Under the pieces are notes generated by a model that had not been told where the DNA came from, searched no databases, and was given only the letters and a program-made list of their open reading frames with translations. From Archangium violaceum (GTDB lineage: Bacteria > Myxococcota > Myxococcia > Myxococcales > Myxococcaceae): a stretch of 64,000 nucleotides of DNA. A program made the translations under genes and the position numbers. The stretch covers positions 2,011,001 through 2,075,000 of the forward strand of contig NZ_CP069396.1 in the NCBI RefSeq assembly GCF_016887565.1, given 5' to 3'. Positions within the stretch are counted from its first letter, which is position 1. Each line of letters begins with the position of its first letter. Shown here one piece after another: positions 1-64,000 of this stretch.

Positions 1-341
1 TCCGCGCGGCTCTCCCTCCGGTCATCCCGCGCCTCGGCCCTGGCCTGCGCCATCTCGGTGCGGCCCTCGGCCAGCTCGGCCCTCAGCAGCTCGCGCAGCC
101 GGTCATCCACGGCGGCCAGCTCGGCGTTGTTCCTGCGGGCCCGCGCCGCGTCGAAGCGCGCCAGCACGCGCTCCAGCTCGGCCACGTCCATCCGGTCGTC
201 CGCGCGCTGGGCGGTGTCCTGGCGCACCTCGTGGCGATCCTGCGCACGTTCGATGCGGTCCCGCTGGGACTGGGCGTGCGCGGAACCGGCGAGGAGGAGG
301 GAGGCAACGAGCGCGGAGGAGAGGGCGTTCAAGGTCTTCAT
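1..341 (-). CDS. Secreted charged helical protein (C-terminus beyond window)
   Basis: The reading frame opens at an ATG at 341 on the minus strand and runs off the left edge without a stop, so only about the first 113 residues are visible. Residues 1-24 form a clear signal peptide (basic start, Leu/Ala-rich core, SAHAQ cleavage region). The rest is almost all Arg, Asp, Glu and Ala in helix-like heptads with repeated RxDRxE/ERxQDR patterns, suggesting a periplasmic coiled-coil or helical-bundle protein. No family is recognised. Its upstream neighbour on the same strand is the lipoprotein at 472-1674, with a 130-base gap, so shared transcription is possible but not shown. Confidence 0.7.
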   Translation of the reverse strand, partial: MKTLNALSSALVASLLLAGSAHAQSQRDRIERAQDRHEVRQDTAQRADDRMDVAELERVLARFDAARARRNNAELAAVDDRLRELLRAELAEGRTEMAQARAEARDDRRESRA

Positions 342-471
342 GTTGGAAGCTCCAGAGGTTGTCTTCGTGAACACCCATCTGGACGGAGGCGCCGGGCCCT
401 TATTTCAAATCGGCGCCGTCATACTTCGTCATGAAGCCGCAATGTGCGCGAAACGCGGGGGGTGCACGCCG

Positions 472-1674
472 CTACTCGAAGAGGGAGAGCTCTCGGAAGT
501 CGGCCCGATTCATCAGCCCTTCGCCCACCACGCGCAGGCGCACCTGCGTCACCGCGGGAGCCTCCGGAGCGAGCGGCACGTCGAGGAATCGCTCCATGCC
601 CAGGCGATTCGTGAGCTGGGCGTTTCGGGCCCTGCGGCGGGTCTCGAGGGTGGCCCGGCCGAGCACTGTCCACTCCTGCCCATCCACGCTCCCCTCCACC
701 ACCACCGCTTCCGTATGACCGGCACTGGCGAAGCCGCGCACCACTGCCTGGCGCAGCTTCTTCGGGGTCGGCAGCCGCACGCGTAGCTCATTCAGGGGCA
801 CGGATTTGATCGTCTCCAGCTTCCCATCCGTCAGCGGGCACGTGTCGACGAACGGCTCGCAGGCCGCCCCCCGGCTGACCGGCACGAGCCCTCCGGACGG
901 CAGCGCCACGGAAGCACTCGCCCACTCGACATAGAAAGACAGGTAGCTGTCGTTCAGGCTCACCATCGGTTTGAAGGTCCAATCGCCATCGATGAAGACG
1001 GACGTCCGCGCCACGGGCGCCGCGAAGTCCTCCAGGATGGAGCGGCTCACGGCCAGCGTCTCCTTCGGGCTCGGGCTCCACCAGAGGATGCCGTCTCCAC
1101 TGCGCAACTCCAGCCAGAGCGAGGGCGGACTGGGGTTGGGCTCGGTGTGCCGGGAGCCATCTGTTTCGATGATCGTCCAATCATTGGAGGTGGCCGAGGG
1201 AGGAATCTCCAGGGTGGGAAGGGGTGCACCCAGCGCCAGCATCACCCCGTCCGCCGTGGGCGTGGTGTGGAGGTCCGCTTGCCAGGGGAGGAGCGCGGGC
1301 AGCTCCACGTCGCCTCCGTGGAGGTTGAATCCGAGCCAGCTCTCCGAGCCGTCCTCTTCCTGGCGGTGGAGCCGGAACGCATGCAGGCTGAAGGAGTAAT
1401 CCCTGACTTGGCTCCGGGTCTCCTTCACCAGCAGCTCGAGCGTGTAGCTGCCATCTGGCTCCGTCGTCACCTCGCGGAAGGGCTCGAAGACGGACACGGT
1501 GGGCGTCGAGCCGTCGTAGGCGGTCTTGCGCTCGAACATCAGGGTCGTGCCCGCGAGCGGAGTGCCATCGGCGTGCAGGGCCCGCCCGTACACGAAGAGG
1601 GGATCCTCCGGGTACAGGGTGCCGCAGCCGGTGGCCAGCAGGGACAGGGCCAGGAGGGAAGCACGGGTCTTCAT
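472..1674 (-). CDS. Surface lipoprotein with carboxypeptidase-regulatory-like and discoidin-like parts
   Basis: A 400-residue lipoprotein. Residues 1-17 are a signal peptide ending in a lipobox (LLATGC), so Cys17 should be lipidated. Residues about 28-110 (GRALHADGTPLAGTTLMFE, followed by a PDGSYTLEL turn) resemble the carboxypeptidase-regulatory Ig-like fold. The last 120 residues have an F5/8-C (discoidin)-like pattern ending VTQVRLRVVGEG...FRELSLFE, which suggests sugar or surface binding. The start codon lies one base past the stop of the TonB-dependent receptor, so the two are almost certainly one operon. By analogy with other receptor-lipoprotein pairs it may be the outer-leaflet partner of that receptor, but the family assignment is by pattern only. 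Confidence 0.8.
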   Translation of the reverse strand: MKTRASLLALSLLATGCGTLYPEDPLFVYGRALHADGTPLAGTTLMFERKTAYDGSTPTVSVFEPFREVTTEPDGSYTLELLVKETRSQVRDYSFSLHAFRLHRQEEDGSESWLGFNLHGGDVELPALLPWQADLHTTPTADGVMLALGAPLPTLEIPPSATSNDWTIIETDGSRHTEPNPSPPSLWLELRSGDGILWWSPSPKETLAVSRSILEDFAAPVARTSVFIDGDWTFKPMVSLNDSYLSFYVEWASASVALPSGGLVPVSRGAACEPFVDTCPLTDGKLETIKSVPLNELRVRLPTPKKLRQAVVRGFASAGHTEAVVVEGSVDGQEWTVLGRATLETRRRARNAQLTNRLGMERFLDVPLAPEAPAVTQVRLRVVGEGLMNRADFRELSLFE

Positions 1675-1675
1675 G

Positions 1676-4426
1676 TCAGTAGCTCACCTTCACGCCGAGC
1701 AGCGGCAGCACCACCGGCGGCACGTCCATGGGTTTGCGGTCGGCGAACACGTCAGTGCCTGGCCAGTCCTCGGTCGTGTACGTGTAGTCGTACGCGAGCA
1801 CCTCCCGCTGCAGGGAGAGGTTGAGCACGTCGAGGTAGGCGTCCACCACCACCGCGTCCAGCGTCCACGTCTTGGAGATGCGCGCGTCCACGCGGAAGTA
1901 GGGCGGCAGGCGCTCGGCCCGGTCCGGGTCGGTGCGCACCCAATGCTCGACGCCCTCCTCGTCCCGCACCACGTGCATGTTGCGCGAGCTGAGCTCCCCG
2001 GTCTCGGGCCGGCCGGTGTTGAAGTGCACCACCGCGCCCACCGTGAGGTTGCCGGGGAAGCGGTAGCTCAGCGCGGCGTTGAAGACGTGCACCTGCTCGA
2101 AGGCGAAGGGCAGGTAGCCCTCGCCCTGGCCCACCACCTGGTCCTGGTCGTCGTAGCGGTCGAAGCGCGCCCAGCGCTTGCTCTGCTGGAAGCCGTAGGA
2201 CACCCAGCCGAACCAGTTGCCCCCGAGCGGGTGGCGCGCCATCAGCTCCAACCCGTACGCGTACCCGTGCGAGGCCGGGTCGGGCGCGGGCGCGTTGCGG
2301 CGCCGCCGGTTCTCCAGCAGTTGCTCGAAGCTGAACTCCACCGTGCGCGGCAGCGGGTTGTACCAGGCGTCCGCGGACAGCTCGAGCCCCTCCAGGGCCT
2401 TCCACTCCGCGCCCAGGTCGAACTGCATTCCATTCTGCAGGCCGTAGCGCAGGCCCGCCGCGTCCATGACCGGTAGCTGGACGAGCACCGTGGGCGGCTG
2501 GTGGTAGAGCCCCGCGCCGGCCTTCAACGTGAGGCTCTCGGTCATCGCGTGGCGCACCGCCAGCCGCGGCTCCAGCGTGTAGTAGGAGATGCCCGGCACC
2601 AGGTGCCAGGAGTCCCCTCGCAGGCCCGTCACCACCGACCACCGCGCGTCCGGCTTCCAGCTCAGCTCGCCGTACAGGCCCGAGAACGTGGCCAGCGTCG
2701 AGGGCCGCCGCAGCGCGTCCGTCGGGTCATCGCCCCGGGTGCCCGGAGGAATCGCGATGCCGGTGAGGGTGAACCCGCCGCGGCGGTGCTCCACGTCCGC
2801 GCCCAGCGACAGCGACAGCGTGTCCGTGAGCCCCTTGCTCCAGCCGGCACGCGCACGGAAGGTCTGCTCGGCCATGCCGAACTCACCGACCTTCGTCGGG
2901 CCTCGCCTGGCGGTCGTCCCCAGCTGGTCCAGGCCCCAGGTGAGGCCCACCTCCGCCTCGCCTCCCCACAGCGGGTGCTGCCCGCGCAGGTCCACCCGGT
3001 GGAAGCGCATGGCCAGGTCTCCGGCGTAGTCGTTCTTGCTCTCGGCCTTCAGGCCCAACAGGTCCGAGCTGCCGAAGACGAGCAGCCGCAGCCGCCCCTC
3101 GCCCACCTTCTGTTCCACCCGCGCCTGGTAGTCCCAGAAGTCCGCGCGGTAGCCGGAGCTCACCTCCTCGCCGCTCGTGACCGAGAGGGCGTTGGCCGCC
3201 AGCGACACCAGCAGCGCCGAGTAGCTGAGCCGCCCCGACACGGTGACGCTCGTGCCCGTCTCCTCGATGGGCACCTCCACGAAGCCACCCGCGTTGAGCA
3301 GGTCCGCGTACGCGCTGGCGTGCAGCCCCTTCTCTCGCGGCCGGCTGAGCCGCCCATCCACCGCTCCCCCCAGCGTCCTCCCGTAGCGCACCGGCGGCGC
3401 CCCCGCCTGGAAGTCGATGGAGTCGATGAACTCCGGGTGCACCACCGCGGGGCCCAGCAGCAGGTGGTACAGCATCGGCACGCGCACCCCGTCGATGGAG
3501 TAGCCCGTCGCCGCCGGCTGGCTGCCTCGCACCACCGGGTACGAGAGGCCCGAGGCCACGCTCCCCACTCCCGGCATCAGCATCACCACCCGGAAGGGAT
3601 CCCCCTGCGTGCCCGGTACTTCGCGCACCTCCTGGTCGTGCAGCGTGATGCGGGAGACCTCCGTGCGCTCACGGTCTCCTCGCACCACCGTCTCGTAGGG
3701 ATTCACCACCAGCGGCTCCAGGCCGTAGCGCACCTCCAGGCGCTGGTCCTCCTTCAGCTCCTCGCGGAAGTCCGCCGGCTTGTAGCCGGGCGCTGAGACG
3801 TGCACCTCTTGGAGGCCGGGCTTCAGCGCGAGCTCGAAGTGGCCCTCGGCATCCGTGGTCACCGTCGCGCCGTTCACCGTCACCGCCGCGTCGCCCAGCG
3901 GCTTCCTCGTGCCCTTGGAGCGGATGAGGCCCGTGAGCACCGTCCGGCTCGCGGGCTCGGCCGGAGGCTCGAAGCGGTAGGTGAAGGGGAGCCGCACAGA
4001 GACCGGCGTGCCGTCCAGTGTGGCCGGAGTGAAGCGGAGTCCGGTGGCCGCGCGCACCGCCGCGTCGTTGAAGGCCGCCTCGGCTCCCTGTACCACCTCG
4101 GCCCGCTCGACCGTCCCCTGCTCGGTGAGGAGCAGCTCCAGCGTCACCGTGCGCGGCCCCGTCCAGTCTCCCTCCGGATACTGGGCCGGCGCGTCCGTGA
4201 GCAGCGTGGGCGGGGTGAGGGTCGTCATCCCCGCATCGGGTGTCTCGACCACGAGCCCTCCGTCGAGGGCTCGGACCTCTTGTTCCCGGGTGATGAGCGT
4301 TCCCGTCTCCGCGGGTTGGGCTCCGGCCGGCGAGGCCAGCACCACGAGCAGGAGCGCCAGGAGGCCGCTCCATCCCAGGATGGGGCGTTTCGTGAAGGGG
4401 AGGGGGACGGGCAGGTGACGGCTCAT
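1676..4426 (-). CDS. TonB-dependent outer-membrane receptor with N-terminal TonB-C-like domain
   Basis: A 916-residue outer-membrane receptor. A signal peptide covers about residues 1-36 (ASPAGAQ). Residues about 68-152 look like a TonB C-terminal domain (a QYPEGDWTGPRTVTLELLL strand, FNDAAVRAATGLRFTPATLDG helix and strand), which normally sits in the inner-membrane energiser rather than in a receptor. A carboxypeptidase-regulatory Ig domain follows at about 160-235, then a plug (VPGTQGDPFRVVMLMPGV, VVRGSQP, YSIDGVRVP) and a beta-barrel to an aromatic C-terminus (VKVSY). This layout occurs in some myxobacterial receptors. Substrate unknown. It is followed after one base by the lipoprotein gene. 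Confidence 0.9.
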   Translation of the reverse strand: MSRHLPVPLPFTKRPILGWSGLLALLLVVLASPAGAQPAETGTLITREQEVRALDGGLVVETPDAGMTTLTPPTLLTDAPAQYPEGDWTGPRTVTLELLLTEQGTVERAEVVQGAEAAFNDAAVRAATGLRFTPATLDGTPVSVRLPFTYRFEPPAEPASRTVLTGLIRSKGTRKPLGDAAVTVNGATVTTDAEGHFELALKPGLQEVHVSAPGYKPADFREELKEDQRLEVRYGLEPLVVNPYETVVRGDRERTEVSRITLHDQEVREVPGTQGDPFRVVMLMPGVGSVASGLSYPVVRGSQPAATGYSIDGVRVPMLYHLLLGPAVVHPEFIDSIDFQAGAPPVRYGRTLGGAVDGRLSRPREKGLHASAYADLLNAGGFVEVPIEETGTSVTVSGRLSYSALLVSLAANALSVTSGEEVSSGYRADFWDYQARVEQKVGEGRLRLLVFGSSDLLGLKAESKNDYAGDLAMRFHRVDLRGQHPLWGGEAEVGLTWGLDQLGTTARRGPTKVGEFGMAEQTFRARAGWSKGLTDTLSLSLGADVEHRRGGFTLTGIAIPPGTRGDDPTDALRRPSTLATFSGLYGELSWKPDARWSVVTGLRGDSWHLVPGISYYTLEPRLAVRHAMTESLTLKAGAGLYHQPPTVLVQLPVMDAAGLRYGLQNGMQFDLGAEWKALEGLELSADAWYNPLPRTVEFSFEQLLENRRRRNAPAPDPASHGYAYGLELMARHPLGGNWFGWVSYGFQQSKRWARFDRYDDQDQVVGQGEGYLPFAFEQVHVFNAALSYRFPGNLTVGAVVHFNTGRPETGELSSRNMHVVRDEEGVEHWVRTDPDRAERLPPYFRVDARISKTWTLDAVVVDAYLDVLNLSLQREVLAYDYTYTTEDWPGTDVFADRKPMDVPPVVLPLLGVKVSY

Positions 4427-4540
4427 TCAGCCGGAAGACACCCGAGCCCCGTTCCACGGTCATCCGGATTTTCCCGCGAGATTTCCGGCTCGGGGTTCTT
4501 CTTGAGGTGCGAGGGGGTGCACTCAGGGTGCTTCAGATAA

Positions 4541-4574
4541 CCCTCACCCCGTCCCTCTCCCAGAGGGAGAGGGG
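4541..4574 (+). repeat. Dispersed palindromic repeat, copy 1
   Basis: Pattern CCCTCACCCC, two bases, then CCCTCTCCC-AGA-GGGAGAGGG, a perfect 9-bp stem with a 3-base loop (4553-4573). It lies just 3' of ygfZ. Three more copies (19309-19341, 52431-52463, 54196-54229) share the stem and the CCCTCACCCC flank and differ in the loop. It behaves like an intergenic REP-type element that could act as a transcript end. Confidence 0.8.
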
Positions 4575-4575
4575 A

Positions 4576-4603
4576 AATTGCCGCGGGGGAATTGCCGCGG
4601 GGG
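4576..4603. repeat. Tandem duplication of a 14-base unit
   Basis: The unit AATTGCCGCGGGGG occurs twice in a row directly after the palindromic repeat and ends 10 bases from the stop of ygfZ. It contains CCGCGG and has no evident function; replication slippage is the simplest explanation. Confidence 0.75.
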
Positions 4604-4612
4604 AGGTGGGGC

Positions 4613-5680
4613 TCAGGGCAGGGGGAGGGTCGAGACGGTCGCCTCGGTCGGGCCCTCTCCCACCGTCAGCACCGTTCCCGGCTCCAGGTGGTCCCGGTGC
4701 ACGTACCCCAGTGCCACCGTCTGCCCCTTGCCCGGCGAATGCACCACGGTGGTGACCCATCCCACCTTTTTTCCGTTCTTCTTCAGCTCGGTGCCGGGCG
4801 CCGCCTCGGTGGTTCCCAGCAGGAGTCCCGTCAGCTTCCGGTTCATGTGCCCCCGGAAGGTGGCCCGGGCAATTACCTCCTGCCCGATGTAGCACCCCTT
4901 GTTGTACGAGATGGCATGCGTGAGGTTCGCCTCCAGCGGAATGGTGGTCTCCCCCATGTCCTGTCCGAAGCGCGGCACCCCCGCCTCCACTCGCAGCACC
5001 TCCAGCGCCCTCCAGCCCAGCGGCTTCAGCCCGAGGGCCCCACCCGCCGCCACCAGCGCCTTCCACACCGCTTCCAGCCCACTCCGGGGCACCAGCAGGT
5101 CCACCCCGTGCGGCTCCACCCGGGTGCTTCCCACGCCCAGCACCTCCTGGCCCGCCAGGGTGATGGCACGGGTGGCGTCCTGGGGCAGGGGCTCGAACGG
5201 GCTCCCCTGCACGGCACCCAGCAGGTCGGCCGTCCGGGGGCCCAGCAGCCGCAGTACCCCCAGCTCGTCCGTGGCGTCGTGCAGCTCCGCGTCCTCGGAG
5301 ATGAGGTACTTCTCCAGGAACTCCCGGACCTTGGCTCCCATCCCGGGCTCCATGTCCAGCAGCAGGTCGGCCTCGCGCCGCACGACGCGGGCATCCGCCA
5401 CCATGGACCCCTTCACGGTGATCATCGCCGCGTAGGTGGCCGCTCCGGAGGCCAGGCCCTTCACTTCCTGGGTTACCATCCCGTGCAGGAAGCTCGCGCG
5501 GTCCTCGCCGGTTATCCGCAGCGCTTCCCGGTAGGTGGCATCATGGAGGGCCACCGCTTCCCGGGCCGCCCGGTACTCGGCCTCCCCATCTCCATGGTCG
5601 GCCACGACCTCCCGACCGTTGACGTCCTGGAAGCGGGCGCCTGCCTGCTCGTGAAGAAAATGCAGAGACAGCGGTTCCAT
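4613..5680 (-). CDS. ygfZ: YgfZ/GcvT-family folate-dependent iron-sulfur cluster repair protein
   Basis: A 355-residue member of the YgfZ (COG0354, IBA57) family, which uses tetrahydrofolate to help maintain Fe-S enzymes such as MiaB. The diagnostic motif KGCYIGQE is present, with the conserved Cys at about residue 263, followed by a C-terminal GcvT-like barrel (EPGTVLTVGEG). Residues 1-250 match the aminomethyltransferase-like domains. Length is normal for the family. The gene is divergent from the cupin gene, with only 38 bases between the starts, so the two probably share a promoter region. Confidence 0.92.
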   Translation of the reverse strand: MEPLSLHFLHEQAGARFQDVNGREVVADHGDGEAEYRAAREAVALHDATYREALRITGEDRASFLHGMVTQEVKGLASGAATYAAMITVKGSMVADARVVRREADLLLDMEPGMGAKVREFLEKYLISEDAELHDATDELGVLRLLGPRTADLLGAVQGSPFEPLPQDATRAITLAGQEVLGVGSTRVEPHGVDLLVPRSGLEAVWKALVAAGGALGLKPLGWRALEVLRVEAGVPRFGQDMGETTIPLEANLTHAISYNKGCYIGQEVIARATFRGHMNRKLTGLLLGTTEAAPGTELKKNGKKVGWVTTVVHSPGKGQTVALGYVHRDHLEPGTVLTVGEGPTEATVSTLPLP

Positions 5681-5718
5681 GACCGTCGCTATATAGAGGC
5701 CCGGGAGTGAATGCCACG

Positions 5719-6045
5719 ATGGATGTCAGATACCTGTCGGACTTCCAGGGCTTCTCGGCCGAGAAGCTCCAGAAGCACAACCTTTTCAAGTCGGAGCGCT
5801 TCTTCCTGGACGTGTACTGCCTCACGCCCGGCCAGTCCCAGAAGCCCCACCGGCACGCCACCTCGGACAAGGTGTACCTCGTCCTCGAGGGGCGCTGCCG
5901 CTTCCGCATTGGCACCGACGAGGCCTCCCATGGCCCTGGTGCCGCCATTTCCGCCCCCGCGGGCGTCGAGCACGGCGTCACCAATGACGGCCCCGACAAC
6001 GCCCGCCTCCTCGTCCTGATGACCCCTCCTCCGGAGCACGCATGA
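5719..6045 (+). CDS. Small single-domain cupin protein
   Basis: A 108-residue cupin with the first metal-ligand motif (PHRHATSDKVYLVLEGRCR) and a second-motif-like stretch (APAGVEHGV). Small stand-alone cupins bind a metal or a small ligand; the substrate cannot be inferred. The ATG at 5719 is preferred because it has a GGGAG at 5703-5707; an in-frame GTG at 5707 would add four residues. The stop overlaps the ATG of the VKOR fusion gene in an ATGA arrangement (6042-6045), indicating translational coupling with that membrane oxidoreductase. Confidence 0.85.
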   Translation: MDVRYLSDFQGFSAEKLQKHNLFKSERFFLDVYCLTPGQSQKPHRHATSDKVYLVLEGRCRFRIGTDEASHGPGAAISAPAGVEHGVTNDGPDNARLLVLMTPPPEHA

Positions 6046-7379
6046 GCAAGAAGGCCAATCCGCCCCCTCCCGTCCCGGTCCGCGGCGCCCAGGTGCTGCT
6101 CGGCCTGGCCCTCGCCGAGAGCGCGCTCTCCATCTTCCAGTGGTTGGAGCTCCTCACCCTGCGCGCCGGTGGCACCACCGTGTGTGGCATCTCCGAGCGC
6201 GTCAATTGCGAGACGGTGTGGAACTCCCCCTTCGCCAGCACGGTGCACGAGCTGCTGCGCATCCCCGTGGCCGGGCTCGGCCTGGTGTGGGGCATCGTCG
6301 CGGTGGCGCTCTCCGCCCTCTACCTCGTGTGGCAGCGCAACGGGCACACCGTGCGGCCCGCCACCAACGGCTTGCGTCTGGTGGCCGCCGCTGGCGTGGG
6401 CGCCAGCCTCGTCTTCGGCGCCGCGAGCGCGAGTGCCGGCGCGCTGTGCCTCACGTGTCTGGGCACCTACGTCCTCACGATCGCCTTCGCCCTCGTGGCC
6501 TGGCGGGGCCTGCCCGGCCCCGTCCTGCCCCAGACGGGTGAGTGGGGCCGCGCCCTCCAGTGGACGGGGGGCTTCGCCGTGGCCGCGTACGTGGCGCTGC
6601 TCGTGCCCGGCCAGCAGACGCCCAAGGCCTCCGCCGCCCTCCAGGCCCTCGCGGGCTCGCCCACCACGGACGCCCCCGGCTCACTGGCGGCCTACCTGCG
6701 TGGACTGCCGCAGCCCGAGCAGCAGGCCCTCGCCAACGCGCTGGCGCTCTACCGCCAGTCCTCGCCGAAGCCGGCTACCGCGCCCGCGCGCCGCCTCTAC
6801 GGGCCCGTGAACGCGCCGGTGAAGATGGTGGAGTGGACGGACAGCCGGTGCCCCCACTGCAAGAACCTGGTGGAGGCGCTCGCCCTCATGAAGAAGCGTC
6901 TCCCCGAGGGCAAGCTGTCCCTGGAGGCCCGCCAGTTCCCGCTCGACAGCGAGTGCAACACGGCCATGGCCCGGCAGCACACCGATGGTTCCGGCATCCG
7001 CTGCACGGCGGCCAAGGCGCAGATCTGCCTCGAGGACGCCCCCGACTACTGGGAGCTGCGCGAGAAGCTCTTCGCCGCCCAGATGTCGCTCACCAGCCCC
7101 GATGCGGTGCTGAGCGTCCTCTCTTCCGGCTCCGTCTCGCGCGAGCAGCTCCAGGCCTGCATCGCGAAGCCGGAGACGACCCAGAAGCTGCAGGAGGATC
7201 TCGCGTACGCGAAGCAGCACGGGGTTCGCGGCACGCCGCTGGTGGTCATCAACGGCCGCGAGGCGCGGGCCATCCCGTCCTTCCTCTACGCGCTCATCAT
7301 GGCGAACGGGGACGCGAACGACCCCGCCTTCCAGGTGCTGCCCCAGACGCAGCCCTTGCAGGCGCGGGACCAGCACTGA
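6042..7379 (+). CDS. Vitamin K epoxide reductase fused to a DsbA-like thioredoxin domain
   Basis: A 445-residue membrane thiol oxidoreductase that introduces disulfides into exported proteins. The N-terminal half (about 15-190) is VKOR: a loop Cys pair (Cys48, Cys56), the quinone-proximal CLTC pair (Cys136/Cys139) and four or five hydrophobic segments. The C-terminal half (about 245-440) is a DsbA/thioredoxin fold with an active-site CPHC (Cys270/Cys273) and the cis-Pro region VRGTPLVVING. VKOR passes electrons to quinone and the DsbA domain oxidises substrates, so the fusion is a self-contained disulfide machine, a known bacterial arrangement. Its start overlaps the cupin stop. Confidence 0.93.
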   Translation: MSKKANPPPPVPVRGAQVLLGLALAESALSIFQWLELLTLRAGGTTVCGISERVNCETVWNSPFASTVHELLRIPVAGLGLVWGIVAVALSALYLVWQRNGHTVRPATNGLRLVAAAGVGASLVFGAASASAGALCLTCLGTYVLTIAFALVAWRGLPGPVLPQTGEWGRALQWTGGFAVAAYVALLVPGQQTPKASAALQALAGSPTTDAPGSLAAYLRGLPQPEQQALANALALYRQSSPKPATAPARRLYGPVNAPVKMVEWTDSRCPHCKNLVEALALMKKRLPEGKLSLEARQFPLDSECNTAMARQHTDGSGIRCTAAKAQICLEDAPDYWELREKLFAAQMSLTSPDAVLSVLSSGSVSREQLQACIAKPETTQKLQEDLAYAKQHGVRGTPLVVINGREARAIPSFLYALIMANGDANDPAFQVLPQTQPLQARDQH

Positions 7380-7390
7380 GCGGGCGGTTC

Positions 7391-7768
7391 ATGGGCAAGC
7401 GTGACAAGAAGCCCGAGACGCCCGCCCCGGCGGCGCCCTTCCACAACCCCTTCTCGGCGCTGGGCGTGAAGCGCGAGGAGCTGCCCCCCGGGCCGGCTCC
7501 CGCGCCGGTGAAGGCCGAGGAGCCCAAGGGCCCCGCGCGCGCCGTGGTGCGCATGGAGCGCAAGGGCCGTGGGGGCAAGGAAGTGACGGTGGTGGAGCAG
7601 CTCGGGCTGCGGGAAGCCGAGCTGGAGAAGTGGCTCAAGGCCCTCAAGGGCTCCCTGGGTTGTGGGGGCGTGGTGGAGGGCGAGGCCCTGGTGCTGCAGG
7701 GCGACCAGCGCGAGCGTCTGCCCGCGCTCCTGGAGGCCCGCGGCGTGCGCCGCGTCACCGTGGGCTGA
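7391..7768 (+). CDS. SUI1/eIF1-like translation factor (YciH family)
   Basis: A 125-residue protein. The first 55 residues are Pro/Ala/Lys-rich and disordered-looking. The last 70 form a SUI1 (eIF1/YciH) domain: RMERKGRGGKEVTVVEQLG, then LKGSLGCGGVVEGEALVLQGDQ and a closing RGVRRVTVG strand. Bacterial members are thought to act in translation initiation accuracy. It starts 11 bases after the VKOR-DsbA stop. The start at 7391 is the only ATG giving the usual MGKRDKK opening; the same frame reads far upstream, but that part is antisense-style noise over the VKOR gene. Confidence 0.9.
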   Translation: MGKRDKKPETPAPAAPFHNPFSALGVKREELPPGPAPAPVKAEEPKGPARAVVRMERKGRGGKEVTVVEQLGLREAELEKWLKALKGSLGCGGVVEGEALVLQGDQRERLPALLEARGVRRVTVG

Positions 7769-7890
7769 GGCTCTTCCGGGCCGTCCGCGCGGATACGTCC
7801 GGGCGTGGACGGCCGGACGGGCCGCGGGCTTGTTCGACGGCGGGTCGAGGGACTCCAATGGAGTCGCCTCCCTCCGTCAGGAGCCTGGAT

Positions 7891-8385
7891 ATGCCCGGAG
7901 CACGCTCACGGCTTCATTGGCTGGCCCTGTTGCTGCTGGTGTCCTCGGGATGTGGGCGCACCGGTCCCAGAACCAGGACCATCGTCACGGGCAGGATAGA
8001 GCCGGGGCAGATCCATTTCGTCACGATCGTCAAGCCCAGGAAGGATGAGCCGAGCGGCTGGCGCGCGGCCTGTATCCGCATCAACATCCAGAGAGCGAAT
8101 ACGGGAGAGTCGTTCCTTTGTGGATTTGGCGTTGAGATGCCGATCCAGAACGACGACGGCCCCATCTCCCTCCCGCTCGCACAGCGCATCACGGCGGAGC
8201 GCATCCATGAGGCCGCCGAGGTGGTTTTCAGCTCCGCTACACCCGCGTCTGGTCTGGGCTTGTTGTGTGAATCCCTCAAGAAGACGCTCAAACCCATGCT
8301 TTGGGCATCCATCGAGGGTTCACGTGTGAAGACATCATGCCATAAGAAAGCCATACCCGTTCAGCTTGGCAATCTCGTCCCCTAG
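7891..8385 (+). CDS. Lipoprotein of unknown function
   Basis: A 164-residue lipoprotein. The ATG at 7891 has an AGGAG at 7880-7884 and gives a compact signal peptide ending in the lipobox LLLVSSGC, so the mature protein starts at Cys21. An in-frame ATG at 7858 would put 11 odd residues in front of the signal. The mature part has no recognised family; it contains four further Cys (ACIRINI, LCGFGVE, LLCES, TSCHK) that could form two disulfides. The next gene starts 4 bases after its stop, so the two are probably co-transcribed and may work as a pair. Confidence 0.75.
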   Translation: MPGARSRLHWLALLLLVSSGCGRTGPRTRTIVTGRIEPGQIHFVTIVKPRKDEPSGWRAACIRINIQRANTGESFLCGFGVEMPIQNDDGPISLPLAQRITAERIHEAAEVVFSSATPASGLGLLCESLKKTLKPMLWASIEGSRVKTSCHKKAIPVQLGNLVP

Positions 8386-8389
8386 TCCC

Positions 8390-8971
8390 ATGACTCCATC
8401 GAAAGAAGAGCTGCTGGCCATTGCCCGGCAGTACTGGCGCCCCGACAAGGATTACGAGCTCAGGCAGGAGAGAAGCCCCGAGCACGATAGGCTCGAGGCG
8501 CGATGGGAAGAAGCGCTCGAGGAACACCATCGGTGGCATGCGTTATTGGATGATCTCGAACAGGAGCTTCCCGGCTTCACCTTGGGAGATGGCACCGCGA
8601 CACCTGATGCTTGCTTCCGTTGTGTTGCCTATCCGGTGACGCACGAGAAGGGTCAACCGCTGCCGCCGTACCATTGGATCGTGGTGGGCTGCCTCAGCAT
8701 CCTGGCACCCATCTACATCGTCTATGGGGTGGAGTACGGTCGCGTCGGAAGAAGGCGGCTCAATCCCAGGGTCAGCCTCGAGCCACTCTTGCCCGAGCGG
8801 CAAGCCGTTGCCGATGTCCTCTCCAGGAAGATCGAAGAGCGTTTCGGAGCCAGCAAGCTTCCGAGAGACATCGCCGAGACTCCCGTCCCCCTGTACGCGC
8901 AGTGGGTGGAGCCTCCAGAAACGACGCTCTTCCATGTGCTCTTCACGAACGAACCCGGCAACGTGCCTTGA
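8390..8971 (+). CDS. Unknown protein paired with the preceding lipoprotein
   Basis: A 193-residue protein with no recognised domain. It begins with a charged helical part (MTPSKEELLAIARQYW, then RQERSPEHDRLEARWEEALEE), followed by a mixed alpha/beta region with one short hydrophobic stretch (HWIVVGCLSILAPIYIVYGV) that may be a buried strand rather than a membrane helix. The ATG at 8390 was chosen; a TTG at 8366 would overlap the lipoprotein stop. The size, acidic helical start and coupling to an exported protein are reminiscent of immunity-type partners, but this is inference from context only. Confidence 0.65.
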   Translation: MTPSKEELLAIARQYWRPDKDYELRQERSPEHDRLEARWEEALEEHHRWHALLDDLEQELPGFTLGDGTATPDACFRCVAYPVTHEKGQPLPPYHWIVVGCLSILAPIYIVYGVEYGRVGRRRLNPRVSLEPLLPERQAVADVLSRKIEERFGASKLPRDIAETPVPLYAQWVEPPETTLFHVLFTNEPGNVP

Positions 8972-8989
8972 GGTGGCGACATTGCCGGG
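8954..8989 (+). terminator. Possible terminator hairpin between convergent genes
   Basis: CCCGGCAA at 8954-8961 is repeated inverted as TTGCCGGG at 8982-8989, giving an 8-bp stem with a 20-base loop that spans the stop codon of the preceding gene. No T-run follows, so this is a weak candidate. It lies between the 3' ends of the plus-strand unknown gene and the minus-strand isocitrate dehydrogenase. Confidence 0.3.
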
Positions 8990-9025
8990 CTCCGACGTGC
9001 TACGGGAACGAAGGGCTGTTGCCTG

Positions 9026-10030
9026 CTACAGCGCCGCGATGACCGCGTCGGTGAACTCGCGGGTGGTGGCGCTGCCGCTCAGGTCGCCGGTGCGCGCCTT
9101 GCCCTCGCCGTGAACCTTGGCCAGCGCGTTCTCGAACTTGCGCGCCTCGTCCTTCAGGTCCATCCAGTCCAGCATCATCACCGCCGACATCATCAGCGCG
9201 GTGGGGTTGGCCAGCCCCTTGCCCGCGATGTCCGGCGCCGTGCCGTGCACCGCCTCGAACATCGCCGTGCGCTCGCCGATGTTGGCGCCCGGCACCAGGC
9301 CCAGGCCGCCCACCAGGCCCGCGCACAGGTCACTGATGATGTCGCCGTACAGGTTCTCCATCACCAGCACGTCGTAGCGCGTCGGGTCCTTCACCAACTG
9401 CATGCACATGTTGTCGATGATGACCTCCTCGTAATGGATCTCCGGGTACTCCCGGCCCACCTTGCGGGTGCAGTCGAGGAAGAGGCCATCCGACAGCTTC
9501 ATGATGTTGGCCTTGTGGACGCTCGTCACCTTCTTGCGCCCGTTCTTCTTGGCGTACTCGAAGGCGAAGCGCGCAATGCGCGTGGAGGCCTTCTCGGTGA
9601 TGATCTTCAGCGACTCCACCACGCCCGGCACGATGATGTGCTCCAGGCCCGCGTAGAGCGACTCGGTGTTCTCGCGCACCACCACCAGGTCCACGTTCTC
9701 GTAGCGCGTCTTCACGCCGGGCACGCTCTTGACCGGGCGCAGCGAGGAGTAGAGATCCAACCGCTTGCGCAGGCCCACGTTGGCCGAGGCCATGCCGCCT
9801 CCCACCACCGTGCCCGTGGGGCCCTTGAGCGCCACGCCGCTGCGCAGCACCGCCTCCACCGTCTCGTGGGGCAGGTTGGTGCCGTACTTGGCGATGACCT
9901 CGGTGCCCGCGTCCTTGTACTCGAACTCCAGTGGAGCCTTGAGCGCCTCGAGGACGCGGATGGTGGCCGCCATCACCTCGGGGCCGATTCCATCGCCATT
10001 GATGACCGTGACCGTACGCGTATTCGCCAT
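9026..10030 (-). CDS. icd: NAD-dependent isocitrate dehydrogenase family enzyme
   Basis: A 334-residue beta-decarboxylating dehydrogenase. It starts [19 protein letters not shown] and has the substrate-binding [13 protein letters not shown] segment, the catalytic Tyr/Lys region with [17 protein letters not shown], and the coenzyme segment [19 protein letters not shown]. The SLYAGLEH substrate loop and the overall length match the NAD-type (IDH3-like) isocitrate dehydrogenases used in the TCA cycle; homoisocitrate or isopropylmalate dehydrogenase activity cannot be excluded from sequence alone. The frame stays open upstream of 10030, but that extension covers the next gene and is not coding. 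Confidence 0.9.
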
Positions 10031-10095
10031 GTCTCGCGCTTCAAGCACAAAAGACAGGGCCCCGAAAGGAGGAAAACGACCCTGACGCAGCCTGT

Positions 10096-10902
10096 CTAAT
10101 GCATGGGTGGAGTCTGGATGGGAGGCGGCTCCGACGGCGGCTGGGGGGCGGGCGGCGTCTTGCGGCGGTTGCGGCGGCGGGGGCTGAGCGTGGCGTAGGG
10201 CCGATAGAAGGACTCCCACAGGGTGGCGCGGCGCCCACGCGGCCGGCTGCGCAGCTCTCCCAGCGGGGCCCGGGTGAAGAAGGAGGCCACGAAGAGGTAG
10301 GCGAAGAGCAGCACCAGCACGAAGAAGAACATCATGACGAAGCCGCCAGCGATGGGTCCGATGCGTGCCCGGCTCACGAACTCGCTGAAGTTCTGGGGCG
10401 CCTGCGGGTGGCTGTACACCTTGACGAACCAGGCCAGTGTCAGCACCAGCAGGATGGGCCCGTAGGCCCGGTTGAGACGGGTGGAGATGGAGGAGAAGAC
10501 CGACAGTTGGATCTGCGGCCGTTCCATCAGGGTGACCAGCTCGCGCAGGGAGTCCGGGTCCACCGGCTCGCGGCGCAGCATGGGAATCCAATAGCCCTCC
10601 TCCAACAGGCGCACCCGCCTCATCCACAAGTCGTAATAGCGGTAACGGCGCGCCTCGATGGACAGGAACGACACCACCATCCAGATGCCCACCAGGAAGA
10701 CGACATGGGACGCCGCCGAGGAGAAGCCGAAGGAGACGACGGCCGCGGTGGTGGTCATGGCCCAGTTGGTGGTGTTGTCCAGGCGCGAGCGCCAGGTGTC
10801 CGAGCGGGTGAGCTCGCCCCGGAACAGCTGGGCCATGGCCGCGTCCGAGAGCGGCACGGCCTCGTACTCGTTCTTGTCGCGCTCGTTACCCTCGTTGGCC
10901 AT
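10096..10902 (-). CDS. DUF2270-like integral membrane protein
   Basis: A 268-residue membrane protein. The ATG at 10902 is chosen because GGGAGGAAACGGA directly precedes it. A cytoplasmic start (DAAMAQLFRGELTRSDTWRSRLD) leads into two hydrophobic segments (about 50-90), then the hallmark RRYRYYDLWMRRVRLLEEGYW region and, after residue 150, two more membrane segments. This pattern matches the DUF2270 family, of unknown function. The last 45 residues are Arg/Pro-rich and probably disordered. It is divergent from the hybrid histidine kinase (79 bases between starts). Confidence 0.8.
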   Translation of the reverse strand: MANEGNERDKNEYEAVPLSDAAMAQLFRGELTRSDTWRSRLDNTTNWAMTTTAAVVSFGFSSAASHVVFLVGIWMVVSFLSIEARRYRYYDLWMRRVRLLEEGYWIPMLRREPVDPDSLRELVTLMERPQIQLSVFSSISTRLNRAYGPILLVLTLAWFVKVYSHPQAPQNFSEFVSRARIGPIAGGFVMMFFFVLVLLFAYLFVASFFTRAPLGELRSRPRGRRATLWESFYRPYATLSPRRRNRRKTPPAPQPPSEPPPIQTPPMH

Positions 10903-10981
10903 TCCGTTTCCTCCCTTGTGAGCGCCCGGGCGGGCGGGTAGCCGCACCGGCACGCCGTGCCCACTCTCACCCGGAGGAACC

Positions 10982-13054
10982 ATGGCCATCCCCTTCCTCC
11001 AAGACACCCCGCCTCCCGTGGATCCAGTGGCCGCCCTGCTTCAGCTGCTGGAAGAGGAGGAGGAGCGCGTGGTGCGCCTGTGGTCCAAGCGCATCCGAGC
11101 GGAGACGTACGAGCTGGACATCCCCGGCCGCAACCTGCGTGCCCCGCTGCGCCGGCTCGTGGACGAGCTCGTCCGCCTGCTCAGGGACCGGGGGAGGGAC
11201 GTGCTGGTCCTCTGGCCGGAGGTGGTGCGTCCCCACGGGGCTCGAAGGTACGACCAGCGCTTCGAGGTGGAGGACCTGGCGCGCGAGTTCAAGGCGCTCG
11301 AGGAGGTGCTCCTCTACGTGTACGCGCGGCGCAACGGCCAGCTGGAGCCGGAGGTGGCCACGTTCATCGTGGAGCTGGTGGGCGAGGCACATGCCTCGGC
11401 GCAGGCCTCCTTCGCGCGGGTGCTGAGGACGGAGGAGGTGCGCTTCCGCGAGGCGGCGGTGATGGAGTCGGTGCTGCACCACGTGGAGGTGGGCATCCTC
11501 CTGGCCGAGGTGGATGGCACGGTGTCCTTCGCCACGCCGCCGGTGAGCCGGCTGCTCGGCGTGCCCATGCGGGCCGTGGTGGGCTCGCGCTCGCAGTCGC
11601 CGCTGACGGCGGTGCTCACCCAGGTGAACGCGCGTCAACCCAACGGCACCCCCTTCAAGGTGGCCGACATGCCCTTCATGCGGGCCATGAAGGAGCGGGG
11701 GCCGGTGCGCGGAGTGATGATGGTGGTGGAGCGGCCCGGCGGGGGCGAGGCCACCCTGGAGCTGAGCGCCACACCCGTCTGGGAGGAGGGCGGCGAGCTG
11801 GCCGGTGTCCTGCAAACCTTCACCGACCGCACCGAGGCCGCCAACAAGACGAAGGCGCTGATGAGCGCCCACGACGAGGTGCGGCGGCTGCAGGGGCGGC
11901 TGCTGCAACGCACGCGCACGCAGGCGCTGGGACAGCTCGCGAGTGGCGCGGCGCACGCGCTCAACAACTTCCTCAACGTGCTGCGGCTGCGCATCACCCT
12001 GCTGCGGCGCGACTCCAAGCCCGAGCACCTAGACGCGCTGGACAAGACGGTGGGGCAGATCGGCGAGCTGGTGGCGCGGCTGCAGGAATTCAACGTGCAG
12101 CGCACCGAGGAGCAGCTCGCGGACGTCCAGGTGGACGCCACGGTGCACGAGGCGCTGGAGCTGGCGCGCGCGGAGCTGGAGCAGGGCGAGCACCCCATCG
12201 GCGTGGAGCTGCGCCTGGGACAGCCGTGCGCGGTGCGGGCGGACCCGGGCTTCTTCCGCGAGCTGGTGGTGAACCTGTTGCTGGCGACGAAGGAGCGGCT
12301 GGGCGAGGCGGGCGGGCGCGTGGCGGTGGAGTCGCGGACGGAGCCGGCCGGGTGGGTGCGGTTGCGCGTGGAGGACTCCGGCACGCTGTACGCGGAGGAG
12401 GAGATGACGCGCATGTTCGACCCGCTCAACCGCGAGGCGGGCGCACCCCAGCTCTCGCTGCTGCTGGCGGTGGCGCGCAACCAGGTGCAGCGCTGGGGCG
12501 GCGAGCTGACGGTGGAGAACCTGCCGGGAGGCGACGGCGCGGCCTTCGTGGTGCGGCTGCCGCTGGCGAGCTCCTCGGAGGAGGTGGCGGCGGAGCGGAC
12601 GGCGGCGGGCCGGAGCACCACGGTGAGCCCGCGGCGTTTCCAGCAGACGCGCCGGGTGCTGGTGGTGGACGACGATCCGGACAACGCGCGCATGATGGCG
12701 GAGGTGCTCAGCGAGGAGGGCTACGACGTGATGGTGGCCCACAGCGGGGACGTGGCGCTGAAGCTGTGGGAGGAGCGCCGCTACGACGCCGCCCTGCTGG
12801 ACGCGGTGATGCCGGACATCTCGGGATGGGAGGTGGCGCGCGAGCTGCGCAAGCGTTCGCCGCACGCGCTGCTGGCCATCGTGACGGGCATGGACGTGCG
12901 CGGGCAGAATCGCGCCAACCTCGCGCTGGTGGACGCCGTGTTCCGCAAGCCCATCGACGTGGGCGCGCTGGATGAGTTCCTCGGCCAGTCGGAGTCACCC
13001 TCGGCCTCCGGCGGGGGCGGGTCGGCCGGGTCGGTGCCTCCTCCTTCCTCGTGA
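10982..13054 (+). CDS. Hybrid histidine kinase: RsbRD-like N-domain, PAS, kinase core, receiver
   Basis: A 690-residue cytoplasmic sensor with no membrane segment. Residues about 15-155 are a helical RsbRD-like domain, 160-285 a PAS domain (VLHHVEVGILLAEVDGTVSF), 310-385 a dimerisation domain, 390-525 an ATPase domain, and 555-680 a CheY-like receiver (VLVVDDDPDN, phospho-acceptor near Asp607, Lys in FRKPID). The H-box reads AHALNN: His325 is present, but the usual Glu/Asp after it is Ala. The ATPase G-boxes are also weak (EDSGTL; no clear GxGLGL). The kinase core may therefore be catalytically poor. The start has a good GGAGG site at 10973-10977. Confidence 0.88.
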   Translation: MAIPFLQDTPPPVDPVAALLQLLEEEEERVVRLWSKRIRAETYELDIPGRNLRAPLRRLVDELVRLLRDRGRDVLVLWPEVVRPHGARRYDQRFEVEDLAREFKALEEVLLYVYARRNGQLEPEVATFIVELVGEAHASAQASFARVLRTEEVRFREAAVMESVLHHVEVGILLAEVDGTVSFATPPVSRLLGVPMRAVVGSRSQSPLTAVLTQVNARQPNGTPFKVADMPFMRAMKERGPVRGVMMVVERPGGGEATLELSATPVWEEGGELAGVLQTFTDRTEAANKTKALMSAHDEVRRLQGRLLQRTRTQALGQLASGAAHALNNFLNVLRLRITLLRRDSKPEHLDALDKTVGQIGELVARLQEFNVQRTEEQLADVQVDATVHEALELARAELEQGEHPIGVELRLGQPCAVRADPGFFRELVVNLLLATKERLGEAGGRVAVESRTEPAGWVRLRVEDSGTLYAEEEMTRMFDPLNREAGAPQLSLLLAVARNQVQRWGGELTVENLPGGDGAAFVVRLPLASSSEEVAAERTAAGRSTTVSPRRFQQTRRVLVVDDDPDNARMMAEVLSEEGYDVMVAHSGDVALKLWEERRYDAALLDAVMPDISGWEVARELRKRSPHALLAIVTGMDVRGQNRANLALVDAVFRKPIDVGALDEFLGQSESPSASGGGGSAGSVPPPSS

Positions 13055-13201
13055 GTCACCGCGCTGGGCGGGAGCACCGGGAATGGATTTCTTCAGGCTC
13101 AGTGCGACGAAGAGGTGACGTGCTCTCCCTCGACTGACGGAGGTGAATGGAGCGGGTACAGTGTGCGCGGGTGCGGGCTCGAAGCTCACCAAGGAGGAGA
13201 C

Positions 13202-13828
13202 ATGCACATGGGCAAGGAGAGCGCCTGGTGGTCGATGGCTCCACCCGGCTCGGATGAGGATCTGGAGCGGAGGCTGGCGATGGCCTCCCCGTCGGACACG
13301 GCGCGAGGCATGTTCCTGCGTGCCACGCTGGACGCGGTGCGCACCCTGGGGGACGAGGAGGCGGTGCGGCGCTGCCAGCGGCTGAGCGGGGAGGAGAACC
13401 TCATGGACTTCTTCATCTACCCCGTCAGCGTGAACCTGCGGATGGTGTTCACCGCGGCGCGGTTGCTGGAGGACCGGTATGGGGGCTTCGACGAGGCGCT
13501 GCGGCAGCTGGGCTCCCGGGCGGCGGAGAGCTTCCTGGCGTCCGCGGCGGGCCTGACGCTCCAGCTGCTGGCCCGGGGGGACGTGAAGCGCCTGGTGGGC
13601 AATCTGCCCTCGGCCTACCGGGCCTCGGTGAGCTTCGGGGTGCGCTCGGTGGTGTGGACGGGGCCGAGGCGTGGCCGGTTCACCATGCGGCACGAGTTCA
13701 TGCCCTATCCCTTCCAGGAAGGGATGTTGCTGGGCGTGCTGCGCAAGGTGAACGCCCGGGGCGCGCGGGTGCGCGGCTTCCAGCTCTCGACGCTCGAGAG
13801 CGACTATGACGTCTCCTGGGAGGCGTGA
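13202..13828 (+). CDS. DUF2378 (TIGR02265) family protein, copy 1
   Basis: A 208-residue member of the myxobacterial paralogous family. Family features are the opening with DLERRLAMASPSDTARGMFL, a middle helix-rich part (NLMDFFIYPVS, ALRQLGSRAAESFL), and the closing FTMRHEFMPYPFQEG followed by ESDYDVSWE. Function is unknown. The ATG at 13202 follows an excellent AAGGAGGA at 13191-13198; in-frame codons upstream have none. Its 3' end overlaps that of the convergent LysR gene by 25 bases. Two related genes lie at 16759 and 17408. Confidence 0.9.
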   Translation: MHMGKESAWWSMAPPGSDEDLERRLAMASPSDTARGMFLRATLDAVRTLGDEEAVRRCQRLSGEENLMDFFIYPVSVNLRMVFTAARLLEDRYGGFDEALRQLGSRAAESFLASAAGLTLQLLARGDVKRLVGNLPSAYRASVSFGVRSVVWTGPRRGRFTMRHEFMPYPFQEGMLLGVLRKVNARGARVRGFQLSTLESDYDVSWEA

Positions 13829-14718
13829 GCGGACGCGGCTCCGCGCTCCAGCCGGGTGAAGAGGTCCACCAGCCAGGAGACGAGGGCGCGCACGCGGGCG
13901 TTGCCGCGCAGGTCCTGGTGCACCGCGCTCCACACCTCACGGGTGGGCAGCTTCGCGGTGGGCAGCACGCGCACCAGGCGGGGGTTCGCGCTGGCGAAGG
14001 CACTGGCGACGGCGGCCAGGCCGTGGCCCGAGGCGCAGGCGGCCAGGAGCGTCGAGGTGCTGTTGGAGCGCACCACGTAGCGCGCGCCGGGGGCATGGCG
14101 GCGCAGCCAGCGCATCTCGGGCACGGCGTCCAGCGAGGGGTCGAAGGTGACGAAGTCGTGCCGGGACAGCTCGCGCTGCGTGCGCGGGCGGCCCCGGCGC
14201 GCGAGGTAGGCCTCGCTGGCATAGAGGCCGTAGGGGAGCGTCCCGAGCCGCCGGACCACGAGCGCCTCCTCGCGAGGGCGGAAGAGGCGCACCGCCACGT
14301 CCGCCTCCCGGCGGGCCAGGTCGAGCGGGCGCGTGTCGGTGCGCAGCTCCAGGTCGATGCCCGGGTGCCTCTCGCGGAACTCCAGCAGGTGGGGGACCAG
14401 CACCAGGCTCATCAGCCCCTCGCCGGCCGTCAGCCGCAGCAGGCCCTCGAGGCGGACGTCGCTGCCACCCACCTCGCGCTCGAGGCCGAGGAACCGCTCC
14501 TCGATGTGCTCGGCCATGGAGAGCACGCGGGCTCCCTCGCGCGTGAGGGACAGCCCCTCGCGCGTCCGGTCGAACAGGCGCGTGCCGAGCGCCGACTCCA
14601 GCGCGGAGAGCCGGCGGCCCACCGTCGTCGCGTCCACGCCCAGCAGCCGCGCGGCCGCCGCGTGTGAGCGGCCGCGGTGGGCCGCGAGGAACACCCGCAG
14701 GTCATCCCAATGGTGCAT
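13804..14718 (-). CDS. LysR-family transcriptional regulator
   Basis: A 304-residue LysR regulator. The winged helix-turn-helix occupies residues about 1-60 (WDDLRVFLAAHRGRSHAAAA, RLSALESALGTRLFDRTREG) and the substrate-binding domain about 90-295. The ATG at 14718 is preceded by GCAGGGC and gives the usual short MHHWDDLR opening; ATG 14727 would add three residues. It is divergent from the quinone-oxidoreductase-like gene with 100 bases between starts, the classic layout for a LysR regulator and its target, so it probably controls that gene and itself. Its last 25 bases overlap the end of the convergent DUF2378 gene. Confidence 0.9.
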   Translation of the reverse strand: MHHWDDLRVFLAAHRGRSHAAAARLLGVDATTVGRRLSALESALGTRLFDRTREGLSLTREGARVLSMAEHIEERFLGLEREVGGSDVRLEGLLRLTAGEGLMSLVLVPHLLEFRERHPGIDLELRTDTRPLDLARREADVAVRLFRPREEALVVRRLGTLPYGLYASEAYLARRGRPRTQRELSRHDFVTFDPSLDAVPEMRWLRRHAPGARYVVRSNSTSTLLAACASGHGLAAVASAFASANPRLVRVLPTAKLPTREVWSAVHQDLRGNARVRALVSWLVDLFTRLERGAASAHASQETS

Positions 14719-14818
14719 GCCCTGCATTTTCGCAGGGTCCACCTGCGCCGTCCTCGGGTTTCGCGCCCGGAGGGAGCCGCGCATCCTCCCGTGTGTCTCA
14801 TCCACGAGGAGGAAGTCC

Positions 14819-15832
14819 ATGAAGGCATTCGAGCTGCGCGGATTCGGGTTGGACTCACTGGTACTCACCGAGCGGCCGGACCCCGTGCCCGGCCCTTTCG
14901 AGGTCGTCGTGCGCATGCGCGGGGCCTCGCTCAACTACCGCGACCTGGTGCTCCTCCGGGGCACGTACGACCCGAACCTGCGGTTTCCATTCGTTCCGCT
15001 GTCGGATGGCGCGGGCGAGGTGGTGGCGGTGGGGCCCGGGGTGACGCGCGTGAAGCCGGGAGAGCGGGTGGTGCTCTCGTACGTGCAGGACTGGGTGGCG
15101 GGAGAGCCCGTGCCGTCGCTGGTGGCGCGCCGGCTGGGCGGGCCCACCGACGGCGTGCTGGCGGAGTACGTGAAGGTGCCCGAGCACGGGCTCGTCCATG
15201 CGCCGACGCACCTGTCGGACGTGGAGGCCGCCACGCTGCCCATCGCCGCGGTGACGGCGTGGCACGTGCTCTTCGGGGTGGGCCGGGTGCGGCCCGGGGA
15301 TACGGTGCTCGTGGAGGGCACGGGAGGCGTGTCGCTCTTCGCGCTGCAACTGGCGCGGCTGGCGGGAGCGCGGGTGCTGGTGACGTCCGGCAGTGACGAG
15401 AAGCTGGCCCGGGCGAAGGCGCTCGGCGCGAGCGCGGGCATCCACTACCGGAAGACGCCGGAGTGGGACGAGGCGGTGCTGGCGCTCACGGGAGGACGCG
15501 GGGTGGACCACGTGGTGGAGGTGGCGGGTGGGGCCAACCTGGGGCGCGCGCTGCGGGCGGTGCGCCTGGGCGGCGAGGTGAGCGTGGTGGGCTTCCTGGA
15601 GGGGATGCGCTCGGAGCTGGAGCTGACGCAGGCCATCCGCCGGTGTGTCACCCTGAGGGCGGTGTCGGCGGGCAGCAGGACGAGCCTCGAGCACCTGATT
15701 CGCGCGCTGGAGGCCCACGCGGTGCGCCCCGTGGTGGACCGGGTGTTCCCCTTCACGGAGGCGCGGGCGGCGCTCGAACACCTGGCGAGCGGGCAACACT
15801 TCGGCAAGGTGGCCCTGGCCTTCCCCGGCTGA
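14819..15832 (+). CDS. Zinc-independent NAD(P)H:quinone oxidoreductase-like MDR enzyme
   Basis: A 337-residue medium-chain dehydrogenase/reductase. It has the GroES-like half (RGASLNYRDLVLLRGTY, PFVPLSDGAGEVVAVG) and a Rossmann half (VLVEGTGGVSLFALQLARLAG). The structural-zinc Cys cluster and the catalytic zinc ligands of alcohol dehydrogenases are missing, which places it with the zinc-free quinone oxidoreductases and related enoyl reductases. GAGGAGGAAG at 14805-14814 supports the ATG at 14819. It is divergent from the LysR regulator and followed 14 bases later by the HAD phosphatase gene, so those two may be one unit. Confidence 0.9.
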   Translation: MKAFELRGFGLDSLVLTERPDPVPGPFEVVVRMRGASLNYRDLVLLRGTYDPNLRFPFVPLSDGAGEVVAVGPGVTRVKPGERVVLSYVQDWVAGEPVPSLVARRLGGPTDGVLAEYVKVPEHGLVHAPTHLSDVEAATLPIAAVTAWHVLFGVGRVRPGDTVLVEGTGGVSLFALQLARLAGARVLVTSGSDEKLARAKALGASAGIHYRKTPEWDEAVLALTGGRGVDHVVEVAGGANLGRALRAVRLGGEVSVVGFLEGMRSELELTQAIRRCVTLRAVSAGSRTSLEHLIRALEAHAVRPVVDRVFPFTEARAALEHLASGQHFGKVALAFPG

Positions 15833-15846
15833 TACGGGAGGAGGTC

Positions 15847-16527
15847 ATGAGCCTCCATTCCCTCTCCGCCGCCATCTTCGACATGGATGGCACCCTCGTC
15901 GACAACATGCTCTTCCACGCCCGGGCCTGGGTGTCCATGTCCCAGAGCCTCGGCCTCGACGTCCCCGTGGAGCGCTTCGAGCGGGAGTTCGCCGGCAAGC
16001 GCAACGAGGAGATCTTCCCCGCGCTGCTCGGCCGTCCCGTGCCGCCCGAGGAGCTGGCGCGGCTGGCCGAGCGCAAGGAGTCCCACTACCGCGAGCTCTA
16101 CGCGCCGCACCTGTCGCCGCTGCGGGGGACTCGCGAGCTCCTCGCGCGCCTGCGCGGCGCGGGCCTCCAGCTCGCGGTGGCCACGGCCGCGCCGAGCGCC
16201 AACCGCACCTTCGTCCTCGACGGCCTGGAGCTGCGCCCGCACTTCTCCCACGTGGTGGGCGCGGAGGACGTGACGCGCGGCAAGCCGGCGCCCGACATCT
16301 TCCTGGCCGCCGCGCGGGCGCTCTGCGTGGAGCCCTCCGCGTGCGTCGTCTTCGAGGACGCGGTGAACGGCATCCGCGCGGCGCGCGCGGCCGGGATGCT
16401 CGCCGTGGGCGTCACCACCATGACGCCCGCGGAGGTCCTGCTCGAGGCCGGTGCCCACTGGGTCATTGGTGACTTCACCACCTTGCCGGTGGACTTCGAG
16501 CGGCGGCTCTTCGGCGGGGCTGTTTGA
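15847..16527 (+). CDS. HAD-superfamily phosphatase / beta-phosphoglucomutase-like protein
   Basis: A 226-residue HAD subfamily I enzyme with a helical cap after motif I. Motif I is FDMDGTLVDN (both catalytic Asp present), motif II is the Thr of VATAAPS, motif III the Lys of RGKPAPDIFL, and motif IV VFEDAVNGIRAA. The cap insertion between residues 20 and 85 fits phosphoglycolate phosphatase or beta-phosphoglucomutase relatives; the sugar-phosphate substrate is not evident. The start has GGGAGGAGG at 15836-15844. It probably shares a transcript with the upstream oxidoreductase. Confidence 0.9.
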   Translation: MSLHSLSAAIFDMDGTLVDNMLFHARAWVSMSQSLGLDVPVERFEREFAGKRNEEIFPALLGRPVPPEELARLAERKESHYRELYAPHLSPLRGTRELLARLRGAGLQLAVATAAPSANRTFVLDGLELRPHFSHVVGAEDVTRGKPAPDIFLAAARALCVEPSACVVFEDAVNGIRAARAAGMLAVGVTTMTPAEVLLEAGAHWVIGDFTTLPVDFERRLFGGAV

Positions 16528-16758
16528 ATCCCACCCCACCGGAAAGTGGAAACCATTGCAGGACTGAAAGCTTTCACAAACACAGCGCGTCCCGTGCGCT
16601 GCCGGTACAATCCCACAACGCGGGTGGATGGGCGGGCGAAATGCCCGCTCTCCCTCGGAGAAAGGCGCGGGAAGGAAGGCCGCTGTGCTGACAGGCAGGC
16701 CTGGAACAATTAGGATAGCCTTTACTCAATCAGGCTGATTCCTGCCCAGGGGGCACAC
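16528..16758. other. Intergenic stretch with a small hairpin
   Basis: A 231-base gap before the second DUF2378 gene. GCGGGC at 16632-16637 pairs with GCCCGC at 16643-16648 around a 5-base loop, without a following T-run. The last 60 bases are unusually AT-rich for this genome (around 16706-16740) and are the likely promoter region of the DUF2378 gene, but no confident -35/-10 pair was picked. Confidence 0.4.
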
Positions 16759-17382
16759 ATGGCCGTGAGCACCAGCGCGCGTTCCAGGTGGGTGAAGTCA
16801 GACACCTGGGAGCAGGAATTGGAGCGTCGGATGTGCCTGGCGACCGCGGAAGACACCGTGTGCGGGCTGTACTTCAACAGCACGCTGGCGGTGTTGCAGT
16901 CGGTGGGTGACGAGGCTCTGGTGAAGCGCTGCGTGGAGGCGAGCGGGGAGGAGCGCTTCCTGGACTTCTTCCGCTATCCCGTGCGAATGCAGGGGCAGAT
17001 GGTCTCCGCCGCGCTGCCGGCGCTGGCGGAGGAGTTCGGGAGCGCGGAGGAGGCACTGCGGCAGCTCGGGCGGTTGGGGGCGAAGCACTTCCTGAGGGCG
17101 GGGGCGGGCAAGGCGATGCTGTCGCTGTCTCCGGGCAGCCCCAGGCAGCTGCTGAGCACGCTGCCCACGGCCTATCGGCTGTCGGTGAGCTACGGCCAGT
17201 ACGAGCTGAAGTGGACGGGTCCCAACAGCGGCCGCTTCGTCCTCAAGGGCGACTTCATGCCCTACCCCTTCCACGAGGGCACGGTGGCGATGCTGCTGGA
17301 GCTGGGGGGCGCTCGAGAGGTGAGGGTGAGCGGATGGTCCACGGGTGGGCTCGACAGTGAGTGTGAATTCTGTTGGCAGTGA
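16759..17382 (+). CDS. DUF2378 (TIGR02265) family protein, copy 2
   Basis: A 207-residue paralogue of the gene at 13202. Shared landmarks are EQELERRMCLATAEDTVCGL near the start, ERFLDFFRYPVRMQ in the middle, EEALRQLGRLGAKHFL, and the closing FVLKGDFMPYPFHEG with DSECEFCWQ. Function unknown. It is followed 25 bases after its stop by another paralogue, so copies 2 and 3 look like a tandem duplication that has diverged. The AT-rich upstream sequence suggests its own promoter. Confidence 0.9.
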   Translation: MAVSTSARSRWVKSDTWEQELERRMCLATAEDTVCGLYFNSTLAVLQSVGDEALVKRCVEASGEERFLDFFRYPVRMQGQMVSAALPALAEEFGSAEEALRQLGRLGAKHFLRAGAGKAMLSLSPGSPRQLLSTLPTAYRLSVSYGQYELKWTGPNSGRFVLKGDFMPYPFHEGTVAMLLELGGAREVRVSGWSTGGLDSECEFCWQ

Positions 17383-17407
17383 GCAGGCAGCAAGGGGGCA
17401 GGGGAAT

Positions 17408-18016
17408 ATGAGTGGCGCAGCGGTGGCTTGGAACGTGGCCTCTCCGAGGTTGGGGTGGGAGCAGCGGATGGCGTTGACGACCCCGGACGACATGGCACGT
17501 GGGTTGTTCCTCCAGAGCGTGTTGAAGGCCATCCGGGCGCTGGGGGACGAGACCCTGGTGAACCGCTGTACGGCCGTGTGTGGACAGAAGCGCTTCGCCG
17601 ACTTCTTCAACTACCCCATCCGGCTGCACCTCCAGATGATCGACACCGCGATGCCGGCCCTGTCGGCGCGCTATGGAGATGTGGAGCAGGCCCTGTGGCT
17701 GCTGGGCCATTGCGTCGCCATGGACTTCCTGGAGTCCGAGGCGGGCAGGACGATGCAGGTGCTGGTGCGCGGCGAGCCGAAGCGGCTGGTGAACAACCTG
17801 CCGTCGACGTACCAGGTGTCGGTGGATGGAGAGCGCTCGGTGAAGTGGCTGGGGCCGCAGTGTTGCCGGCTCATCATGACGCGCGACTTCATGCCCCCCG
17901 CGTTCCACGAGGGGCAGCTGGTGGCGATGCTCGAGCGGTTGAAGGCCAGCAAGATCAAGGTGACTGGCCGGCAGACGGGCGTGCTCGACAGCGAATACGA
18001 CATCTCCTGGCAATAG
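17408..18016 (+). CDS. DUF2378 (TIGR02265) family protein, copy 3
   Basis: A 202-residue paralogue. The start at 17408 follows a purine-rich GGCAGGGG at 17397-17404; an in-frame codon at 17345 would overlap the upstream gene. Landmarks are QRMALTTPDDMARGLFLQ, KRFADFFNYPIRLHLQMI, a variant of the ALRQLG motif (ALWLLGHCVAMDFL), and LIMTRDFMPPAFHEG with DSEYDISWQ. It is spaced 34 bases from the following TPR gene, so the two DUF2378 copies and the TPR gene may form one transcript. Function unknown. Confidence 0.88.
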   Translation: MSGAAVAWNVASPRLGWEQRMALTTPDDMARGLFLQSVLKAIRALGDETLVNRCTAVCGQKRFADFFNYPIRLHLQMIDTAMPALSARYGDVEQALWLLGHCVAMDFLESEAGRTMQVLVRGEPKRLVNNLPSTYQVSVDGERSVKWLGPQCCRLIMTRDFMPPAFHEGQLVAMLERLKASKIKVTGRQTGVLDSEYDISWQ

Positions 18017-18050
18017 CCCGCGACCAGGGGCGGCCGGATACACTCCGCTC

Positions 18051-19298
18051 GTGGATCCCACTGCCCTGGAGCGCATCCGCCGCAAGGTGGAGGCCGGAGA
18101 GACACTGAGTGACGAGGAGCTGGACGCGCTCCGTTCCGAGGCGGGCAACACGCCAGGGCCCACCTTGCGGCTCACCGTGGCGCACGCGCTGATGAACGCC
18201 GGGGCCGAGCGCGAGGCCTTGCGTCTGATGGAGACGCTCCGGCGCGACTTCCCCCAGGACATCCAGGTGCGGTTGGGGCTGGCGCGGGCCTTGTTGGGAG
18301 TGGAGCGTCCGGGCGACGCGGAGGCCGTGCTGCGCGAGGCGCTCATCCTCAACCCGGGAGATCCCGAGGCCCTCAAGGTGCTCGCGGTGCTGGCGCTGCG
18401 GAGGGGTGAGCACGGCCGGGCACGGGAGTACGTGGCGGAGGTGCTGGAGAAGGATCCGTTCGATCAGGAGGCACGGCTGCTGAAGGAGGAGCTGGAGGCG
18501 GTGGACGTGCCACCGCCAGCGGTGCCTCGTGTCCAGGCGCTGCGCCCGGAGTTCACCGCCGCGCTGCTGGCCGCGCTCCACCGGGCCGGCGTGGCGTGCC
18601 GGCGGCAGGGCAATGCGTTGCTGGTGAGGCTCGCCTCGGGCGAGGTGGGGCGGGTGGACGTGGCCTCGCTCTACACCGCCTACCGGGACGGCACCCAGGA
18701 GCTGGGCGCGTACGTGGAGGGCCTGGTGGCGCAGCTCCAGGGCCTGTCCGGGCTCGCCGCGGACGCGCGCTCCCTGGTGGCGCGGTTGCGTCCGGTGCTG
18801 AGGCCCGCCGACTTCGAGGCCCATGCGGTGGGGGCGCTCCATCGGCCAGGACCGGCCGGGCTCGAGGTCTTCTACGTCCTGGAGGACGCCGAGTTCGTGC
18901 ACTACCTGCCCGAGGCGACGCTCGGGCCCGCGGGGCTCTCGGCGAAGGAGGTGGACGAGGCGGCCTGGCGCAACCTCGAGGCCCTGCCCGCGCCGGTGCG
19001 GCCGGTGGTGCTGGACCAGGGGCAGGTGGTGCTCGCGGAGACCTTCAGTGGCCTGTGGGCGGTGGCGGGGGGAGACGGTTACGACGCGGCCCGGCTGCTC
19101 ACGGTGGAGCAGAGGCGGCGGCTCGTGCTGCACGCGGGAGAGGAGTCCCTGCGTGTCCACCTGGGCTGGCGGGAGTTCGCGCTGCTGTGTCGCGAGTCGG
19201 ACGTGGCCACGTGCGAGTCGCTGGCGCGGCTGGGCGGAGCGCCGGATGGAATTCCCGGCCTCTTCCGGCTCGACGCCGGCCGTCTCGAGGCCCTCTGA
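18051..19298 (+). CDS. TPR protein with DUF1444-like C-terminal domain
   Basis: A 415-residue protein starting at a GTG. Residues about 1-150 are tetratricopeptide-like helical pairs (GAEREALRLMETLRRDFPQD, PGDAEAVLREALILNPGDPE, EHGRAREYVAEVLEKDPFDQ). From about 165 to the end the pattern matches the DUF1444 (YtpQ) family: FTAALLAALHRAGV, a TAYRDGTQELGAYVEGLVAQ helix, and VFYVLEDAEFVHYLPEATLG with EVDEAAWRNLEAL. The combination suggests a TPR scaffold for an otherwise uncharacterised cytosolic domain. The DUF1444 match is by pattern. Confidence 0.78.
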   Translation: MDPTALERIRRKVEAGETLSDEELDALRSEAGNTPGPTLRLTVAHALMNAGAEREALRLMETLRRDFPQDIQVRLGLARALLGVERPGDAEAVLREALILNPGDPEALKVLAVLALRRGEHGRAREYVAEVLEKDPFDQEARLLKEELEAVDVPPPAVPRVQALRPEFTAALLAALHRAGVACRRQGNALLVRLASGEVGRVDVASLYTAYRDGTQELGAYVEGLVAQLQGLSGLAADARSLVARLRPVLRPADFEAHAVGALHRPGPAGLEVFYVLEDAEFVHYLPEATLGPAGLSAKEVDEAAWRNLEALPAPVRPVVLDQGQVVLAETFSGLWAVAGGDGYDAARLLTVEQRRRLVLHAGEESLRVHLGWREFALLCRESDVATCESLARLGGAPDGIPGLFRLDAGRLEAL

Positions 19299-19308
19299 TT
19301 CAAATACT

Positions 19309-19341
19309 CCCTCTCCCTCTGGGAGAGGGTTGGGGTGAGGG
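19309..19341 (-). repeat. Dispersed palindromic repeat, copy 2
   Basis: CCCTCTCCC-TCT-GGGAGAGGG followed by TTGGGGTGAGGG: the same element as at 4541 in the opposite orientation. It lies between the convergent ends of the TPR gene and the DUF4230 gene, where a bidirectional transcript end would be expected. Confidence 0.8.
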
Positions 19342-19362
19342 TCTACGTCTCTTGGATTCCCG

Positions 19363-19983
19363 TCACCCGGCGGTGGCCGGAGGAGGCAGCACGTCCACCA
19401 CGTTCACCTCGCGGAACCCCGCCGAGAGGAACAGGGCGCGCAGCGTGTTCTCCGCCGAGCGGCGAGCCTTCTCCTTCAACCGGGTATCGCCCTTCACCTC
19501 GCGCTCGAAGGCCTCGCGGGCCTTCTCCAGCAGGAGGGTCGTCTGGGCGCTGTCGAGGTTGGAGCCGATGACCTCGGTCTCACCCGGCTTCAGCTCCACC
19601 TTCACCTCCAGGGGAGGGAGGGCCACGTCCACGCGAGTGCCCTGAATGCGCATGGAGGAGCCATCCAACCGGCCGAAGTCATAGCCGAGGTGCACGTCCG
19701 CGAAGACGATGGCCCGGCCGCGCGGCGTGTTGATGGAGTAGCGCGCCCAGTTGATGACGTCCTTCCAGAGCGACTCCGTGGCCTGGGGCTCCGGGGAGAA
19801 CTCCACCTTCTTGTAGAGGGACACATCCAGTGTCTCCAACCGGGCGACCTCGCGGACGCGGGTGACGAGCGCTGGCGTGTCGGGCAGAGGGGTGGGCTTG
19901 GGACGGAGCCAGAGGAAGGTTCCCACGGCCCCGGCGGCCAGGGCGACGACGAGGAACAACACCCGCAGGAGGAGGCGCACCAT
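19363..19983 (-). CDS. DUF4230-like membrane-anchored protein
   Basis: A 206-residue protein with a single N-terminal membrane anchor (residues about 3-26, LLLRVLFLVVALAAGAVGTFLW) and an outward-facing domain. The pattern EVARLETLDVSLYKKVEF, a GRAIVFADVHLGYDFGRLD strand pair and an Ala/Glu-rich final helix match DUF4230, a family of unknown function. It is convergent with the TPR gene and divergent from the 2OG-oxygenase gene, whose start is 42 bases away. Confidence 0.8.
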   Translation of the reverse strand: MVRLLLRVLFLVVALAAGAVGTFLWLRPKPTPLPDTPALVTRVREVARLETLDVSLYKKVEFSPEPQATESLWKDVINWARYSINTPRGRAIVFADVHLGYDFGRLDGSSMRIQGTRVDVALPPLEVKVELKPGETEVIGSNLDSAQTTLLLEKAREAFEREVKGDTRLKEKARRSAENTLRALFLSAGFREVNVVDVLPPPATAG

Positions 19984-20025
19984 GGCCCGCCATTCTAGCC
20001 GTTGTGGGGTAGGGTTCGCCGAGCC

Positions 20026-20637
20026 ATGAGCCTGCTGTCCCTTCGGGATGAAGAAATCCAGTCACTCGGTGAGCGGGGCTGGTTCACCCGCGCGTCCTTC
20101 CTCGGAGAGGCGGATGCGCGAGCCGTCCACGCCGAGGCGAGAGCGCGCGTCGAGGCGGGCCACCTGCGCCCCGCGGGCATCCGTCGCGGCGCGGACCACA
20201 CGCTGGACCGCGACACCCGCGGCGACTTCATCACCTGGGTGACGCCGGAGGAGCAGGGCTCGGCGATCGGCCGGCTGCGGGAGGCGTATGCCGCGCTCGG
20301 GGAGACGCTGTCGACGGAGGCCTACCTGGGCCTCGGACGTTTCGACCTGCAGCTCGCCTGGTACCCGGGGGAGGGGGCGAGGTACGCGCGCCACTTCGAT
20401 GCCTTTCCCGGACAGTCCAACCGGCGCGTCACCGCCATCTACTACCTCAACCCGGACTGGGTGCCGGCCCACGGCGGGCTGCTGCGCATCTACCCGGAGG
20501 GCGGACCGGTGGACGTGGAGCCCACGCTCGACAGGCTCGTGGTGTTCCTGAGCGAGCGCATCGAGCACGAGGTGCTGCCCGCGCACGCGCCCCGGCTGGC
20601 GCTCACCGCCTGGTTCTACGGGCGGAGCGCGGGGTGA
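20026..20637 (+). CDS. 2-oxoglutarate/Fe(II)-dependent oxygenase (prolyl-4-hydroxylase-like)
   Basis: A 203-residue enzyme of the P4Hc fold. The iron triad is visible as the HxD of RHFDAFPGQ and the distal His in IEHEVLPAHAPRLA, with the following Arg a candidate 2-oxoglutarate binder. RRVTAIYYLNPDWVPAHGG is the typical strand between them. The ATG at 20026 opens MSLLSLRDEEIQSLGERGWF, the normal short start. The substrate is unknown; related bacterial enzymes hydroxylate proline in proteins. It is followed 72 bases later by the amidohydrolase gene. Confidence 0.9.
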   Translation: MSLLSLRDEEIQSLGERGWFTRASFLGEADARAVHAEARARVEAGHLRPAGIRRGADHTLDRDTRGDFITWVTPEEQGSAIGRLREAYAALGETLSTEAYLGLGRFDLQLAWYPGEGARYARHFDAFPGQSNRRVTAIYYLNPDWVPAHGGLLRIYPEGGPVDVEPTLDRLVVFLSERIEHEVLPAHAPRLALTAWFYGRSAG

Positions 20638-20709
20638 CGCGGCTTCCGGTTGGCGCCGGGCGCGAATGATTGTAGTGCGAGCCGGTCACCCTTCCGTGAG
20701 GACGATGCC

Positions 20710-21972
20710 TTGGACTCGCTACGCGCTCTCTTGTTGCCGGTCGTGCTGCTCCTGTCGTGGGGCAGTGCCTGGGCCCAGGTCACCGCCATCCGCGCGGGCA
20801 GGCTCGTGGATCCGGAGGTGGGCACCGCGCTCGACAACCAGGTCATCCTCGTGGAGGGCTCGCGCATCAAGGCCGTGGGGCCGGGACTCGCCATTCCCGA
20901 GGGCGCCACCGTCATCGACCTGACGGGGGCCACCGTCCTGCCCGGCCTCTTCGACGCCCACACGCACCTGTGCGCCACGCTGGACCCGTCCCAGGACGGA
21001 GGAGAGTTCCTCCTCATGAGCCTGCGGAGCCGCGCCGGCTACCGCGCCCTGCGGGGGGCCGCCCACGCCCGCGAGATGCTGGAGGCGGGCTTCACCACCG
21101 TGCGCGACCTGGGCAACGCCGGAGACTACGCGGACATCGACCTGCGCCGCGCCATCAAGGAGGGCCTGGTGTCCGGCCCCACGATGCTCGCCGCCGGCCG
21201 CATCATCGCCCCCTTTGGTGGCCAGTTCGGCGTGCGCACCCGGCGCGAGGTGCTCGAGGATCCCGAGTACCGTTTCGCGGATACCCGCGATGAGCTGCTC
21301 AAGGCCATCCGCGAGAACATCTTCTTCGGTGCCGACGTCATCAAGGTCGTCGTCGACGGGCAGCGCTATGCCTATTCGACGGACGACCTGCGCTTCATCA
21401 TCGCCGAGGCGGGCAAGTCCGGGCTGAAGGTGGCCGCCCACGCCCAGACGAAGGAGGGCGCCCACCGCGCCATCGAGGCGGGCGTGGCCTCCATCGAGCA
21501 CGGCTTCAAGGCGACGGACGAGGACCTCGCGCTCGCGAAGAAGAACGGCGTGGTGCTCGTCAGCACGGACTTTCCCGAGGACGTGCTGCGCGCGTTCGGC
21601 TGGGACGCGGCTGGTGCCAGGCGCGTCCATGGCAACCAGGTGGAGCGGCTCAAGCGCGCGTGGAAGGCGGGTCTTCCCATCGTCTTCGGCACGGATGTGA
21701 TGGTGGAGGTGCAGGGACAGACGCGCGGCTCGCTCGCCCTCTCCTATATCGACAGCTTCGTCGAGGCGGGCATCCCCCCGCGGGCCATCCTCCAGTCGAT
21801 GACGGTCCACGCGGCCCGCCTGCTGGGCGTGGAGAAGGAGCGGGGCGCCATCAAGCCCGGGCTCCTCGCCGATCTCGTCGCCACCCCGCGCAACCCGCTC
21901 GACGACATCCAGGCGCTCAAGCAGATCCACTTCGTGATGAAGGAGGGCCGGGTGGTCAGGCGCTCTCCGTGA
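20710..21972 (+). CDS. Secreted amidohydrolase (imidazolonepropionase/prolidase-like)
   Basis: A 420-residue metal hydrolase. The start is the TTG at 20710: GAGGA at 20698-20702 is well placed and the product opens with a clean signal peptide (LRALLLPVVLLLSWGSAWAQ), whereas the TTG at 20650 would add 20 residues before it. Metal ligands are all visible: DAHTHL (HxH), the Lys of DVIKVVVDG (carboxylated bridge), AAHAQT, SIEHGF and the Asp of VFGTDV. The group includes Xaa-Pro dipeptidases and carbamate hydrolases. It should act in the periplasm or outside. Its end overlaps the convergent methyltransferase by 17 bases. Confidence 0.9.
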   Translation: MDSLRALLLPVVLLLSWGSAWAQVTAIRAGRLVDPEVGTALDNQVILVEGSRIKAVGPGLAIPEGATVIDLTGATVLPGLFDAHTHLCATLDPSQDGGEFLLMSLRSRAGYRALRGAAHAREMLEAGFTTVRDLGNAGDYADIDLRRAIKEGLVSGPTMLAAGRIIAPFGGQFGVRTRREVLEDPEYRFADTRDELLKAIRENIFFGADVIKVVVDGQRYAYSTDDLRFIIAEAGKSGLKVAAHAQTKEGAHRAIEAGVASIEHGFKATDEDLALAKKNGVVLVSTDFPEDVLRAFGWDAAGARRVHGNQVERLKRAWKAGLPIVFGTDVMVEVQGQTRGSLALSYIDSFVEAGIPPRAILQSMTVHAARLLGVEKERGAIKPGLLADLVATPRNPLDDIQALKQIHFVMKEGRVVRRSP

Positions 21973-22531
21973 GCGTGGGCGCGATGCGCTCGAGGAGCTG
22001 TCTCTCCAGGGGGGCCCGCGCCAGGCAGTAGACGCCGATGTCGCCATGACGATGGGACAGGACGACGTCCGGGAAGCTGGCCATGACCTCGTCGTGAGAC
22101 CAGTCGTCCTTGACGTGCACCTCGAAGGGGTTGCCGTTCACCTCGTCCTGGGGATAGGGCTCGATGGGAATCGAGATGATGACGAAGCGGCCGTGACGCA
22201 GCAGCCGGTCGGCCAGCTCCACGGCCTGCTGCTTCTCCATGTGCTCCATCACGTCACCGCAGAGCGCGAGGTCGAAGCCGCCCAGCAGGGACCAGTCCAC
22301 CCAGCGGGCATCGGCCACGATCACCCGGTCGTAGCGTTGCGAGAGCTCGAACTCCCTGACGTAGGGTCCCCAGACCTCCACGGCCGTCCAGAATTGCCCC
22401 TCGACCTGGATGCCGCTGTACGTCCCGTGGCCCGGTCCGATGTCCACGACCCGCTCCACGAACCCTTGTTTGACCAGCTCCGCATAGAGCCGGAACGTCC
22501 ACTGCTTGCCCTTGGGGGAACTCTTCGCCAT
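21956..22531 (-). CDS. Class I SAM-dependent methyltransferase
   Basis: A 191-residue Rossmann methyltransferase with motif I VVDIGPGHGTYSG, an acidic residue on the second strand (AVEVWGPY), and DLALCGDVMEHMEKQQA as the post-II/IV region. The substrate is not evident. Its 3' end overlaps the amidohydrolase end by 17 bases, and it is divergent from the longer methyltransferase at 22670, with 138 bases between starts. Confidence 0.85.
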   Translation of the reverse strand: MAKSSPKGKQWTFRLYAELVKQGFVERVVDIGPGHGTYSGIQVEGQFWTAVEVWGPYVREFELSQRYDRVIVADARWVDWSLLGGFDLALCGDVMEHMEKQQAVELADRLLRHGRFVIISIPIEPYPQDEVNGNPFEVHVKDDWSHDEVMASFPDVVLSHRHGDIGVYCLARAPLERQLLERIAPTLTESA

Positions 22532-22669
22532 GCCGCTTTTCTACCATTGCCCTGCCAGGGCCTGGGCCTGGAGTCTCATCGGGTTTCACCTGAGGATAGA
22601 GTCCCTTGCGGCTTCGGGCTCGTACGGTAGAACGCTCGCTCCATAACGCTCACGTTTCGATTGGACGAC

Positions 22670-23905
22670 ATGCCCGCATTCAACACCGAGGAAATCGAAG
22701 GCTTCTTCCAACTCGCACAAGTGCTCGCCAGGGGAGAGGAGGCCTTGTTCTCCGAGTACCGGAACAAGGTGCTGGCGGCGGGGGACGCACAGAGTGCCCT
22801 GGGGCTCGGCATCGAGTTCGTGCACGTGCTGCTCCAGAAGCACCCGAACATCCGTCGCTTCGAGCTCCCCAGCGACCTGGTGCCCACCAATCAGCAGAGC
22901 TCCACCCGCGCCGCGGACTGGCGCACCGCCGCCGAGCTGTTCGTCTGGTTCGCGAACCTGCCGGAGACGCTGCGTCAGGAGATGGCGAAAGCCACCTCGC
23001 ACCACGGAAGCGGGAGCGCCGCGAACCAGGAGCAGGAGAACGCGCTCCGCTCCGCGGTGGAGGTGTTCATCGATACCTCCGAGCACCTCTTCAATCCGTG
23101 GAGCTTCAACTCGGATGCGCTCATCAAGAAGCTGGCGCTCGCATACCGGCCGCGTCGTGTCATCGACATTGGCGCGGGCGCGGGCCACTACACCCTCTAT
23201 CTCGCCTCGATGGGTTGTGAGGTCACCTCGCTCGAGGTCAATCCCATCAAGTCCCAGTTCCTCCGGTTCCGGGCCCAGGCGCGCGGGCTGGAGCAGCGCA
23301 TCCACTACAGCCGTGAGCCCAGCGGCTATGACGCGGTCTTCGCCATCAACATGTTCGACCACCTCGCCGATGCCTCGGGGCTCGTCGCGGAGATCGCGTC
23401 GTGGCTCGAACCCGGTGGGCTCCTCTTCTACCAGGCCCAGTTCCCGGAAGACGGCTACCACACGTCGGATCCGGCGGTGATCGACCGCGTCTTCCGTCAG
23501 CTCCACCGCCACTTCGAGCCCCTGTACTCCGAGCGGGCCCCGGAGATTGGCCTCGAGGTGATGCGACGCCGGCCCACCCCGCTCGAGCAGCCGCTCGGCG
23601 CGGACCAGACCCAGCTGACCGTGACGCCCACCCGGGACGTGTCGGCGCTCGTGCCCGTGGTGCACGCCTCCGTGAGCGTGGACGAGGTGGACGCGCAGCG
23701 ATGCTTCGTCCACTCGCCCATGTTCTACATCCGGGCGGCGAGCTGGCCCCGGCGCGTGGCGTCGTTGCTCTGGGCCTGTGATGGCCGGCGCACGGTGCGC
23801 GACATCGCGGCGGCGCTCCAACTGCCCCAGGCGGATGTCTGGAACGACCTGAATGCCCTGTGGGAGCGCCGCGTGGTGGGGATGCGCGTGCCTCCTGTCG
23901 GTTAG
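22670..23905 (+). CDS. Methyltransferase with C-terminal PqqD-like winged-helix domain
   Basis: A 411-residue protein in three parts: a helical N-terminal domain (about 1-140), a class I SAM methyltransferase (about 150-290; RRVIDIGAGAGHYTLYLASM, FAINMFDHLADASG), and a tail from about 340 (SWPRRVASLLWACDGRRTVR, DIAAALQLPQADVW) that resembles PqqD-type peptide-recognition or winged-helix domains. PqqD-like modules often recognise peptide substrates, so the target may be a peptide or protein; that is inference. The ATG at 22670 is used; a TTG at 22661 is in frame. The stop overlaps the convergent SDR stop by 4 bases. Confidence 0.82.
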   Translation: MPAFNTEEIEGFFQLAQVLARGEEALFSEYRNKVLAAGDAQSALGLGIEFVHVLLQKHPNIRRFELPSDLVPTNQQSSTRAADWRTAAELFVWFANLPETLRQEMAKATSHHGSGSAANQEQENALRSAVEVFIDTSEHLFNPWSFNSDALIKKLALAYRPRRVIDIGAGAGHYTLYLASMGCEVTSLEVNPIKSQFLRFRAQARGLEQRIHYSREPSGYDAVFAINMFDHLADASGLVAEIASWLEPGGLLFYQAQFPEDGYHTSDPAVIDRVFRQLHRHFEPLYSERAPEIGLEVMRRRPTPLEQPLGADQTQLTVTPTRDVSALVPVVHASVSVDEVDAQRCFVHSPMFYIRAASWPRRVASLLWACDGRRTVRDIAAALQLPQADVWNDLNALWERRVVGMRVPPVG

Positions 23906-24960
23906 GGAATGACCCCGCGCCGGCGGAAATCGGCGAAGATGCGCAGGAACATCGCCTCGGTTTCCACGTACTCGTGGAAGCCGAAGCGGCGCGCCTTCGA
24001 GCCATCGGCGAACATGTCGTAGTCCCAGGAGAAGACGAAGTCGCCGAAGCGCCAGGATGACACGTCCTTGTAGGCGTGGCGCTCCAGCCCGTGCTTCTCC
24101 TGCATGGCCTTCCACAGCGGCTCCTTGTCGGCCATGACGACGTCGAGCGACATGGGCAGCGGGGGCGCCACCTCCAGGTCGAAGAAGCGGGCGATCTTCG
24201 GCCACAGCTCGCTCCACCGGAACAGGTCGCCGTTGTTGATGTTGAACGCCTGATTGGCGCAGCGCTCGTCGGTCGCCGCCCAGAGGGTCGCCTTCGCGAG
24301 CAGCTCCGCGTCCGTCATCTCGAGCAGCTTGTCGTACGCGCCCGGCTTCCCCGGGAAGCGCAGGGGCAGCCCCAACTCCTTGGAGATGGCGGCGTACACG
24401 GCGATGACCATGGCCAGGTTCATCGGATTGCCGAGCGCGAAGCCGCACACCACGGACGGGCGGATGGCCGACCAGCTCCAGGCCTTGCCCTTCTGCCGGG
24501 ACTCGAGGAACGCCTGCTGGTCCACGTTGAACTCGGGCGGCATGTGGTGCGCGTCCGTCTCGCGGGCCGGCGTCTTGAACGGGCCCAGGTGCGCGCCGTA
24601 GACCTTGTAGCCCTGCATCAGGCTGACGTGGCGCAGGCCGGGCGCGATGGGCTCGACTGCCTCGACGACGTTGACCAGCATGGCGAGGTTGGGCGGCACC
24701 AGCTCCGCCCAGGTCGGCCGGTCCTGGTAGGCGGCGTAGAAGAGGTGCGTCACCTGGGTGAGGCCGCCCAGCTTCTCGCGGCAGTCGTCCCGGTCGAGCA
24801 GATCCACCTCCACGTACCGGACGCGCCCCGCTGACGCTCCGCCACGCCGGGACAGCCCGATGACGTCCCAGTCGCCGAGCGCCGCGAGGTGGGTGATGAG
24901 GTTGCGGCCGATGACGCCCTGGGCCCCGACGACCAGGGCCACCTTGTTCTTCGTGCTCAT
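23902..24960 (-). CDS. PRISE-like short-chain dehydrogenase/reductase
   Basis: A 352-residue extended SDR. The nucleotide motif is VVGAQGVIGRNL (GxxGxxG), and MQGYKVYGAHLGPFKTP carries the Tyr/Lys pattern characteristic of the progesterone-5-beta-reductase/iridoid-synthase-like (PRISE) group, which reduces activated C=C bonds with NADPH. The natural substrate here is unknown. The ATG at 24960 has GGAGAGAGCC before it. It is divergent from a LysR regulator with 103 bases between, so that regulator probably controls it. Confidence 0.87.
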   Translation of the reverse strand: MSTKNKVALVVGAQGVIGRNLITHLAALGDWDVIGLSRRGGASAGRVRYVEVDLLDRDDCREKLGGLTQVTHLFYAAYQDRPTWAELVPPNLAMLVNVVEAVEPIAPGLRHVSLMQGYKVYGAHLGPFKTPARETDAHHMPPEFNVDQQAFLESRQKGKAWSWSAIRPSVVCGFALGNPMNLAMVIAVYAAISKELGLPLRFPGKPGAYDKLLEMTDAELLAKATLWAATDERCANQAFNINNGDLFRWSELWPKIARFFDLEVAPPLPMSLDVVMADKEPLWKAMQEKHGLERHAYKDVSSWRFGDFVFSWDYDMFADGSKARRFGFHEYVETEAMFLRIFADFRRRGVIP

Positions 24961-25063
24961 GGCTCTCTCCGGAAGGACAACCGCGGATGTGCCTGATAAT
25001 GGGAGCGACGCCGCTCGCGGACCACGCGTCCGCGCGGCACAGGACTTGTGAGGTGAACTCACG

Positions 25064-25969
25064 ATGGCGCGTCTGGACGTCAATCGCTCGGGAGAGATGG
25101 AGGTGTTCGTGCGGGTGGTCGAGCTGGGCGGCTTCTCGGCCGCCGCACGCGCGTTCCGGATGACGCCATCAGCCGTCAGCAAGCTCGTGGCCCGCCTCGA
25201 GACGCGCCTGGGCGTCCGGCTCGTCCAGCGCTCGACGCGACGCCTTCAGCTCACCCCCGAGGGTGTCACCTTCTACGAGCGGAGCGTCCGCGTCCTCGCC
25301 GACCTGGACGAGGCGGAGCGCGGCGTGGCCACGAGCGCCGCCCCTCGGGGACGGCTGCGCGTCAACGCCAGCGTGCCCTTCGGTACGCACTTCCTGCTGC
25401 CCCTCGTCCCGGAGTTCCTGGCCTGCCATCCCGCCGTCACCTTGGACATCGTCCTGACCGACGAGGTCATCGACCTCCTCGAGGACCGCACGGACGTGGC
25501 CATTCGCAGCGGGCCGCTCGAGAGCTCCGACCTGGTCGCGCGCAAGCTCGGTGAGACGCGGATGGTCATCGTCGGGGCGCCAGCCTACTTCCAACGAAGA
25601 GGGATGCCGGCGAAGCCGCGCGACCTGGAGCGGCACAACCTGCTCCGGTTCGGCTATTCACGCGTGGTGGATGGGTGGCCGCTCGTGGACCGTGGTACCG
25701 AGGTGATGGTCTCTCCTGTCGGCAACGCCCAGGCGAGCAACGGCGAGGCCCTGCGGCAGCTCGCGTTGGCGGGCCTGGGGCTGGCGCGGCTCGCGGCCTT
25801 CCAGGTCAGGGCCGACATCGAAGCGGGCCGGCTGCTGCCGGTGTTGGAAGACTACAACCCCGGGGACACCGAGGCCGTCCATGCGGTCTTCCTGGGCTCG
25901 GGAGGACCACTGCCCTCGCGGGTGCGCGCCTTCCTGGATTTCCTGGCGGCCAGGGTCCGGCTGCGCTGA
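25064..25969 (+). CDS. LysR-family transcriptional regulator
   Basis: A 301-residue LysR protein of the DsdC/CrgA-like group. The helix-turn-helix is at about 15-45 (LGGFSAAARAFRMTPSAVSK, ARLETRLGVRLVQRSTRRL), and the effector domain starts near residue 90 (GRLRVNASVPFGTHFLLPLV). It is divergent from the PRISE-like reductase gene, its likely target. Confidence 0.92.
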   Translation: MARLDVNRSGEMEVFVRVVELGGFSAAARAFRMTPSAVSKLVARLETRLGVRLVQRSTRRLQLTPEGVTFYERSVRVLADLDEAERGVATSAAPRGRLRVNASVPFGTHFLLPLVPEFLACHPAVTLDIVLTDEVIDLLEDRTDVAIRSGPLESSDLVARKLGETRMVIVGAPAYFQRRGMPAKPRDLERHNLLRFGYSRVVDGWPLVDRGTEVMVSPVGNAQASNGEALRQLALAGLGLARLAAFQVRADIEAGRLLPVLEDYNPGDTEAVHAVFLGSGGPLPSRVRAFLDFLAARVRLR

Positions 25970-26157
25970 CCGCTGTCACCGTGCGGACGTCGGCAACCCG
26001 TCACCCGGAGACCGTGAACACGCCGCTCGGGTGGGGGAGCAGGCGCTCACGTCGATCGACACCTGGGGGCAGAGCTCGTACTGGTAGGCGGTCCCGTGCC
26101 GCTCGAACAGCTCCCGCGTGCCAGCGTAGCACCCACCCCGCCCCCTCGCCGGAGCGG
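25970..26157. other. Intergenic stretch, possible decayed coding remnant
   Basis: This 188-base gap holds no intact gene. On the minus strand one frame (about 26045-26135) reads as plausible protein (GTRELFERHGTAYQYELC), but it lacks a start with a binding site and a recognisable family. It may be a fragment of a lost gene or chance reading in GC-rich DNA. Confidence 0.3.
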
Positions 26158-27570
26158 CTACAGCACGCGCAGGAACTCGACCAGGTCGGCCTTCTCCTTC
26201 TGCGTCATGCGCGACTGGAGCACGATGTTGAAGAACTCCACCGTGTCCTCCAGCGTGAGCAGGCGCCCGTCGTGCAGATAGGGCGGCGAGTCCTTGATGC
26301 CGCGCAGGGGGAACGTCTTGATGGGGCCCTCGGCACGGCCCCTGGCGCCCTGGGGCGTGGAGCCCACGTGGTTGTAGAAGCGCTCGGCCCGCAGGTCATG
26401 GGTGAGGTTGTCCGTGAAGAACGGGGCCGGGTGGCAGCTGGCGCAGTGCTTGTCGAAGACGGCCTCGCCACGCACCTCGGCCTCGGTGGCCTGGGTGCGA
26501 TCCAACCGCCCATTCACTGTGAGCTTGGGCGCGGGCGGGAAGTCGATGATGTTCTGGATGTGGCCCATCGCCATCTGCTCGCGGTCCGTGAAGTGGCGCG
26601 CCCCCTTGCGCTCGGCCAGGGAGGTGTCGCCGTCGAAGTAGGCGGAGTTCTCCTCCGTCTGGGCGAACTGCTCGAGCGAGCGCAGGGTGCGCTTGGAGCC
26701 GAAGCGCGTCTGGGCGTAGAGGCCTCGCAGCGAGGCGGTGTCCAGGCGGAATCGCTCATTCTGGGGCCGCACGTCCGGGGTGAGGTGGAACTGGCCGGTG
26801 GTGTGGCCGTTCACGTGGCAATCCAGACAGGAGACGCCCTCCACCGGGCGCGCCGTGGAGCGGTCCAGGGTGAGGTTGTGGCGCTGGGCCGTCGTCTTCT
26901 GTAGCAGCAGCCGCATGCCCTCCATCTGGAAGGGCGTGAGCACGTCCTGGAAGAGCGTCTCGAAGTTCTGCAGCGTGATGAGCTGGCCCTTGCTCACGTC
27001 GCCCAGGTCGGGGCGGGTGGTGATGAAGAGGGCGGGGGGGAACTCCGGCAGGTAGGCGTCCGGCAGATCGAAGGCCACGTCCACGCGCTCCAGGCCGTCC
27101 ACGACCTTCGTCTGCACGGGCGGGAACACCATGCCGCCCACCTCCTGCAGCGGGTGCCACAGGGGCGTGTAGGGGAAGAGCTTCTTCTGACGCATCTCCT
27201 CCGGTGACATCTGGCCGAGCGCGTCCCACGTCACCCCCTGGGGCAGACGCGCCGTGGGCCCCACCGGCACGGCCTTGCGGCCACCGGACATGCGGAGGGT
27301 GGGATGCGTGCGGCCGGAGAGGTCATAGCGCTGCTCGAGGTACTGGCGCTGCTTGCGCGTCACCTCGTCCCGGTCCGGCAGGGGCTTGCCGCTGGCGTTG
27401 GGGCGGGCCTCCGAGGTGTTGGAGGGCTCGGACTTGAGGATGTCCGGCCCGCTCGCGGGCTGCTTGTTCCTGGGCTTGCCCGTGTCCTGTGCCAGGGCGG
27501 CACAGCCGGCGACCCAGAGGGCCGTGATGACGACGGGAGTGGCGGGGATGAGGCGTCTGAGATGTTTCAT
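26158..27570 (-). CDS. Di-heme cytochrome c peroxidase-like lipoprotein
   Basis: A 470-residue exported c-type cytochrome. The signal ends in a lipobox-like WVAGC near residue 21. Two heme-binding CxxCH motifs are present: CLDCH in the middle and CASCH in the C-terminal part. The C-terminal section (FPLRGIKDSPPYLHDGRLLT, LEDTVEFFNIVLQSRMTQKE) is typical of MauG/CcpA-type peroxidases. The length is above the 320-350 of standard CcpA because of an extra N-terminal domain. GGGAGGCACCGAC precedes the ATG. It probably reduces peroxide or oxidises a substrate in the periplasm; which is unclear. Confidence 0.88.
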   Translation of the reverse strand: MKHLRRLIPATPVVITALWVAGCAALAQDTGKPRNKQPASGPDILKSEPSNTSEARPNASGKPLPDRDEVTRKQRQYLEQRYDLSGRTHPTLRMSGGRKAVPVGPTARLPQGVTWDALGQMSPEEMRQKKLFPYTPLWHPLQEVGGMVFPPVQTKVVDGLERVDVAFDLPDAYLPEFPPALFITTRPDLGDVSKGQLITLQNFETLFQDVLTPFQMEGMRLLLQKTTAQRHNLTLDRSTARPVEGVSCLDCHVNGHTTGQFHLTPDVRPQNERFRLDTASLRGLYAQTRFGSKRTLRSLEQFAQTEENSAYFDGDTSLAERKGARHFTDREQMAMGHIQNIIDFPPAPKLTVNGRLDRTQATEAEVRGEAVFDKHCASCHPAPFFTDNLTHDLRAERFYNHVGSTPQGARGRAEGPIKTFPLRGIKDSPPYLHDGRLLTLEDTVEFFNIVLQSRMTQKEKADLVEFLRVL

Positions 27571-27724
27571 GTCGGTGCCTCCCAGTACGAGGGGATGTGG
27601 GGGCGCCAACGGTAGGGATTGGTTTCCGGGTGCGAAGTGTCAGCCGGGAGCGGCGGCTCCCGACTGTTCATCGCCGGGCTTCACGGGCGTGAACTGGTGG
27701 AAAGAGCACCCCGTCACCCGAGGC

Positions 27725-28474
27725 TCATCTGCCCCGAGCGTCACAGGTCACATCGCTGCCCACCTGCATCAGGTTCCAGGAGAGCTTGTTCCGCTCGAAG
27801 CAGGCGGACGCGATCGCGGAGCCCTTCTTCGTCTCGAGCCGCACTCCCCTGAGCACGGCCTTCGTTCCGACCTGCTCGAAGGTCGCGGACTCGCAACTCA
27901 ACGCGCTGCTCATGTCGAAACCGTAGGGGTCGCTGTGGTAGCCGTAGAGCAGCTCCATCTCGAGCCGGTCACACGCTCCGTCACGTGAGATCCTCTCCAG
28001 CGTCTCGTCCCGGCTGGTGAGCCGCTCGCGCAGCTGCTGCATCCGCTCATCCTTCGCCTGCTTCCTGAGCTGGTCCTGCTGACCCGCGTACACCAGCCCG
28101 AGAAGGAAGAGGACGACGATCCCCCCGAGGCCGAGCAACCCGGTCAGCGCGGCGCTCCCGGGATCGTTACGCGGGGCGAGCATCGAGGCACTGTAGGAAT
28201 AATAGACACTGATGACGCAGGGGATGATGAGGAGCCAGACGGAGAGGTTCTTTGGAAAGGCGCAGCAGAAGAGCAGGGGCACCAGGGCGATGAAGGCCCG
28301 GGTCTTGTCCCTGCTGATCCTGTCCTCCACGCCCATGAGCTCCCTGGGCCTGTCGCGGATGGGGGCTTCGGGGGGCTTCGGGGAGTCGCTCCGCTCGGGC
28401 ATGAGCGCTCCGCAGTTCTCGCAGGTGGCTACCCAGGATTCGTACGTCGTGTTGCAGCGATGACAGCGTTCCAT
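27725..28474 (-). CDS. Zinc-ribbon membrane protein of unknown function
   Basis: A 249-residue protein. Residues 1-21 form a zinc ribbon (CHRCNTTYESWVATCENC). Three hydrophobic segments follow between about 60 and 135 (FIALVPLLFCCAF, LSVWLLIIPCVISVYYSY, LLGLGGIVVLFLLGLVYAG), then a charged coil and a soluble C-terminal domain with Cys residues. No family recognised. The ribbon should be cytoplasmic. Gaps of 154 and 161 bases separate it from its same-strand neighbours, so it is probably its own unit. Confidence 0.72.
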   Translation of the reverse strand: MERCHRCNTTYESWVATCENCGALMPERSDSPKPPEAPIRDRPRELMGVEDRISRDKTRAFIALVPLLFCCAFPKNLSVWLLIIPCVISVYYSYSASMLAPRNDPGSAALTGLLGLGGIVVLFLLGLVYAGQQDQLRKQAKDERMQQLRERLTSRDETLERISRDGACDRLEMELLYGYHSDPYGFDMSSALSCESATFEQVGTKAVLRGVRLETKKGSAIASACFERNKLSWNLMQVGSDVTCDARGR

Positions 28475-28635
28475 CCGTGCTCGGAGCCTCCTCGTGTCTC
28501 CACGCGCCCCGGCGCGTGGAGACCGCGGACCCTACAGCATCCGTCGAGGCTGGGACCATGCGAGAGCGGGGGCTCCGCCTCCCGGTGAAGCCCGGGGTTG
28601 CTCCGGGTCCGGGTCCGCGTCCTGCTCGGGAGCCG

Positions 28636-29856
28636 TCAGGTCAGCATCGCCGGCTCGAGCTCCACCTTCATCCAGCCCGGCTTGCGCGTGTCGAAGGAGC
28701 GGTAGGCCTCGATGGCGCTCGTGAGGGGCTGCACGTGCGTGAGGATCTCCGTCGGCTCCACCGCGCCCGTGCGCACCAGCTCCAGCAGGTGGGGGATGTA
28801 CTTGCGGTGGTTGCAGTTGCCCATGTTCAGCGTGAGGTTCTTGTTCATCGCCTGGCCGAGCGGGAACGTGCGCATCTGCTGCGGGTACACGCCGATGATG
28901 GACAGCGTGCCGGCCTTGGCCAGTGCCTCCACCGCCCAGGTGATGGCCTGGGCCGGCGCGTCACCGGGCACCCAGTTGTCCCCGTCCGGGTTGGTGTGCG
29001 GCGCCACTTCCCTCTGCTCGCGCTTGAACTCGGCCTTCTCCTTGCGCGCCGACTTCGCCGCCGGCCCATGGTGCGCGTGCATCGCGTCCACGCCCACCGC
29101 GTCGATGGCCCGGTCCACGCCGATGCCTCCCGTCAGCCGGAGGATGACCTCGACCGGATCCTCCTCGTCGAAGTTGATGACCTCGGCGCCCTGTACCCGC
29201 GCGGCCTCCAGCCGGTCCGCGTGGCAGTCGATGGCGAAGATGCGTCCCGCGTCCATCAGCTTCGCGCTCAGGATGGCGAACTGCCCCACCGGGCCGCAGC
29301 CGAACACCGCCACCGTGTCCCCGGGGTGGATCTCCGCCAGGTCCGCTCCGTAGTAGCCGGTGGGGAAGATGTCCGAGAGCAGGATGGCATCCTCGTCCGT
29401 CACCTCGTCCGGGAGCTTCACCAGCCCCACGTTGGCGAAGGGAATCCGAGCCTTCTCCGCTTGCAGTCCGTGGAAGGGCCCGCTCATCTCCGGTCCGCCG
29501 AAGAACGCCGTGCCCGCGCGCTTGCCGTTGGGGTTGGCCACGTCGCATTGCGCGTAGTAGCCCGAGCGGCAGTAGGAGCACGTGCCGCACGCGATGGTGG
29601 AGGGAATCACCACCCGATCCCCCACGCGCAGGTTGCGGACGTCCTTGCCCAGCGCCTCCACCACGCCCACGCCCTCGTGCCCGAGGATGGTTCCCGGTTT
29701 CATTCCCGGGAAGGTGCCGCGTACGAAGTGCAGATCCGTGCCGCAGATGGCGCTCGCCGTCAGCTTGACGATGGCGTCCGTGTCCTGCTGGATGACTGGC
29801 TCCGCGACGTCCTCGAGCCGGATGTCCCCAATCCCATGAAAGACGACCGCCTTCAT
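28636..29856 (-). CDS. Zinc-dependent alcohol dehydrogenase (formaldehyde dehydrogenase-like)
   Basis: A 406-residue zinc MDR enzyme. Catalytic-zinc ligands are visible in SAICGTDLHFVRG and GHEGVGVVEALG. The structural-zinc lobe keeps at least CGTCSYC and a later Cys (QCDVAN). The coenzyme motif is VAVFGCGPVGQFAILSAKLM. A long insertion near residues 255-305 and the overall length resemble glutathione-independent formaldehyde dehydrogenase relatives. GAGGAGCGGCA precedes the ATG at 29856. The substrate alcohol or aldehyde cannot be fixed from sequence. Confidence 0.9.
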   Translation of the reverse strand: MKAVVFHGIGDIRLEDVAEPVIQQDTDAIVKLTASAICGTDLHFVRGTFPGMKPGTILGHEGVGVVEALGKDVRNLRVGDRVVIPSTIACGTCSYCRSGYYAQCDVANPNGKRAGTAFFGGPEMSGPFHGLQAEKARIPFANVGLVKLPDEVTDEDAILLSDIFPTGYYGADLAEIHPGDTVAVFGCGPVGQFAILSAKLMDAGRIFAIDCHADRLEAARVQGAEVINFDEEDPVEVILRLTGGIGVDRAIDAVGVDAMHAHHGPAAKSARKEKAEFKREQREVAPHTNPDGDNWVPGDAPAQAITWAVEALAKAGTLSIIGVYPQQMRTFPLGQAMNKNLTLNMGNCNHRKYIPHLLELVRTGAVEPTEILTHVQPLTSAIEAYRSFDTRKPGWMKVELEPAMLT

Positions 29857-30031
29857 TGCCGCTCCTCGCCCGCACGGGGCTCCGGGCGCCGGGCTCCGGC
29901 GCCAGAATCTCCCCGCTAGGGGTGGGCATGGGCTCCGTCCGGTGCCAGACAGAGGCGCTCCCTCTCGTGGAGAGCAGGCGGCGGAGCGGGCCGTCCGCCG
30001 CACTGCGGCCCGGCGGCTCCGTCATCGTCCC

Positions 30032-31543
30032 TTACGTCCCCTGACGGAGGCGGCGCAGGTCGATCAGGATGTCGTAGTCGCCGGGTTCGGGGGCGCGGGG
30101 CCCGGTGGCGAAGCGGTAACCGCCGCTCACGTCGCGTACCTCCGGGAAGCGCTCCTTCATCACGTGCTTCAGCACCTCCTTGGCCATCCATTCGGCGTCG
30201 ATGGAGACGGAGCCGAACTCATCCAGATACCGGCGCGGCGCGGAAGTGTCGTCCTGGAGGACGGTGATGACGAAGATGCGTGGCCGCTCCGCCAGCACGG
30301 CCCGGCTTGCGCCTTCCTCCATGAGCGCGAGCTCGCGGCCCTGGGGCAGCGCGAAGAGCTCGAAGGATTGTCGGTGCGCGAGAACCACGCTCGCCGCCGC
30401 GAGACACGCGAGCAGGGCGGTCGCCACCTTCTGTCCTCCGGCGGGCCAGCAGGCTCCGATGTTCACCAGCGAGGCGACGAAGAAGACGCTCCACACCCCG
30501 GTGAGCGCGTAGAGCGTGCGGTAGGTCGGCCAGCGTTCATGCGCGAGGAAGCTCACGCAGTAAGCCGCCGCCGACAGCGCCGCCAGTCCCACGAGCCAAC
30601 GCCCGCATCCCGCGAGGCCGGCGCGACGGCCCTCGAGCACGAGCCCCACGGTGATGGTCACCAAGGTCAGACCCACCATGAGCCGGAACGCGGCTGGCGT
30701 GCCGCCGCGGGTGTCATCGAGGACGAGCAGCGCCAGGGTATGGGGCAGTGCGTGGGTCATTACCCAGGCCGCCTTGTTCAACCAGTGCAGCTCGAAGGAG
30801 AGCCGCGGCGAGGGTTGGAACATCCCCGTCGCGAACAAGAGCTTCATGAACACGAACGCGGCGCCCAGTCCGGCTCCCATGACTCCCAGGTGGCGCGCCA
30901 GGCCCACGAGGGTGCTCCGGAAGGAGTCGTGGCGCCGCGCCACGAGCGAGGCCGCCACCAGCACGGCGTAGAACAGACCGCTCGGCTGATACGTGAGCGT
31001 CGCCACGGCCATGACGCAGACCGCGAGAATCCACCCGCTCCCGCGTGGCAGCACCCCGGGAGTGCGATGTTCCTCCCAATCCGAGAGGGCGAAGGCGGCG
31101 GCCCCCAGCAGCGACGCCAGGGCTTGTGGCCAGCAGATGGCCCAGCTCGCGAGCACCTGCGCCGAAGGCAGCATCGTCAAGGTGGCCGCGAGCAACGCGG
31201 CCTGTGGCGGGCGCCAACCCTGCTGCTTCAGCAGGAGGAACACCACCGAGCCGAGCACACCCAGGCACGCGGCACTGGCGAAGCGTAGCCAGCACAGGCC
31301 ATCGATCCCTCCGGCCGCGCGCCCGGACAGCTCGAGGAGCCAGCCGTAGAGTGGCCGCCCTATCATGGCGCAGACCCTCAGTACCTTTCCTGGCTCCTCC
31401 TGGACCTCCCGCAGGATCGAGTAGTCATCGCGTATCCCATAGCGGTGGAAGATCGTGCGCCAGTAGGTGGCCAGCGGGAGCAGGAAGAGCAGCGCGGACG
31501 TGGCGATGACGCTCGTGCAGCGTTGCGTTCGGGTGTCACCCAT
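30032..31543 (-). CDS. GtrII-like multi-pass membrane glycosyltransferase
   Basis: A 503-residue integral membrane protein with about ten hydrophobic segments and a soluble C-terminal 90 residues. After the first membrane segment comes RYGIRDDYSILREV, the acidic pair in the first external loop expected of GT-C enzymes, then MIGRPLYGWLLELSG, which resembles GtrII glucosyltransferases that modify O-antigen. The frame stays open far upstream, but the ATG at 31543 (MGDTRTQRC) fits the first membrane segment and the XRE-cupin gene occupies the upstream DNA. Polyprenyl-phosphate sugar as donor is an inference from the family. Confidence 0.8.
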   Translation of the reverse strand: MGDTRTQRCTSVIATSALLFLLPLATYWRTIFHRYGIRDDYSILREVQEEPGKVLRVCAMIGRPLYGWLLELSGRAAGGIDGLCWLRFASAACLGVLGSVVFLLLKQQGWRPPQAALLAATLTMLPSAQVLASWAICWPQALASLLGAAAFALSDWEEHRTPGVLPRGSGWILAVCVMAVATLTYQPSGLFYAVLVAASLVARRHDSFRSTLVGLARHLGVMGAGLGAAFVFMKLLFATGMFQPSPRLSFELHWLNKAAWVMTHALPHTLALLVLDDTRGGTPAAFRLMVGLTLVTITVGLVLEGRRAGLAGCGRWLVGLAALSAAAYCVSFLAHERWPTYRTLYALTGVWSVFFVASLVNIGACWPAGGQKVATALLACLAAASVVLAHRQSFELFALPQGRELALMEEGASRAVLAERPRIFVITVLQDDTSAPRRYLDEFGSVSIDAEWMAKEVLKHVMKERFPEVRDVSGGYRFATGPRAPEPGDYDILIDLRRLRQGT

Positions 31544-31608
31544 CGTTGAAAGGACCCTCTCGGGCCGGCGCATTAACACACCCGATGACGCGTCGCGGGG
31601 TCTCCACG

Positions 31609-32169
31609 TCAGTGCAGCGGGGGCGCGAGGAGCACCACCGAGTAGCCCACCGCCACCTTCGTCCCCGTATTCTCGTACGAGTGCTTCTGGTCCCCTCGGA
31701 ACACCACCACGTCTCCCGTGTCGAGGAGGAAGCGCTCGCCGCTCGCCACCAGCGCCAGCTGGCCCGACTCGCACACCAGGTATTCGCGAGTACCCGGAGT
31801 GTGTGGCACGCCGGTGATTCGAGCCCCCGGTGGTAGCTCCATCCGGTCGAACTCCATGCCCGGCAGGGGATCCGGCAGCAGCTTGCGCACGAAGCCCGGA
31901 CCCCGCGCCCGCACGGGAAGGCTCGCGAGAGGGTAGTGCCGGGCGCTCGCCCGCGGCCTGGCCACCAGCTCCTCCAGCGAGACCTGAAGCGCCGAGGCCA
32001 CCCGGCGCAGCACGGCCAGCGTCGGGTTGCTCGACCCCGACTCCAGGTTCGCCCATGTGGCTCGGGGTACGCCCGCCAGCTTCGCGAGCTGCGCCTGGGT
32101 CGCTCCCCTGGCCTCCCGCAGTGCCTTGATGTTGCGCGCCAGCCAGCCCGCCAGTTCCTCGTCGCTCAT
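31609..32169 (-). CDS. XRE-family regulator with C-terminal cupin
   Basis: A 186-residue regulator: a helix-turn-helix at about 10-65 (LREARGATQAQLAKLAGVPR, ATWANLESGSSNP) followed by a cupin_2 sensor domain (about 105-180; TPGTREYLVCESGQLALVAS, FLLDTGDVVVFRGDQKHSYE). Such proteins sense a small metabolite through the cupin. It is divergent from an SDR gene with 82 bases between starts, so it probably regulates the SDR/QueA-like operon. Confidence 0.92.
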   Translation of the reverse strand: MSDEELAGWLARNIKALREARGATQAQLAKLAGVPRATWANLESGSSNPTLAVLRRVASALQVSLEELVARPRASARHYPLASLPVRARGPGFVRKLLPDPLPGMEFDRMELPPGARITGVPHTPGTREYLVCESGQLALVASGERFLLDTGDVVVFRGDQKHSYENTGTKVAVGYSVVLLAPPLH

Positions 32170-32251
32170 GCGATGGCATTCTGCCAAGGGATTGGCACCG
32201 CCGCCAACGAATGGGCACCTCGCGCGTACTCCTTAGCAAGGAGGAAACACC

Positions 32252-32992
32252 ATGAAGCTCGAGGGAAAGGCAGTGTTGATCACGGGGGCGAGCCGCGGTC
32301 TCGGCGAGGCGTTGATGGAGGCCCTGGCCCGGAAAGGGGCGCGGGTGGTGGGCGTCTCGCGCAACGCGGGCGAGCTGGAGGCCGTGGTCTCCCGGCTGCG
32401 CGCCCGGGGATACGAGGCCCACGCGCTCGCCGCCGACATGGGTGACAAGGAGGCCATCCATCCCCTGGCGGGGGCCGCCGCCGCCCTGGTGGGACCCATC
32501 GACGTTCTCATCCACAACGCGAGCACGCTCGGCCCCACGCCGCTGCCGCTGCTGCTGGACACCGCGTGCGAGGACCTCGGACGCGTGCTGGAGGTCAACC
32601 TCGTGGGCCCCTTCCGCCTCACGAAGACGCTCGCGGGGTCCATGGTGCTGCGAGGCGAGGGCGTGGTGGTGCACCTCACCTCGGATGCCGCCGTCGCCGC
32701 CTACCCCCGCTGGGGCGCCTATGGTGTGTCCAAGGCCGCCCTGGAGCACCTCGGGCGCATCTGGGCCGCCGAGCTCGAGGGCACGGGCGTGCGCTTCCTC
32801 AACGTGGACCCCGGCGAGATGGACACCCGCATGCACCGCGATGCCATCCCCGAGGCCGACCCCTCCACGCTCGCGCGTCCGGCGGACGTGGCCGCCCGCA
32901 TCGTGGCCCTCGTGGAGTCCGCCCAGGTCCACCCGTCCGGCGCGCGGCTGGAGGCCGCTCGCGTGCAGGTGTCACCGTCGGAGGCCGCATGA
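32252..32992 (+). CDS. Short-chain dehydrogenase/reductase
   Basis: A 246-residue classical SDR with TGASRGLGEA for cofactor binding, HNAS, the catalytic Ser in HLTSDAAV and YGVSK (Tyr and Lys both present). AAGGAGGAA at 32238-32246 is a strong binding site for the ATG. The stop overlaps the start of the QueA-like gene in an ATGA, so the two proteins are made together. Substrate unknown. Confidence 0.93.
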   Translation: MKLEGKAVLITGASRGLGEALMEALARKGARVVGVSRNAGELEAVVSRLRARGYEAHALAADMGDKEAIHPLAGAAAALVGPIDVLIHNASTLGPTPLPLLLDTACEDLGRVLEVNLVGPFRLTKTLAGSMVLRGEGVVVHLTSDAAVAAYPRWGAYGVSKAALEHLGRIWAAELEGTGVRFLNVDPGEMDTRMHRDAIPEADPSTLARPADVAARIVALVESAQVHPSGARLEAARVQVSPSEAA

Positions 32993-34008
32993 ACGCCGCC
33001 CGCTGGCCTCGCGAACATCCGGACTCGGGGCGCCTGCTCCACGTGGCTCCCCGCTCCGGCCATCTGGATGATGTCTGGATGACGGACCTTCCCCGGCTGC
33101 TGCGTCCGGGGGACCTGCTCGTCCTCAACGATGCCGCCACGCTCCCAGCTGCCCTGCACGGTCGCACGGAGTCGGGTGCTCCCATCGAGCTGCGCCTCGT
33201 GTCCCGCGAGGAGGAGGGGACGTGGACCGCCGTCCTCTTCGGCCAGGGGGACTGGCGCACGCGCACCGAGGATCGGCCACCGCCTCCCGCTGTCTCCCAG
33301 GGGGAGCGGCTCGTCTTCGGCGGGCTGGGGGCGCGCGTGGTGGCGGTGCTGCCTCCCTCTCCCCGTTTCCTGCGCGTGGCGTTCGATGCGCAGGGGGCGG
33401 CGCTGTGGACCGCGCTCTACCGCGCCGGGCGTCCCGTGCAGTACGCCCACCTGGAGCGCCCGCTCGCGCTCTGGCACATCCAGACGGCCTACGCCGCTCG
33501 CCCGTGGGCCGTGGAGGCACCTTCCGCGGGGTTGCCGCTCACCTGGTCACTGCTGCTGGACTTGAAGCGCAGGGGCGTCCGGCTGGCCTCGCTCACCCAT
33601 GCCGCGGGGCTGTCCTCCACTGGAGAGGCGGCGCTGGATGCCGCGCTCCCCCGTCCCGAGCGCTTCGACGTGCCCGTCTCCACCGTGGAGGCCATTCACG
33701 AGACGCGGGCCTCGGGGGGCCGCGTGGTGGCCGTGGGCACCACCGTGGTCCGTGCGTTGGAGGGACGCGCGGCTCAGGGCGGGGGCCGATTGGAGCCAGG
33801 AGAGGGCGTGACGGACCTCCTGCTGGGGCCCGGCTTCGTTCCGCGCGTGGTGGATGGATTGCTCTCCGGGATGCACGAGCCCGGCACCAGCCACTTCATC
33901 CTGCTCCAGGCGTTCGCACCGCTGGAACTGCTGCGCGCCGCCACGGTGCTCGCGGAGTCACGAGGCTACCTGGGACACGAGTTCGGTGACTCGTGCCTCA
34001 TCCTGTAG
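32989..34008 (+). CDS. QueA-like SAM:tRNA ribosyltransferase-isomerase
   Basis: A 339-residue QueA-family protein. QueA transfers and isomerises the ribose of SAM onto 7-aminomethyl-7-deazaguanine in tRNA to give epoxyqueuosine. Recognisable parts are the N-terminal DLPRLLRPGDLLVLNDAATL, the AAPSAGLPLTWSLLLDLKRR segment and the C-terminal GTTVVRALEG, then FVPRVVDGLLSGMHEPGTSH. The first strand is diverged from standard QueA (which has the more constrained DY.LP..LIA start). Whether this is the housekeeping QueA or a repurposed paralogue is uncertain; its coupling to an SDR and a local regulator is unusual. QueF lies at 54263 in this window. Confidence 0.85.
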   Translation: MNAARWPREHPDSGRLLHVAPRSGHLDDVWMTDLPRLLRPGDLLVLNDAATLPAALHGRTESGAPIELRLVSREEEGTWTAVLFGQGDWRTRTEDRPPPPAVSQGERLVFGGLGARVVAVLPPSPRFLRVAFDAQGAALWTALYRAGRPVQYAHLERPLALWHIQTAYAARPWAVEAPSAGLPLTWSLLLDLKRRGVRLASLTHAAGLSSTGEAALDAALPRPERFDVPVSTVEAIHETRASGGRVVAVGTTVVRALEGRAAQGGGRLEPGEGVTDLLLGPGFVPRVVDGLLSGMHEPGTSHFILLQAFAPLELLRAATVLAESRGYLGHEFGDSCLIL

Positions 34009-34135
34009 GCCAGGGCCGGGAAGGGCTCAGCGGCGGAGCACTTCCAGCAGGTAGTTCATTGGGGCCTTGCTCGGGTGCACGTAGGATGATGCCACTCAGT
34101 TGTCGTAGGTCATCGTTCGGAAGGCGGTCCGCCCC

Positions 34136-35575
34136 ATGCGCCTCGCGCTCTTCGGATTCGGCAAACACTCCTGGCCCAGCGTCGAGCGGACGCGGCTGTT
34201 CTACGAGCGGGCGCTCTCGACCCGCTTCACCCTGTTGCCCCTCGAAGGTGAGGAGCCGCTGCCTCCGGACGTGGACGCGGTGCTGTCCTTCTCCAGCAAG
34301 CGGTGCTGGGAGTTGCGGCCGCATCCGCCCGTGCCCCTCCTCTTCGCCATGCACGGCGGCCCCATCCTGGATCAGGAGTTCCTCGCCTCGCAGCTGGGCC
34401 ACCTGGAGACCACGGATGCGATGATCGTCAACTGCACCTCGGACATCTCCATCTTCCGCGAGGTCTTCGCCGGCCCCATGCCGCGGATGTGCCACCTGCC
34501 GCTGCCGGTGGACCCGCGGGTGTTCCATCCCCAGGATCGCTCCGAGTGCCGCGAGTTCCTCTCGGTGGAGGGATATGACTACGTGGTGGGCTTCGTGGGC
34601 CGGCTGGTGCCGCAGAAGGGGGCACACCAGTTCCTGCGCATGGTGGCGGAGCTGAAGCGCCGGCTGCACCCCAAGCGGGTGGCTGGCGTGATGGTGGGCA
34701 ACTACTGGGTCGACTACCCAGTGCTGGCCTACACGCCGGACTATCAGCGGTACATGGGACGGCTGCTGGAGGAGCTGGGGCTGAAGGAGGATCTCTTCTA
34801 CTTCCCCGCTGGCCTCCCGGACGAGGACCTGGCGGCGGTGTACGGAGCACTGGACGTGCTCGTCCACCCCACCAGCTCCATCGACGAGAACTTCGGCTAC
34901 GTGCCGGTGGAGGCCATGGCCTGCGGGGTGCCGGTGGTGGGCTCGGCCTACGGGGGCCTCAAGGACACGGTGCTGCCGGGAGAGACGGGCGCGCTCATGC
35001 GCACCTGGACCACGCGCACGGGCATTCGCATGGACCTGGAGAGGGGCGTGGAGGAGGTGGTGCGGCTGCTCCAGGACGAGCCGTTGCGGGCGCGCATGTC
35101 CGAGGCGGCGCTGCGGCGGGCCCGCACCGCCTACAGCGAGGAGGTGTGCACGCGCGTGCTGTGTGACGCGGTGTCCGATGCGATCGCCGCACGGGCCCAG
35201 GGTCCGGTGCGTCCGGTGGCGCTGGCGCCCCGGAGGCCCGAGGCGGAGGTGTCCGGTTTGCTCCCGCCCGCGAATCGCCCCTGGGAGCACTACCAGGGCG
35301 TGGTGGCCCACTACACCACCAGCGAGGCGCCGCCCGAGCCCGGCCCCCGCTCGTCACTGCGGCTGGCCGCTCCCTTGAAGGAGGAGTCCCCTGGACGGTA
35401 CCGGTTGGATGACGCGGCCTGGCCCGCCCTCTTCTCCCTGGACGCCGCGGAGCACCGTCTGGCCGAGCGCTGCCGCGAGCCCGTAAAGGTGGAGCAGCTC
35501 GAGCGCGAGGGGTTGTGGGACCGAGATCGCGTGGTGCACCTGCTGCGGTGGGGGTTGCTGCTCATCGGTGATTGA
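34136..35575 (+). CDS. GT4-family glycosyltransferase with C-terminal extension
   Basis: A 479-residue retaining glycosyltransferase of the GT-B fold. The core (about 1-365) has the acceptor half with FAMHGGPI and the nucleotide-sugar half starting VGFVGRLVPQKGAHQFL, with the GT4 E-x7-E-like motif SIDENFGYVPVEAMACGVPV. Residues 370-479 are a Pro/Ala-rich linker and a small domain (YRLDDAAWPALFSLDAAEHR). It precedes, and overlaps by 8 bases, a GT2 glycosyltransferase. Together they face the minus-strand heptose-nucleotide operon, suggesting assembly of a heptose-containing glycan. Confidence 0.9.
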   Translation: MRLALFGFGKHSWPSVERTRLFYERALSTRFTLLPLEGEEPLPPDVDAVLSFSSKRCWELRPHPPVPLLFAMHGGPILDQEFLASQLGHLETTDAMIVNCTSDISIFREVFAGPMPRMCHLPLPVDPRVFHPQDRSECREFLSVEGYDYVVGFVGRLVPQKGAHQFLRMVAELKRRLHPKRVAGVMVGNYWVDYPVLAYTPDYQRYMGRLLEELGLKEDLFYFPAGLPDEDLAAVYGALDVLVHPTSSIDENFGYVPVEAMACGVPVVGSAYGGLKDTVLPGETGALMRTWTTRTGIRMDLERGVEEVVRLLQDEPLRARMSEAALRRARTAYSEEVCTRVLCDAVSDAIAARAQGPVRPVALAPRRPEAEVSGLLPPANRPWEHYQGVVAHYTTSEAPPEPGPRSSLRLAAPLKEESPGRYRLDDAAWPALFSLDAAEHRLAERCREPVKVEQLEREGLWDRDRVVHLLRWGLLLIGD

Positions 35576-36476
35576 CCGCGAGGTGGGCAGCGGGTTTGCT
35601 CGGCGGCGCATGAACGCGCGCCCCGAGCTGTCCGTCATCATTCCGTGGAGCAACCGCCCCGAGCTGGAGACGACCCTTCGCAGGAACTCGCGGCAGTTCA
35701 CCGCCTGTCCGGCGGAGGTCGTGGTGGTCAACTGCGGAGGCGACCCGGAGCTGTTCCGCCGGGTGCTGGGAGCCAGGCCCTTTCCCGGGCTGCGTGGCGT
35801 GGAGCTGCCGGGCGTGGGCTTCAACAAGTCACTGGCGCTCAACGTGGGTGTCGGCGCGGCCCGGGCCGAGCGCCTGTTCTTCCTCGACACGGACATCGTG
35901 CTCGGGGCGGACCTCCTCCGTCCGGCGCTCTCCCAGCTCGGCCGCCGCCATGTCGTCACGGTGGATCGCACCTTCGAGTCCCAGCGCAAGCCCGGCCGCG
36001 AGCGCTCCAACCTGATGGAGATGGCCTACTCGGTGCGCTTCGTGGACGCCAAGGGCCGCTCGGCCCAGGTGGAGACCAACCTCATGCGCCCGCGCGAGGG
36101 CAGCCGCAGCGCCCCGGGTCTGGTCTTCCTGCGGCGCAAGCACTTCCTCGCCGTGGACGGGATGAACTCCGACCTGTCCGGCTGGGGCTGGGAGGATCTG
36201 GACTTGCTGGTGCGGTTGCAGCTCGAGCTGGGCCTGTCACCGCGCCGCTCCGGCAGCGTCACCCACCTCACCCACGGGGACGAGCACAGGGACCTGCAGG
36301 GCCAGAGCCGCGCCGCCAGCGAGCATCTCAACTTCGCTCGCTGCCTCGAGTGCTACCGCGTGGGCCACTACCGGGGCACCTATACCGACGACACCCAGAC
36401 CTGGAACGGACGGTGGGTGGAGCTCGAGGCCTCGCGGCTCAAGTCTGGCGCGGGTCGCCGCACAGCCGCCCCATGA
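35568..36476 (+). CDS. GT2-like glycosyltransferase with galactosyltransferase-type C-terminus
   Basis: A 302-residue inverting glycosyltransferase of the GT-A fold: ELSVIIPWSNRPELETTL at the start, the DxD metal site as FLDTDIVLG, and the conserved GMNSDLSGWGWEDLDLL characteristic of the galactosyltransferase C-terminal region. The GTG at 35568 overlaps the upstream gene; ATG 35610 (MNARPELSV) is a credible alternative. Its 3' end overlaps that of the convergent gmhA-like gene by 38 bases. The sugar donor is not known; GDP-heptose from the adjacent operon is a reasonable guess. Confidence 0.88.
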   Translation: MIDREVGSGFARRRMNARPELSVIIPWSNRPELETTLRRNSRQFTACPAEVVVVNCGGDPELFRRVLGARPFPGLRGVELPGVGFNKSLALNVGVGAARAERLFFLDTDIVLGADLLRPALSQLGRRHVVTVDRTFESQRKPGRERSNLMEMAYSVRFVDAKGRSAQVETNLMRPREGSRSAPGLVFLRRKHFLAVDGMNSDLSGWGWEDLDLLVRLQLELGLSPRRSGSVTHLTHGDEHRDLQGQSRAASEHLNFARCLECYRVGHYRGTYTDDTQTWNGRWVELEASRLKSGAGRRTAAP

Positions 36477-37002
36477 CGATGTGGCCGAACGACAGGTGCA
36501 GGTCCTCCACCAACTGCATGTGGTGCTCGCGCACGTGCAGCACCTGCTGGGCCAGCTCCTTGAGCCGTCCCCCGTCATAGCCACACAGGCCCAGCGTGCG
36601 CCCTCCGTGCTCGTTGGCATACGTGATGGCCCGCAGCACGTTGCGCGAGTTGCCGCTGCCGGAGATGCCGATGACCAGGTCCCCCGGCCGCATCAGGTTC
36701 TTGAGCGGCTCCTCGAAGATGGACTCGTAGGAGACGTCGTTGGCGTACGCCATCATCATCGGCACGTTGTCGTTGAGGCAGATGCCTCGCAGGCGCCGTC
36801 CGTCCCTGGCGGGGATGCCCTTGTTCCAGTCCGAGATGAAGTGCGAGGCGGTGGAGCCGCTGCCTCCATTGCCCAGGGTGAAGATCTGCTGATCTCCCCG
36901 CCAGGCGTCCTCGATGAGGTCCACCGCGCGCTCGACCTCTTGCAGATCCAGACCCTGGATGGCCCGGATCATCCGCGCGTAATAGGTCTGGCTGTAGCTC
37001 AT
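36439..37002 (-). CDS. gmhA: SIS-domain phosphoheptose isomerase
   Basis: A 187-residue SIS protein of the GmhA (sedoheptulose 7-phosphate isomerase) group, the first step in heptose-nucleotide synthesis. SIS motifs are LGNGGSGSTASHFISDWNKG and VIGISGSGNSRNVL, and the C-terminal VEDLHLSFGHIVMGRL matches the Glu/His catalytic end of GmhA. Length is normal. It is the last gene of the heptose operon and its ATG overlaps the stop of the kinase gene (ATGA, 36999-37002), indicating translational coupling. Confidence 0.92.
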   Translation of the reverse strand: MSYSQTYYARMIRAIQGLDLQEVERAVDLIEDAWRGDQQIFTLGNGGSGSTASHFISDWNKGIPARDGRRLRGICLNDNVPMMMAYANDVSYESIFEEPLKNLMRPGDLVIGISGSGNSRNVLRAITYANEHGGRTLGLCGYDGGRLKELAQQVLHVREHHMQLVEDLHLSFGHIVMGRLCGDPRQT

Positions 37003-37994
37003 GGTGTCACTCCCTGGCGTATGCGGGTGATGGTGCTGCCCTGGGGTTGCAGGCGCAGGGGAACCCTGCGCAGCCCGGGGAGCGCCTGGATGATGGCGGG
37101 GTGGCGCTCCTCCGGCGCATCGAACAGCAGGAAGCCGCCGCCGCCCGCGCCCAGCAACTTACCGCCCAGCGCCCCGGCCTTCCGGGCGCGCTCGTACCAC
37201 TCGTCGATCTCGGTCGTGGAGATGCCGCGGCTCAGCTCGCGCTTGAGCTGCCAGTTGGCGTCCAGCAGGGCCCCGAAGCCCTCCAGGTGCCCGGTCTCCA
37301 GCTCGCGCTTCATCTGATACGCGAGCTCCACCATCCGCCCCAGGCTGTCGCGCGTGTGCGGCCGCGTGCGGATGGCCTCGTTCTGGCCCTGGAGCATGGC
37401 CGAGGCGCTGCGGGTGATGCCCGTGTAGAACGTCAGCAGCCGGCGTCCCAGCGCCGCGAGCACCTCCGGCCGGCAGGCCACCGGGTGCACCGACACGCGC
37501 TCGTCGGCGTGGAACTCGATGAGGTTCAGCCCACCGTAGGCGGAGGCGTACTGGTCCTGCTTGCCGATGGGCTCGCCCAGTCGCTCGAGCTCCACATGAC
37601 ACGCCTGACGGGCGAGGGACTCGGGCTCCACCTGACGGCCCTGGTGGGCGTGCAGGGCGTGCAGCAGCGCCACCGTGAAGCTTCCGGAGGAGCCCAGCCC
37701 CGTGCCCTGCGCGGGCACGTCGGACATCGAGACCAGGTCCAGTCCGTCCTCGATGCCCAGCAGCTGAAGGGCCTCGCGCACCCGCGGGTGCTGGAGCTGT
37801 CCGGCCCGCTCGGCGCTGCCCTGCATCTCGCCCCCCAGCCGCAGCATGCCGTCGAAGGACTCCTTCACCGCCACGTACACGTACCGGTCGAGCGTGGCCG
37901 ACACCACCGCGCCCCCGTGCTCGCGGTAGTACGAGGGCAGATCGCTGCCCCCACCCACGAAGCTCATGCGCAGTGGAGCATGGGCGATGATCAT
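36999..37994 (-). CDS. hddA: GHMP kinase: D-glycero-alpha-D-manno-heptose-7-phosphate kinase
   Basis: A 331-residue GHMP-superfamily kinase. The N-terminal APLRMSFVGGGSDLPSYYRE and the ATP-binding AQGTGLGSSGSFTVALLHAL are typical of HddA and related fucokinase-like sugar kinases, and the third GHMP motif is GGKLLGAGGGGFLLF. HddA phosphorylates C1 of heptose 7-phosphate to give the 1,7-bisphosphate in the GDP-heptose branch. It overlaps both neighbours by 4 bases, in ATGA arrangements with the fusion gene upstream and gmhA downstream. Confidence 0.92.
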   Translation of the reverse strand: MIIAHAPLRMSFVGGGSDLPSYYREHGGAVVSATLDRYVYVAVKESFDGMLRLGGEMQGSAERAGQLQHPRVREALQLLGIEDGLDLVSMSDVPAQGTGLGSSGSFTVALLHALHAHQGRQVEPESLARQACHVELERLGEPIGKQDQYASAYGGLNLIEFHADERVSVHPVACRPEVLAALGRRLLTFYTGITRSASAMLQGQNEAIRTRPHTRDSLGRMVELAYQMKRELETGHLEGFGALLDANWQLKRELSRGISTTEIDEWYERARKAGALGGKLLGAGGGGFLLFDAPEERHPAIIQALPGLRRVPLRLQPQGSTITRIRQGVTP

Positions 37995-39868
37995 CCGCCC
38001 ACTCCCAGCACCACGTCCGCGCAGGCCCGGGTGGCTCGCACCAGCGGATGCTCTCCGCCCTCGCGCGACTGGTAGAGCGCCCGCGCCGTGGTCTCGTCCT
38101 GACCGCGCCAGGAGCGGTCCCTCAGGAAGCGGGTGAGGCGCTCGGGCTCGGGTGCCTCCACGTACAGCTTGAGCGCCAGGTGCGGCTGGAGCCAGGGCAC
38201 GTCCAGCGCGGGTACTCCCTCGATGATGAGCACCTCGCCGGGTTCGAGCCGCAGCGATTCCCCCGGGTCGCGGCGCGTGCGCGTGGCGCGATCGTACCAG
38301 GGCATGTCCACGCGCTCGCCCCGGCGCAGCCGCCCCAGGGCGTCCTCGATGGCCTCGTAATCGAAGTTGTCCGCCAGGCCGTCCGCGCGCCGCTGGCCAA
38401 CGGAGCGGATCCAGTTGTCGAGCGAGACGATGGAGGCGGCGCGGCCCTGGGCACGCAGCACCTCGCGCAGCACGGACGAGGTGGTGCTCTTGCCAGCGTG
38501 CGCCAGCCCTCCCACGCCCACCCACGCTCCGGGCGGGATGTCCCGCGCCAGCGGTTCGAGCCGGGCGCGCAGCGCCGCATGGCCCACGAGGATGAACTCC
38601 ACCGCCTCGGTCAGCGAGAGGAAGACGTAGTCCGGACGGTCCGGGAAGCGAGCGTCGGAGCCGGCCTCGCCCGTCCTCAGCAGCACGGAGCGCACTCCGG
38701 CCTGTCGTGCCGTGCGCACATCCACCGTGGTGTCGCCCACCATCCACGAGTCGCCTAGCTCCAGGCGCAGCTCGCGGGCGGCACGCTCGATGAGCCCGGT
38801 GGCCGGCTTGCGGCAGTCGCACACCTTCTTCAGTTCGGGCCGCTCGCCAGCGAAGCCTCCATCCGGGTGGTGGGGGCACCAGTAGAGCCGATCCAGGTAG
38901 GCGCCCTGCCGTCCCAGCAGCAGCTCCAGCCGGGAGTGGATGCGCCGCAGCTCCTGCTCCGTGCACTCGCCACGAGCCACCACCGGCTGGTTGGTGACGA
39001 GCGCGGTGCGCAGCCCCGCCTGGTTGAGCCGGCGCAACGCCGCTCCCACCCCGTCGAGCAGCTCCACCTCCTCGGGGCGCCGCACGTAGCCCGCGTGCCG
39101 GTTGAGCGTGCCGTCGCGATCCAACAGCACCGCCGGCCGGGGCGCCTCCAGCGAGCAGCGCTGGGGCCTGCCCGAGGCATGGTCCGCCTGCACGCGCGCG
39201 TAGCGCTCCGGGGTGCCCATGTCCTTGATGTACTCGGGGCTGCGATAGCCCACCAGCCGCGCGCCGCGGGCGAGCAGCCGGGGGAAGAACGTCCGGGCCA
39301 GGTCCATTCCCTCGGCCTCGACGCCCTGGAGCACCCGCCGCTCCATCACGTAGAGGGCGGCGTTGGCCAGGTTGGGCACCAGCCGCTCCGGAGGGTGGGG
39401 CGGCGCGTGGAAGGCCACCACCCGGTCCTCCTCATCCACCTCCACGAGGTCCGAGTCCTGGGGATGGTCATTGGGGTGGAGGAAGAGGGTGAGGTCCGCG
39501 CTGGCGCGCTGGTGGTGGGACCACATCCGCTCCAGGTCCACCTCCAGCAGGGTATCCCCATAGAGGACGAGGAAGCGCTCGGCGAGCACGGGCAGGGCCT
39601 GCATCAGTGCCCCCGCGGTGCCCAGGGGCCGCTCCTCCCGCACGTAGCGCAGCCTCATGCCCTCCACGGAGCCCAGGGCGCTCTCGAGTGTCTCGCCCCC
39701 ATGGCCGGTGAGCAGCACGGCCTCGGTGAAGCCATGGCGCAGCCCCAGCTCGAGCTGGTGCCGCAGCAGCGGCTTGCCGCCCACGGGAGCCATGGGCTTG
39801 GGCAGCGCGCCGAGCAGTCCGCCCATGCGCGAGCCTCGCCCACCCGCCAGGATGACCATCTGCTTCAT
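37991..39868 (-). CDS. Three-domain fusion: heptose-1-P nucleotidyltransferase, GmhB phosphatase, uridine-kinase-like P-loop domain
   Basis: A 625-residue fusion from the ATG at 39868 (a GTG at 39877 adds three residues). Residues 1-230 are a sugar-phosphate nucleotidyltransferase (LAGGRGSRMGG, PKPM, LYGDTLLEVDL), matching HddC. About 240-405 is a GmhB-type HAD phosphatase: LLDRDGTLNRH, plus the zinc loop WCPHHPDGG and KVCDCRKPATG that distinguishes GmhB. About 440-620 is a uridine kinase/phosphoribulokinase-like P-loop domain (GGLAHAGKSTT; VSLDNW; PWYDRATRTRRDP; VLIIEGVPALD) of unknown substrate. With hddA and gmhA it supplies the GDP-heptose pathway. The kinase module is not a step of that pathway, so its role is open. 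Confidence 0.9.
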   Translation of the reverse strand: MKQMVILAGGRGSRMGGLLGALPKPMAPVGGKPLLRHQLELGLRHGFTEAVLLTGHGGETLESALGSVEGMRLRYVREERPLGTAGALMQALPVLAERFLVLYGDTLLEVDLERMWSHHQRASADLTLFLHPNDHPQDSDLVEVDEEDRVVAFHAPPHPPERLVPNLANAALYVMERRVLQGVEAEGMDLARTFFPRLLARGARLVGYRSPEYIKDMGTPERYARVQADHASGRPQRCSLEAPRPAVLLDRDGTLNRHAGYVRRPEEVELLDGVGAALRRLNQAGLRTALVTNQPVVARGECTEQELRRIHSRLELLLGRQGAYLDRLYWCPHHPDGGFAGERPELKKVCDCRKPATGLIERAARELRLELGDSWMVGDTTVDVRTARQAGVRSVLLRTGEAGSDARFPDRPDYVFLSLTEAVEFILVGHAALRARLEPLARDIPPGAWVGVGGLAHAGKSTTSSVLREVLRAQGRAASIVSLDNWIRSVGQRRADGLADNFDYEAIEDALGRLRRGERVDMPWYDRATRTRRDPGESLRLEPGEVLIIEGVPALDVPWLQPHLALKLYVEAPEPERLTRFLRDRSWRGQDETTARALYQSREGGEHPLVRATRACADVVLGVGG

Positions 39869-39877
39869 GGGGCCCAC

Positions 39878-41560
39878 TCAGTGACTGGACAGCGCGGGCC
39901 GGCTGGGGCTGGTGACCAGGGGCCGCTCGCTCAGCGGGACGACCAGGTTCGAGGCCAGGGCATCGAGCTCGGGATAGGTCTCGTCGATGAGGGCCTGCAG
40001 GCCCGCGGCCACGGTCTCGGGCGGAGTCTGGGGCGCGAAGAGCAGGCGCAGCCGGCCGCGCTGGCGCGACCAGTCGGAGTCCCACTCCACGGTGTTGCCG
40101 GGGAAGCGGCGGGCCACGCGCTCGGTCAGGGCCCGCAGCCGCTCACTGAGGGGCCGCACCGCCTCGCTCTCCAGGTGGATCTCCGCCCCCACCTGCTCGC
40201 CGTAGTCGAGCAGCTCGTAGTGCAGGGCGCGGGGCCAGCTGGGCGGACCCACGCGGCGGAAGTGGTTGAAGCGACCGCGTGCCTCCAACAGGGGCCGGGC
40301 CTGGCGCGTGTAGTGGGCGACGATCTGCTCGAACCCGGGCCTGCCACCGGGCGGGGTCGGGGCCAGGCAGAAGAGCGCGTCCTGGGCGGGCGGAGGGCCG
40401 ACGCGCTCCAGGCTGACGCCCTCCGGCAGCGCGGGCAGGTGGTCGAAGTCCACGGTGAAGCGCGCCAGGTCCGCCAGCGCCACGGGACGCCCCTCCGCGC
40501 GGGCGCGCTCCACCTCGAGCAGCAGGGTGATGGCTCGCCGGTAGTGGCCGAAGTGCAGGAAGTACTCCTCGAAGGTGACGTGCGGGAGGTAGCGCGGGAA
40601 GATCTGGTTGAGCCGGTTGGCCACGAAGGCCATGGCGCTCCAGTGCTCGGGCGAGATGGCGTAGCCGGCCATGTGCGCCAGCCCGGCCAGCTCGATGACG
40701 TGCCCGGCGTAGTAGCAGTGGTTCTCCAGCAGGTTGTCGATGATCAGCGTGTCACGCAGCTCGTGCAGCAGCGTGCCCGGCTCGGCGGGAGCGCCGGACG
40801 CCGACAGCGCTTCCACCTGCTCCAGCACCGCGCCGAGCAGGAAGAGGATGTCGAGCTGTCCCTCCAGGAAGCCCTGGGCCGGCTCGCGGAAGGACTCCAG
40901 GCCGCGGATGCGCGCGGCGGCGGTGCACAGGCCCTCGGTGAGGTGCACCTTGCGGCAGACCTGGAAGCCGCCGTGGTGGTGCGCGTCCACCGCCTGCTCC
41001 ATCAGTCCCCGCACGTCCAGGGCCTGCTGGCCCATGAAGAAGGGCGCCTGCCGGGGCTCGGGCTCCAGGTACGCGAGCGCGTAGAGCTGGTGACCCAGCT
41101 CGATGCCATCGGTCACGTTGAGCTGGCGGCTGTTGAGGGCGATCTCCCGGAACGAGGTCCCCACCGTGGGCAGCGGCAGCCCCGGCTCCACGCCCGCCAT
41201 CACCACGTAGGCGAAGCTCTGCCACGGATGGAACTCGCCCTCCACGTCGCGCTGGAGGATGAAGGGGCGCCGGGCCTCGTCGCGGTGGACGAACCGCTCC
41301 AGGCCCTCGAGCATGGTGCGCTTGCCCAGCCGGGCGTTGCCCCAGCCGTTGATGATGTGCCCCAGGTGCGGCAGCGAGTCGCGCTCGAGCACATCCGCGA
41401 CATGACGGGCCATCGCGTGCGCCAGCAGATCGGCGGCCAGTTGGGTGGAGCGCGTGTCCAGCGTGCACGGCTCGCGCCGCATCCGCTCACGGAACGCGAG
41501 GAACGCCCGCTCCTCGCGGGGGGAGAGCTCGAAAGGCCACCAGAAGCGATCGTCCGTCAT
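39878..41560 (-). CDS. Unknown helical protein upstream of the heptose operon
   Basis: A 560-residue protein with no recognised family and no signal or membrane segment. The first 400 residues look all-helical and are rich in His and aromatic residues (TQLAADLLAHAMARHVADVL, LPHLGHIINGWGNARLGKRT, ENHCYYAGHVIELAGLAHMA, FEEYFLHFGHYRRAITLLL). The last 150 are alpha/beta. The many conserved-looking His could bind metal. Its stop is 9 bases from the ATG of the fusion gene, so it is the first gene of the heptose operon. The ATG at 41560 is preferred to a GTG at 41593, because the GTG would sit only 9 bases after a strong hairpin. Confidence 0.8.
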   Translation of the reverse strand: MTDDRFWWPFELSPREERAFLAFRERMRREPCTLDTRSTQLAADLLAHAMARHVADVLERDSLPHLGHIINGWGNARLGKRTMLEGLERFVHRDEARRPFILQRDVEGEFHPWQSFAYVVMAGVEPGLPLPTVGTSFREIALNSRQLNVTDGIELGHQLYALAYLEPEPRQAPFFMGQQALDVRGLMEQAVDAHHHGGFQVCRKVHLTEGLCTAAARIRGLESFREPAQGFLEGQLDILFLLGAVLEQVEALSASGAPAEPGTLLHELRDTLIIDNLLENHCYYAGHVIELAGLAHMAGYAISPEHWSAMAFVANRLNQIFPRYLPHVTFEEYFLHFGHYRRAITLLLEVERARAEGRPVALADLARFTVDFDHLPALPEGVSLERVGPPPAQDALFCLAPTPPGGRPGFEQIVAHYTRQARPLLEARGRFNHFRRVGPPSWPRALHYELLDYGEQVGAEIHLESEAVRPLSERLRALTERVARRFPGNTVEWDSDWSRQRGRLRLLFAPQTPPETVAAGLQALIDETYPELDALASNLVVPLSERPLVTSPSRPALSSH

Positions 41561-41601
41561 GGGGATTGGGCGGGAAGAGGGCGGGTGCTTCACTAGGGAA
41601 G

Positions 41602-41633
41602 GACTGCCCCGGACAACAGGGACCGGGGCAGTC
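41602..41633 (-). terminator. Perfect 11-bp hairpin, probable terminator of the peptide genes
   Basis: GACTGCCCCGG at 41602-41612 is repeated inverted as CCGGGGCAGTC at 41623-41633 around a 10-base loop. On the minus-strand transcript the stem is followed by CTTCCCT, a weak pyrimidine tail. It lies after the two short peptide genes and before the 560-residue gene, so it could end or attenuate transcription between them. Confidence 0.55.
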
Positions 41634-41640
41634 GGATTCT

Positions 41641-41686
41641 CACGCCTCCGAGGCCCTGACGGGCCCCGGTTCAGCCCCGGCGTGCG
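41641..41686 (-). repeat. 46-base structured direct repeat, copy A (after peptide A)
   Basis: Identical over 46 bases to 42012-42057. It can fold: the ends CACGCC and GGCGTG pair (6 bp), with an inner arm GGCCC-TGAC-GGGCC and a short CCGG/CCGG arm, a small cloverleaf-like shape. Each copy lies 30 and 25 bases past the stop of a short peptide gene. No T-run follows, so it may be an mRNA 3' stabiliser or processing element. Confidence 0.75.
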
Positions 41687-41716
41687 GAGGGCATCATGGG
41701 ACGGCTGGCGATGTGA

Positions 41717-41872
41717 CTACTCGCAGCAGCCCTGGGTGCAGCAGCCCGGGATGGCGGCCTTGCTCATACCTCCCATGGCCTGGGCAAGCTCCTCACGGGT
41801 GAGCTTGCGGCCGGGGGTGCGCTGGCTCTTCTGCTGCTCCTTCTGCTCCGTCTTCTTGCTGTCCTGGCTCAT
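41717..41872 (-). CDS. Short Cys-rich peptide with double-glycine leader (RiPP-precursor-like), copy A
   Basis: A 51-residue peptide. Residues 1-22 are hydrophilic (KKTEQKEQQKSQRTPGRK), residues 23-35 read KLTREELAQAMGG, the ELxxAxGG pattern of double-glycine leaders cut by C39-type peptidases, and residues 36-51 form the core MSKAAIPGCCTQGCCE with four Cys. AAGGAGG ends 7 bases before the ATG at 41872. A longer frame to 41989 exists but lacks a binding site. A close paralogue follows at 42083-42250. No transporter, lanthipeptide synthetase or radical-SAM gene is adjacent. An alternative is a small zinc- or iron-binding protein. Confidence 0.72.
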   Translation of the reverse strand: MSQDSKKTEQKEQQKSQRTPGRKLTREELAQAMGGMSKAAIPGCCTQGCCE

Positions 41873-41908
41873 ACGTGTGCCTCCTTGGTTGGGGTACGGC
41901 GCAGAGCG

Positions 41909-41937
41909 TTTTAGTGGAGAGGACGTTGCAGGAGCAA
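41909..41937 (-). promoter_or_regulatory. Candidate promoter of peptide gene A
   Basis: On the minus strand a -35-like TTGCTC (41932-41937) and a -10-like CTAAAA (41909-41914) are 17 bases apart. The same two boxes at the same spacing precede the second peptide gene, while the spacer sequence differs, which argues for function. The flanking TTGCTCCTGCAACG is identical in both. Confidence 0.55.
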
Positions 41938-42011
41938 TTACGTCACGGTGGCTCGGCGGCTCGGTACCGGGAGACGCGAAGTTTTCCATCCAGCGAGCAC
42001 TGAGGGGGGTT

Positions 42012-42057
42012 CACGCCTCCGAGGCCCTGACGGGCCCCGGTTCAGCCCCGGCGTGCG
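42012..42057 (-). repeat. 46-base structured direct repeat, copy B (after peptide B)
   Basis: The exact duplicate of 41641-41686, located 25 bases past the stop of peptide gene B. The distance between copies is 371 bases, close to the spacing of the two peptide genes, so gene and element were duplicated together. The flanking bases have diverged, but this element is unchanged. Confidence 0.75.
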
Positions 42058-42082
42058 AGGGCTTCAGGTGACGGCTGGGGGA

Positions 42083-42250
42083 CTACCGGGGATCGTTGTC
42101 GCAGCAGCCCTGGGTGCAGCAGCCGGGGATGGCGGCCTTGCTCGAACCGCCCATGGCCTGGGCAAGCTCCTCACGGGTGAGCTTGCGGCCGGGGGTGCGC
42201 TGGCCCTTCTGCTGCTCCTTCTGCTCCGTCTTCTTGCTGTCCTGGCTCAT
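42083..42250 (-). CDS. Short Cys-rich peptide with double-glycine leader (RiPP-precursor-like), copy B
   Basis: A 55-residue paralogue of the peptide at 41717. Residues 1-35 differ from copy A at only one place (Gly for Ser at 16), including the leader end LTREELAQAMGG. The core is SSKAAIPGCCTQGCC plus a DNDPR tail in place of Glu. AAGGAGG precedes the ATG at 42250. A conserved leader with variation at the core ends is what precursor families show. It starts 97 bases after the start-side end of ppx on the same strand, but has its own promoter-like boxes. Confidence 0.74.
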   Translation of the reverse strand: MSQDSKKTEQKEQQKGQRTPGRKLTREELAQAMGGSSKAAIPGCCTQGCCDNDPR

Positions 42251-42283
42251 GCGTGTGCCTCCTTGGTTGTACGGCGGAGGAAC

Positions 42284-42312
42284 TTTTAGTCGCGATGCCG
42301 TTGCAGGAGCAA
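42284..42312 (-). promoter_or_regulatory. Candidate promoter of peptide gene B
   Basis: A -35-like TTGCTC (42307-42312) and a -10-like CTAAAA (42284-42289), 17 bases apart on the minus strand, as at copy A. Further upstream GGATGGAAAAC is also shared by the two copies (about 42328-42340 here, 41981-41992 at copy A) and overlaps the end of ppx. Confidence 0.55.
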
Positions 42313-42346
42313 TCATGCCGCGACGACGTTTTCCATCCGGCGCGCA

Positions 42347-43849
42347 CTAACGGCCGACGTGCAGGGCGAGCCGCTTGCCGAAGACGCGGCGGAAGAGGCT
42401 CGTCTCCTGCTCCACGTTCCATAGCTCCAGGTCCACCGGCTGGCGGCTCTTGAGGTGCAGGGACACCGCGTCGCGGCCGTTGACGGCCCGCAGCTCCTTC
42501 ACCGGCTGGTGGTGACTGCTGTCCAGCGAGTTCGCCACGCGCAGCAGCGTCGCCAGCTTTCGCACCAGGCGTGCTTCCGCGGGGCTCAGCCCCTCCATCC
42601 CCGAGTGGTTCAGCTCGGGCGGGCTGCGTTGGTGGTAGCGCGCCACCCGCGCCACCAGCTCGCGCTCGCGATCCGCCAGACCCGGGATGTCGCCGTGGTG
42701 GATGAGGTAATAGGTGTGCTTGTGGTGGCGCTCGTAGCTGACGGCGTTGCCCACGTCGTGCAGCAGCGCGGCGGTCTCCAGGTACGGCCTGCACGAGAGC
42801 GGCAGGTTGTGCAGCGCGGCCAGATCGTCGAAGAGCGTGAGCGCGAGCTTCGCCACCTGGCGCGCGTGCTTCTCGTCGAACAGGAGGCGCCGCCCCATGG
42901 CCACCGCCGCGTCCGCCAACGAGTGGTCCTCGCGCGTCTCGTCCTGCCGGTACAGCAGGTCCACCAGCAGGCCATCGCGCAGGCCCCGGTTCACGGCGGT
43001 GACGCTCTCCACGCCCAGGTGCTTCGCCACCCGCTCGAGGATGGTGGCCCCCGCGACGATGATGTCCGCGCGCCTCGGGTCGAAGCGCTTGCGCCGCCGC
43101 TCCGGGGGCATCTCCGCCAGCGTCTCCACCGCCTGCTGCAACTGGCGCAGGGAGACGTGCCCGGTGCCCTCGCTGGCCGCGTAGCCCACCACCGCGTTGA
43201 TGGTCCCGGAGGAGCCCAGCGCCACCCGGGGCAGGTGGGCGAGGTGCTCGGGGAGGCCCTTGCGCATCTGCTCCTCCACGTAGCTGCGCATCAGCCGCAA
43301 CTGCTTGGGCGTCACCTTCCCGGCCGCGTCGAACATCTCCGTCAGCCGCACCGAGCCCAACGGCAGGCTCCACAGGTCATCCGGCCGCTCGCCCGTGGCG
43401 ATGGCCACCTCGGTGGAGCCCCCGCCGATGTCCACCAGCAGCGAGCGCGTCTGGGGCGGCTTGCGGTGCAGCACCCCCAGGCAGATGAGGCGCGCCTCCT
43501 CCTTGCCGCTCACCACCTCCAGGTTCAGCCCCGCCTCGTCGCGCACCCGCTGGACGATCTCATCGCGGTTGCGCGCGTCGCGCATCGCGCTGGTGGCCAC
43601 CGCCCGCACCCGCGCCTTGTGCCGCCGGCACAGCGCCGCGTAGCGCCGCAGCGTGGACAGCAGGCGATCCGCCGTCTCCTTCGGCATCTCACCGCTGGAG
43701 AAGACACCCTCTCCAGGGCGGATGGGGTCTCGCTCCTGGTGCAGGGTCTCGAGCGAGCCATCGGCATCCGGCCGGGCCAGCTCCAGGCGCACGGCGTTGG
43801 TACCCACGTCAATGGCGGCGAGTACGGGCTGTAGGGACGAGGTGGGCAT
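42347..43849 (-). CDS. ppx: Exopolyphosphatase (Ppx/GppA) with C-terminal HD domain
   Basis: A 500-residue Ppx/GppA phosphatase that removes terminal phosphates from polyphosphate or pppGpp. The actin-like ATPase fold shows AAIDVGTNAVRLELA, the catalytic Glu region AVATSAMRDARNRDE, and VDIGGGSTEVAIATG. From about residue 315 an HD-type domain follows (AALLHDVGNAVSYERHHKHT), normal for the long form of the family. It is divergent from ppk, 99 bases apart, so the synthesising and degrading enzymes of polyphosphate probably share control. Confidence 0.94.
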   Translation of the reverse strand: MPTSSLQPVLAAIDVGTNAVRLELARPDADGSLETLHQERDPIRPGEGVFSSGEMPKETADRLLSTLRRYAALCRRHKARVRAVATSAMRDARNRDEIVQRVRDEAGLNLEVVSGKEEARLICLGVLHRKPPQTRSLLVDIGGGSTEVAIATGERPDDLWSLPLGSVRLTEMFDAAGKVTPKQLRLMRSYVEEQMRKGLPEHLAHLPRVALGSSGTINAVVGYAASEGTGHVSLRQLQQAVETLAEMPPERRRKRFDPRRADIIVAGATILERVAKHLGVESVTAVNRGLRDGLLVDLLYRQDETREDHSLADAAVAMGRRLLFDEKHARQVAKLALTLFDDLAALHNLPLSCRPYLETAALLHDVGNAVSYERHHKHTYYLIHHGDIPGLADRERELVARVARYHQRSPPELNHSGMEGLSPAEARLVRKLATLLRVANSLDSSHHQPVKELRAVNGRDAVSLHLKSRQPVDLELWNVEQETSLFRRVFGKRLALHVGR

Positions 43850-43948
43850 GGGTTCAGGATTTGAGAAAGGTTGCGGCTCGAAGCATGGGGCCCTCTGCCG
43901 GGCCGGCCCATCTTCTAATAGAGTTTCGTGACAGCTCCGTGACGTGAC

Positions 43949-46135
43949 GTGTCAGACCACCTGCAAGACTCTCAGGCCGTGCAATTCAACGATCCACAGC
44001 TCTTCATCAACCGAGAGCTGTCGTGGCTGGCCTTCAACGAGCGGGTGCTGGACGACGCCCGTGACCGTGAGCTCCCTCTCTACGAGCGATTGAAGTTCTT
44101 CGCCATCGCTTCCTCGAACCTGGACGAGTTCTTCATGGTCCGCGTGGCGGGCCTGAAGCAGCAGCTGGCCAGCGGCGTGGCCGAGACGGCCGCGGACGGC
44201 ATGCTGCCCGCGGAGCAGCTCAGCGCCATCAGCGAGCGCGTCCACAGGCTGGTGGACTCGGCCTCGCGCCTCTGGGTGGAGGAGCTCCAGCCCGGGCTGA
44301 CGGCCGCGGGCGTCAGCGTCCTCACCCGGGACAAGCTGACGGCGGAGCAGAAGGCGGCCGCGCGCACCTGGTTCACCACCTCCGTCTTCCCGGCCCTCAC
44401 CCCGCTGGCGGTGGATCCGGGCCACCCCTTTCCCCACCTGCGCAACAAGTCCCTCAACGTGGCGGTGCTGCTGCGGCGCGAGGGCCCCAAGCGCCGGCGC
44501 AACGCGCGCAGCTCCTCGCTGGCCGTGGTGCAGGTGCCCAGCGTGCTCCGCCAGCTGGTGCCCATGCCGGTGGACAAGGGCCTCGCGTTCCTGCTGCTGG
44601 GCGAGGTCATCGCCCTGTGCGCGGCCGACCTCTTCCCCGGCTACGTGGTGGAGCACACCACCGCCTTCCGCGTGACGCGCAACTGGGACCTCAACGTGGA
44701 CGATGAGGAGAGCGAGGATCTGCTCTCCACCATCCAGGACGAGCTGCGCCGGCGGGACCGGGGCGCCGCGGTGCGCCTGGAGCTGGACGCCTCGGCCAGC
44801 CCTCAAATCGAGTCCCTGCTCACCGCGGCCCTGAAGCTGGGGCCCATGGATGTGTACCGGCAGCAGGCGCCGTTGCAGCCCTCGGATTTGATGGGGCTCC
44901 TGGATGTCGAGCCCCGGCCGGAGTTGCGCGTGGAGCCCTTCGTGCCCGCTGTGCCTCCGGTGCTGCGCGACGTCGAGTCGCTCTTCGGGGTCGTCGCCGA
45001 ACGGGACATCCTCCTGCACCACCCCTACGAGTCCTTCGACCCGGTGGTGCGCTTGCTGGAGGAGGCCGCGGAGGATCCGGATGTCCTGGCCATCAAGCAG
45101 ACGCTGTACCGCACCAGTGGGGACAGTCCCATTGCCCGGGCGCTGTCGCGCGCGGTGGAGAACGGCAAGCAGGTGGCGGTGCTGGTGGAGATAAAAGCCC
45201 GCCTGGACGAGGCCAACAACATCGCCTGGGCGCGGAAGATGGAGGAGAGCGGGGTGCACGTCGTCTACGGCCTCATCGGCCTGAAGACGCACGCCAAGGT
45301 GGTGCTGGTGGTGCGCCGTGAGGGCAACGGCATCCGCCGTTACGTGCACCTGGGCACGGGCAACTACAACCCCCACACCGCGCGCCTGTACACGGACCTG
45401 TCGCTCTTCACCTCGCGCGAGGAGATAGCGGACGACGTCAGCGCGCTCTTCAACATGCTCACCGGCTACGCGGTGGCGCCGCAGTGGAAGCGGCTGGCGG
45501 TGGCGCCCATGGGCCTGCAGGAGCGGGTGCTCTCGCTCATCCAGCGCGAGGCGGAGAAGGCCCGGCGCGGCGAGCCCGCGCGCATCGTGGCGAAGATGAA
45601 CTCGCTGGTGGACGCCACCGTCATCCGCGCCCTCTACGCGGCCAGCCAGGCGGGGGTGGACATCGACCTGCTGGTGCGAGGCATCTGCTGCCTGCGGCCG
45701 GGAGGGCCGGGCGTGAGCGAGCGCATCCGCGTGACGAGCGTGGTGGACCGCTTCCTGGAGCACAGCCGGGTGTTCGCCTTCGGAGCGGGTGCCAACCCGG
45801 AGGTGTGGATGAGCAGCGCGGACTGGATGCCGCGCAACTTCCTGCGCCGCGTGGAGGTGATGTTCCCCGTGGAGGACCCGGCCATCCGCCAGCGGTTGCT
45901 GGACGAGGTGCTGGGCGTCGCGCTCGCGGACAACGTGAAGGCGCGGAGGCTGCAGGTGGACGGCTCCTACGTGCCGGTGGGAAGGAATGGACACCAGGTG
46001 CGCAGCCAGTCGGTGCTGATGGAGCGGGCGAAGCGCAACAGCCACCAGGACCCCAAGCCGTTGGAGGCGCTGCGCCACGCCACGGCCCCGGATGCGCCCA
46101 CGCCCTCACGGCAGGTGCCGCAGACTTCGGGGTGA
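43949..46135 (+). CDS. ppk: Polyphosphate kinase 1
   Basis: A 728-residue PPK1, which makes polyphosphate from ATP. The N-terminal FINRELSWLAFNERVLDDA and SSNLDEFFMVRVAGLKQQ are signature stretches. The catalytic domain has YVHLGTGNYNPHTARLYTD, whose His (about 467) corresponds to the autophosphorylated histidine, and IDLLVRGICCLRPG further on. The length is standard plus a 30-residue C-terminal tail. It starts at a GTG at 43949 and is divergent from ppx. Confidence 0.96.
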   Translation: MSDHLQDSQAVQFNDPQLFINRELSWLAFNERVLDDARDRELPLYERLKFFAIASSNLDEFFMVRVAGLKQQLASGVAETAADGMLPAEQLSAISERVHRLVDSASRLWVEELQPGLTAAGVSVLTRDKLTAEQKAAARTWFTTSVFPALTPLAVDPGHPFPHLRNKSLNVAVLLRREGPKRRRNARSSSLAVVQVPSVLRQLVPMPVDKGLAFLLLGEVIALCAADLFPGYVVEHTTAFRVTRNWDLNVDDEESEDLLSTIQDELRRRDRGAAVRLELDASASPQIESLLTAALKLGPMDVYRQQAPLQPSDLMGLLDVEPRPELRVEPFVPAVPPVLRDVESLFGVVAERDILLHHPYESFDPVVRLLEEAAEDPDVLAIKQTLYRTSGDSPIARALSRAVENGKQVAVLVEIKARLDEANNIAWARKMEESGVHVVYGLIGLKTHAKVVLVVRREGNGIRRYVHLGTGNYNPHTARLYTDLSLFTSREEIADDVSALFNMLTGYAVAPQWKRLAVAPMGLQERVLSLIQREAEKARRGEPARIVAKMNSLVDATVIRALYAASQAGVDIDLLVRGICCLRPGGPGVSERIRVTSVVDRFLEHSRVFAFGAGANPEVWMSSADWMPRNFLRRVEVMFPVEDPAIRQRLLDEVLGVALADNVKARRLQVDGSYVPVGRNGHQVRSQSVLMERAKRNSHQDPKPLEALRHATAPDAPTPSRQVPQTSG

Positions 46136-46142
46136 CGCGCGC

Positions 46143-46976
46143 CTAATGCATCCCGAGCTCATGGTCCCAGTCATATAACTTCTCGAGAAGATCCGATGTG
46201 CACGCGCCAGACACCCGCTCGAAAGCCAGTGGGTCGAGTGTTGTCAGTCGCTGGCGCTGGAAGGTGGGATGGGCCACCACGTCCCGGTGCTTCAGGTTTC
46301 GTGCATGCGCGAGTGCCCGAGGCATTTCCCGGAAGATGGCCTCGATGCTGTCTTCCCGCGTGGCTCGTGCCATGTGACCTGCCGCCGTCTCCAGGCGTGC
46401 GCGCACCGAGGCTTCTTCGCCCACCGGGCACCATGCATCCATGGCCCAGTCACAGGCTGCGGTCATCAGTTCCTCGAGCGTGAGCGCGGCATTCGGAGAA
46501 CTGAAGAGGTAGCGAGCGGACTGGAGGGTTTCCCAGAAGCGCAGCACCGCCTGGAGGCGCAGCGCCATGCGCTCCGCACTCCTTGGGGCCTCCAGCGAAG
46601 TCGCGAAGTACAGCGCGCCCCAGGGCGTCTCGCGGAAGAACGCCTCGTAGGCATCCCTCATGGGAAATGTGTTCTGCCAGTCCAGGGCTTCGGACATACC
46701 GCTCATGACATGGGACACCATGTACAGCCGCCAAGCCGGGCGCTCGCGAGCGAAGTCGACGACCTCGTGCGCAATCACCACCTCACCGGGGGGCACCACC
46801 AGCGTCTCGAGAGGAGCGGGAAAGGAGCTATTCTTCAAATACTGTTCGCCGCATCGCAGGCCCTCCTTCCGCGTCTTCTGGTGGACGGCGGAATAGGTGC
46901 CATGCAGGAAGGACGGCATTCGCAGCGAAGAAGGCTGTCCAAGCGACATGGTGTGCGTCCTACCAAATCGGGTCAT
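46143..46976 (-). CDS. Unknown protein coupled to the PD-(D/E)xK lipoprotein
   Basis: A 277-residue soluble protein with no recognised family; it is rich in Arg, Glu and aromatic residues and appears mostly helical (AFFRETPWGALYFATS, RMALRLQAVLRFWETLQSAR). Its ATG at 46976 overlaps the stop of the lipoprotein gene by one base (TGATG), so it is made together with it. An intracellular, Cys-poor protein tightly coupled to a putative exported nuclease would fit an immunity or chaperone role, which is inference. An in-frame GTG one codon earlier is possible. Confidence 0.7.
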   Translation of the reverse strand: MTRFGRTHTMSLGQPSSLRMPSFLHGTYSAVHQKTRKEGLRCGEQYLKNSSFPAPLETLVVPPGEVVIAHEVVDFARERPAWRLYMVSHVMSGMSEALDWQNTFPMRDAYEAFFRETPWGALYFATSLEAPRSAERMALRLQAVLRFWETLQSARYLFSSPNAALTLEELMTAACDWAMDAWCPVGEEASVRARLETAAGHMARATREDSIEAIFREMPRALAHARNLKHRDVVAHPTFQRQRLTTLDPLAFERVSGACTSDLLEKLYDWDHELGMH

Positions 46977-48013
46977 CACCGAGGAAGGGACATTCCCGTG
47001 GCAGCTAGCAGCTGGGCTGGGGGCACGGAGGGGGGTGGTCTCGCGGGGAATGGGATGACCTGTCCACCTCCCTGGGTGGGCGGCTGCTGGGCTCCCGAGC
47101 CCGAGCCCATCCGGCCTGTAATCGCACCCGAGAAGAACGCTGTCGCTGTGTTGCCGATGACCTCGATGACGATGCCAACGGCTCCGCTGAAGGTGGCGAG
47201 CCGTTCACGTCGACTGACCATTCCCTCCACGGCCTGTCCCACCCACCCACCATACTGCCGCATCTCCTCCTCGGTGAGCTCCACCCATTGCCCCGCCTCA
47301 TACGCCGCTGCGGCTGATTCGAAGCGTTGCTGGCTACGGGTCCATCGATACTGGACCACTCCAGGCTCGGTGGTCTGCCATCCCAGGTGCCAGATGTAGT
47401 GTCCCCGGGCAAAGCAGATGAGGATTTCGCCGCTGAAATCCGTGCCACCTGTGAAGGGTCTTCCGACCAGGAGGGTCCGGTTCAGTGCGGTCAGGTAGGT
47501 CCGTGCCTCCTCGCGCCCTTCCTGGAGGCCCTGCGCATTCCAGGGTTTGATCTCGAAGAGGCTCCGACTGGTGACGTCGGTGATGTCCGGGCGCAGACCT
47601 CGCTCGTCCGGGCGCAGTTGGGACGCGTTCCCGAGCCTTGCTTTCTCGATGATGGAGGGGAGGGTCTCGGTGTTGAAGAAGGCAATACTTCGCGGGTGAT
47701 TCACTTTGTAGATGTAAGCAATCATCCGGTGCGAAGCGTTTCCAAGGAAGAGTTTCCAAGACATCTCCGAATCCGGATTCCGGCCGGGGACGTTGTAACC
47801 CTGGACATTTGGGCCGGTGGGCTCCCCACCCGTCGTCGGGCTGTCGCTCATGGCCAGCAGGAGTCGCGGTGCCGGAGCTGGACCTGACGGAGAGTTGAGC
47901 CATGACACCTCCTGGCCCCTCGCGGAAGGAGTCCACCTCTTGGAGATGTTGGTGCAGCCGACGAGCACCCCTACGAGGAACAGGGCCGCCCAATACCGCA
48001 TGGCTCGCGACAT
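46976..48013 (-). CDS. Lipoprotein with PD-(D/E)xK nuclease-like motif
   Basis: A 345-residue lipoprotein. The signal ends in LVGVLVGC (Cys20 lipidated). In the middle, RPDITDVTSRSLFEIKPW (about 141-158) has the PD...ExK arrangement (Asp143, Glu154, Lys156) of PD-(D/E)xK nucleases, followed by the helix EGREEARTYLTALNRTL usual after that motif. The last 100 residues include a hydrophobic stretch (FSGAVGIVIEVIGNTATAFF) and a Pro-rich tail. The ATG at 48013 is used; 48001 is the next. A lipid-anchored nuclease followed by a coupled partner suggests a contact-type toxin and immunity, but this is not proven. Confidence 0.7.
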   Translation of the reverse strand: MSRAMRYWAALFLVGVLVGCTNISKRWTPSARGQEVSWLNSPSGPAPAPRLLLAMSDSPTTGGEPTGPNVQGYNVPGRNPDSEMSWKLFLGNASHRMIAYIYKVNHPRSIAFFNTETLPSIIEKARLGNASQLRPDERGLRPDITDVTSRSLFEIKPWNAQGLQEGREEARTYLTALNRTLLVGRPFTGGTDFSGEILICFARGHYIWHLGWQTTEPGVVQYRWTRSQQRFESAAAAYEAGQWVELTEEEMRQYGGWVGQAVEGMVSRRERLATFSGAVGIVIEVIGNTATAFFSGAITGRMGSGSGAQQPPTQGGGQVIPFPARPPPSVPPAQLLAATGMSLPR

Positions 48014-48300
48014 GGACGGATGCCAGACGGCTGCTCTCACGGTCTCCTCCCGCTCCACTCCCGGACGGGTGCGGAGTGCGCTGCAGTAGACGCCGGACTG
48101 AACCCCGGGTGAAGAGCGCTCGCTCCCCTGGTTTGTCCCGCCCCGGGGGCTTCGCCGGAAGCGTCGAGCAGATGACGGAGGGGCGCGAAGCGTTTCGTTT
48201 CGGCTGGTTGCCGTCGTCGACCCCATGCCCATCTTGGGGGACTGCGGTCACCTCATGCGACACCGGGGGCCATCTGTTCGTGCTGTGTGGGGAGACGGGA

Positions 48301-49374
48301 GTGTCCGAGCAGCCAGGCATGGAGAGCGTTCTCGATTTCCTCACGGTTCCCGTGGTCCGGCTCGAAGAGGGGTCCGCGCGCGTCCTGTTCACCAACGCGG
48401 CGGCACGGGCGCTTCCCTTCTCCCTGGTGCCTCCCACCGCCGCGCTCGATGCCGAGGGCGCTCCCCTCCCACCCGAGCAACACCCGGTGCAGCGGGCCGC
48501 GCGAGGTGAACAGCTGGAGGGGGAGTTGTTCCGCTGGGTGACGCCCGAGGGAGTCCGCACGTTCGTGATTCACTCCCGGGTGGACCGCTCCCGCTCGCCG
48601 GGCGTGGTGACGCTGACCTTCCAGGACATCAGCCCTTGGCGGCACGCGGAAGAGGACCTGCGGCGGGCGCTCGAGGCCCGCGACAGCTTCCTGTCCGTGG
48701 CCTCGCACGAGCTCAAGTCCCCCATCACCGTGCTCCAGCTCGTGCTGGAGCGCCTGCAGCGGGGCGCCCGCCGCGAGACGGAGTTGTCGGGGAGCCAGGT
48801 GGCCGAGAGGTTGGAGCCCGCCCTGCGGCAGGTGCGCCGGCTGGGCGTGCTGGTACAGAACCTGCTCGACGTGAGCCGCGCCCGCAACAACCACTTCGTG
48901 TTGGACCGTGAGCGCTTCGAGCTGGGCTCCCTGGTGCGCGAGGTGTGCGAGCGCTTCACCGAGCAGTCCCGGCAGGCGGGTTCGACGCTGGTGGCGGAGG
49001 ACTGTCCTCTGGTCGAGGTCCACTGGGACAGACTGCGGGTGGAGCAGGCTCTCAGCAACCTGGTCACCAACGCCATCAAGTATGGCGCGGGCGGGCCCAT
49101 CTCGGTGCGTGCCGAGCTCCAGGACGGGGCGGTGTCCCTGCGGGTGGAGGACCGGGGCATCGGCGTGACCGATGGAGACAGGGAGCGCATCTTCAACCCG
49201 TTCGAGCGGGCCGCCTCGGGCCACCGCGTGGAGAGCCTGGGGCTCGGCCTGTACATCGTCCGGGAGATTGCCCGTGCCCATGGGGGCACGGTGGGTGTGT
49301 CGGGGCGGGAGGGTGGAGGTTCCTGCTTCACGATCCGCCTGCCGGTGGAGGTGACGGAGGTGGTCAGTGAGTGA
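48301..49374 (+). CDS. PAS-containing sensor histidine kinase
   Basis: A 357-residue soluble histidine kinase. A PAS-like fold occupies about 5-120 (LDFLTVPVVRLEEGSARVLF...GVVTLTFQDISPWR). The H-box is SVASHELKSPITVLQ with an intact His-Glu pair. The ATPase domain has NLVTNAIKYGAGG (N-box), VEDRGIGVTD (G1) and GLGLYIVREIARAHGG (G2). The GTG at 48301 has GGGGAGACGGGA before it. Its end overlaps the start of the KaiC-like gene by 8 bases, and a lone receiver gene follows that one, so the three are a signalling operon. Confidence 0.9.
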   Translation: MSEQPGMESVLDFLTVPVVRLEEGSARVLFTNAAARALPFSLVPPTAALDAEGAPLPPEQHPVQRAARGEQLEGELFRWVTPEGVRTFVIHSRVDRSRSPGVVTLTFQDISPWRHAEEDLRRALEARDSFLSVASHELKSPITVLQLVLERLQRGARRETELSGSQVAERLEPALRQVRRLGVLVQNLLDVSRARNNHFVLDRERFELGSLVREVCERFTEQSRQAGSTLVAEDCPLVEVHWDRLRVEQALSNLVTNAIKYGAGGPISVRAELQDGAVSLRVEDRGIGVTDGDRERIFNPFERAASGHRVESLGLGLYIVREIARAHGGTVGVSGREGGGSCFTIRLPVEVTEVVSE

Positions 49375-50965
49375 GTCCCGGAACGAGGGCGAGGGCGGCG
49401 GGGGTGGGGAGGCGCGGGTCCAGACGGGCATCCGGCGCCTGGACTTCATCCTCAAGGGGGGGTTCAAGGCGGGCGGGGCCTATGCCGTGATGGGGCCGCC
49501 AGGCAGCGGGAAGACCATCTTCGCCAACCAGTTGTGCTGCAATCACATCGAGATGCAGGGCGGACGGTGCGTCTACATGACCCTGCTCGTCGAGTCGCAC
49601 GCGAAGATGGTGGCGCACCTCTCCTCGCTGCGCTTCTTCAAGCAGGAGTACCTCCCCGACAGGCTCTACTACATCAGTGGCTATCAGGAGGTGCGTGAGG
49701 AGGGCTTCACCGGACTGCTCGAGCTCATCCGCCGCACGCTGCGCGAGCGCAAGGCGACCCTCTTCGTCATCGATGGCATGGAGAGCGCGGAGCAGTTCTC
49801 CTCCAGTCCCCAGGCCTACCGGGAGTTCGTGCACGCGCTCCAGACCGCGGCCAACCTGCTGGGCTGCACCACGCTGCTGCTCTCCAACCTGCGCTCGCGC
49901 TCGCACGTGGAGAACGCGCTGGTGGATGGTGTCATCGAGCTGTCCGACCAGCTCATCGGGCCGCGCGCCGTGCGCGAGCTGACGGTGCACAAGTTCCGCG
50001 GCAGCGACTACCTCCGGGGCCGTCACGAGGTGGAGATCACCAACGATGGGCTGATCATCCACCCTCGCACGGAGATTCAATTCAGCAAGCCGCCCGAGCA
50101 GGCTCGAGAGCAGCGCATCCGCATGGGGTTCGGCCTGAAGCGGCTGGACGAGATGGTCGGTGGGGGCGTGCCCTCGGGCTCCACCGTCGCCCTGGTGGGG
50201 GCGCCAGGGACGGGCAAGACGCTGCTGGGCCTCTCCTTCCTGGTGGAGGGGGCACGCCAGGGCCAGCGCGGGACGTACTTCGGGTTCTACGAGCCGCCGC
50301 CCCGCCTCATCGAGAAGGCCGAGGACGTGGGCATCCCCCTGGAGCGCTACGTGAAGAACGGCCGCATCACGCTGGAGTGGCAGCCGCCGCTGGAGCACTT
50401 CATGGACTCGCTGGCGGAGCAGCTCCTGGAGAAGCTGCGGCTCGATGAGAAGCACACGGAGCGCCGGCGCCTGTTCATCGACGGGGCCGAGGGCTTTCGC
50501 GCGGCGGCGGTGTATGCGGACCGCATCCCCCGCTTCCTGTCGGCCCTCACCAACCAGCTCCGCATGCAGGATGTGACGACCGTCATCACCGACGAGCTGG
50601 ATCTCTTCCATCCCGAGCTCGACCTGCCCACCCCCGAGCTGGCCAACGTGGTGGAGACGGTGGTGGTGTTGCGCTACCTGGAGCTGCGCTCGCAGATGTT
50701 CCGGCTGCTCTCCGTCATGAAGATGCGCGAGAGCGCCTATGACACCTCGTTGCGAGAGTTCCGCATCACCTCCAACGGCATCGACGTCGCCGAGTCCTTC
50801 GAGAGCGCCGAGGTCCTCCTCAGCGGGCACGCGCGCGTGCGCGACGGAGACGGGAAGGGGAGAGGGACGGGAGACAAGCCTCCCCGGACCCGGAAGGCAA
50901 CGACGCGGCGGACGGCGGTCAAGCGCGCCGGCAGGTCAGGCAAGGGCGGCGGGGGCAAGCGGTGA
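49367..50965 (+). CDS. kaiC: KaiC-like two-domain RecA ATPase
   Basis: A 532-residue KaiC-family protein with two RecA/DnaB-like repeats. The first has a Walker A at GPPGSGKT (Lys49) and the second at GAPGTGKT (Lys284). The strand after Walker A, which in clock KaiC carries a Glu-Glu pair, is YMTLLVES in the first repeat and YFGFYEPP in the second, so the catalytic acids differ from the cyanobacterial protein. No kaiA or kaiB is next to it, so it is best seen as a signalling KaiC paralogue. It overlaps both neighbours (8 and 4 bases). The tail is basic and Gly-rich. Confidence 0.92.
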   Translation: MSESRNEGEGGGGGEARVQTGIRRLDFILKGGFKAGGAYAVMGPPGSGKTIFANQLCCNHIEMQGGRCVYMTLLVESHAKMVAHLSSLRFFKQEYLPDRLYYISGYQEVREEGFTGLLELIRRTLRERKATLFVIDGMESAEQFSSSPQAYREFVHALQTAANLLGCTTLLLSNLRSRSHVENALVDGVIELSDQLIGPRAVRELTVHKFRGSDYLRGRHEVEITNDGLIIHPRTEIQFSKPPEQAREQRIRMGFGLKRLDEMVGGGVPSGSTVALVGAPGTGKTLLGLSFLVEGARQGQRGTYFGFYEPPPRLIEKAEDVGIPLERYVKNGRITLEWQPPLEHFMDSLAEQLLEKLRLDEKHTERRRLFIDGAEGFRAAAVYADRIPRFLSALTNQLRMQDVTTVITDELDLFHPELDLPTPELANVVETVVVLRYLELRSQMFRLLSVMKMRESAYDTSLREFRITSNGIDVAESFESAEVLLSGHARVRDGDGKGRGTGDKPPRTRKATTRRTAVKRAGRSGKGGGGKR

Positions 50966-51327
50966 AGAACATCCTGGTCGTCGAGGACGAGTTCGACGTG
51001 CAACAGGTCGTGGCCGACGTCCTGCGGGACGAGGGCTACGAGGTCGCCGTCTGCGGGAATGGCCGGGAGGCCCTCGAATATCTGCGCAAGCACCGCCCGG
51101 ACGTCGTCGTCATGGACGTGATGATGCCCATCCTCTCCGGGCCGCAGGTGCTCGAGCAGATGGCGAAGAGTCCCGAGCTGAAGGGCGTGCCCGTCATCCT
51201 CATGAGTGAGATTTCACCGCCGGAGTCGGAGCCGCGGCGCTGGCGCTCCTTCTTGAGGAAACCCTTCCGGCTCGAGCAGCTCCTGGACGCGGTGTCCCGG
51301 GTGTCCGGGGTGATGGGCAGGGCCTGA
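50962..51327 (+). CDS. Single-domain response regulator
   Basis: A 121-residue CheY-like receiver: ILVVEDEFDVQ (acidic pocket), VVVMDVMMPIL (phospho-acceptor Asp about 53), Ser at LMSEIS and the Lys of FLRKPFRLEQ. It starts at a GTG that overlaps the KaiC stop (GTGA). With no output domain it presumably relays phosphate or acts by binding, and its partner is probably the kinase two genes upstream, via KaiC. Its stop is 7 bases from the convergent PLD gene end. Confidence 0.92.
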   Translation: MKNILVVEDEFDVQQVVADVLRDEGYEVAVCGNGREALEYLRKHRPDVVVMDVMMPILSGPQVLEQMAKSPELKGVPVILMSEISPPESEPRRWRSFLRKPFRLEQLLDAVSRVSGVMGRA

Positions 51328-51333
51328 GGGCCG

Positions 51334-52428
51334 TCAGTCCCGGCGGCGCATGCGCCGCGAGCCGACGAAGCTGGCGAAGTGTTCGGCGAAGCGCGCCACC
51401 GCCAGGCCCACCACGTCCAGCAGCCAGCGCTGGAGGCCCGAGCGCGCGCAGTCCTCCAGGCCCACCGGCCGGGCCTGGGCCATGTGCCGCTCCATCCAGT
51501 GGGTGGCCCCCTCGGCGACGTCGGCGTCCTCCACCTCCACCAGCGTCTCCAGGTTCACCAGCGAGAGGGGGTCGAGGTTGAAGCTGCCCACCAGCAGCCG
51601 CCGCCCGTCCACCACCGCCGCCTTGGCGTGCAGCGTGGTGGCCGTCCACTCGTGGATGCGCACGCCCGCGTGCAGCAGGGTGCGGTACAGGCGCATGGTG
51701 GCCGCGCGGGCGAAGGGGACGTCGCTGCGGCCGGCCAGCAGCAGGTTCACCTCCACCCCCCGCTTCGCCGCCCGTTTGAGGGCGCGCACGAAGCCTCGGT
51801 CCGGCAGGAAGTACGCGTGGGCCAGCACCACCTTCTCCCGGGACTGCGCCAGCGCCGCCAGGTAGCGCGCCCTCAGGCGCCACCCTCCGCCGAAGCCGGA
51901 CAGCAGCAGCCGCACCGGGCCCGCCTCCAGCGTGGACGCCCCCGCGGTGAGCCGGGCACCGAGCCGCGCGCAGATGTCGCCCCGCAGCTCCAGCGCCAGG
52001 TCCGCCCACCCCGGCCGCCCCTCCTCGGTGGCGTAGTGGTCCCCGATGTTGATGCCCCCGAGGAAGGCCACCGTGTCATCCACGAGGAGGATCTTCCGGT
52101 GGTTGCGCCAGATGCGGCCGTGGAGGATGGAGGTGAGCGGGTTGTGGATGCGGACCTTGATGCCGGACGCGCGCAGGGTGTCCGCGAGCGCGCGGCTCCC
52201 GCCGATGGTGCCCCAGCCGTCGACGATGACCTTCACCTCCACGCCCCGGTGGGCCGCGGCGGTGAGGGCCGAGACGAAGCGCGAGCCCACGCCCTCGCGC
52301 TCGAAGGCGTACACCTCCAGGTGCACGCGCCGGGTGGCCGAGGCGATGGCCTCCAGCATGCGAGGGTAGGCCTCGGCGCCCCCGTCGAGCAGGGTGATGC
52401 GTTGCCCCCGTGTCTGCGCGGACAGCAT
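51334..52428 (-). CDS. Phospholipase D-family cardiolipin synthase-like enzyme
   Basis: A 364-residue PLD-superfamily protein with two HKD motifs: NHRKILLVDDTVAFLGGIN in the first half and LHAKAAVVDGRRLLVGSFN in the second. It opens with a LLDGGAEAYPRMLEAIASAT segment and lacks the N-terminal membrane helices of ClsA, so it is closest to the ClsB/ClsC type, which makes cardiolipin from phospholipids. The ATG at 52428 is chosen because the frame upstream of it is simply the translation of a palindromic repeat (52431-52463). Confidence 0.9.
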   Translation of the reverse strand: MLSAQTRGQRITLLDGGAEAYPRMLEAIASATRRVHLEVYAFEREGVGSRFVSALTAAAHRGVEVKVIVDGWGTIGGSRALADTLRASGIKVRIHNPLTSILHGRIWRNHRKILLVDDTVAFLGGINIGDHYATEEGRPGWADLALELRGDICARLGARLTAGASTLEAGPVRLLLSGFGGGWRLRARYLAALAQSREKVVLAHAYFLPDRGFVRALKRAAKRGVEVNLLLAGRSDVPFARAATMRLYRTLLHAGVRIHEWTATTLHAKAAVVDGRRLLVGSFNLDPLSLVNLETLVEVEDADVAEGATHWMERHMAQARPVGLEDCARSGLQRWLLDVVGLAVARFAEHFASFVGSRRMRRRD

Positions 52429-52430
52429 CT

Positions 52431-52463
52431 CCCTCTCCCTTCGGGAGAGGGTAGGGGTGAGGG
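52431..52463 (-). repeat. Dispersed palindromic repeat, copy 3
   Basis: CCCTCTCCC-TTC-GGGAGAGGG followed by TAGGGGTGAGGG. It lies between the stop of the 62-residue lipoprotein gene and the PLD start, only two bases from the ATG, so it may influence translation of the PLD gene as well as mark the end of the upstream one. Confidence 0.8.
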
Positions 52464-52518
52464 TCTCTGGGGCCGGTGATCCCATCCGTGTCCGCTCGGT
52501 GTCGGTGTCCCGTGCGTC

Positions 52519-52707
52519 TCAGTCGTCGTGCTTGCGCGCGCCCTTGCCCTTGCCCTTGTGGCGGCACTTGTGCCCATCCCAGTACTGGCTGGGGTGGCAC
52601 TCGGGGTCCCTGTCCCTGGAGCGGGAGGGCACGTAGCGGGTATCGCGGATGACGAGGCAGCCCGGCAGGGCGATGAGGAGGGCGGGAAGGAGGATCAGCT
52701 TCTTCAT
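52519..52707 (-). CDS. Small lipoprotein with a basic His/Lys-rich tail
   Basis: A 62-residue lipoprotein: LLPALLIALPGC is a lipobox ending at Cys17. The mature part has two Cys (ECHPSQYWDGHKC) and a very basic, His-containing tail (RHKGKGKGARKHDD). Tiny lipoproteins with this HPSQYWDGHKC pattern are met in myxobacteria; their role is unknown, with metal or surface binding as a guess. It is divergent from the Ser/Thr kinase gene. Confidence 0.7.
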   Translation of the reverse strand: MKKLILLPALLIALPGCLVIRDTRYVPSRSRDRDPECHPSQYWDGHKCRHKGKGKGARKHDD

Positions 52708-52842
52708 GGCGCGCGCACAGTAGCAGCGTGCCCGCGGCTCTTCTCGTCCTCTCGCTTTCCGTATGTGGAGATTTCTACCGCCCGGCTGTCTGCACTCTGG
52801 GCGTGTCGACGCCGCGCTCCTGGATTCGCTAGCCTCCGGTCC

Positions 52843-53934
<1,092 letters not shown>

Positions 53935-53957
53935 CTCGCGCTTCCCCGGAGCTCGCC

Positions 53958-54173
53958 ATGGGCAGAATCGTCACCGCCGTCTTCGCCATTGCTCTCATCG
54001 CCGGCGCGGCCTGGTATGCGCTCGAGCACTCCTCGGCCCGGAGCTCCTCCGCTGAGGGAGACAGTGCTCCCAAGCGGCAGCTCGACAACGTCCGTGAGTC
54101 CGCCAGCCGCATCGAGTCCGATGCCGATCAGCGCGCACAGGAGCTCGAAGAGAAGATGAAGAGCGCTCAGTAG
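53958..54173 (+). CDS. Small membrane-anchored helical protein
   Basis: A 71-residue protein: a single N-terminal membrane helix (VTAVFAIALIAGAAWYALEH), then a charged helix (RQLDNVRESASRIESDADQR) that could form a coiled coil. It is 23 bases after the Ser/Thr kinase stop, so it is probably co-transcribed and may associate with that kinase. Unknown function. Confidence 0.65.
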   Translation: MGRIVTAVFAIALIAGAAWYALEHSSARSSSAEGDSAPKRQLDNVRESASRIESDADQRAQELEEKMKSAQ

Positions 54174-54195
54174 GGTCCGGGTCCCCTTGGGTAGA

Positions 54196-54229
54196 CCCTC
54201 ACCCCGACCCTCTCCCAGGGGGAGAGGGG
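54196..54229 (+). repeat. Dispersed palindromic repeat, copy 4
   Basis: CCCTCACCCC-GA-CCCTCTCCC-AGG-GGGAGAGGGG. It lies between the convergent ends of the small helical gene and queF, again immediately 3' of a gene. Confidence 0.8.
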
Positions 54230-54262
54230 TTGGCACACGGGGGCAACCCGGGGCTCATTTCT

Positions 54263-54667
54263 CTACTTGCGGCGCGCCGGGGTGTTCTTCTTCGCCCCCT
54301 TCGCTCCCTTGCCCTTCTTCTCGTGACGCACCGTCACGATCGTCCCGATTCCTCCTCGCACGAAGAAGTCCCCCTCCACCGACAGCTGCCTCGGTTGGAT
54401 GGCTCGCACGATGTCGTCCGCGATCGTGTTCGTCACCTTCTCGTGGAAGGCTCCCTCGTCCCGGTACGACCACATGTAGAGCTTCAGGCTCTTCAGCTCC
54501 ACGCACAGCTCGTCCGGCACATAGCGGATCCGGAACTTCGCGAAGTCTGGTTGCCCCGTCAGCGGGCAGAGGCACGTGAACTCCGGGACGTCGAACGTGA
54601 TCTCGTAGTCGCGCTCCGGCGCCGGGTTCGGGAAGGTCTTCAGGTCCTTGGTGGGCTGGGAAGGCAT
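54263..54667 (-). CDS. queF: NADPH-dependent preQ0 reductase QueF
   Basis: A 134-residue QueF of the short (unimodular) type, which reduces 7-cyano-7-deazaguanine (preQ0) to preQ1 for tRNA queuosine. The nucleophile region is [19 protein letters not shown] (catalytic Cys, Asp of the conserved pair), and the substrate-binding [19 protein letters not shown] is the QueF signature. The last 20 residues are a Lys/Ala tail. QueA acts one step later and a QueA-like gene lies at 32989. Confidence 0.94.
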
Positions 54668-54808
54668 GGCGGGGTGTCGTCTAACACACACTGGGAGGAT
54701 TGCAGCCTCTCAGTGGTGAACGCTCTCCCCCACGCCAGGCCCCCCTCCTGTCGGGGGTTCAACGCCCCTGGTGTCCAGGGGGGAGCAGGATGAGGCGGCC
54801 CGTCTTGT

Positions 54809-56764
54809 GTGTCCGATGGGCTGGGCGTACTCAACTTCTTGTCCCGCATGCTGCCCTCCGACTTCCAGGACATCCTCGCGTGTGTCCCCCAGGCCGTTGT
54901 CCGGCTGGGTCCGGACCTGTGCGTCGAATGGCTGGAGCCGGACTTCAACGCCAAGACCGGGATGGAGTTGAAGGTGGGAGACCCGCTGCTGTCCGTCCTC
55001 GAGGGGGGCCGCGGCCGCGATGCCCTGGAGCGCTCCCTGCGCGAGGGCCAGGGTCACTCGGGTCATGTCATCACCTCGGGCCTCAAGCAGATGCGCATCC
55101 AGGCCCGCCCCTGCCGCACGGGCGCCGCCCCCGGCGCCTGGCTCCTCTTCGAGCCCTCCGGGGTCGATGACGAGGTCGCCTTCGCCCAGGCCCTTCAGGA
55201 GATCGCCCGCGAGGTGGGCGAGACGCTGGACGTGGACGCCGTGTGCAAGGCCGCGGTGCTGGCCGTGGTGCGCTGCGCCCAGGTCCGCCGCGCCGAGGTG
55301 TACCTCGCCGAGGAGGGTCAGCCCCTGCGCCGCGTGGCCGTGTCCGACCTGGCCAGCACCGAGTCCCCCGAGGACGCGCTCGAGGACCACGCCGACTCCT
55401 TCGAGGCGGCGCTCGTCACCCGGCAGCCCCAGATCGGTGTCCAGCGCGGCTACGGCGACTCCGTGGGCTCCATCTTCGCCGCGGTGCCGCTGCTGTCCCC
55501 CCGGCGCGCCGTGGGCCTGCTCGTCCTCTACAAGGAGCAGGGCACCTCCTTCTCCCTGCGCGAGCTGGAGCTGTGGAGCGCGGCTGCCGGGCAGGTGGCG
55601 GTCACGGTGGAGAACGCCCGCCTGCTGCGAGAGGCCCAGGCGGCCCTCCGGGTGCGCGAGGAGTTCATGTCCATCGCCTCGCACGAGCTGAAGACGCCCC
55701 TCACCCCGCTCAAGCTCCTGCTCCACTCCATGGAGCGCCGGCTCGCGCAGGGGCTGCCCGTGGAGCCCTCCAGCGTCCTCAAGTCGAAGCGCCAGGTGGA
55801 TCGGCTGGCGGGGCTGGTCAACGGCCTGCTGGATGTGTCGCGATTGGAGGGAGGACGGTTGACACTGCTGCCCGCGCCCCTGGAGATGGGCCACCTGGTG
55901 GCGGAGGTGGTGGACCAGTTCCGCCACACCTGCGAGCGCCCCTTCACCCTGACGGTGCCGCGCGAGCGCCTCTGGGTCCAGGGAGACCGGGACCGGCTGG
56001 AGCAGGTGCTCGTCAACCTGCTGGAGAACGCGCACAAGTACAGCCCCAAGGGCGACCCCATCTGCGTGGAGGTGGAGGTGGTGCACGGGGAGGCGCGCAT
56101 CCACGTGAAGGACAGGGGCATCGGCATCCCCGCGCAGGACCAGGCGCGGCTCTTCCAGCGCTTCTACCGGGCGGGCAACGCCTCGCACCGCCACTTCGGC
56201 GGGCTGGGGCTGGGCCTCTTCATCAGCCACTCCATCGCGCGGCTGCACGGGGGCTCGCTGTCGGTGGCGAGCGCCGAGGGCGAGGGCTCCATCTTCACCC
56301 TGGGGCTGCCGCGCATGCCCGTGAACGAGGTCCGCCGGCTGCCGCGCCGGGTGCTGCTGCTCGACGAGGATCGGGCCCACGAAGTGGTGGCCGAGCGCGT
56401 GCTGCGCGCCGGGGGCTTCGAGGTCCTCACCGCGCACGACGGCGTGGACGCGCTGCGCCGGGCCTCGTCCCTGCCGGTGGATCTGGTGCTGCTGTCGTCC
56501 AGCGCTCCTCCCACCCAGTTGGGGCTCTTCCTGGCGGCCTTCGCGGAGCTGCCGCGCGCCCGGCCCATTCCCATCGTGCTCGCCGGGGCCTCGCGCCCCG
56601 CCTGGGCCCAGCCGGAGCACTCCCTGTGCTCGCGGCCCTACCGCGAGGCGGACCTGCTCGCCGCCGTGCACGCCACCCTGGGGCCCTCCGAGGAGCGTGG
56701 CCGCCCGGAGGAGCGCTCCTCCCTCCTGGAGCGCGTCCCCCTGGAAGCCCTCATGCTTCCCTGA
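54809..56764 (+). CDS. GAF-containing hybrid histidine kinase with a receiver lacking its Asp
   Basis: A 651-residue soluble kinase from a GTG (ATG 54848 is an alternative that removes 13 residues). Parts: a PAS-like start (about 15-115), a GAF domain (about 125-275; LDVDAVCKAAVLAVVRCAQV), a dimerisation domain with H-box SIASHELKTPLTPLK (His about 292), an ATPase domain (NLLENAHKYSPKG, VKDRGIGIPAQ, GLGLGLFISHSIARLHGG) and a receiver-like C-terminal (about 512-635). In that receiver the phospho-acceptor Asp is Ser (PVDLVLLSSSAPP). The kinase core looks intact, so phosphate should go to a partner. Confidence 0.9.
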   Translation: MSDGLGVLNFLSRMLPSDFQDILACVPQAVVRLGPDLCVEWLEPDFNAKTGMELKVGDPLLSVLEGGRGRDALERSLREGQGHSGHVITSGLKQMRIQARPCRTGAAPGAWLLFEPSGVDDEVAFAQALQEIAREVGETLDVDAVCKAAVLAVVRCAQVRRAEVYLAEEGQPLRRVAVSDLASTESPEDALEDHADSFEAALVTRQPQIGVQRGYGDSVGSIFAAVPLLSPRRAVGLLVLYKEQGTSFSLRELELWSAAAGQVAVTVENARLLREAQAALRVREEFMSIASHELKTPLTPLKLLLHSMERRLAQGLPVEPSSVLKSKRQVDRLAGLVNGLLDVSRLEGGRLTLLPAPLEMGHLVAEVVDQFRHTCERPFTLTVPRERLWVQGDRDRLEQVLVNLLENAHKYSPKGDPICVEVEVVHGEARIHVKDRGIGIPAQDQARLFQRFYRAGNASHRHFGGLGLGLFISHSIARLHGGSLSVASAEGEGSIFTLGLPRMPVNEVRRLPRRVLLLDEDRAHEVVAERVLRAGGFEVLTAHDGVDALRRASSLPVDLVLLSSSAPPTQLGLFLAAFAELPRARPIPIVLAGASRPAWAQPEHSLCSRPYREADLLAAVHATLGPSEERGRPEERSSLLERVPLEALMLP

Positions 56765-56770
56765 GCCGAC

Positions 56771-58141
56771 TCACCGGCACTCGTGGCCCGTGGGCCTCAC
56801 CGCGCCCGTGCCGCGGAAGGACGTGTCGTCCCGGGTGCGGCCCGTGAGCACGGCCGAGGTGCTGTCGCACGTGAGGTCCGTCTGCTGCACCTTGAAGCAC
56901 AGCACCTTGTCGAGCCGCCCATCCCCGTTCACGTCCTTGCGGGAGTGGCTCACCGGACGGGCCTCCGTGCCGGTGGCCCCGAAGCGCACCGTCGACGGCG
57001 ACACCCGCGTGGCATCGAACTCCGCCGTGCTCAGGATGGCCACCTTCACCCTGGAGTGACGATCCAGGTCGACCTCGTTCGTGTCGTCCCCTGGCTCGAT
57101 GTCGATGGAGACCGGGCCCGCCATGTCGCCCACCCTCAGGTACTCGTAGACCTTCTTGCATTCGCCGTTGTCGACGACGAAGAGGTTGCCATGCCGGTCG
57201 AAGGCGGCTCCCATCGGGTTGCCGAAGGCCGGTTTGTCCGGTGGCCCCGGCAGCATCCCGACCACCGCGCCGCTCGCGTCATACTTCACGAAGCCGTCCG
57301 CCCGGCTCCAGTAGACGTTGCCGGCGCGGTCCACCGCGACCGACCTGTTGACCTGGCTGTCCGTCCCCGTGGCGAAGAGACTCGGAGTCCCATCGGGGGC
57401 GATGCGGATGAGCGCGGGAGGCGTGGCGCCCAGGCTCACCACGTACAGGGTGCCGTCCGGGGCGCTGGCGATCGACTCCGGGCTCACGAGGAGCGGCGAC
57501 CCCGAGCTGAAGACGCTCAGCCCCAGCGGAGCGAGCGTCACGCGGCTGACCCGGTTCACGAAGGGCTCGGTCACGAAGAGGCTTCCCGCGAGGGGCCCCT
57601 GCCCCAGGGTGATGCCATCGGGCCCCTCCAGTCCCGAGATGAGTGGAGAGAAGGTGCTGCCCTCGCTGAAGGGCGCGGAGAAGAGCTCCGTGCCGCCCCC
57701 GTTGTAGAAGAACCCTCCCTCCTCATCGAGCGCGATCCAGAAGCCCAAGCCCCCCGTCGCGAAGTAGTTCATGTCATCGACCCCGTTGACGAGCGTTCCA
57801 TCGGGGCGGATGCGGGAGACGTTGCCGAAGGACGGGTACACATTGCCCCGGCTGTCCACGGCCACGCCCATCCAGCACACGCCGCTCGTGGACTGTCCGC
57901 GCACCGGGTAGAAGACACGAATGGACCCTGGCGGCCCCTCGTGCTCCTCCTCCGAGTCCCAGGTGTCGCGCGGGTCCACCGCGGACGAGGTCTCCGGCCG
58001 GTAGACGAGCACGCGGGGGCTCGATGGTTGCAACTGCTCATATCTGTCCCCGGTGTCCGCCCATCCCACCTGGGCGCAGGTCAGCATCACGAGGGCGGCC
58101 AGTACACCTCCGCCCCCCTTCATCTCGGGCTTTCGCATCAT
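56771..58141 (-). CDS. Secreted NHL/beta-propeller protein with C-terminal beta-sandwich
   Basis: A 456-residue exported protein: a signal peptide (residues about 1-28, LAALVMLTCAQVGWA), then repeated propeller-blade strands (GVAVDSRGNVYPSFGNVSRI, GPDGITLGQGPLAGSLFVTE, SVAVDRAGNVYWSRADG, GAAFDRHGNLFVVDNGE) of the NHL type. From about residue 345 is the module SIDIEPGDD...VAILSTAEFDA...VRFGATGTEA, found at the ends of many secreted bacterial proteins. Two ATGs and a GTG are in frame at the start; 58141 follows GGGGAGACGTG. Function unknown; it is convergent with the hybrid kinase. Confidence 0.82.
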   Translation of the reverse strand: MMRKPEMKGGGGVLAALVMLTCAQVGWADTGDRYEQLQPSSPRVLVYRPETSSAVDPRDTWDSEEEHEGPPGSIRVFYPVRGQSTSGVCWMGVAVDSRGNVYPSFGNVSRIRPDGTLVNGVDDMNYFATGGLGFWIALDEEGGFFYNGGGTELFSAPFSEGSTFSPLISGLEGPDGITLGQGPLAGSLFVTEPFVNRVSRVTLAPLGLSVFSSGSPLLVSPESIASAPDGTLYVVSLGATPPALIRIAPDGTPSLFATGTDSQVNRSVAVDRAGNVYWSRADGFVKYDASGAVVGMLPGPPDKPAFGNPMGAAFDRHGNLFVVDNGECKKVYEYLRVGDMAGPVSIDIEPGDDTNEVDLDRHSRVKVAILSTAEFDATRVSPSTVRFGATGTEARPVSHSRKDVNGDGRLDKVLCFKVQQTDLTCDSTSAVLTGRTRDDTSFRGTGAVRPTGHECR

Positions 58142-58418
58142 CACGTCTCCCCTCCCTGCCCACGACGTCCTCGTCGTGGGTGCCTGAGAAGGTGAAGACT
58201 TCGAGAGAAGTCGCCTATCGGGCTCGGGGTGGGGCGGAGTTGAGCGAACTCCACACTCCCGTCACCCCCGTGTCATGGACGCCCGGGCCCTCGCTCCGTT
58301 GCCCGCTCCGGGCGCCTGCGGGCTGGCGACATCGTGTTCTTCTTTCCGTCACCTGACGCGGCGCAATAGACTGACTCTTCTGGTTGAACGGATTTCCAAC
58401 CGCCGCGAGGGAGCACTG
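58142..58418. other. Divergent intergenic region upstream of gltB
   Basis: A 277-base gap between the NHL protein start and the gltB start, so it should carry both promoters. Near 58360-58400 the sequence becomes locally less GC-rich (CAATAGACTGACTCTTCTGG), the most likely gltB promoter area. No confident operator or riboswitch was found. Confidence 0.4.
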
Positions 58419-62972
<4,554 letters not shown>

Positions 62973-62975
62973 GCC

Positions 62976-64000
<1,025 letters not shown>

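Follow-up and report, generated by a model that had tools for sequence, protein, structure and literature searches.

To our knowledge, few glycosylated RiPPs are known. The glycocins (sublancin, glycocin F and thermoglycocin) have a Cys-rich precursor, a glycosyltransferase, a double glycine and a C39-ABC exporter, as far as the accessible part of PMC12457901 describes them. In predicted RiPP contexts, glycosyltransferases fused to an RRE were noted in 2020 by RRE-Finder outside the known classes, and RREs on PF00535 glycosyltransferases followed in 2025 (accessible parts of PMC7470986 and PMC12710340). Mycofactocin is a RiPP with a GT2 and an oligo-glycosylated product, and class I lanthipeptides make use of an RRE and have a core with Thr and Cys. 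That heptose can be attached to side chains of a protein (Ser) is known from the autotransporter heptosyltransferase TibC (PMC4358343).

Here we analyse a window of 64,000 nucleotides from Archangium violaceum (contig NZ_CP069396.1, positions 2,011,001 to 2,075,000), which contains a cluster that is a candidate new class of glycosylated RiPP. With the glycocins it shares a Cys-rich precursor and a glycosyltransferase; a C39-ABC exporter adjoins two of six known loci, and part of the family has a double glycine. The differences are a GT4 glycosyltransferase with an RRE-like tail, a second glycosyltransferase, a part of only 16-22 residues after the double glycine with the pattern CC-TQ-CC, and a toroid protein of no known family. 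Unlike in the glycocins, no thioredoxin-like gene was noticed among the cluster genes read, and the cluster in the window lacks their C39 exporter. The described RRE-glycosyltransferase fusions resemble our GT4, but the accessible text of PMC7470986 and PMC12710340 names no precursor, product or GT4 type, and an overlap is possible. Compared to mycofactocin the cluster has a Cys-rich core and an RRE-like domain on the glycosyltransferase, and no radical SAM maturase gene of the MftC type lies beside the precursors, except for a radical SAM gene in a single locus (L054). In contrast to class I lanthipeptides, a LanB lies near one locus of the six, and the search for LanB gave no match in three of the host genomes. 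TibC differs in its substrate, a large autotransporter, and is absent from the four solved sequences nearest to our GT4 at E 1e-10. Searches of open-licence literature, by listings with the opening lines of abstracts, turned up no description of the precursor, of the set of GT4-RRE and toroid protein, or of heptose on a RiPP.

Two small genes on the minus strand encode the precursors. Peptide A (42083..42250, 55 residues) has a leader that ends in RKLTREELAQAMGG and the core SSKAAIPGCCTQGCCDNDPR. Peptide B (41717..41872, 51 residues) has the core MSKAAIPGCCTQGCCE. Both open reading frames had been proposed in an earlier note on this DNA and are present as described, each with the ribosome-binding site AAGGAGG (42258..42264 for A and 41880..41886 for B, both on the minus strand) ending 7 bases 5' of the ATG. 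The near-identity of the first 35 residues also holds, with a single change (S16G), as do the differences in the core (M36S and the ends, E versus DNDPR). The likeness extends past the coding part. It includes the ribosome-binding site and a GC-rich element of 47 identical bases after each gene (42011..42057 after A and 41640..41686 after B, minus strand), which by its fold forms a hairpin and is possibly an attenuator. Precursors A and B are a tandem duplication of one unit. Since this copy is seemingly young, the likeness of A and B alone says little about selection. Spurious reading frames can be ruled out by the ribosome-binding sites and by homologues in other genomes; because such relatives exist, a chance origin is very unlikely. 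A Ppx/GppA phosphatase gene (Pfam) and a polyphosphate-kinase-like gene (assigned by eye) border the cluster (42347-46135); neither is a conserved neighbour of the precursors in G077 and G079.

We searched for the peptides in 145 genomes of the order. Strong relatives occur in four: this genome (G000), G045 of the same genus, and G077 and G079, which belong to another, sister genus. The first search gave matches in 110 of the 145 genomes at E values up to 1, with values below 1e-10 in the four only, and most of the weak matches look like noise. A six-frame scan did not find the motif C[CT]TQxCC at the weak-match loci L003-L005, L009-L034 and L086; across 103 sequences the scan found it at the ten known precursors only. 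Scanning a genome collection with two short peptide patterns from the 571-residue protein encoded next to the precursors, an approach by which distant members can be missed, yielded two further loci. L054 is labelled as an Acidobacteria MAG and L055 as a Deltaproteobacteria MAG. Since a sample of the phylum of L054 included the genome of L055, we speak of both as one second group.

The family thus consists of ten precursors in six genomes, with two copies in G045, three in tandem in L054 and one in L055. AAGGAGG precedes seven of the ten, and a shorter AGGAG site lies before all three of L054. Each precursor has an N-terminus of 14-32 residues, a leader box (consensus RKLx[RK][EDK][DE][LI]), a linker of 8-14 residues, a core (consensus GC[CT]TQxCC[ED]) and a tail of 0-9 residues. 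The R, K and L of the box and the G, C, T, Q, C and C of the core are identical in all ten sequences; N-terminus, linker and tail vary. Hence a short ribosomal precursor, a conserved leader motif (the RKL box) and a separate core, the features by which a RiPP is recognised, are all present.

The argument from a variable core behind a preserved leader, put forward in the earlier note as the mark of selection on precursors, fails in the larger family: judged from the ten aligned sequences, the core ranks with the best-conserved parts. The same note regarded an invariant core with a variable leader as evidence against a precursor. The core is indeed fixed, yet so is the leader box, and dedicated enzymes accompany the precursors. 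We consider the reading of A and B as RiPP precursors well supported and very likely.

The double glycine has to be viewed similarly. In the four double-glycine leaders that were aligned, Leu stands at -7 and -12, which agrees with the hydrophobic residues that most C39 substrates have at these positions (accessible part of PMC12457901); the proposed fit to the C39 rule is thus supported. As a trait of the family the double glycine does not stand, since only six of the ten precursors have it. In the other four the box still has Leu and Leu/Ile at the corresponding places, from which we infer that the box serves leader recognition first.

In all six loci the precursor or precursors, the toroid gene, the GT4 and the GT2 lie within about 8 kb. 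Within 195 genomes of the phylum, a precursor profile, a profile of the GT4 tail and the full-length toroid protein match the same four genomes. Besides these, the toroid search gave matches to the C-terminal part alone in G027 and G028, and the precursor profile a weak match in G186 (E 6.6e-4), a genome in which we saw no precursor. The two loci of the second group repeat the gene set. In the phylum of L054, the toroid protein occurs in two of 396 sampled genomes, both already known. Dedicated genes therefore co-occur with the precursor in the four genomes and the two further loci.

The arrangement varies between loci. In the window, GT4 and GT2 lie on the plus strand; facing them on the minus strand are a gmhA-like gene, an hddA-like gene, a fusion gene, the 571-residue toroid gene and the two precursors. 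In G079, an HlyD-family gene (Pfam), a C39-ABC gene and the genes of GT4 and GT2 share one direction and point at the toroid gene and the precursor, which lie on the opposite strand. A second adaptor-like reading frame (seen by eye) stands between the HlyD-family and C39-ABC genes, and the layout of G077 is alike. L055 has the precursor, a gmhA-like gene and the toroid homologue on the plus strand, in this order, and GT2 and GT4 on the minus strand. The view that A and B form an orphan system with no modification gene next door has to be given up: the two glycosyltransferase genes are at a distance of about 5 to 8 kb, the adjoining toroid gene belongs to the conserved set, and all three are conserved neighbours. 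That the glycosyltransferase genes of the window are transcribed in the opposite direction to the precursors counts against the pathway proposed below.

The GT4 (34136..35575, plus strand) has 479 residues. Its body is nearest to MshA (NCBIfam, under the cut-off), its solved relatives by sequence are 3c48 and similar entries, and the E-x7-E motif is kept in five of five aligned sequences. The L054 copy (11461-12765) has a broken frame, shortened in front and with the tail in another frame than the body, which also counts against that pathway; either decay or an assembly error could account for it.

The C-terminal domain of GT4 (residues ~399-479; 35330..35572, plus strand) would tie the enzyme to RiPPs. 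An AlphaFold2 model of the last 117 residues, built from five sequences (mean pLDDT 78), predicts strands (45-48, 52-56, 59-62 and 70-72), three helices (75-83, 90-95 and 101-110) and then a strand. A second-look comparison to the PDB is led by NisB (Z 7.7), TigE (7.5), TbtB (7.5) and LynD (7.3), and TruD, MccB, MadB, ThcOx, TbiB1 and a lasso B1 protein appear lower among the best 50 matches listed. These proteins bear RREs. The scores are modest, and other winged-helix proteins score like the RREs (GATOR1/KICSTOR with Z 7.2, a methyltransferase with 6.4). With Foldseek the top rows are YcfD-like ribosomal oxygenases (E 0.052 and 0.064) and TigE comes third. No sequence profile matches an RRE in the tail, and sequence searches of solved structures gave no convincing relative of it. 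The predicted order of strands and helices equals the order that defines an RRE in the accessible part of PMC12710340. From the model, the C-terminal domain is likely, but not proven, to be an RRE.

The GT2 (35610..36476, plus strand) has a beta-4-galactosyltransferase-like C-terminal motif, GWGWEDLD, which together with a DxD motif is kept in all six loci. Its nearest solved structure by sequence is beta-4-galactosyltransferase 7, and at E 0.01 its solved relatives are beta-4-galactosyltransferases and others. A further glycosyltransferase-like reading frame of 419 residues (L036, 8896-10155) lies divergent from the G079 precursor and is possibly a third glycosyltransferase; Pfam gave no match for it.

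The third conserved gene (39878..41593, minus strand) encodes 571 residues from a GTG start (560 from the ATG at 41560) and has a precursor nearby in each of the six loci. The protein has no Pfam match over the cut-off and no NCBIfam match, no convincing relative among solved structures by sequence, and no relatives in viral contigs or plasmids. A model from six sequences (pLDDT 77) predicts an alpha/alpha toroid for residues ~30-360 and a separate alpha/beta domain for residues ~430-535. In the second-look list the toroid matches an unsaturated glucuronyl hydrolase (Z 15.7, rmsd 3.9, 286 aligned residues); squalene-hopene cyclase, transcobalamin, AprG and cellobiose 2-epimerase also match, and Foldseek gave no match under E 0.05. 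With helical folds, such Z scores may reflect a common arrangement only. The invariant stretches VCRKxHLTEGxC, ENHCYYAGH and FLHxGHYRR include Cys and His residues and, judged by conservation, suggest an active or metal site.

Three candidate genomes were set aside. G027 and G028 match the C-terminal domain only and have no such cluster, and the match in G038 covers 74 residues in a doubtful frame. The C-terminal domain alone recurs in NERD-like reading frames of G027 and G028 (Pfam E 0.03, under the cut-off; L045 8795-10003 and L046 1850-3058), two genomes of another family.

At lower window coordinates than the toroid gene lie three heptose-type sugar genes on the minus strand, which form a heptose-nucleotide operon. 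The first encodes a fusion of 628 residues (37991..39877), in which an HddC-like sugar-1-phosphate nucleotidyltransferase is joined to a GmhB-like phosphatase and a P-loop kinase; this third domain is a uridine-kinase-like P-loop. The gene follows the toroid gene with a gap of 0 bp. It overlaps by 4 bp with the gene of an HddA-like GHMP kinase (36999..37994), which overlaps by 4 bp with the gene of a GmhA-like SIS protein (36439..37002). The best NCBIfam models of the latter two are HddA and gmhA, each below its cut-off. In L055 a gmhA-like gene separates the precursor from the toroid gene.

At 1e-60 the fusion occurs in eight of the 145 order genomes: in all four with the cluster and in four of the 141 without it (one of them partial). 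The association has a Fisher p of 4e-6, which is not corrected for kinship and, since the four cluster genomes are two pairs of relatives, has less true weight than the number suggests. Furthermore, the heptose genes of G077 and G079 are unlinked to the peptide cluster, and G082 has them without a peptide cluster. In all three genomes the fusion is part of a glycan-type cluster that also has hddA- and gmhA-like genes. Among the reading frames read near the L054 precursors no heptose gene was noticed. The unlinked copies and G082 weaken the case for the heptose genes as a strict part of the cluster, and these genes may serve a polysaccharide.

A C39-type exporter, of the kind whose cleavage signal the earlier note saw in the leader, adjoins the cluster in G079, together with an HlyD-family gene, and a near-identical C39-ABC gene adjoins it in G077. 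Within the window there is none: all six C39 domains of the host genome lie outside. A close relative of the G079 exporter (about 60%) is present in G000, in G045 and in the four congeners without the cluster. Because cluster-free congeners have these relatives too, none can be singled out as the exporter of the cluster. G045 also has a C39-ABC homologue (55% to that of G079) on the cluster contig (G045:C2:109023-111200), some 34-41 kb away, possibly an exporter acting in trans.

From genes whose co-occurrence and conservation are observed, and from predicted folds, we infer a pathway for glycosylation, sugar, order of steps, toroid function and export in the window strain. Peptides A and B are probably precursors of a glycosylated RiPP, whose leader would be bound by the RRE-bearing GT4 that also glycosylates the core. 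The RRE-like tail would dock onto the leader box RKLxRxxL, and the GT4 would place the first sugar on a Cys or Thr of the core GCCTQGCC. The GT2 would then extend the glycan. The toroid protein would be a dedicated maturation enzyme, acting before or after glycosylation; its target would be either the peptide, in which it might for example pair Cys residues or form a ring, or the sugar. The sugar of the window strain is perhaps heptose, which the gmhA/hddA/hddC-gmhB-type genes directly next to the toroid gene would provide. In the branch with a double glycine, a C39-ABC exporter would cut the leader after GG and export the product; precursors without it would have their leader cut by another protease.

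A bolder version of this proposal, which we put forward tentatively, is that the set of RRE-GT4, GT2 and toroid enzyme defines a new RiPP class that yields (oligo)glycosylated peptides, perhaps carrying heptose, with Cys pairs and a conserved function. Because the core is fixed across two bacterial groups, this function would be that of a metal or redox cofactor or of a signal, instead of a part in an arms race.

Alternatively, the product could be a peptide-derived cofactor or metallophore, similar to mycofactocin, with a fixed metabolic job and with glycosylation for solubility or retention. This reading partly coincides with the glycosylated RiPP proposed above and differs in function. The core conserved across two groups fits, as does a weak resemblance of the GT2 to MftF (E 1.9e-5, far below the cut-off), which oligo-glycosylates a RiPP cofactor (PMC7491314, accessible part). 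However, the GT2 scores higher against HfsG and EpsD, glycosyltransferases of polysaccharide synthesis, than against MftF, and no conserved user enzyme was found beside the cluster. Among frames of at least 250 residues, CxxxCxxC marks a real radical SAM gene in one of the six loci only (L054); two other matches are spurious frames that overlap other genes and were left out. We regard a mycofactocin-like cofactor as unlikely.

If the invariant Thr were dehydrated and closed onto a Cys, the product would be a lanthipeptide-like thioether RiPP, the toroid protein a LanC-like cyclase and the sugars secondary. The predicted alpha/alpha toroid and the invariant Thr and Cys of the core agree with this, and L054 lends it further weight. 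There, two ABC genes without a C39 domain, the toroid homologue, GT4, GT2, a prolyl oligopeptidase gene and the three precursors are followed by a radical SAM-SPASM protein (16922-18010) and a full LanB (18243-21212). A LanC-like reading frame (seen by eye) lies upstream at 2775-4250. Perhaps L054 unites lanthipeptide and glycopeptide genes in one cluster, or two separate clusters are neighbours there. Yet no LanB was found in G077, G079 and G196 or among the window genes scanned; in G000 and G045 a LanB lies away from the cluster, and only in G195 near it. LanB as a general partner is thereby ruled out. The toroid fold is also common to glycosidases, epimerases and terpene cyclases. LanC is absent among the best 50 structure matches listed for it, which does not count against a LanC-like role. 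Thioether chemistry as the main modification is quite unlikely.

It is improbable that the peptides are cytosolic Cys-rich metal or thiol proteins (chelators, metallochaperones or redox peptides) with incidental sugar genes. A core fixed across two groups, unlike that of fast-evolving bacteriocins, and the four precursors without a double glycine would suit such proteins, but the co-occurrence with the GT4 tail and the toroid protein, the C39 exporter adjoining in G077 and G079, and a conserved leader box separate from the core argue against them. An unmodified class II bacteriocin, as the double glycine, the Leu at -7 and -12 in the four aligned leaders and the C39 exporter in G077 and G079 might suggest, is hardly credible given the co-occurring GT4, GT2 and toroid genes, the double glycine missing in four of ten precursors and the mere 16-22 residues that follow it.

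If the proposed glycosylated RiPP is real, a glycosyltransferase with its own leader-binding domain would serve as a portable tool that directs a sugar to a peptide of choice, and the RRE-bearing GT4 could guide genome mining. With the toroid protein, a new enzyme of maturation would be added. For the family, the fixed core raises the question of which chemistry needs GC(C/T)TQxCC(E/D).
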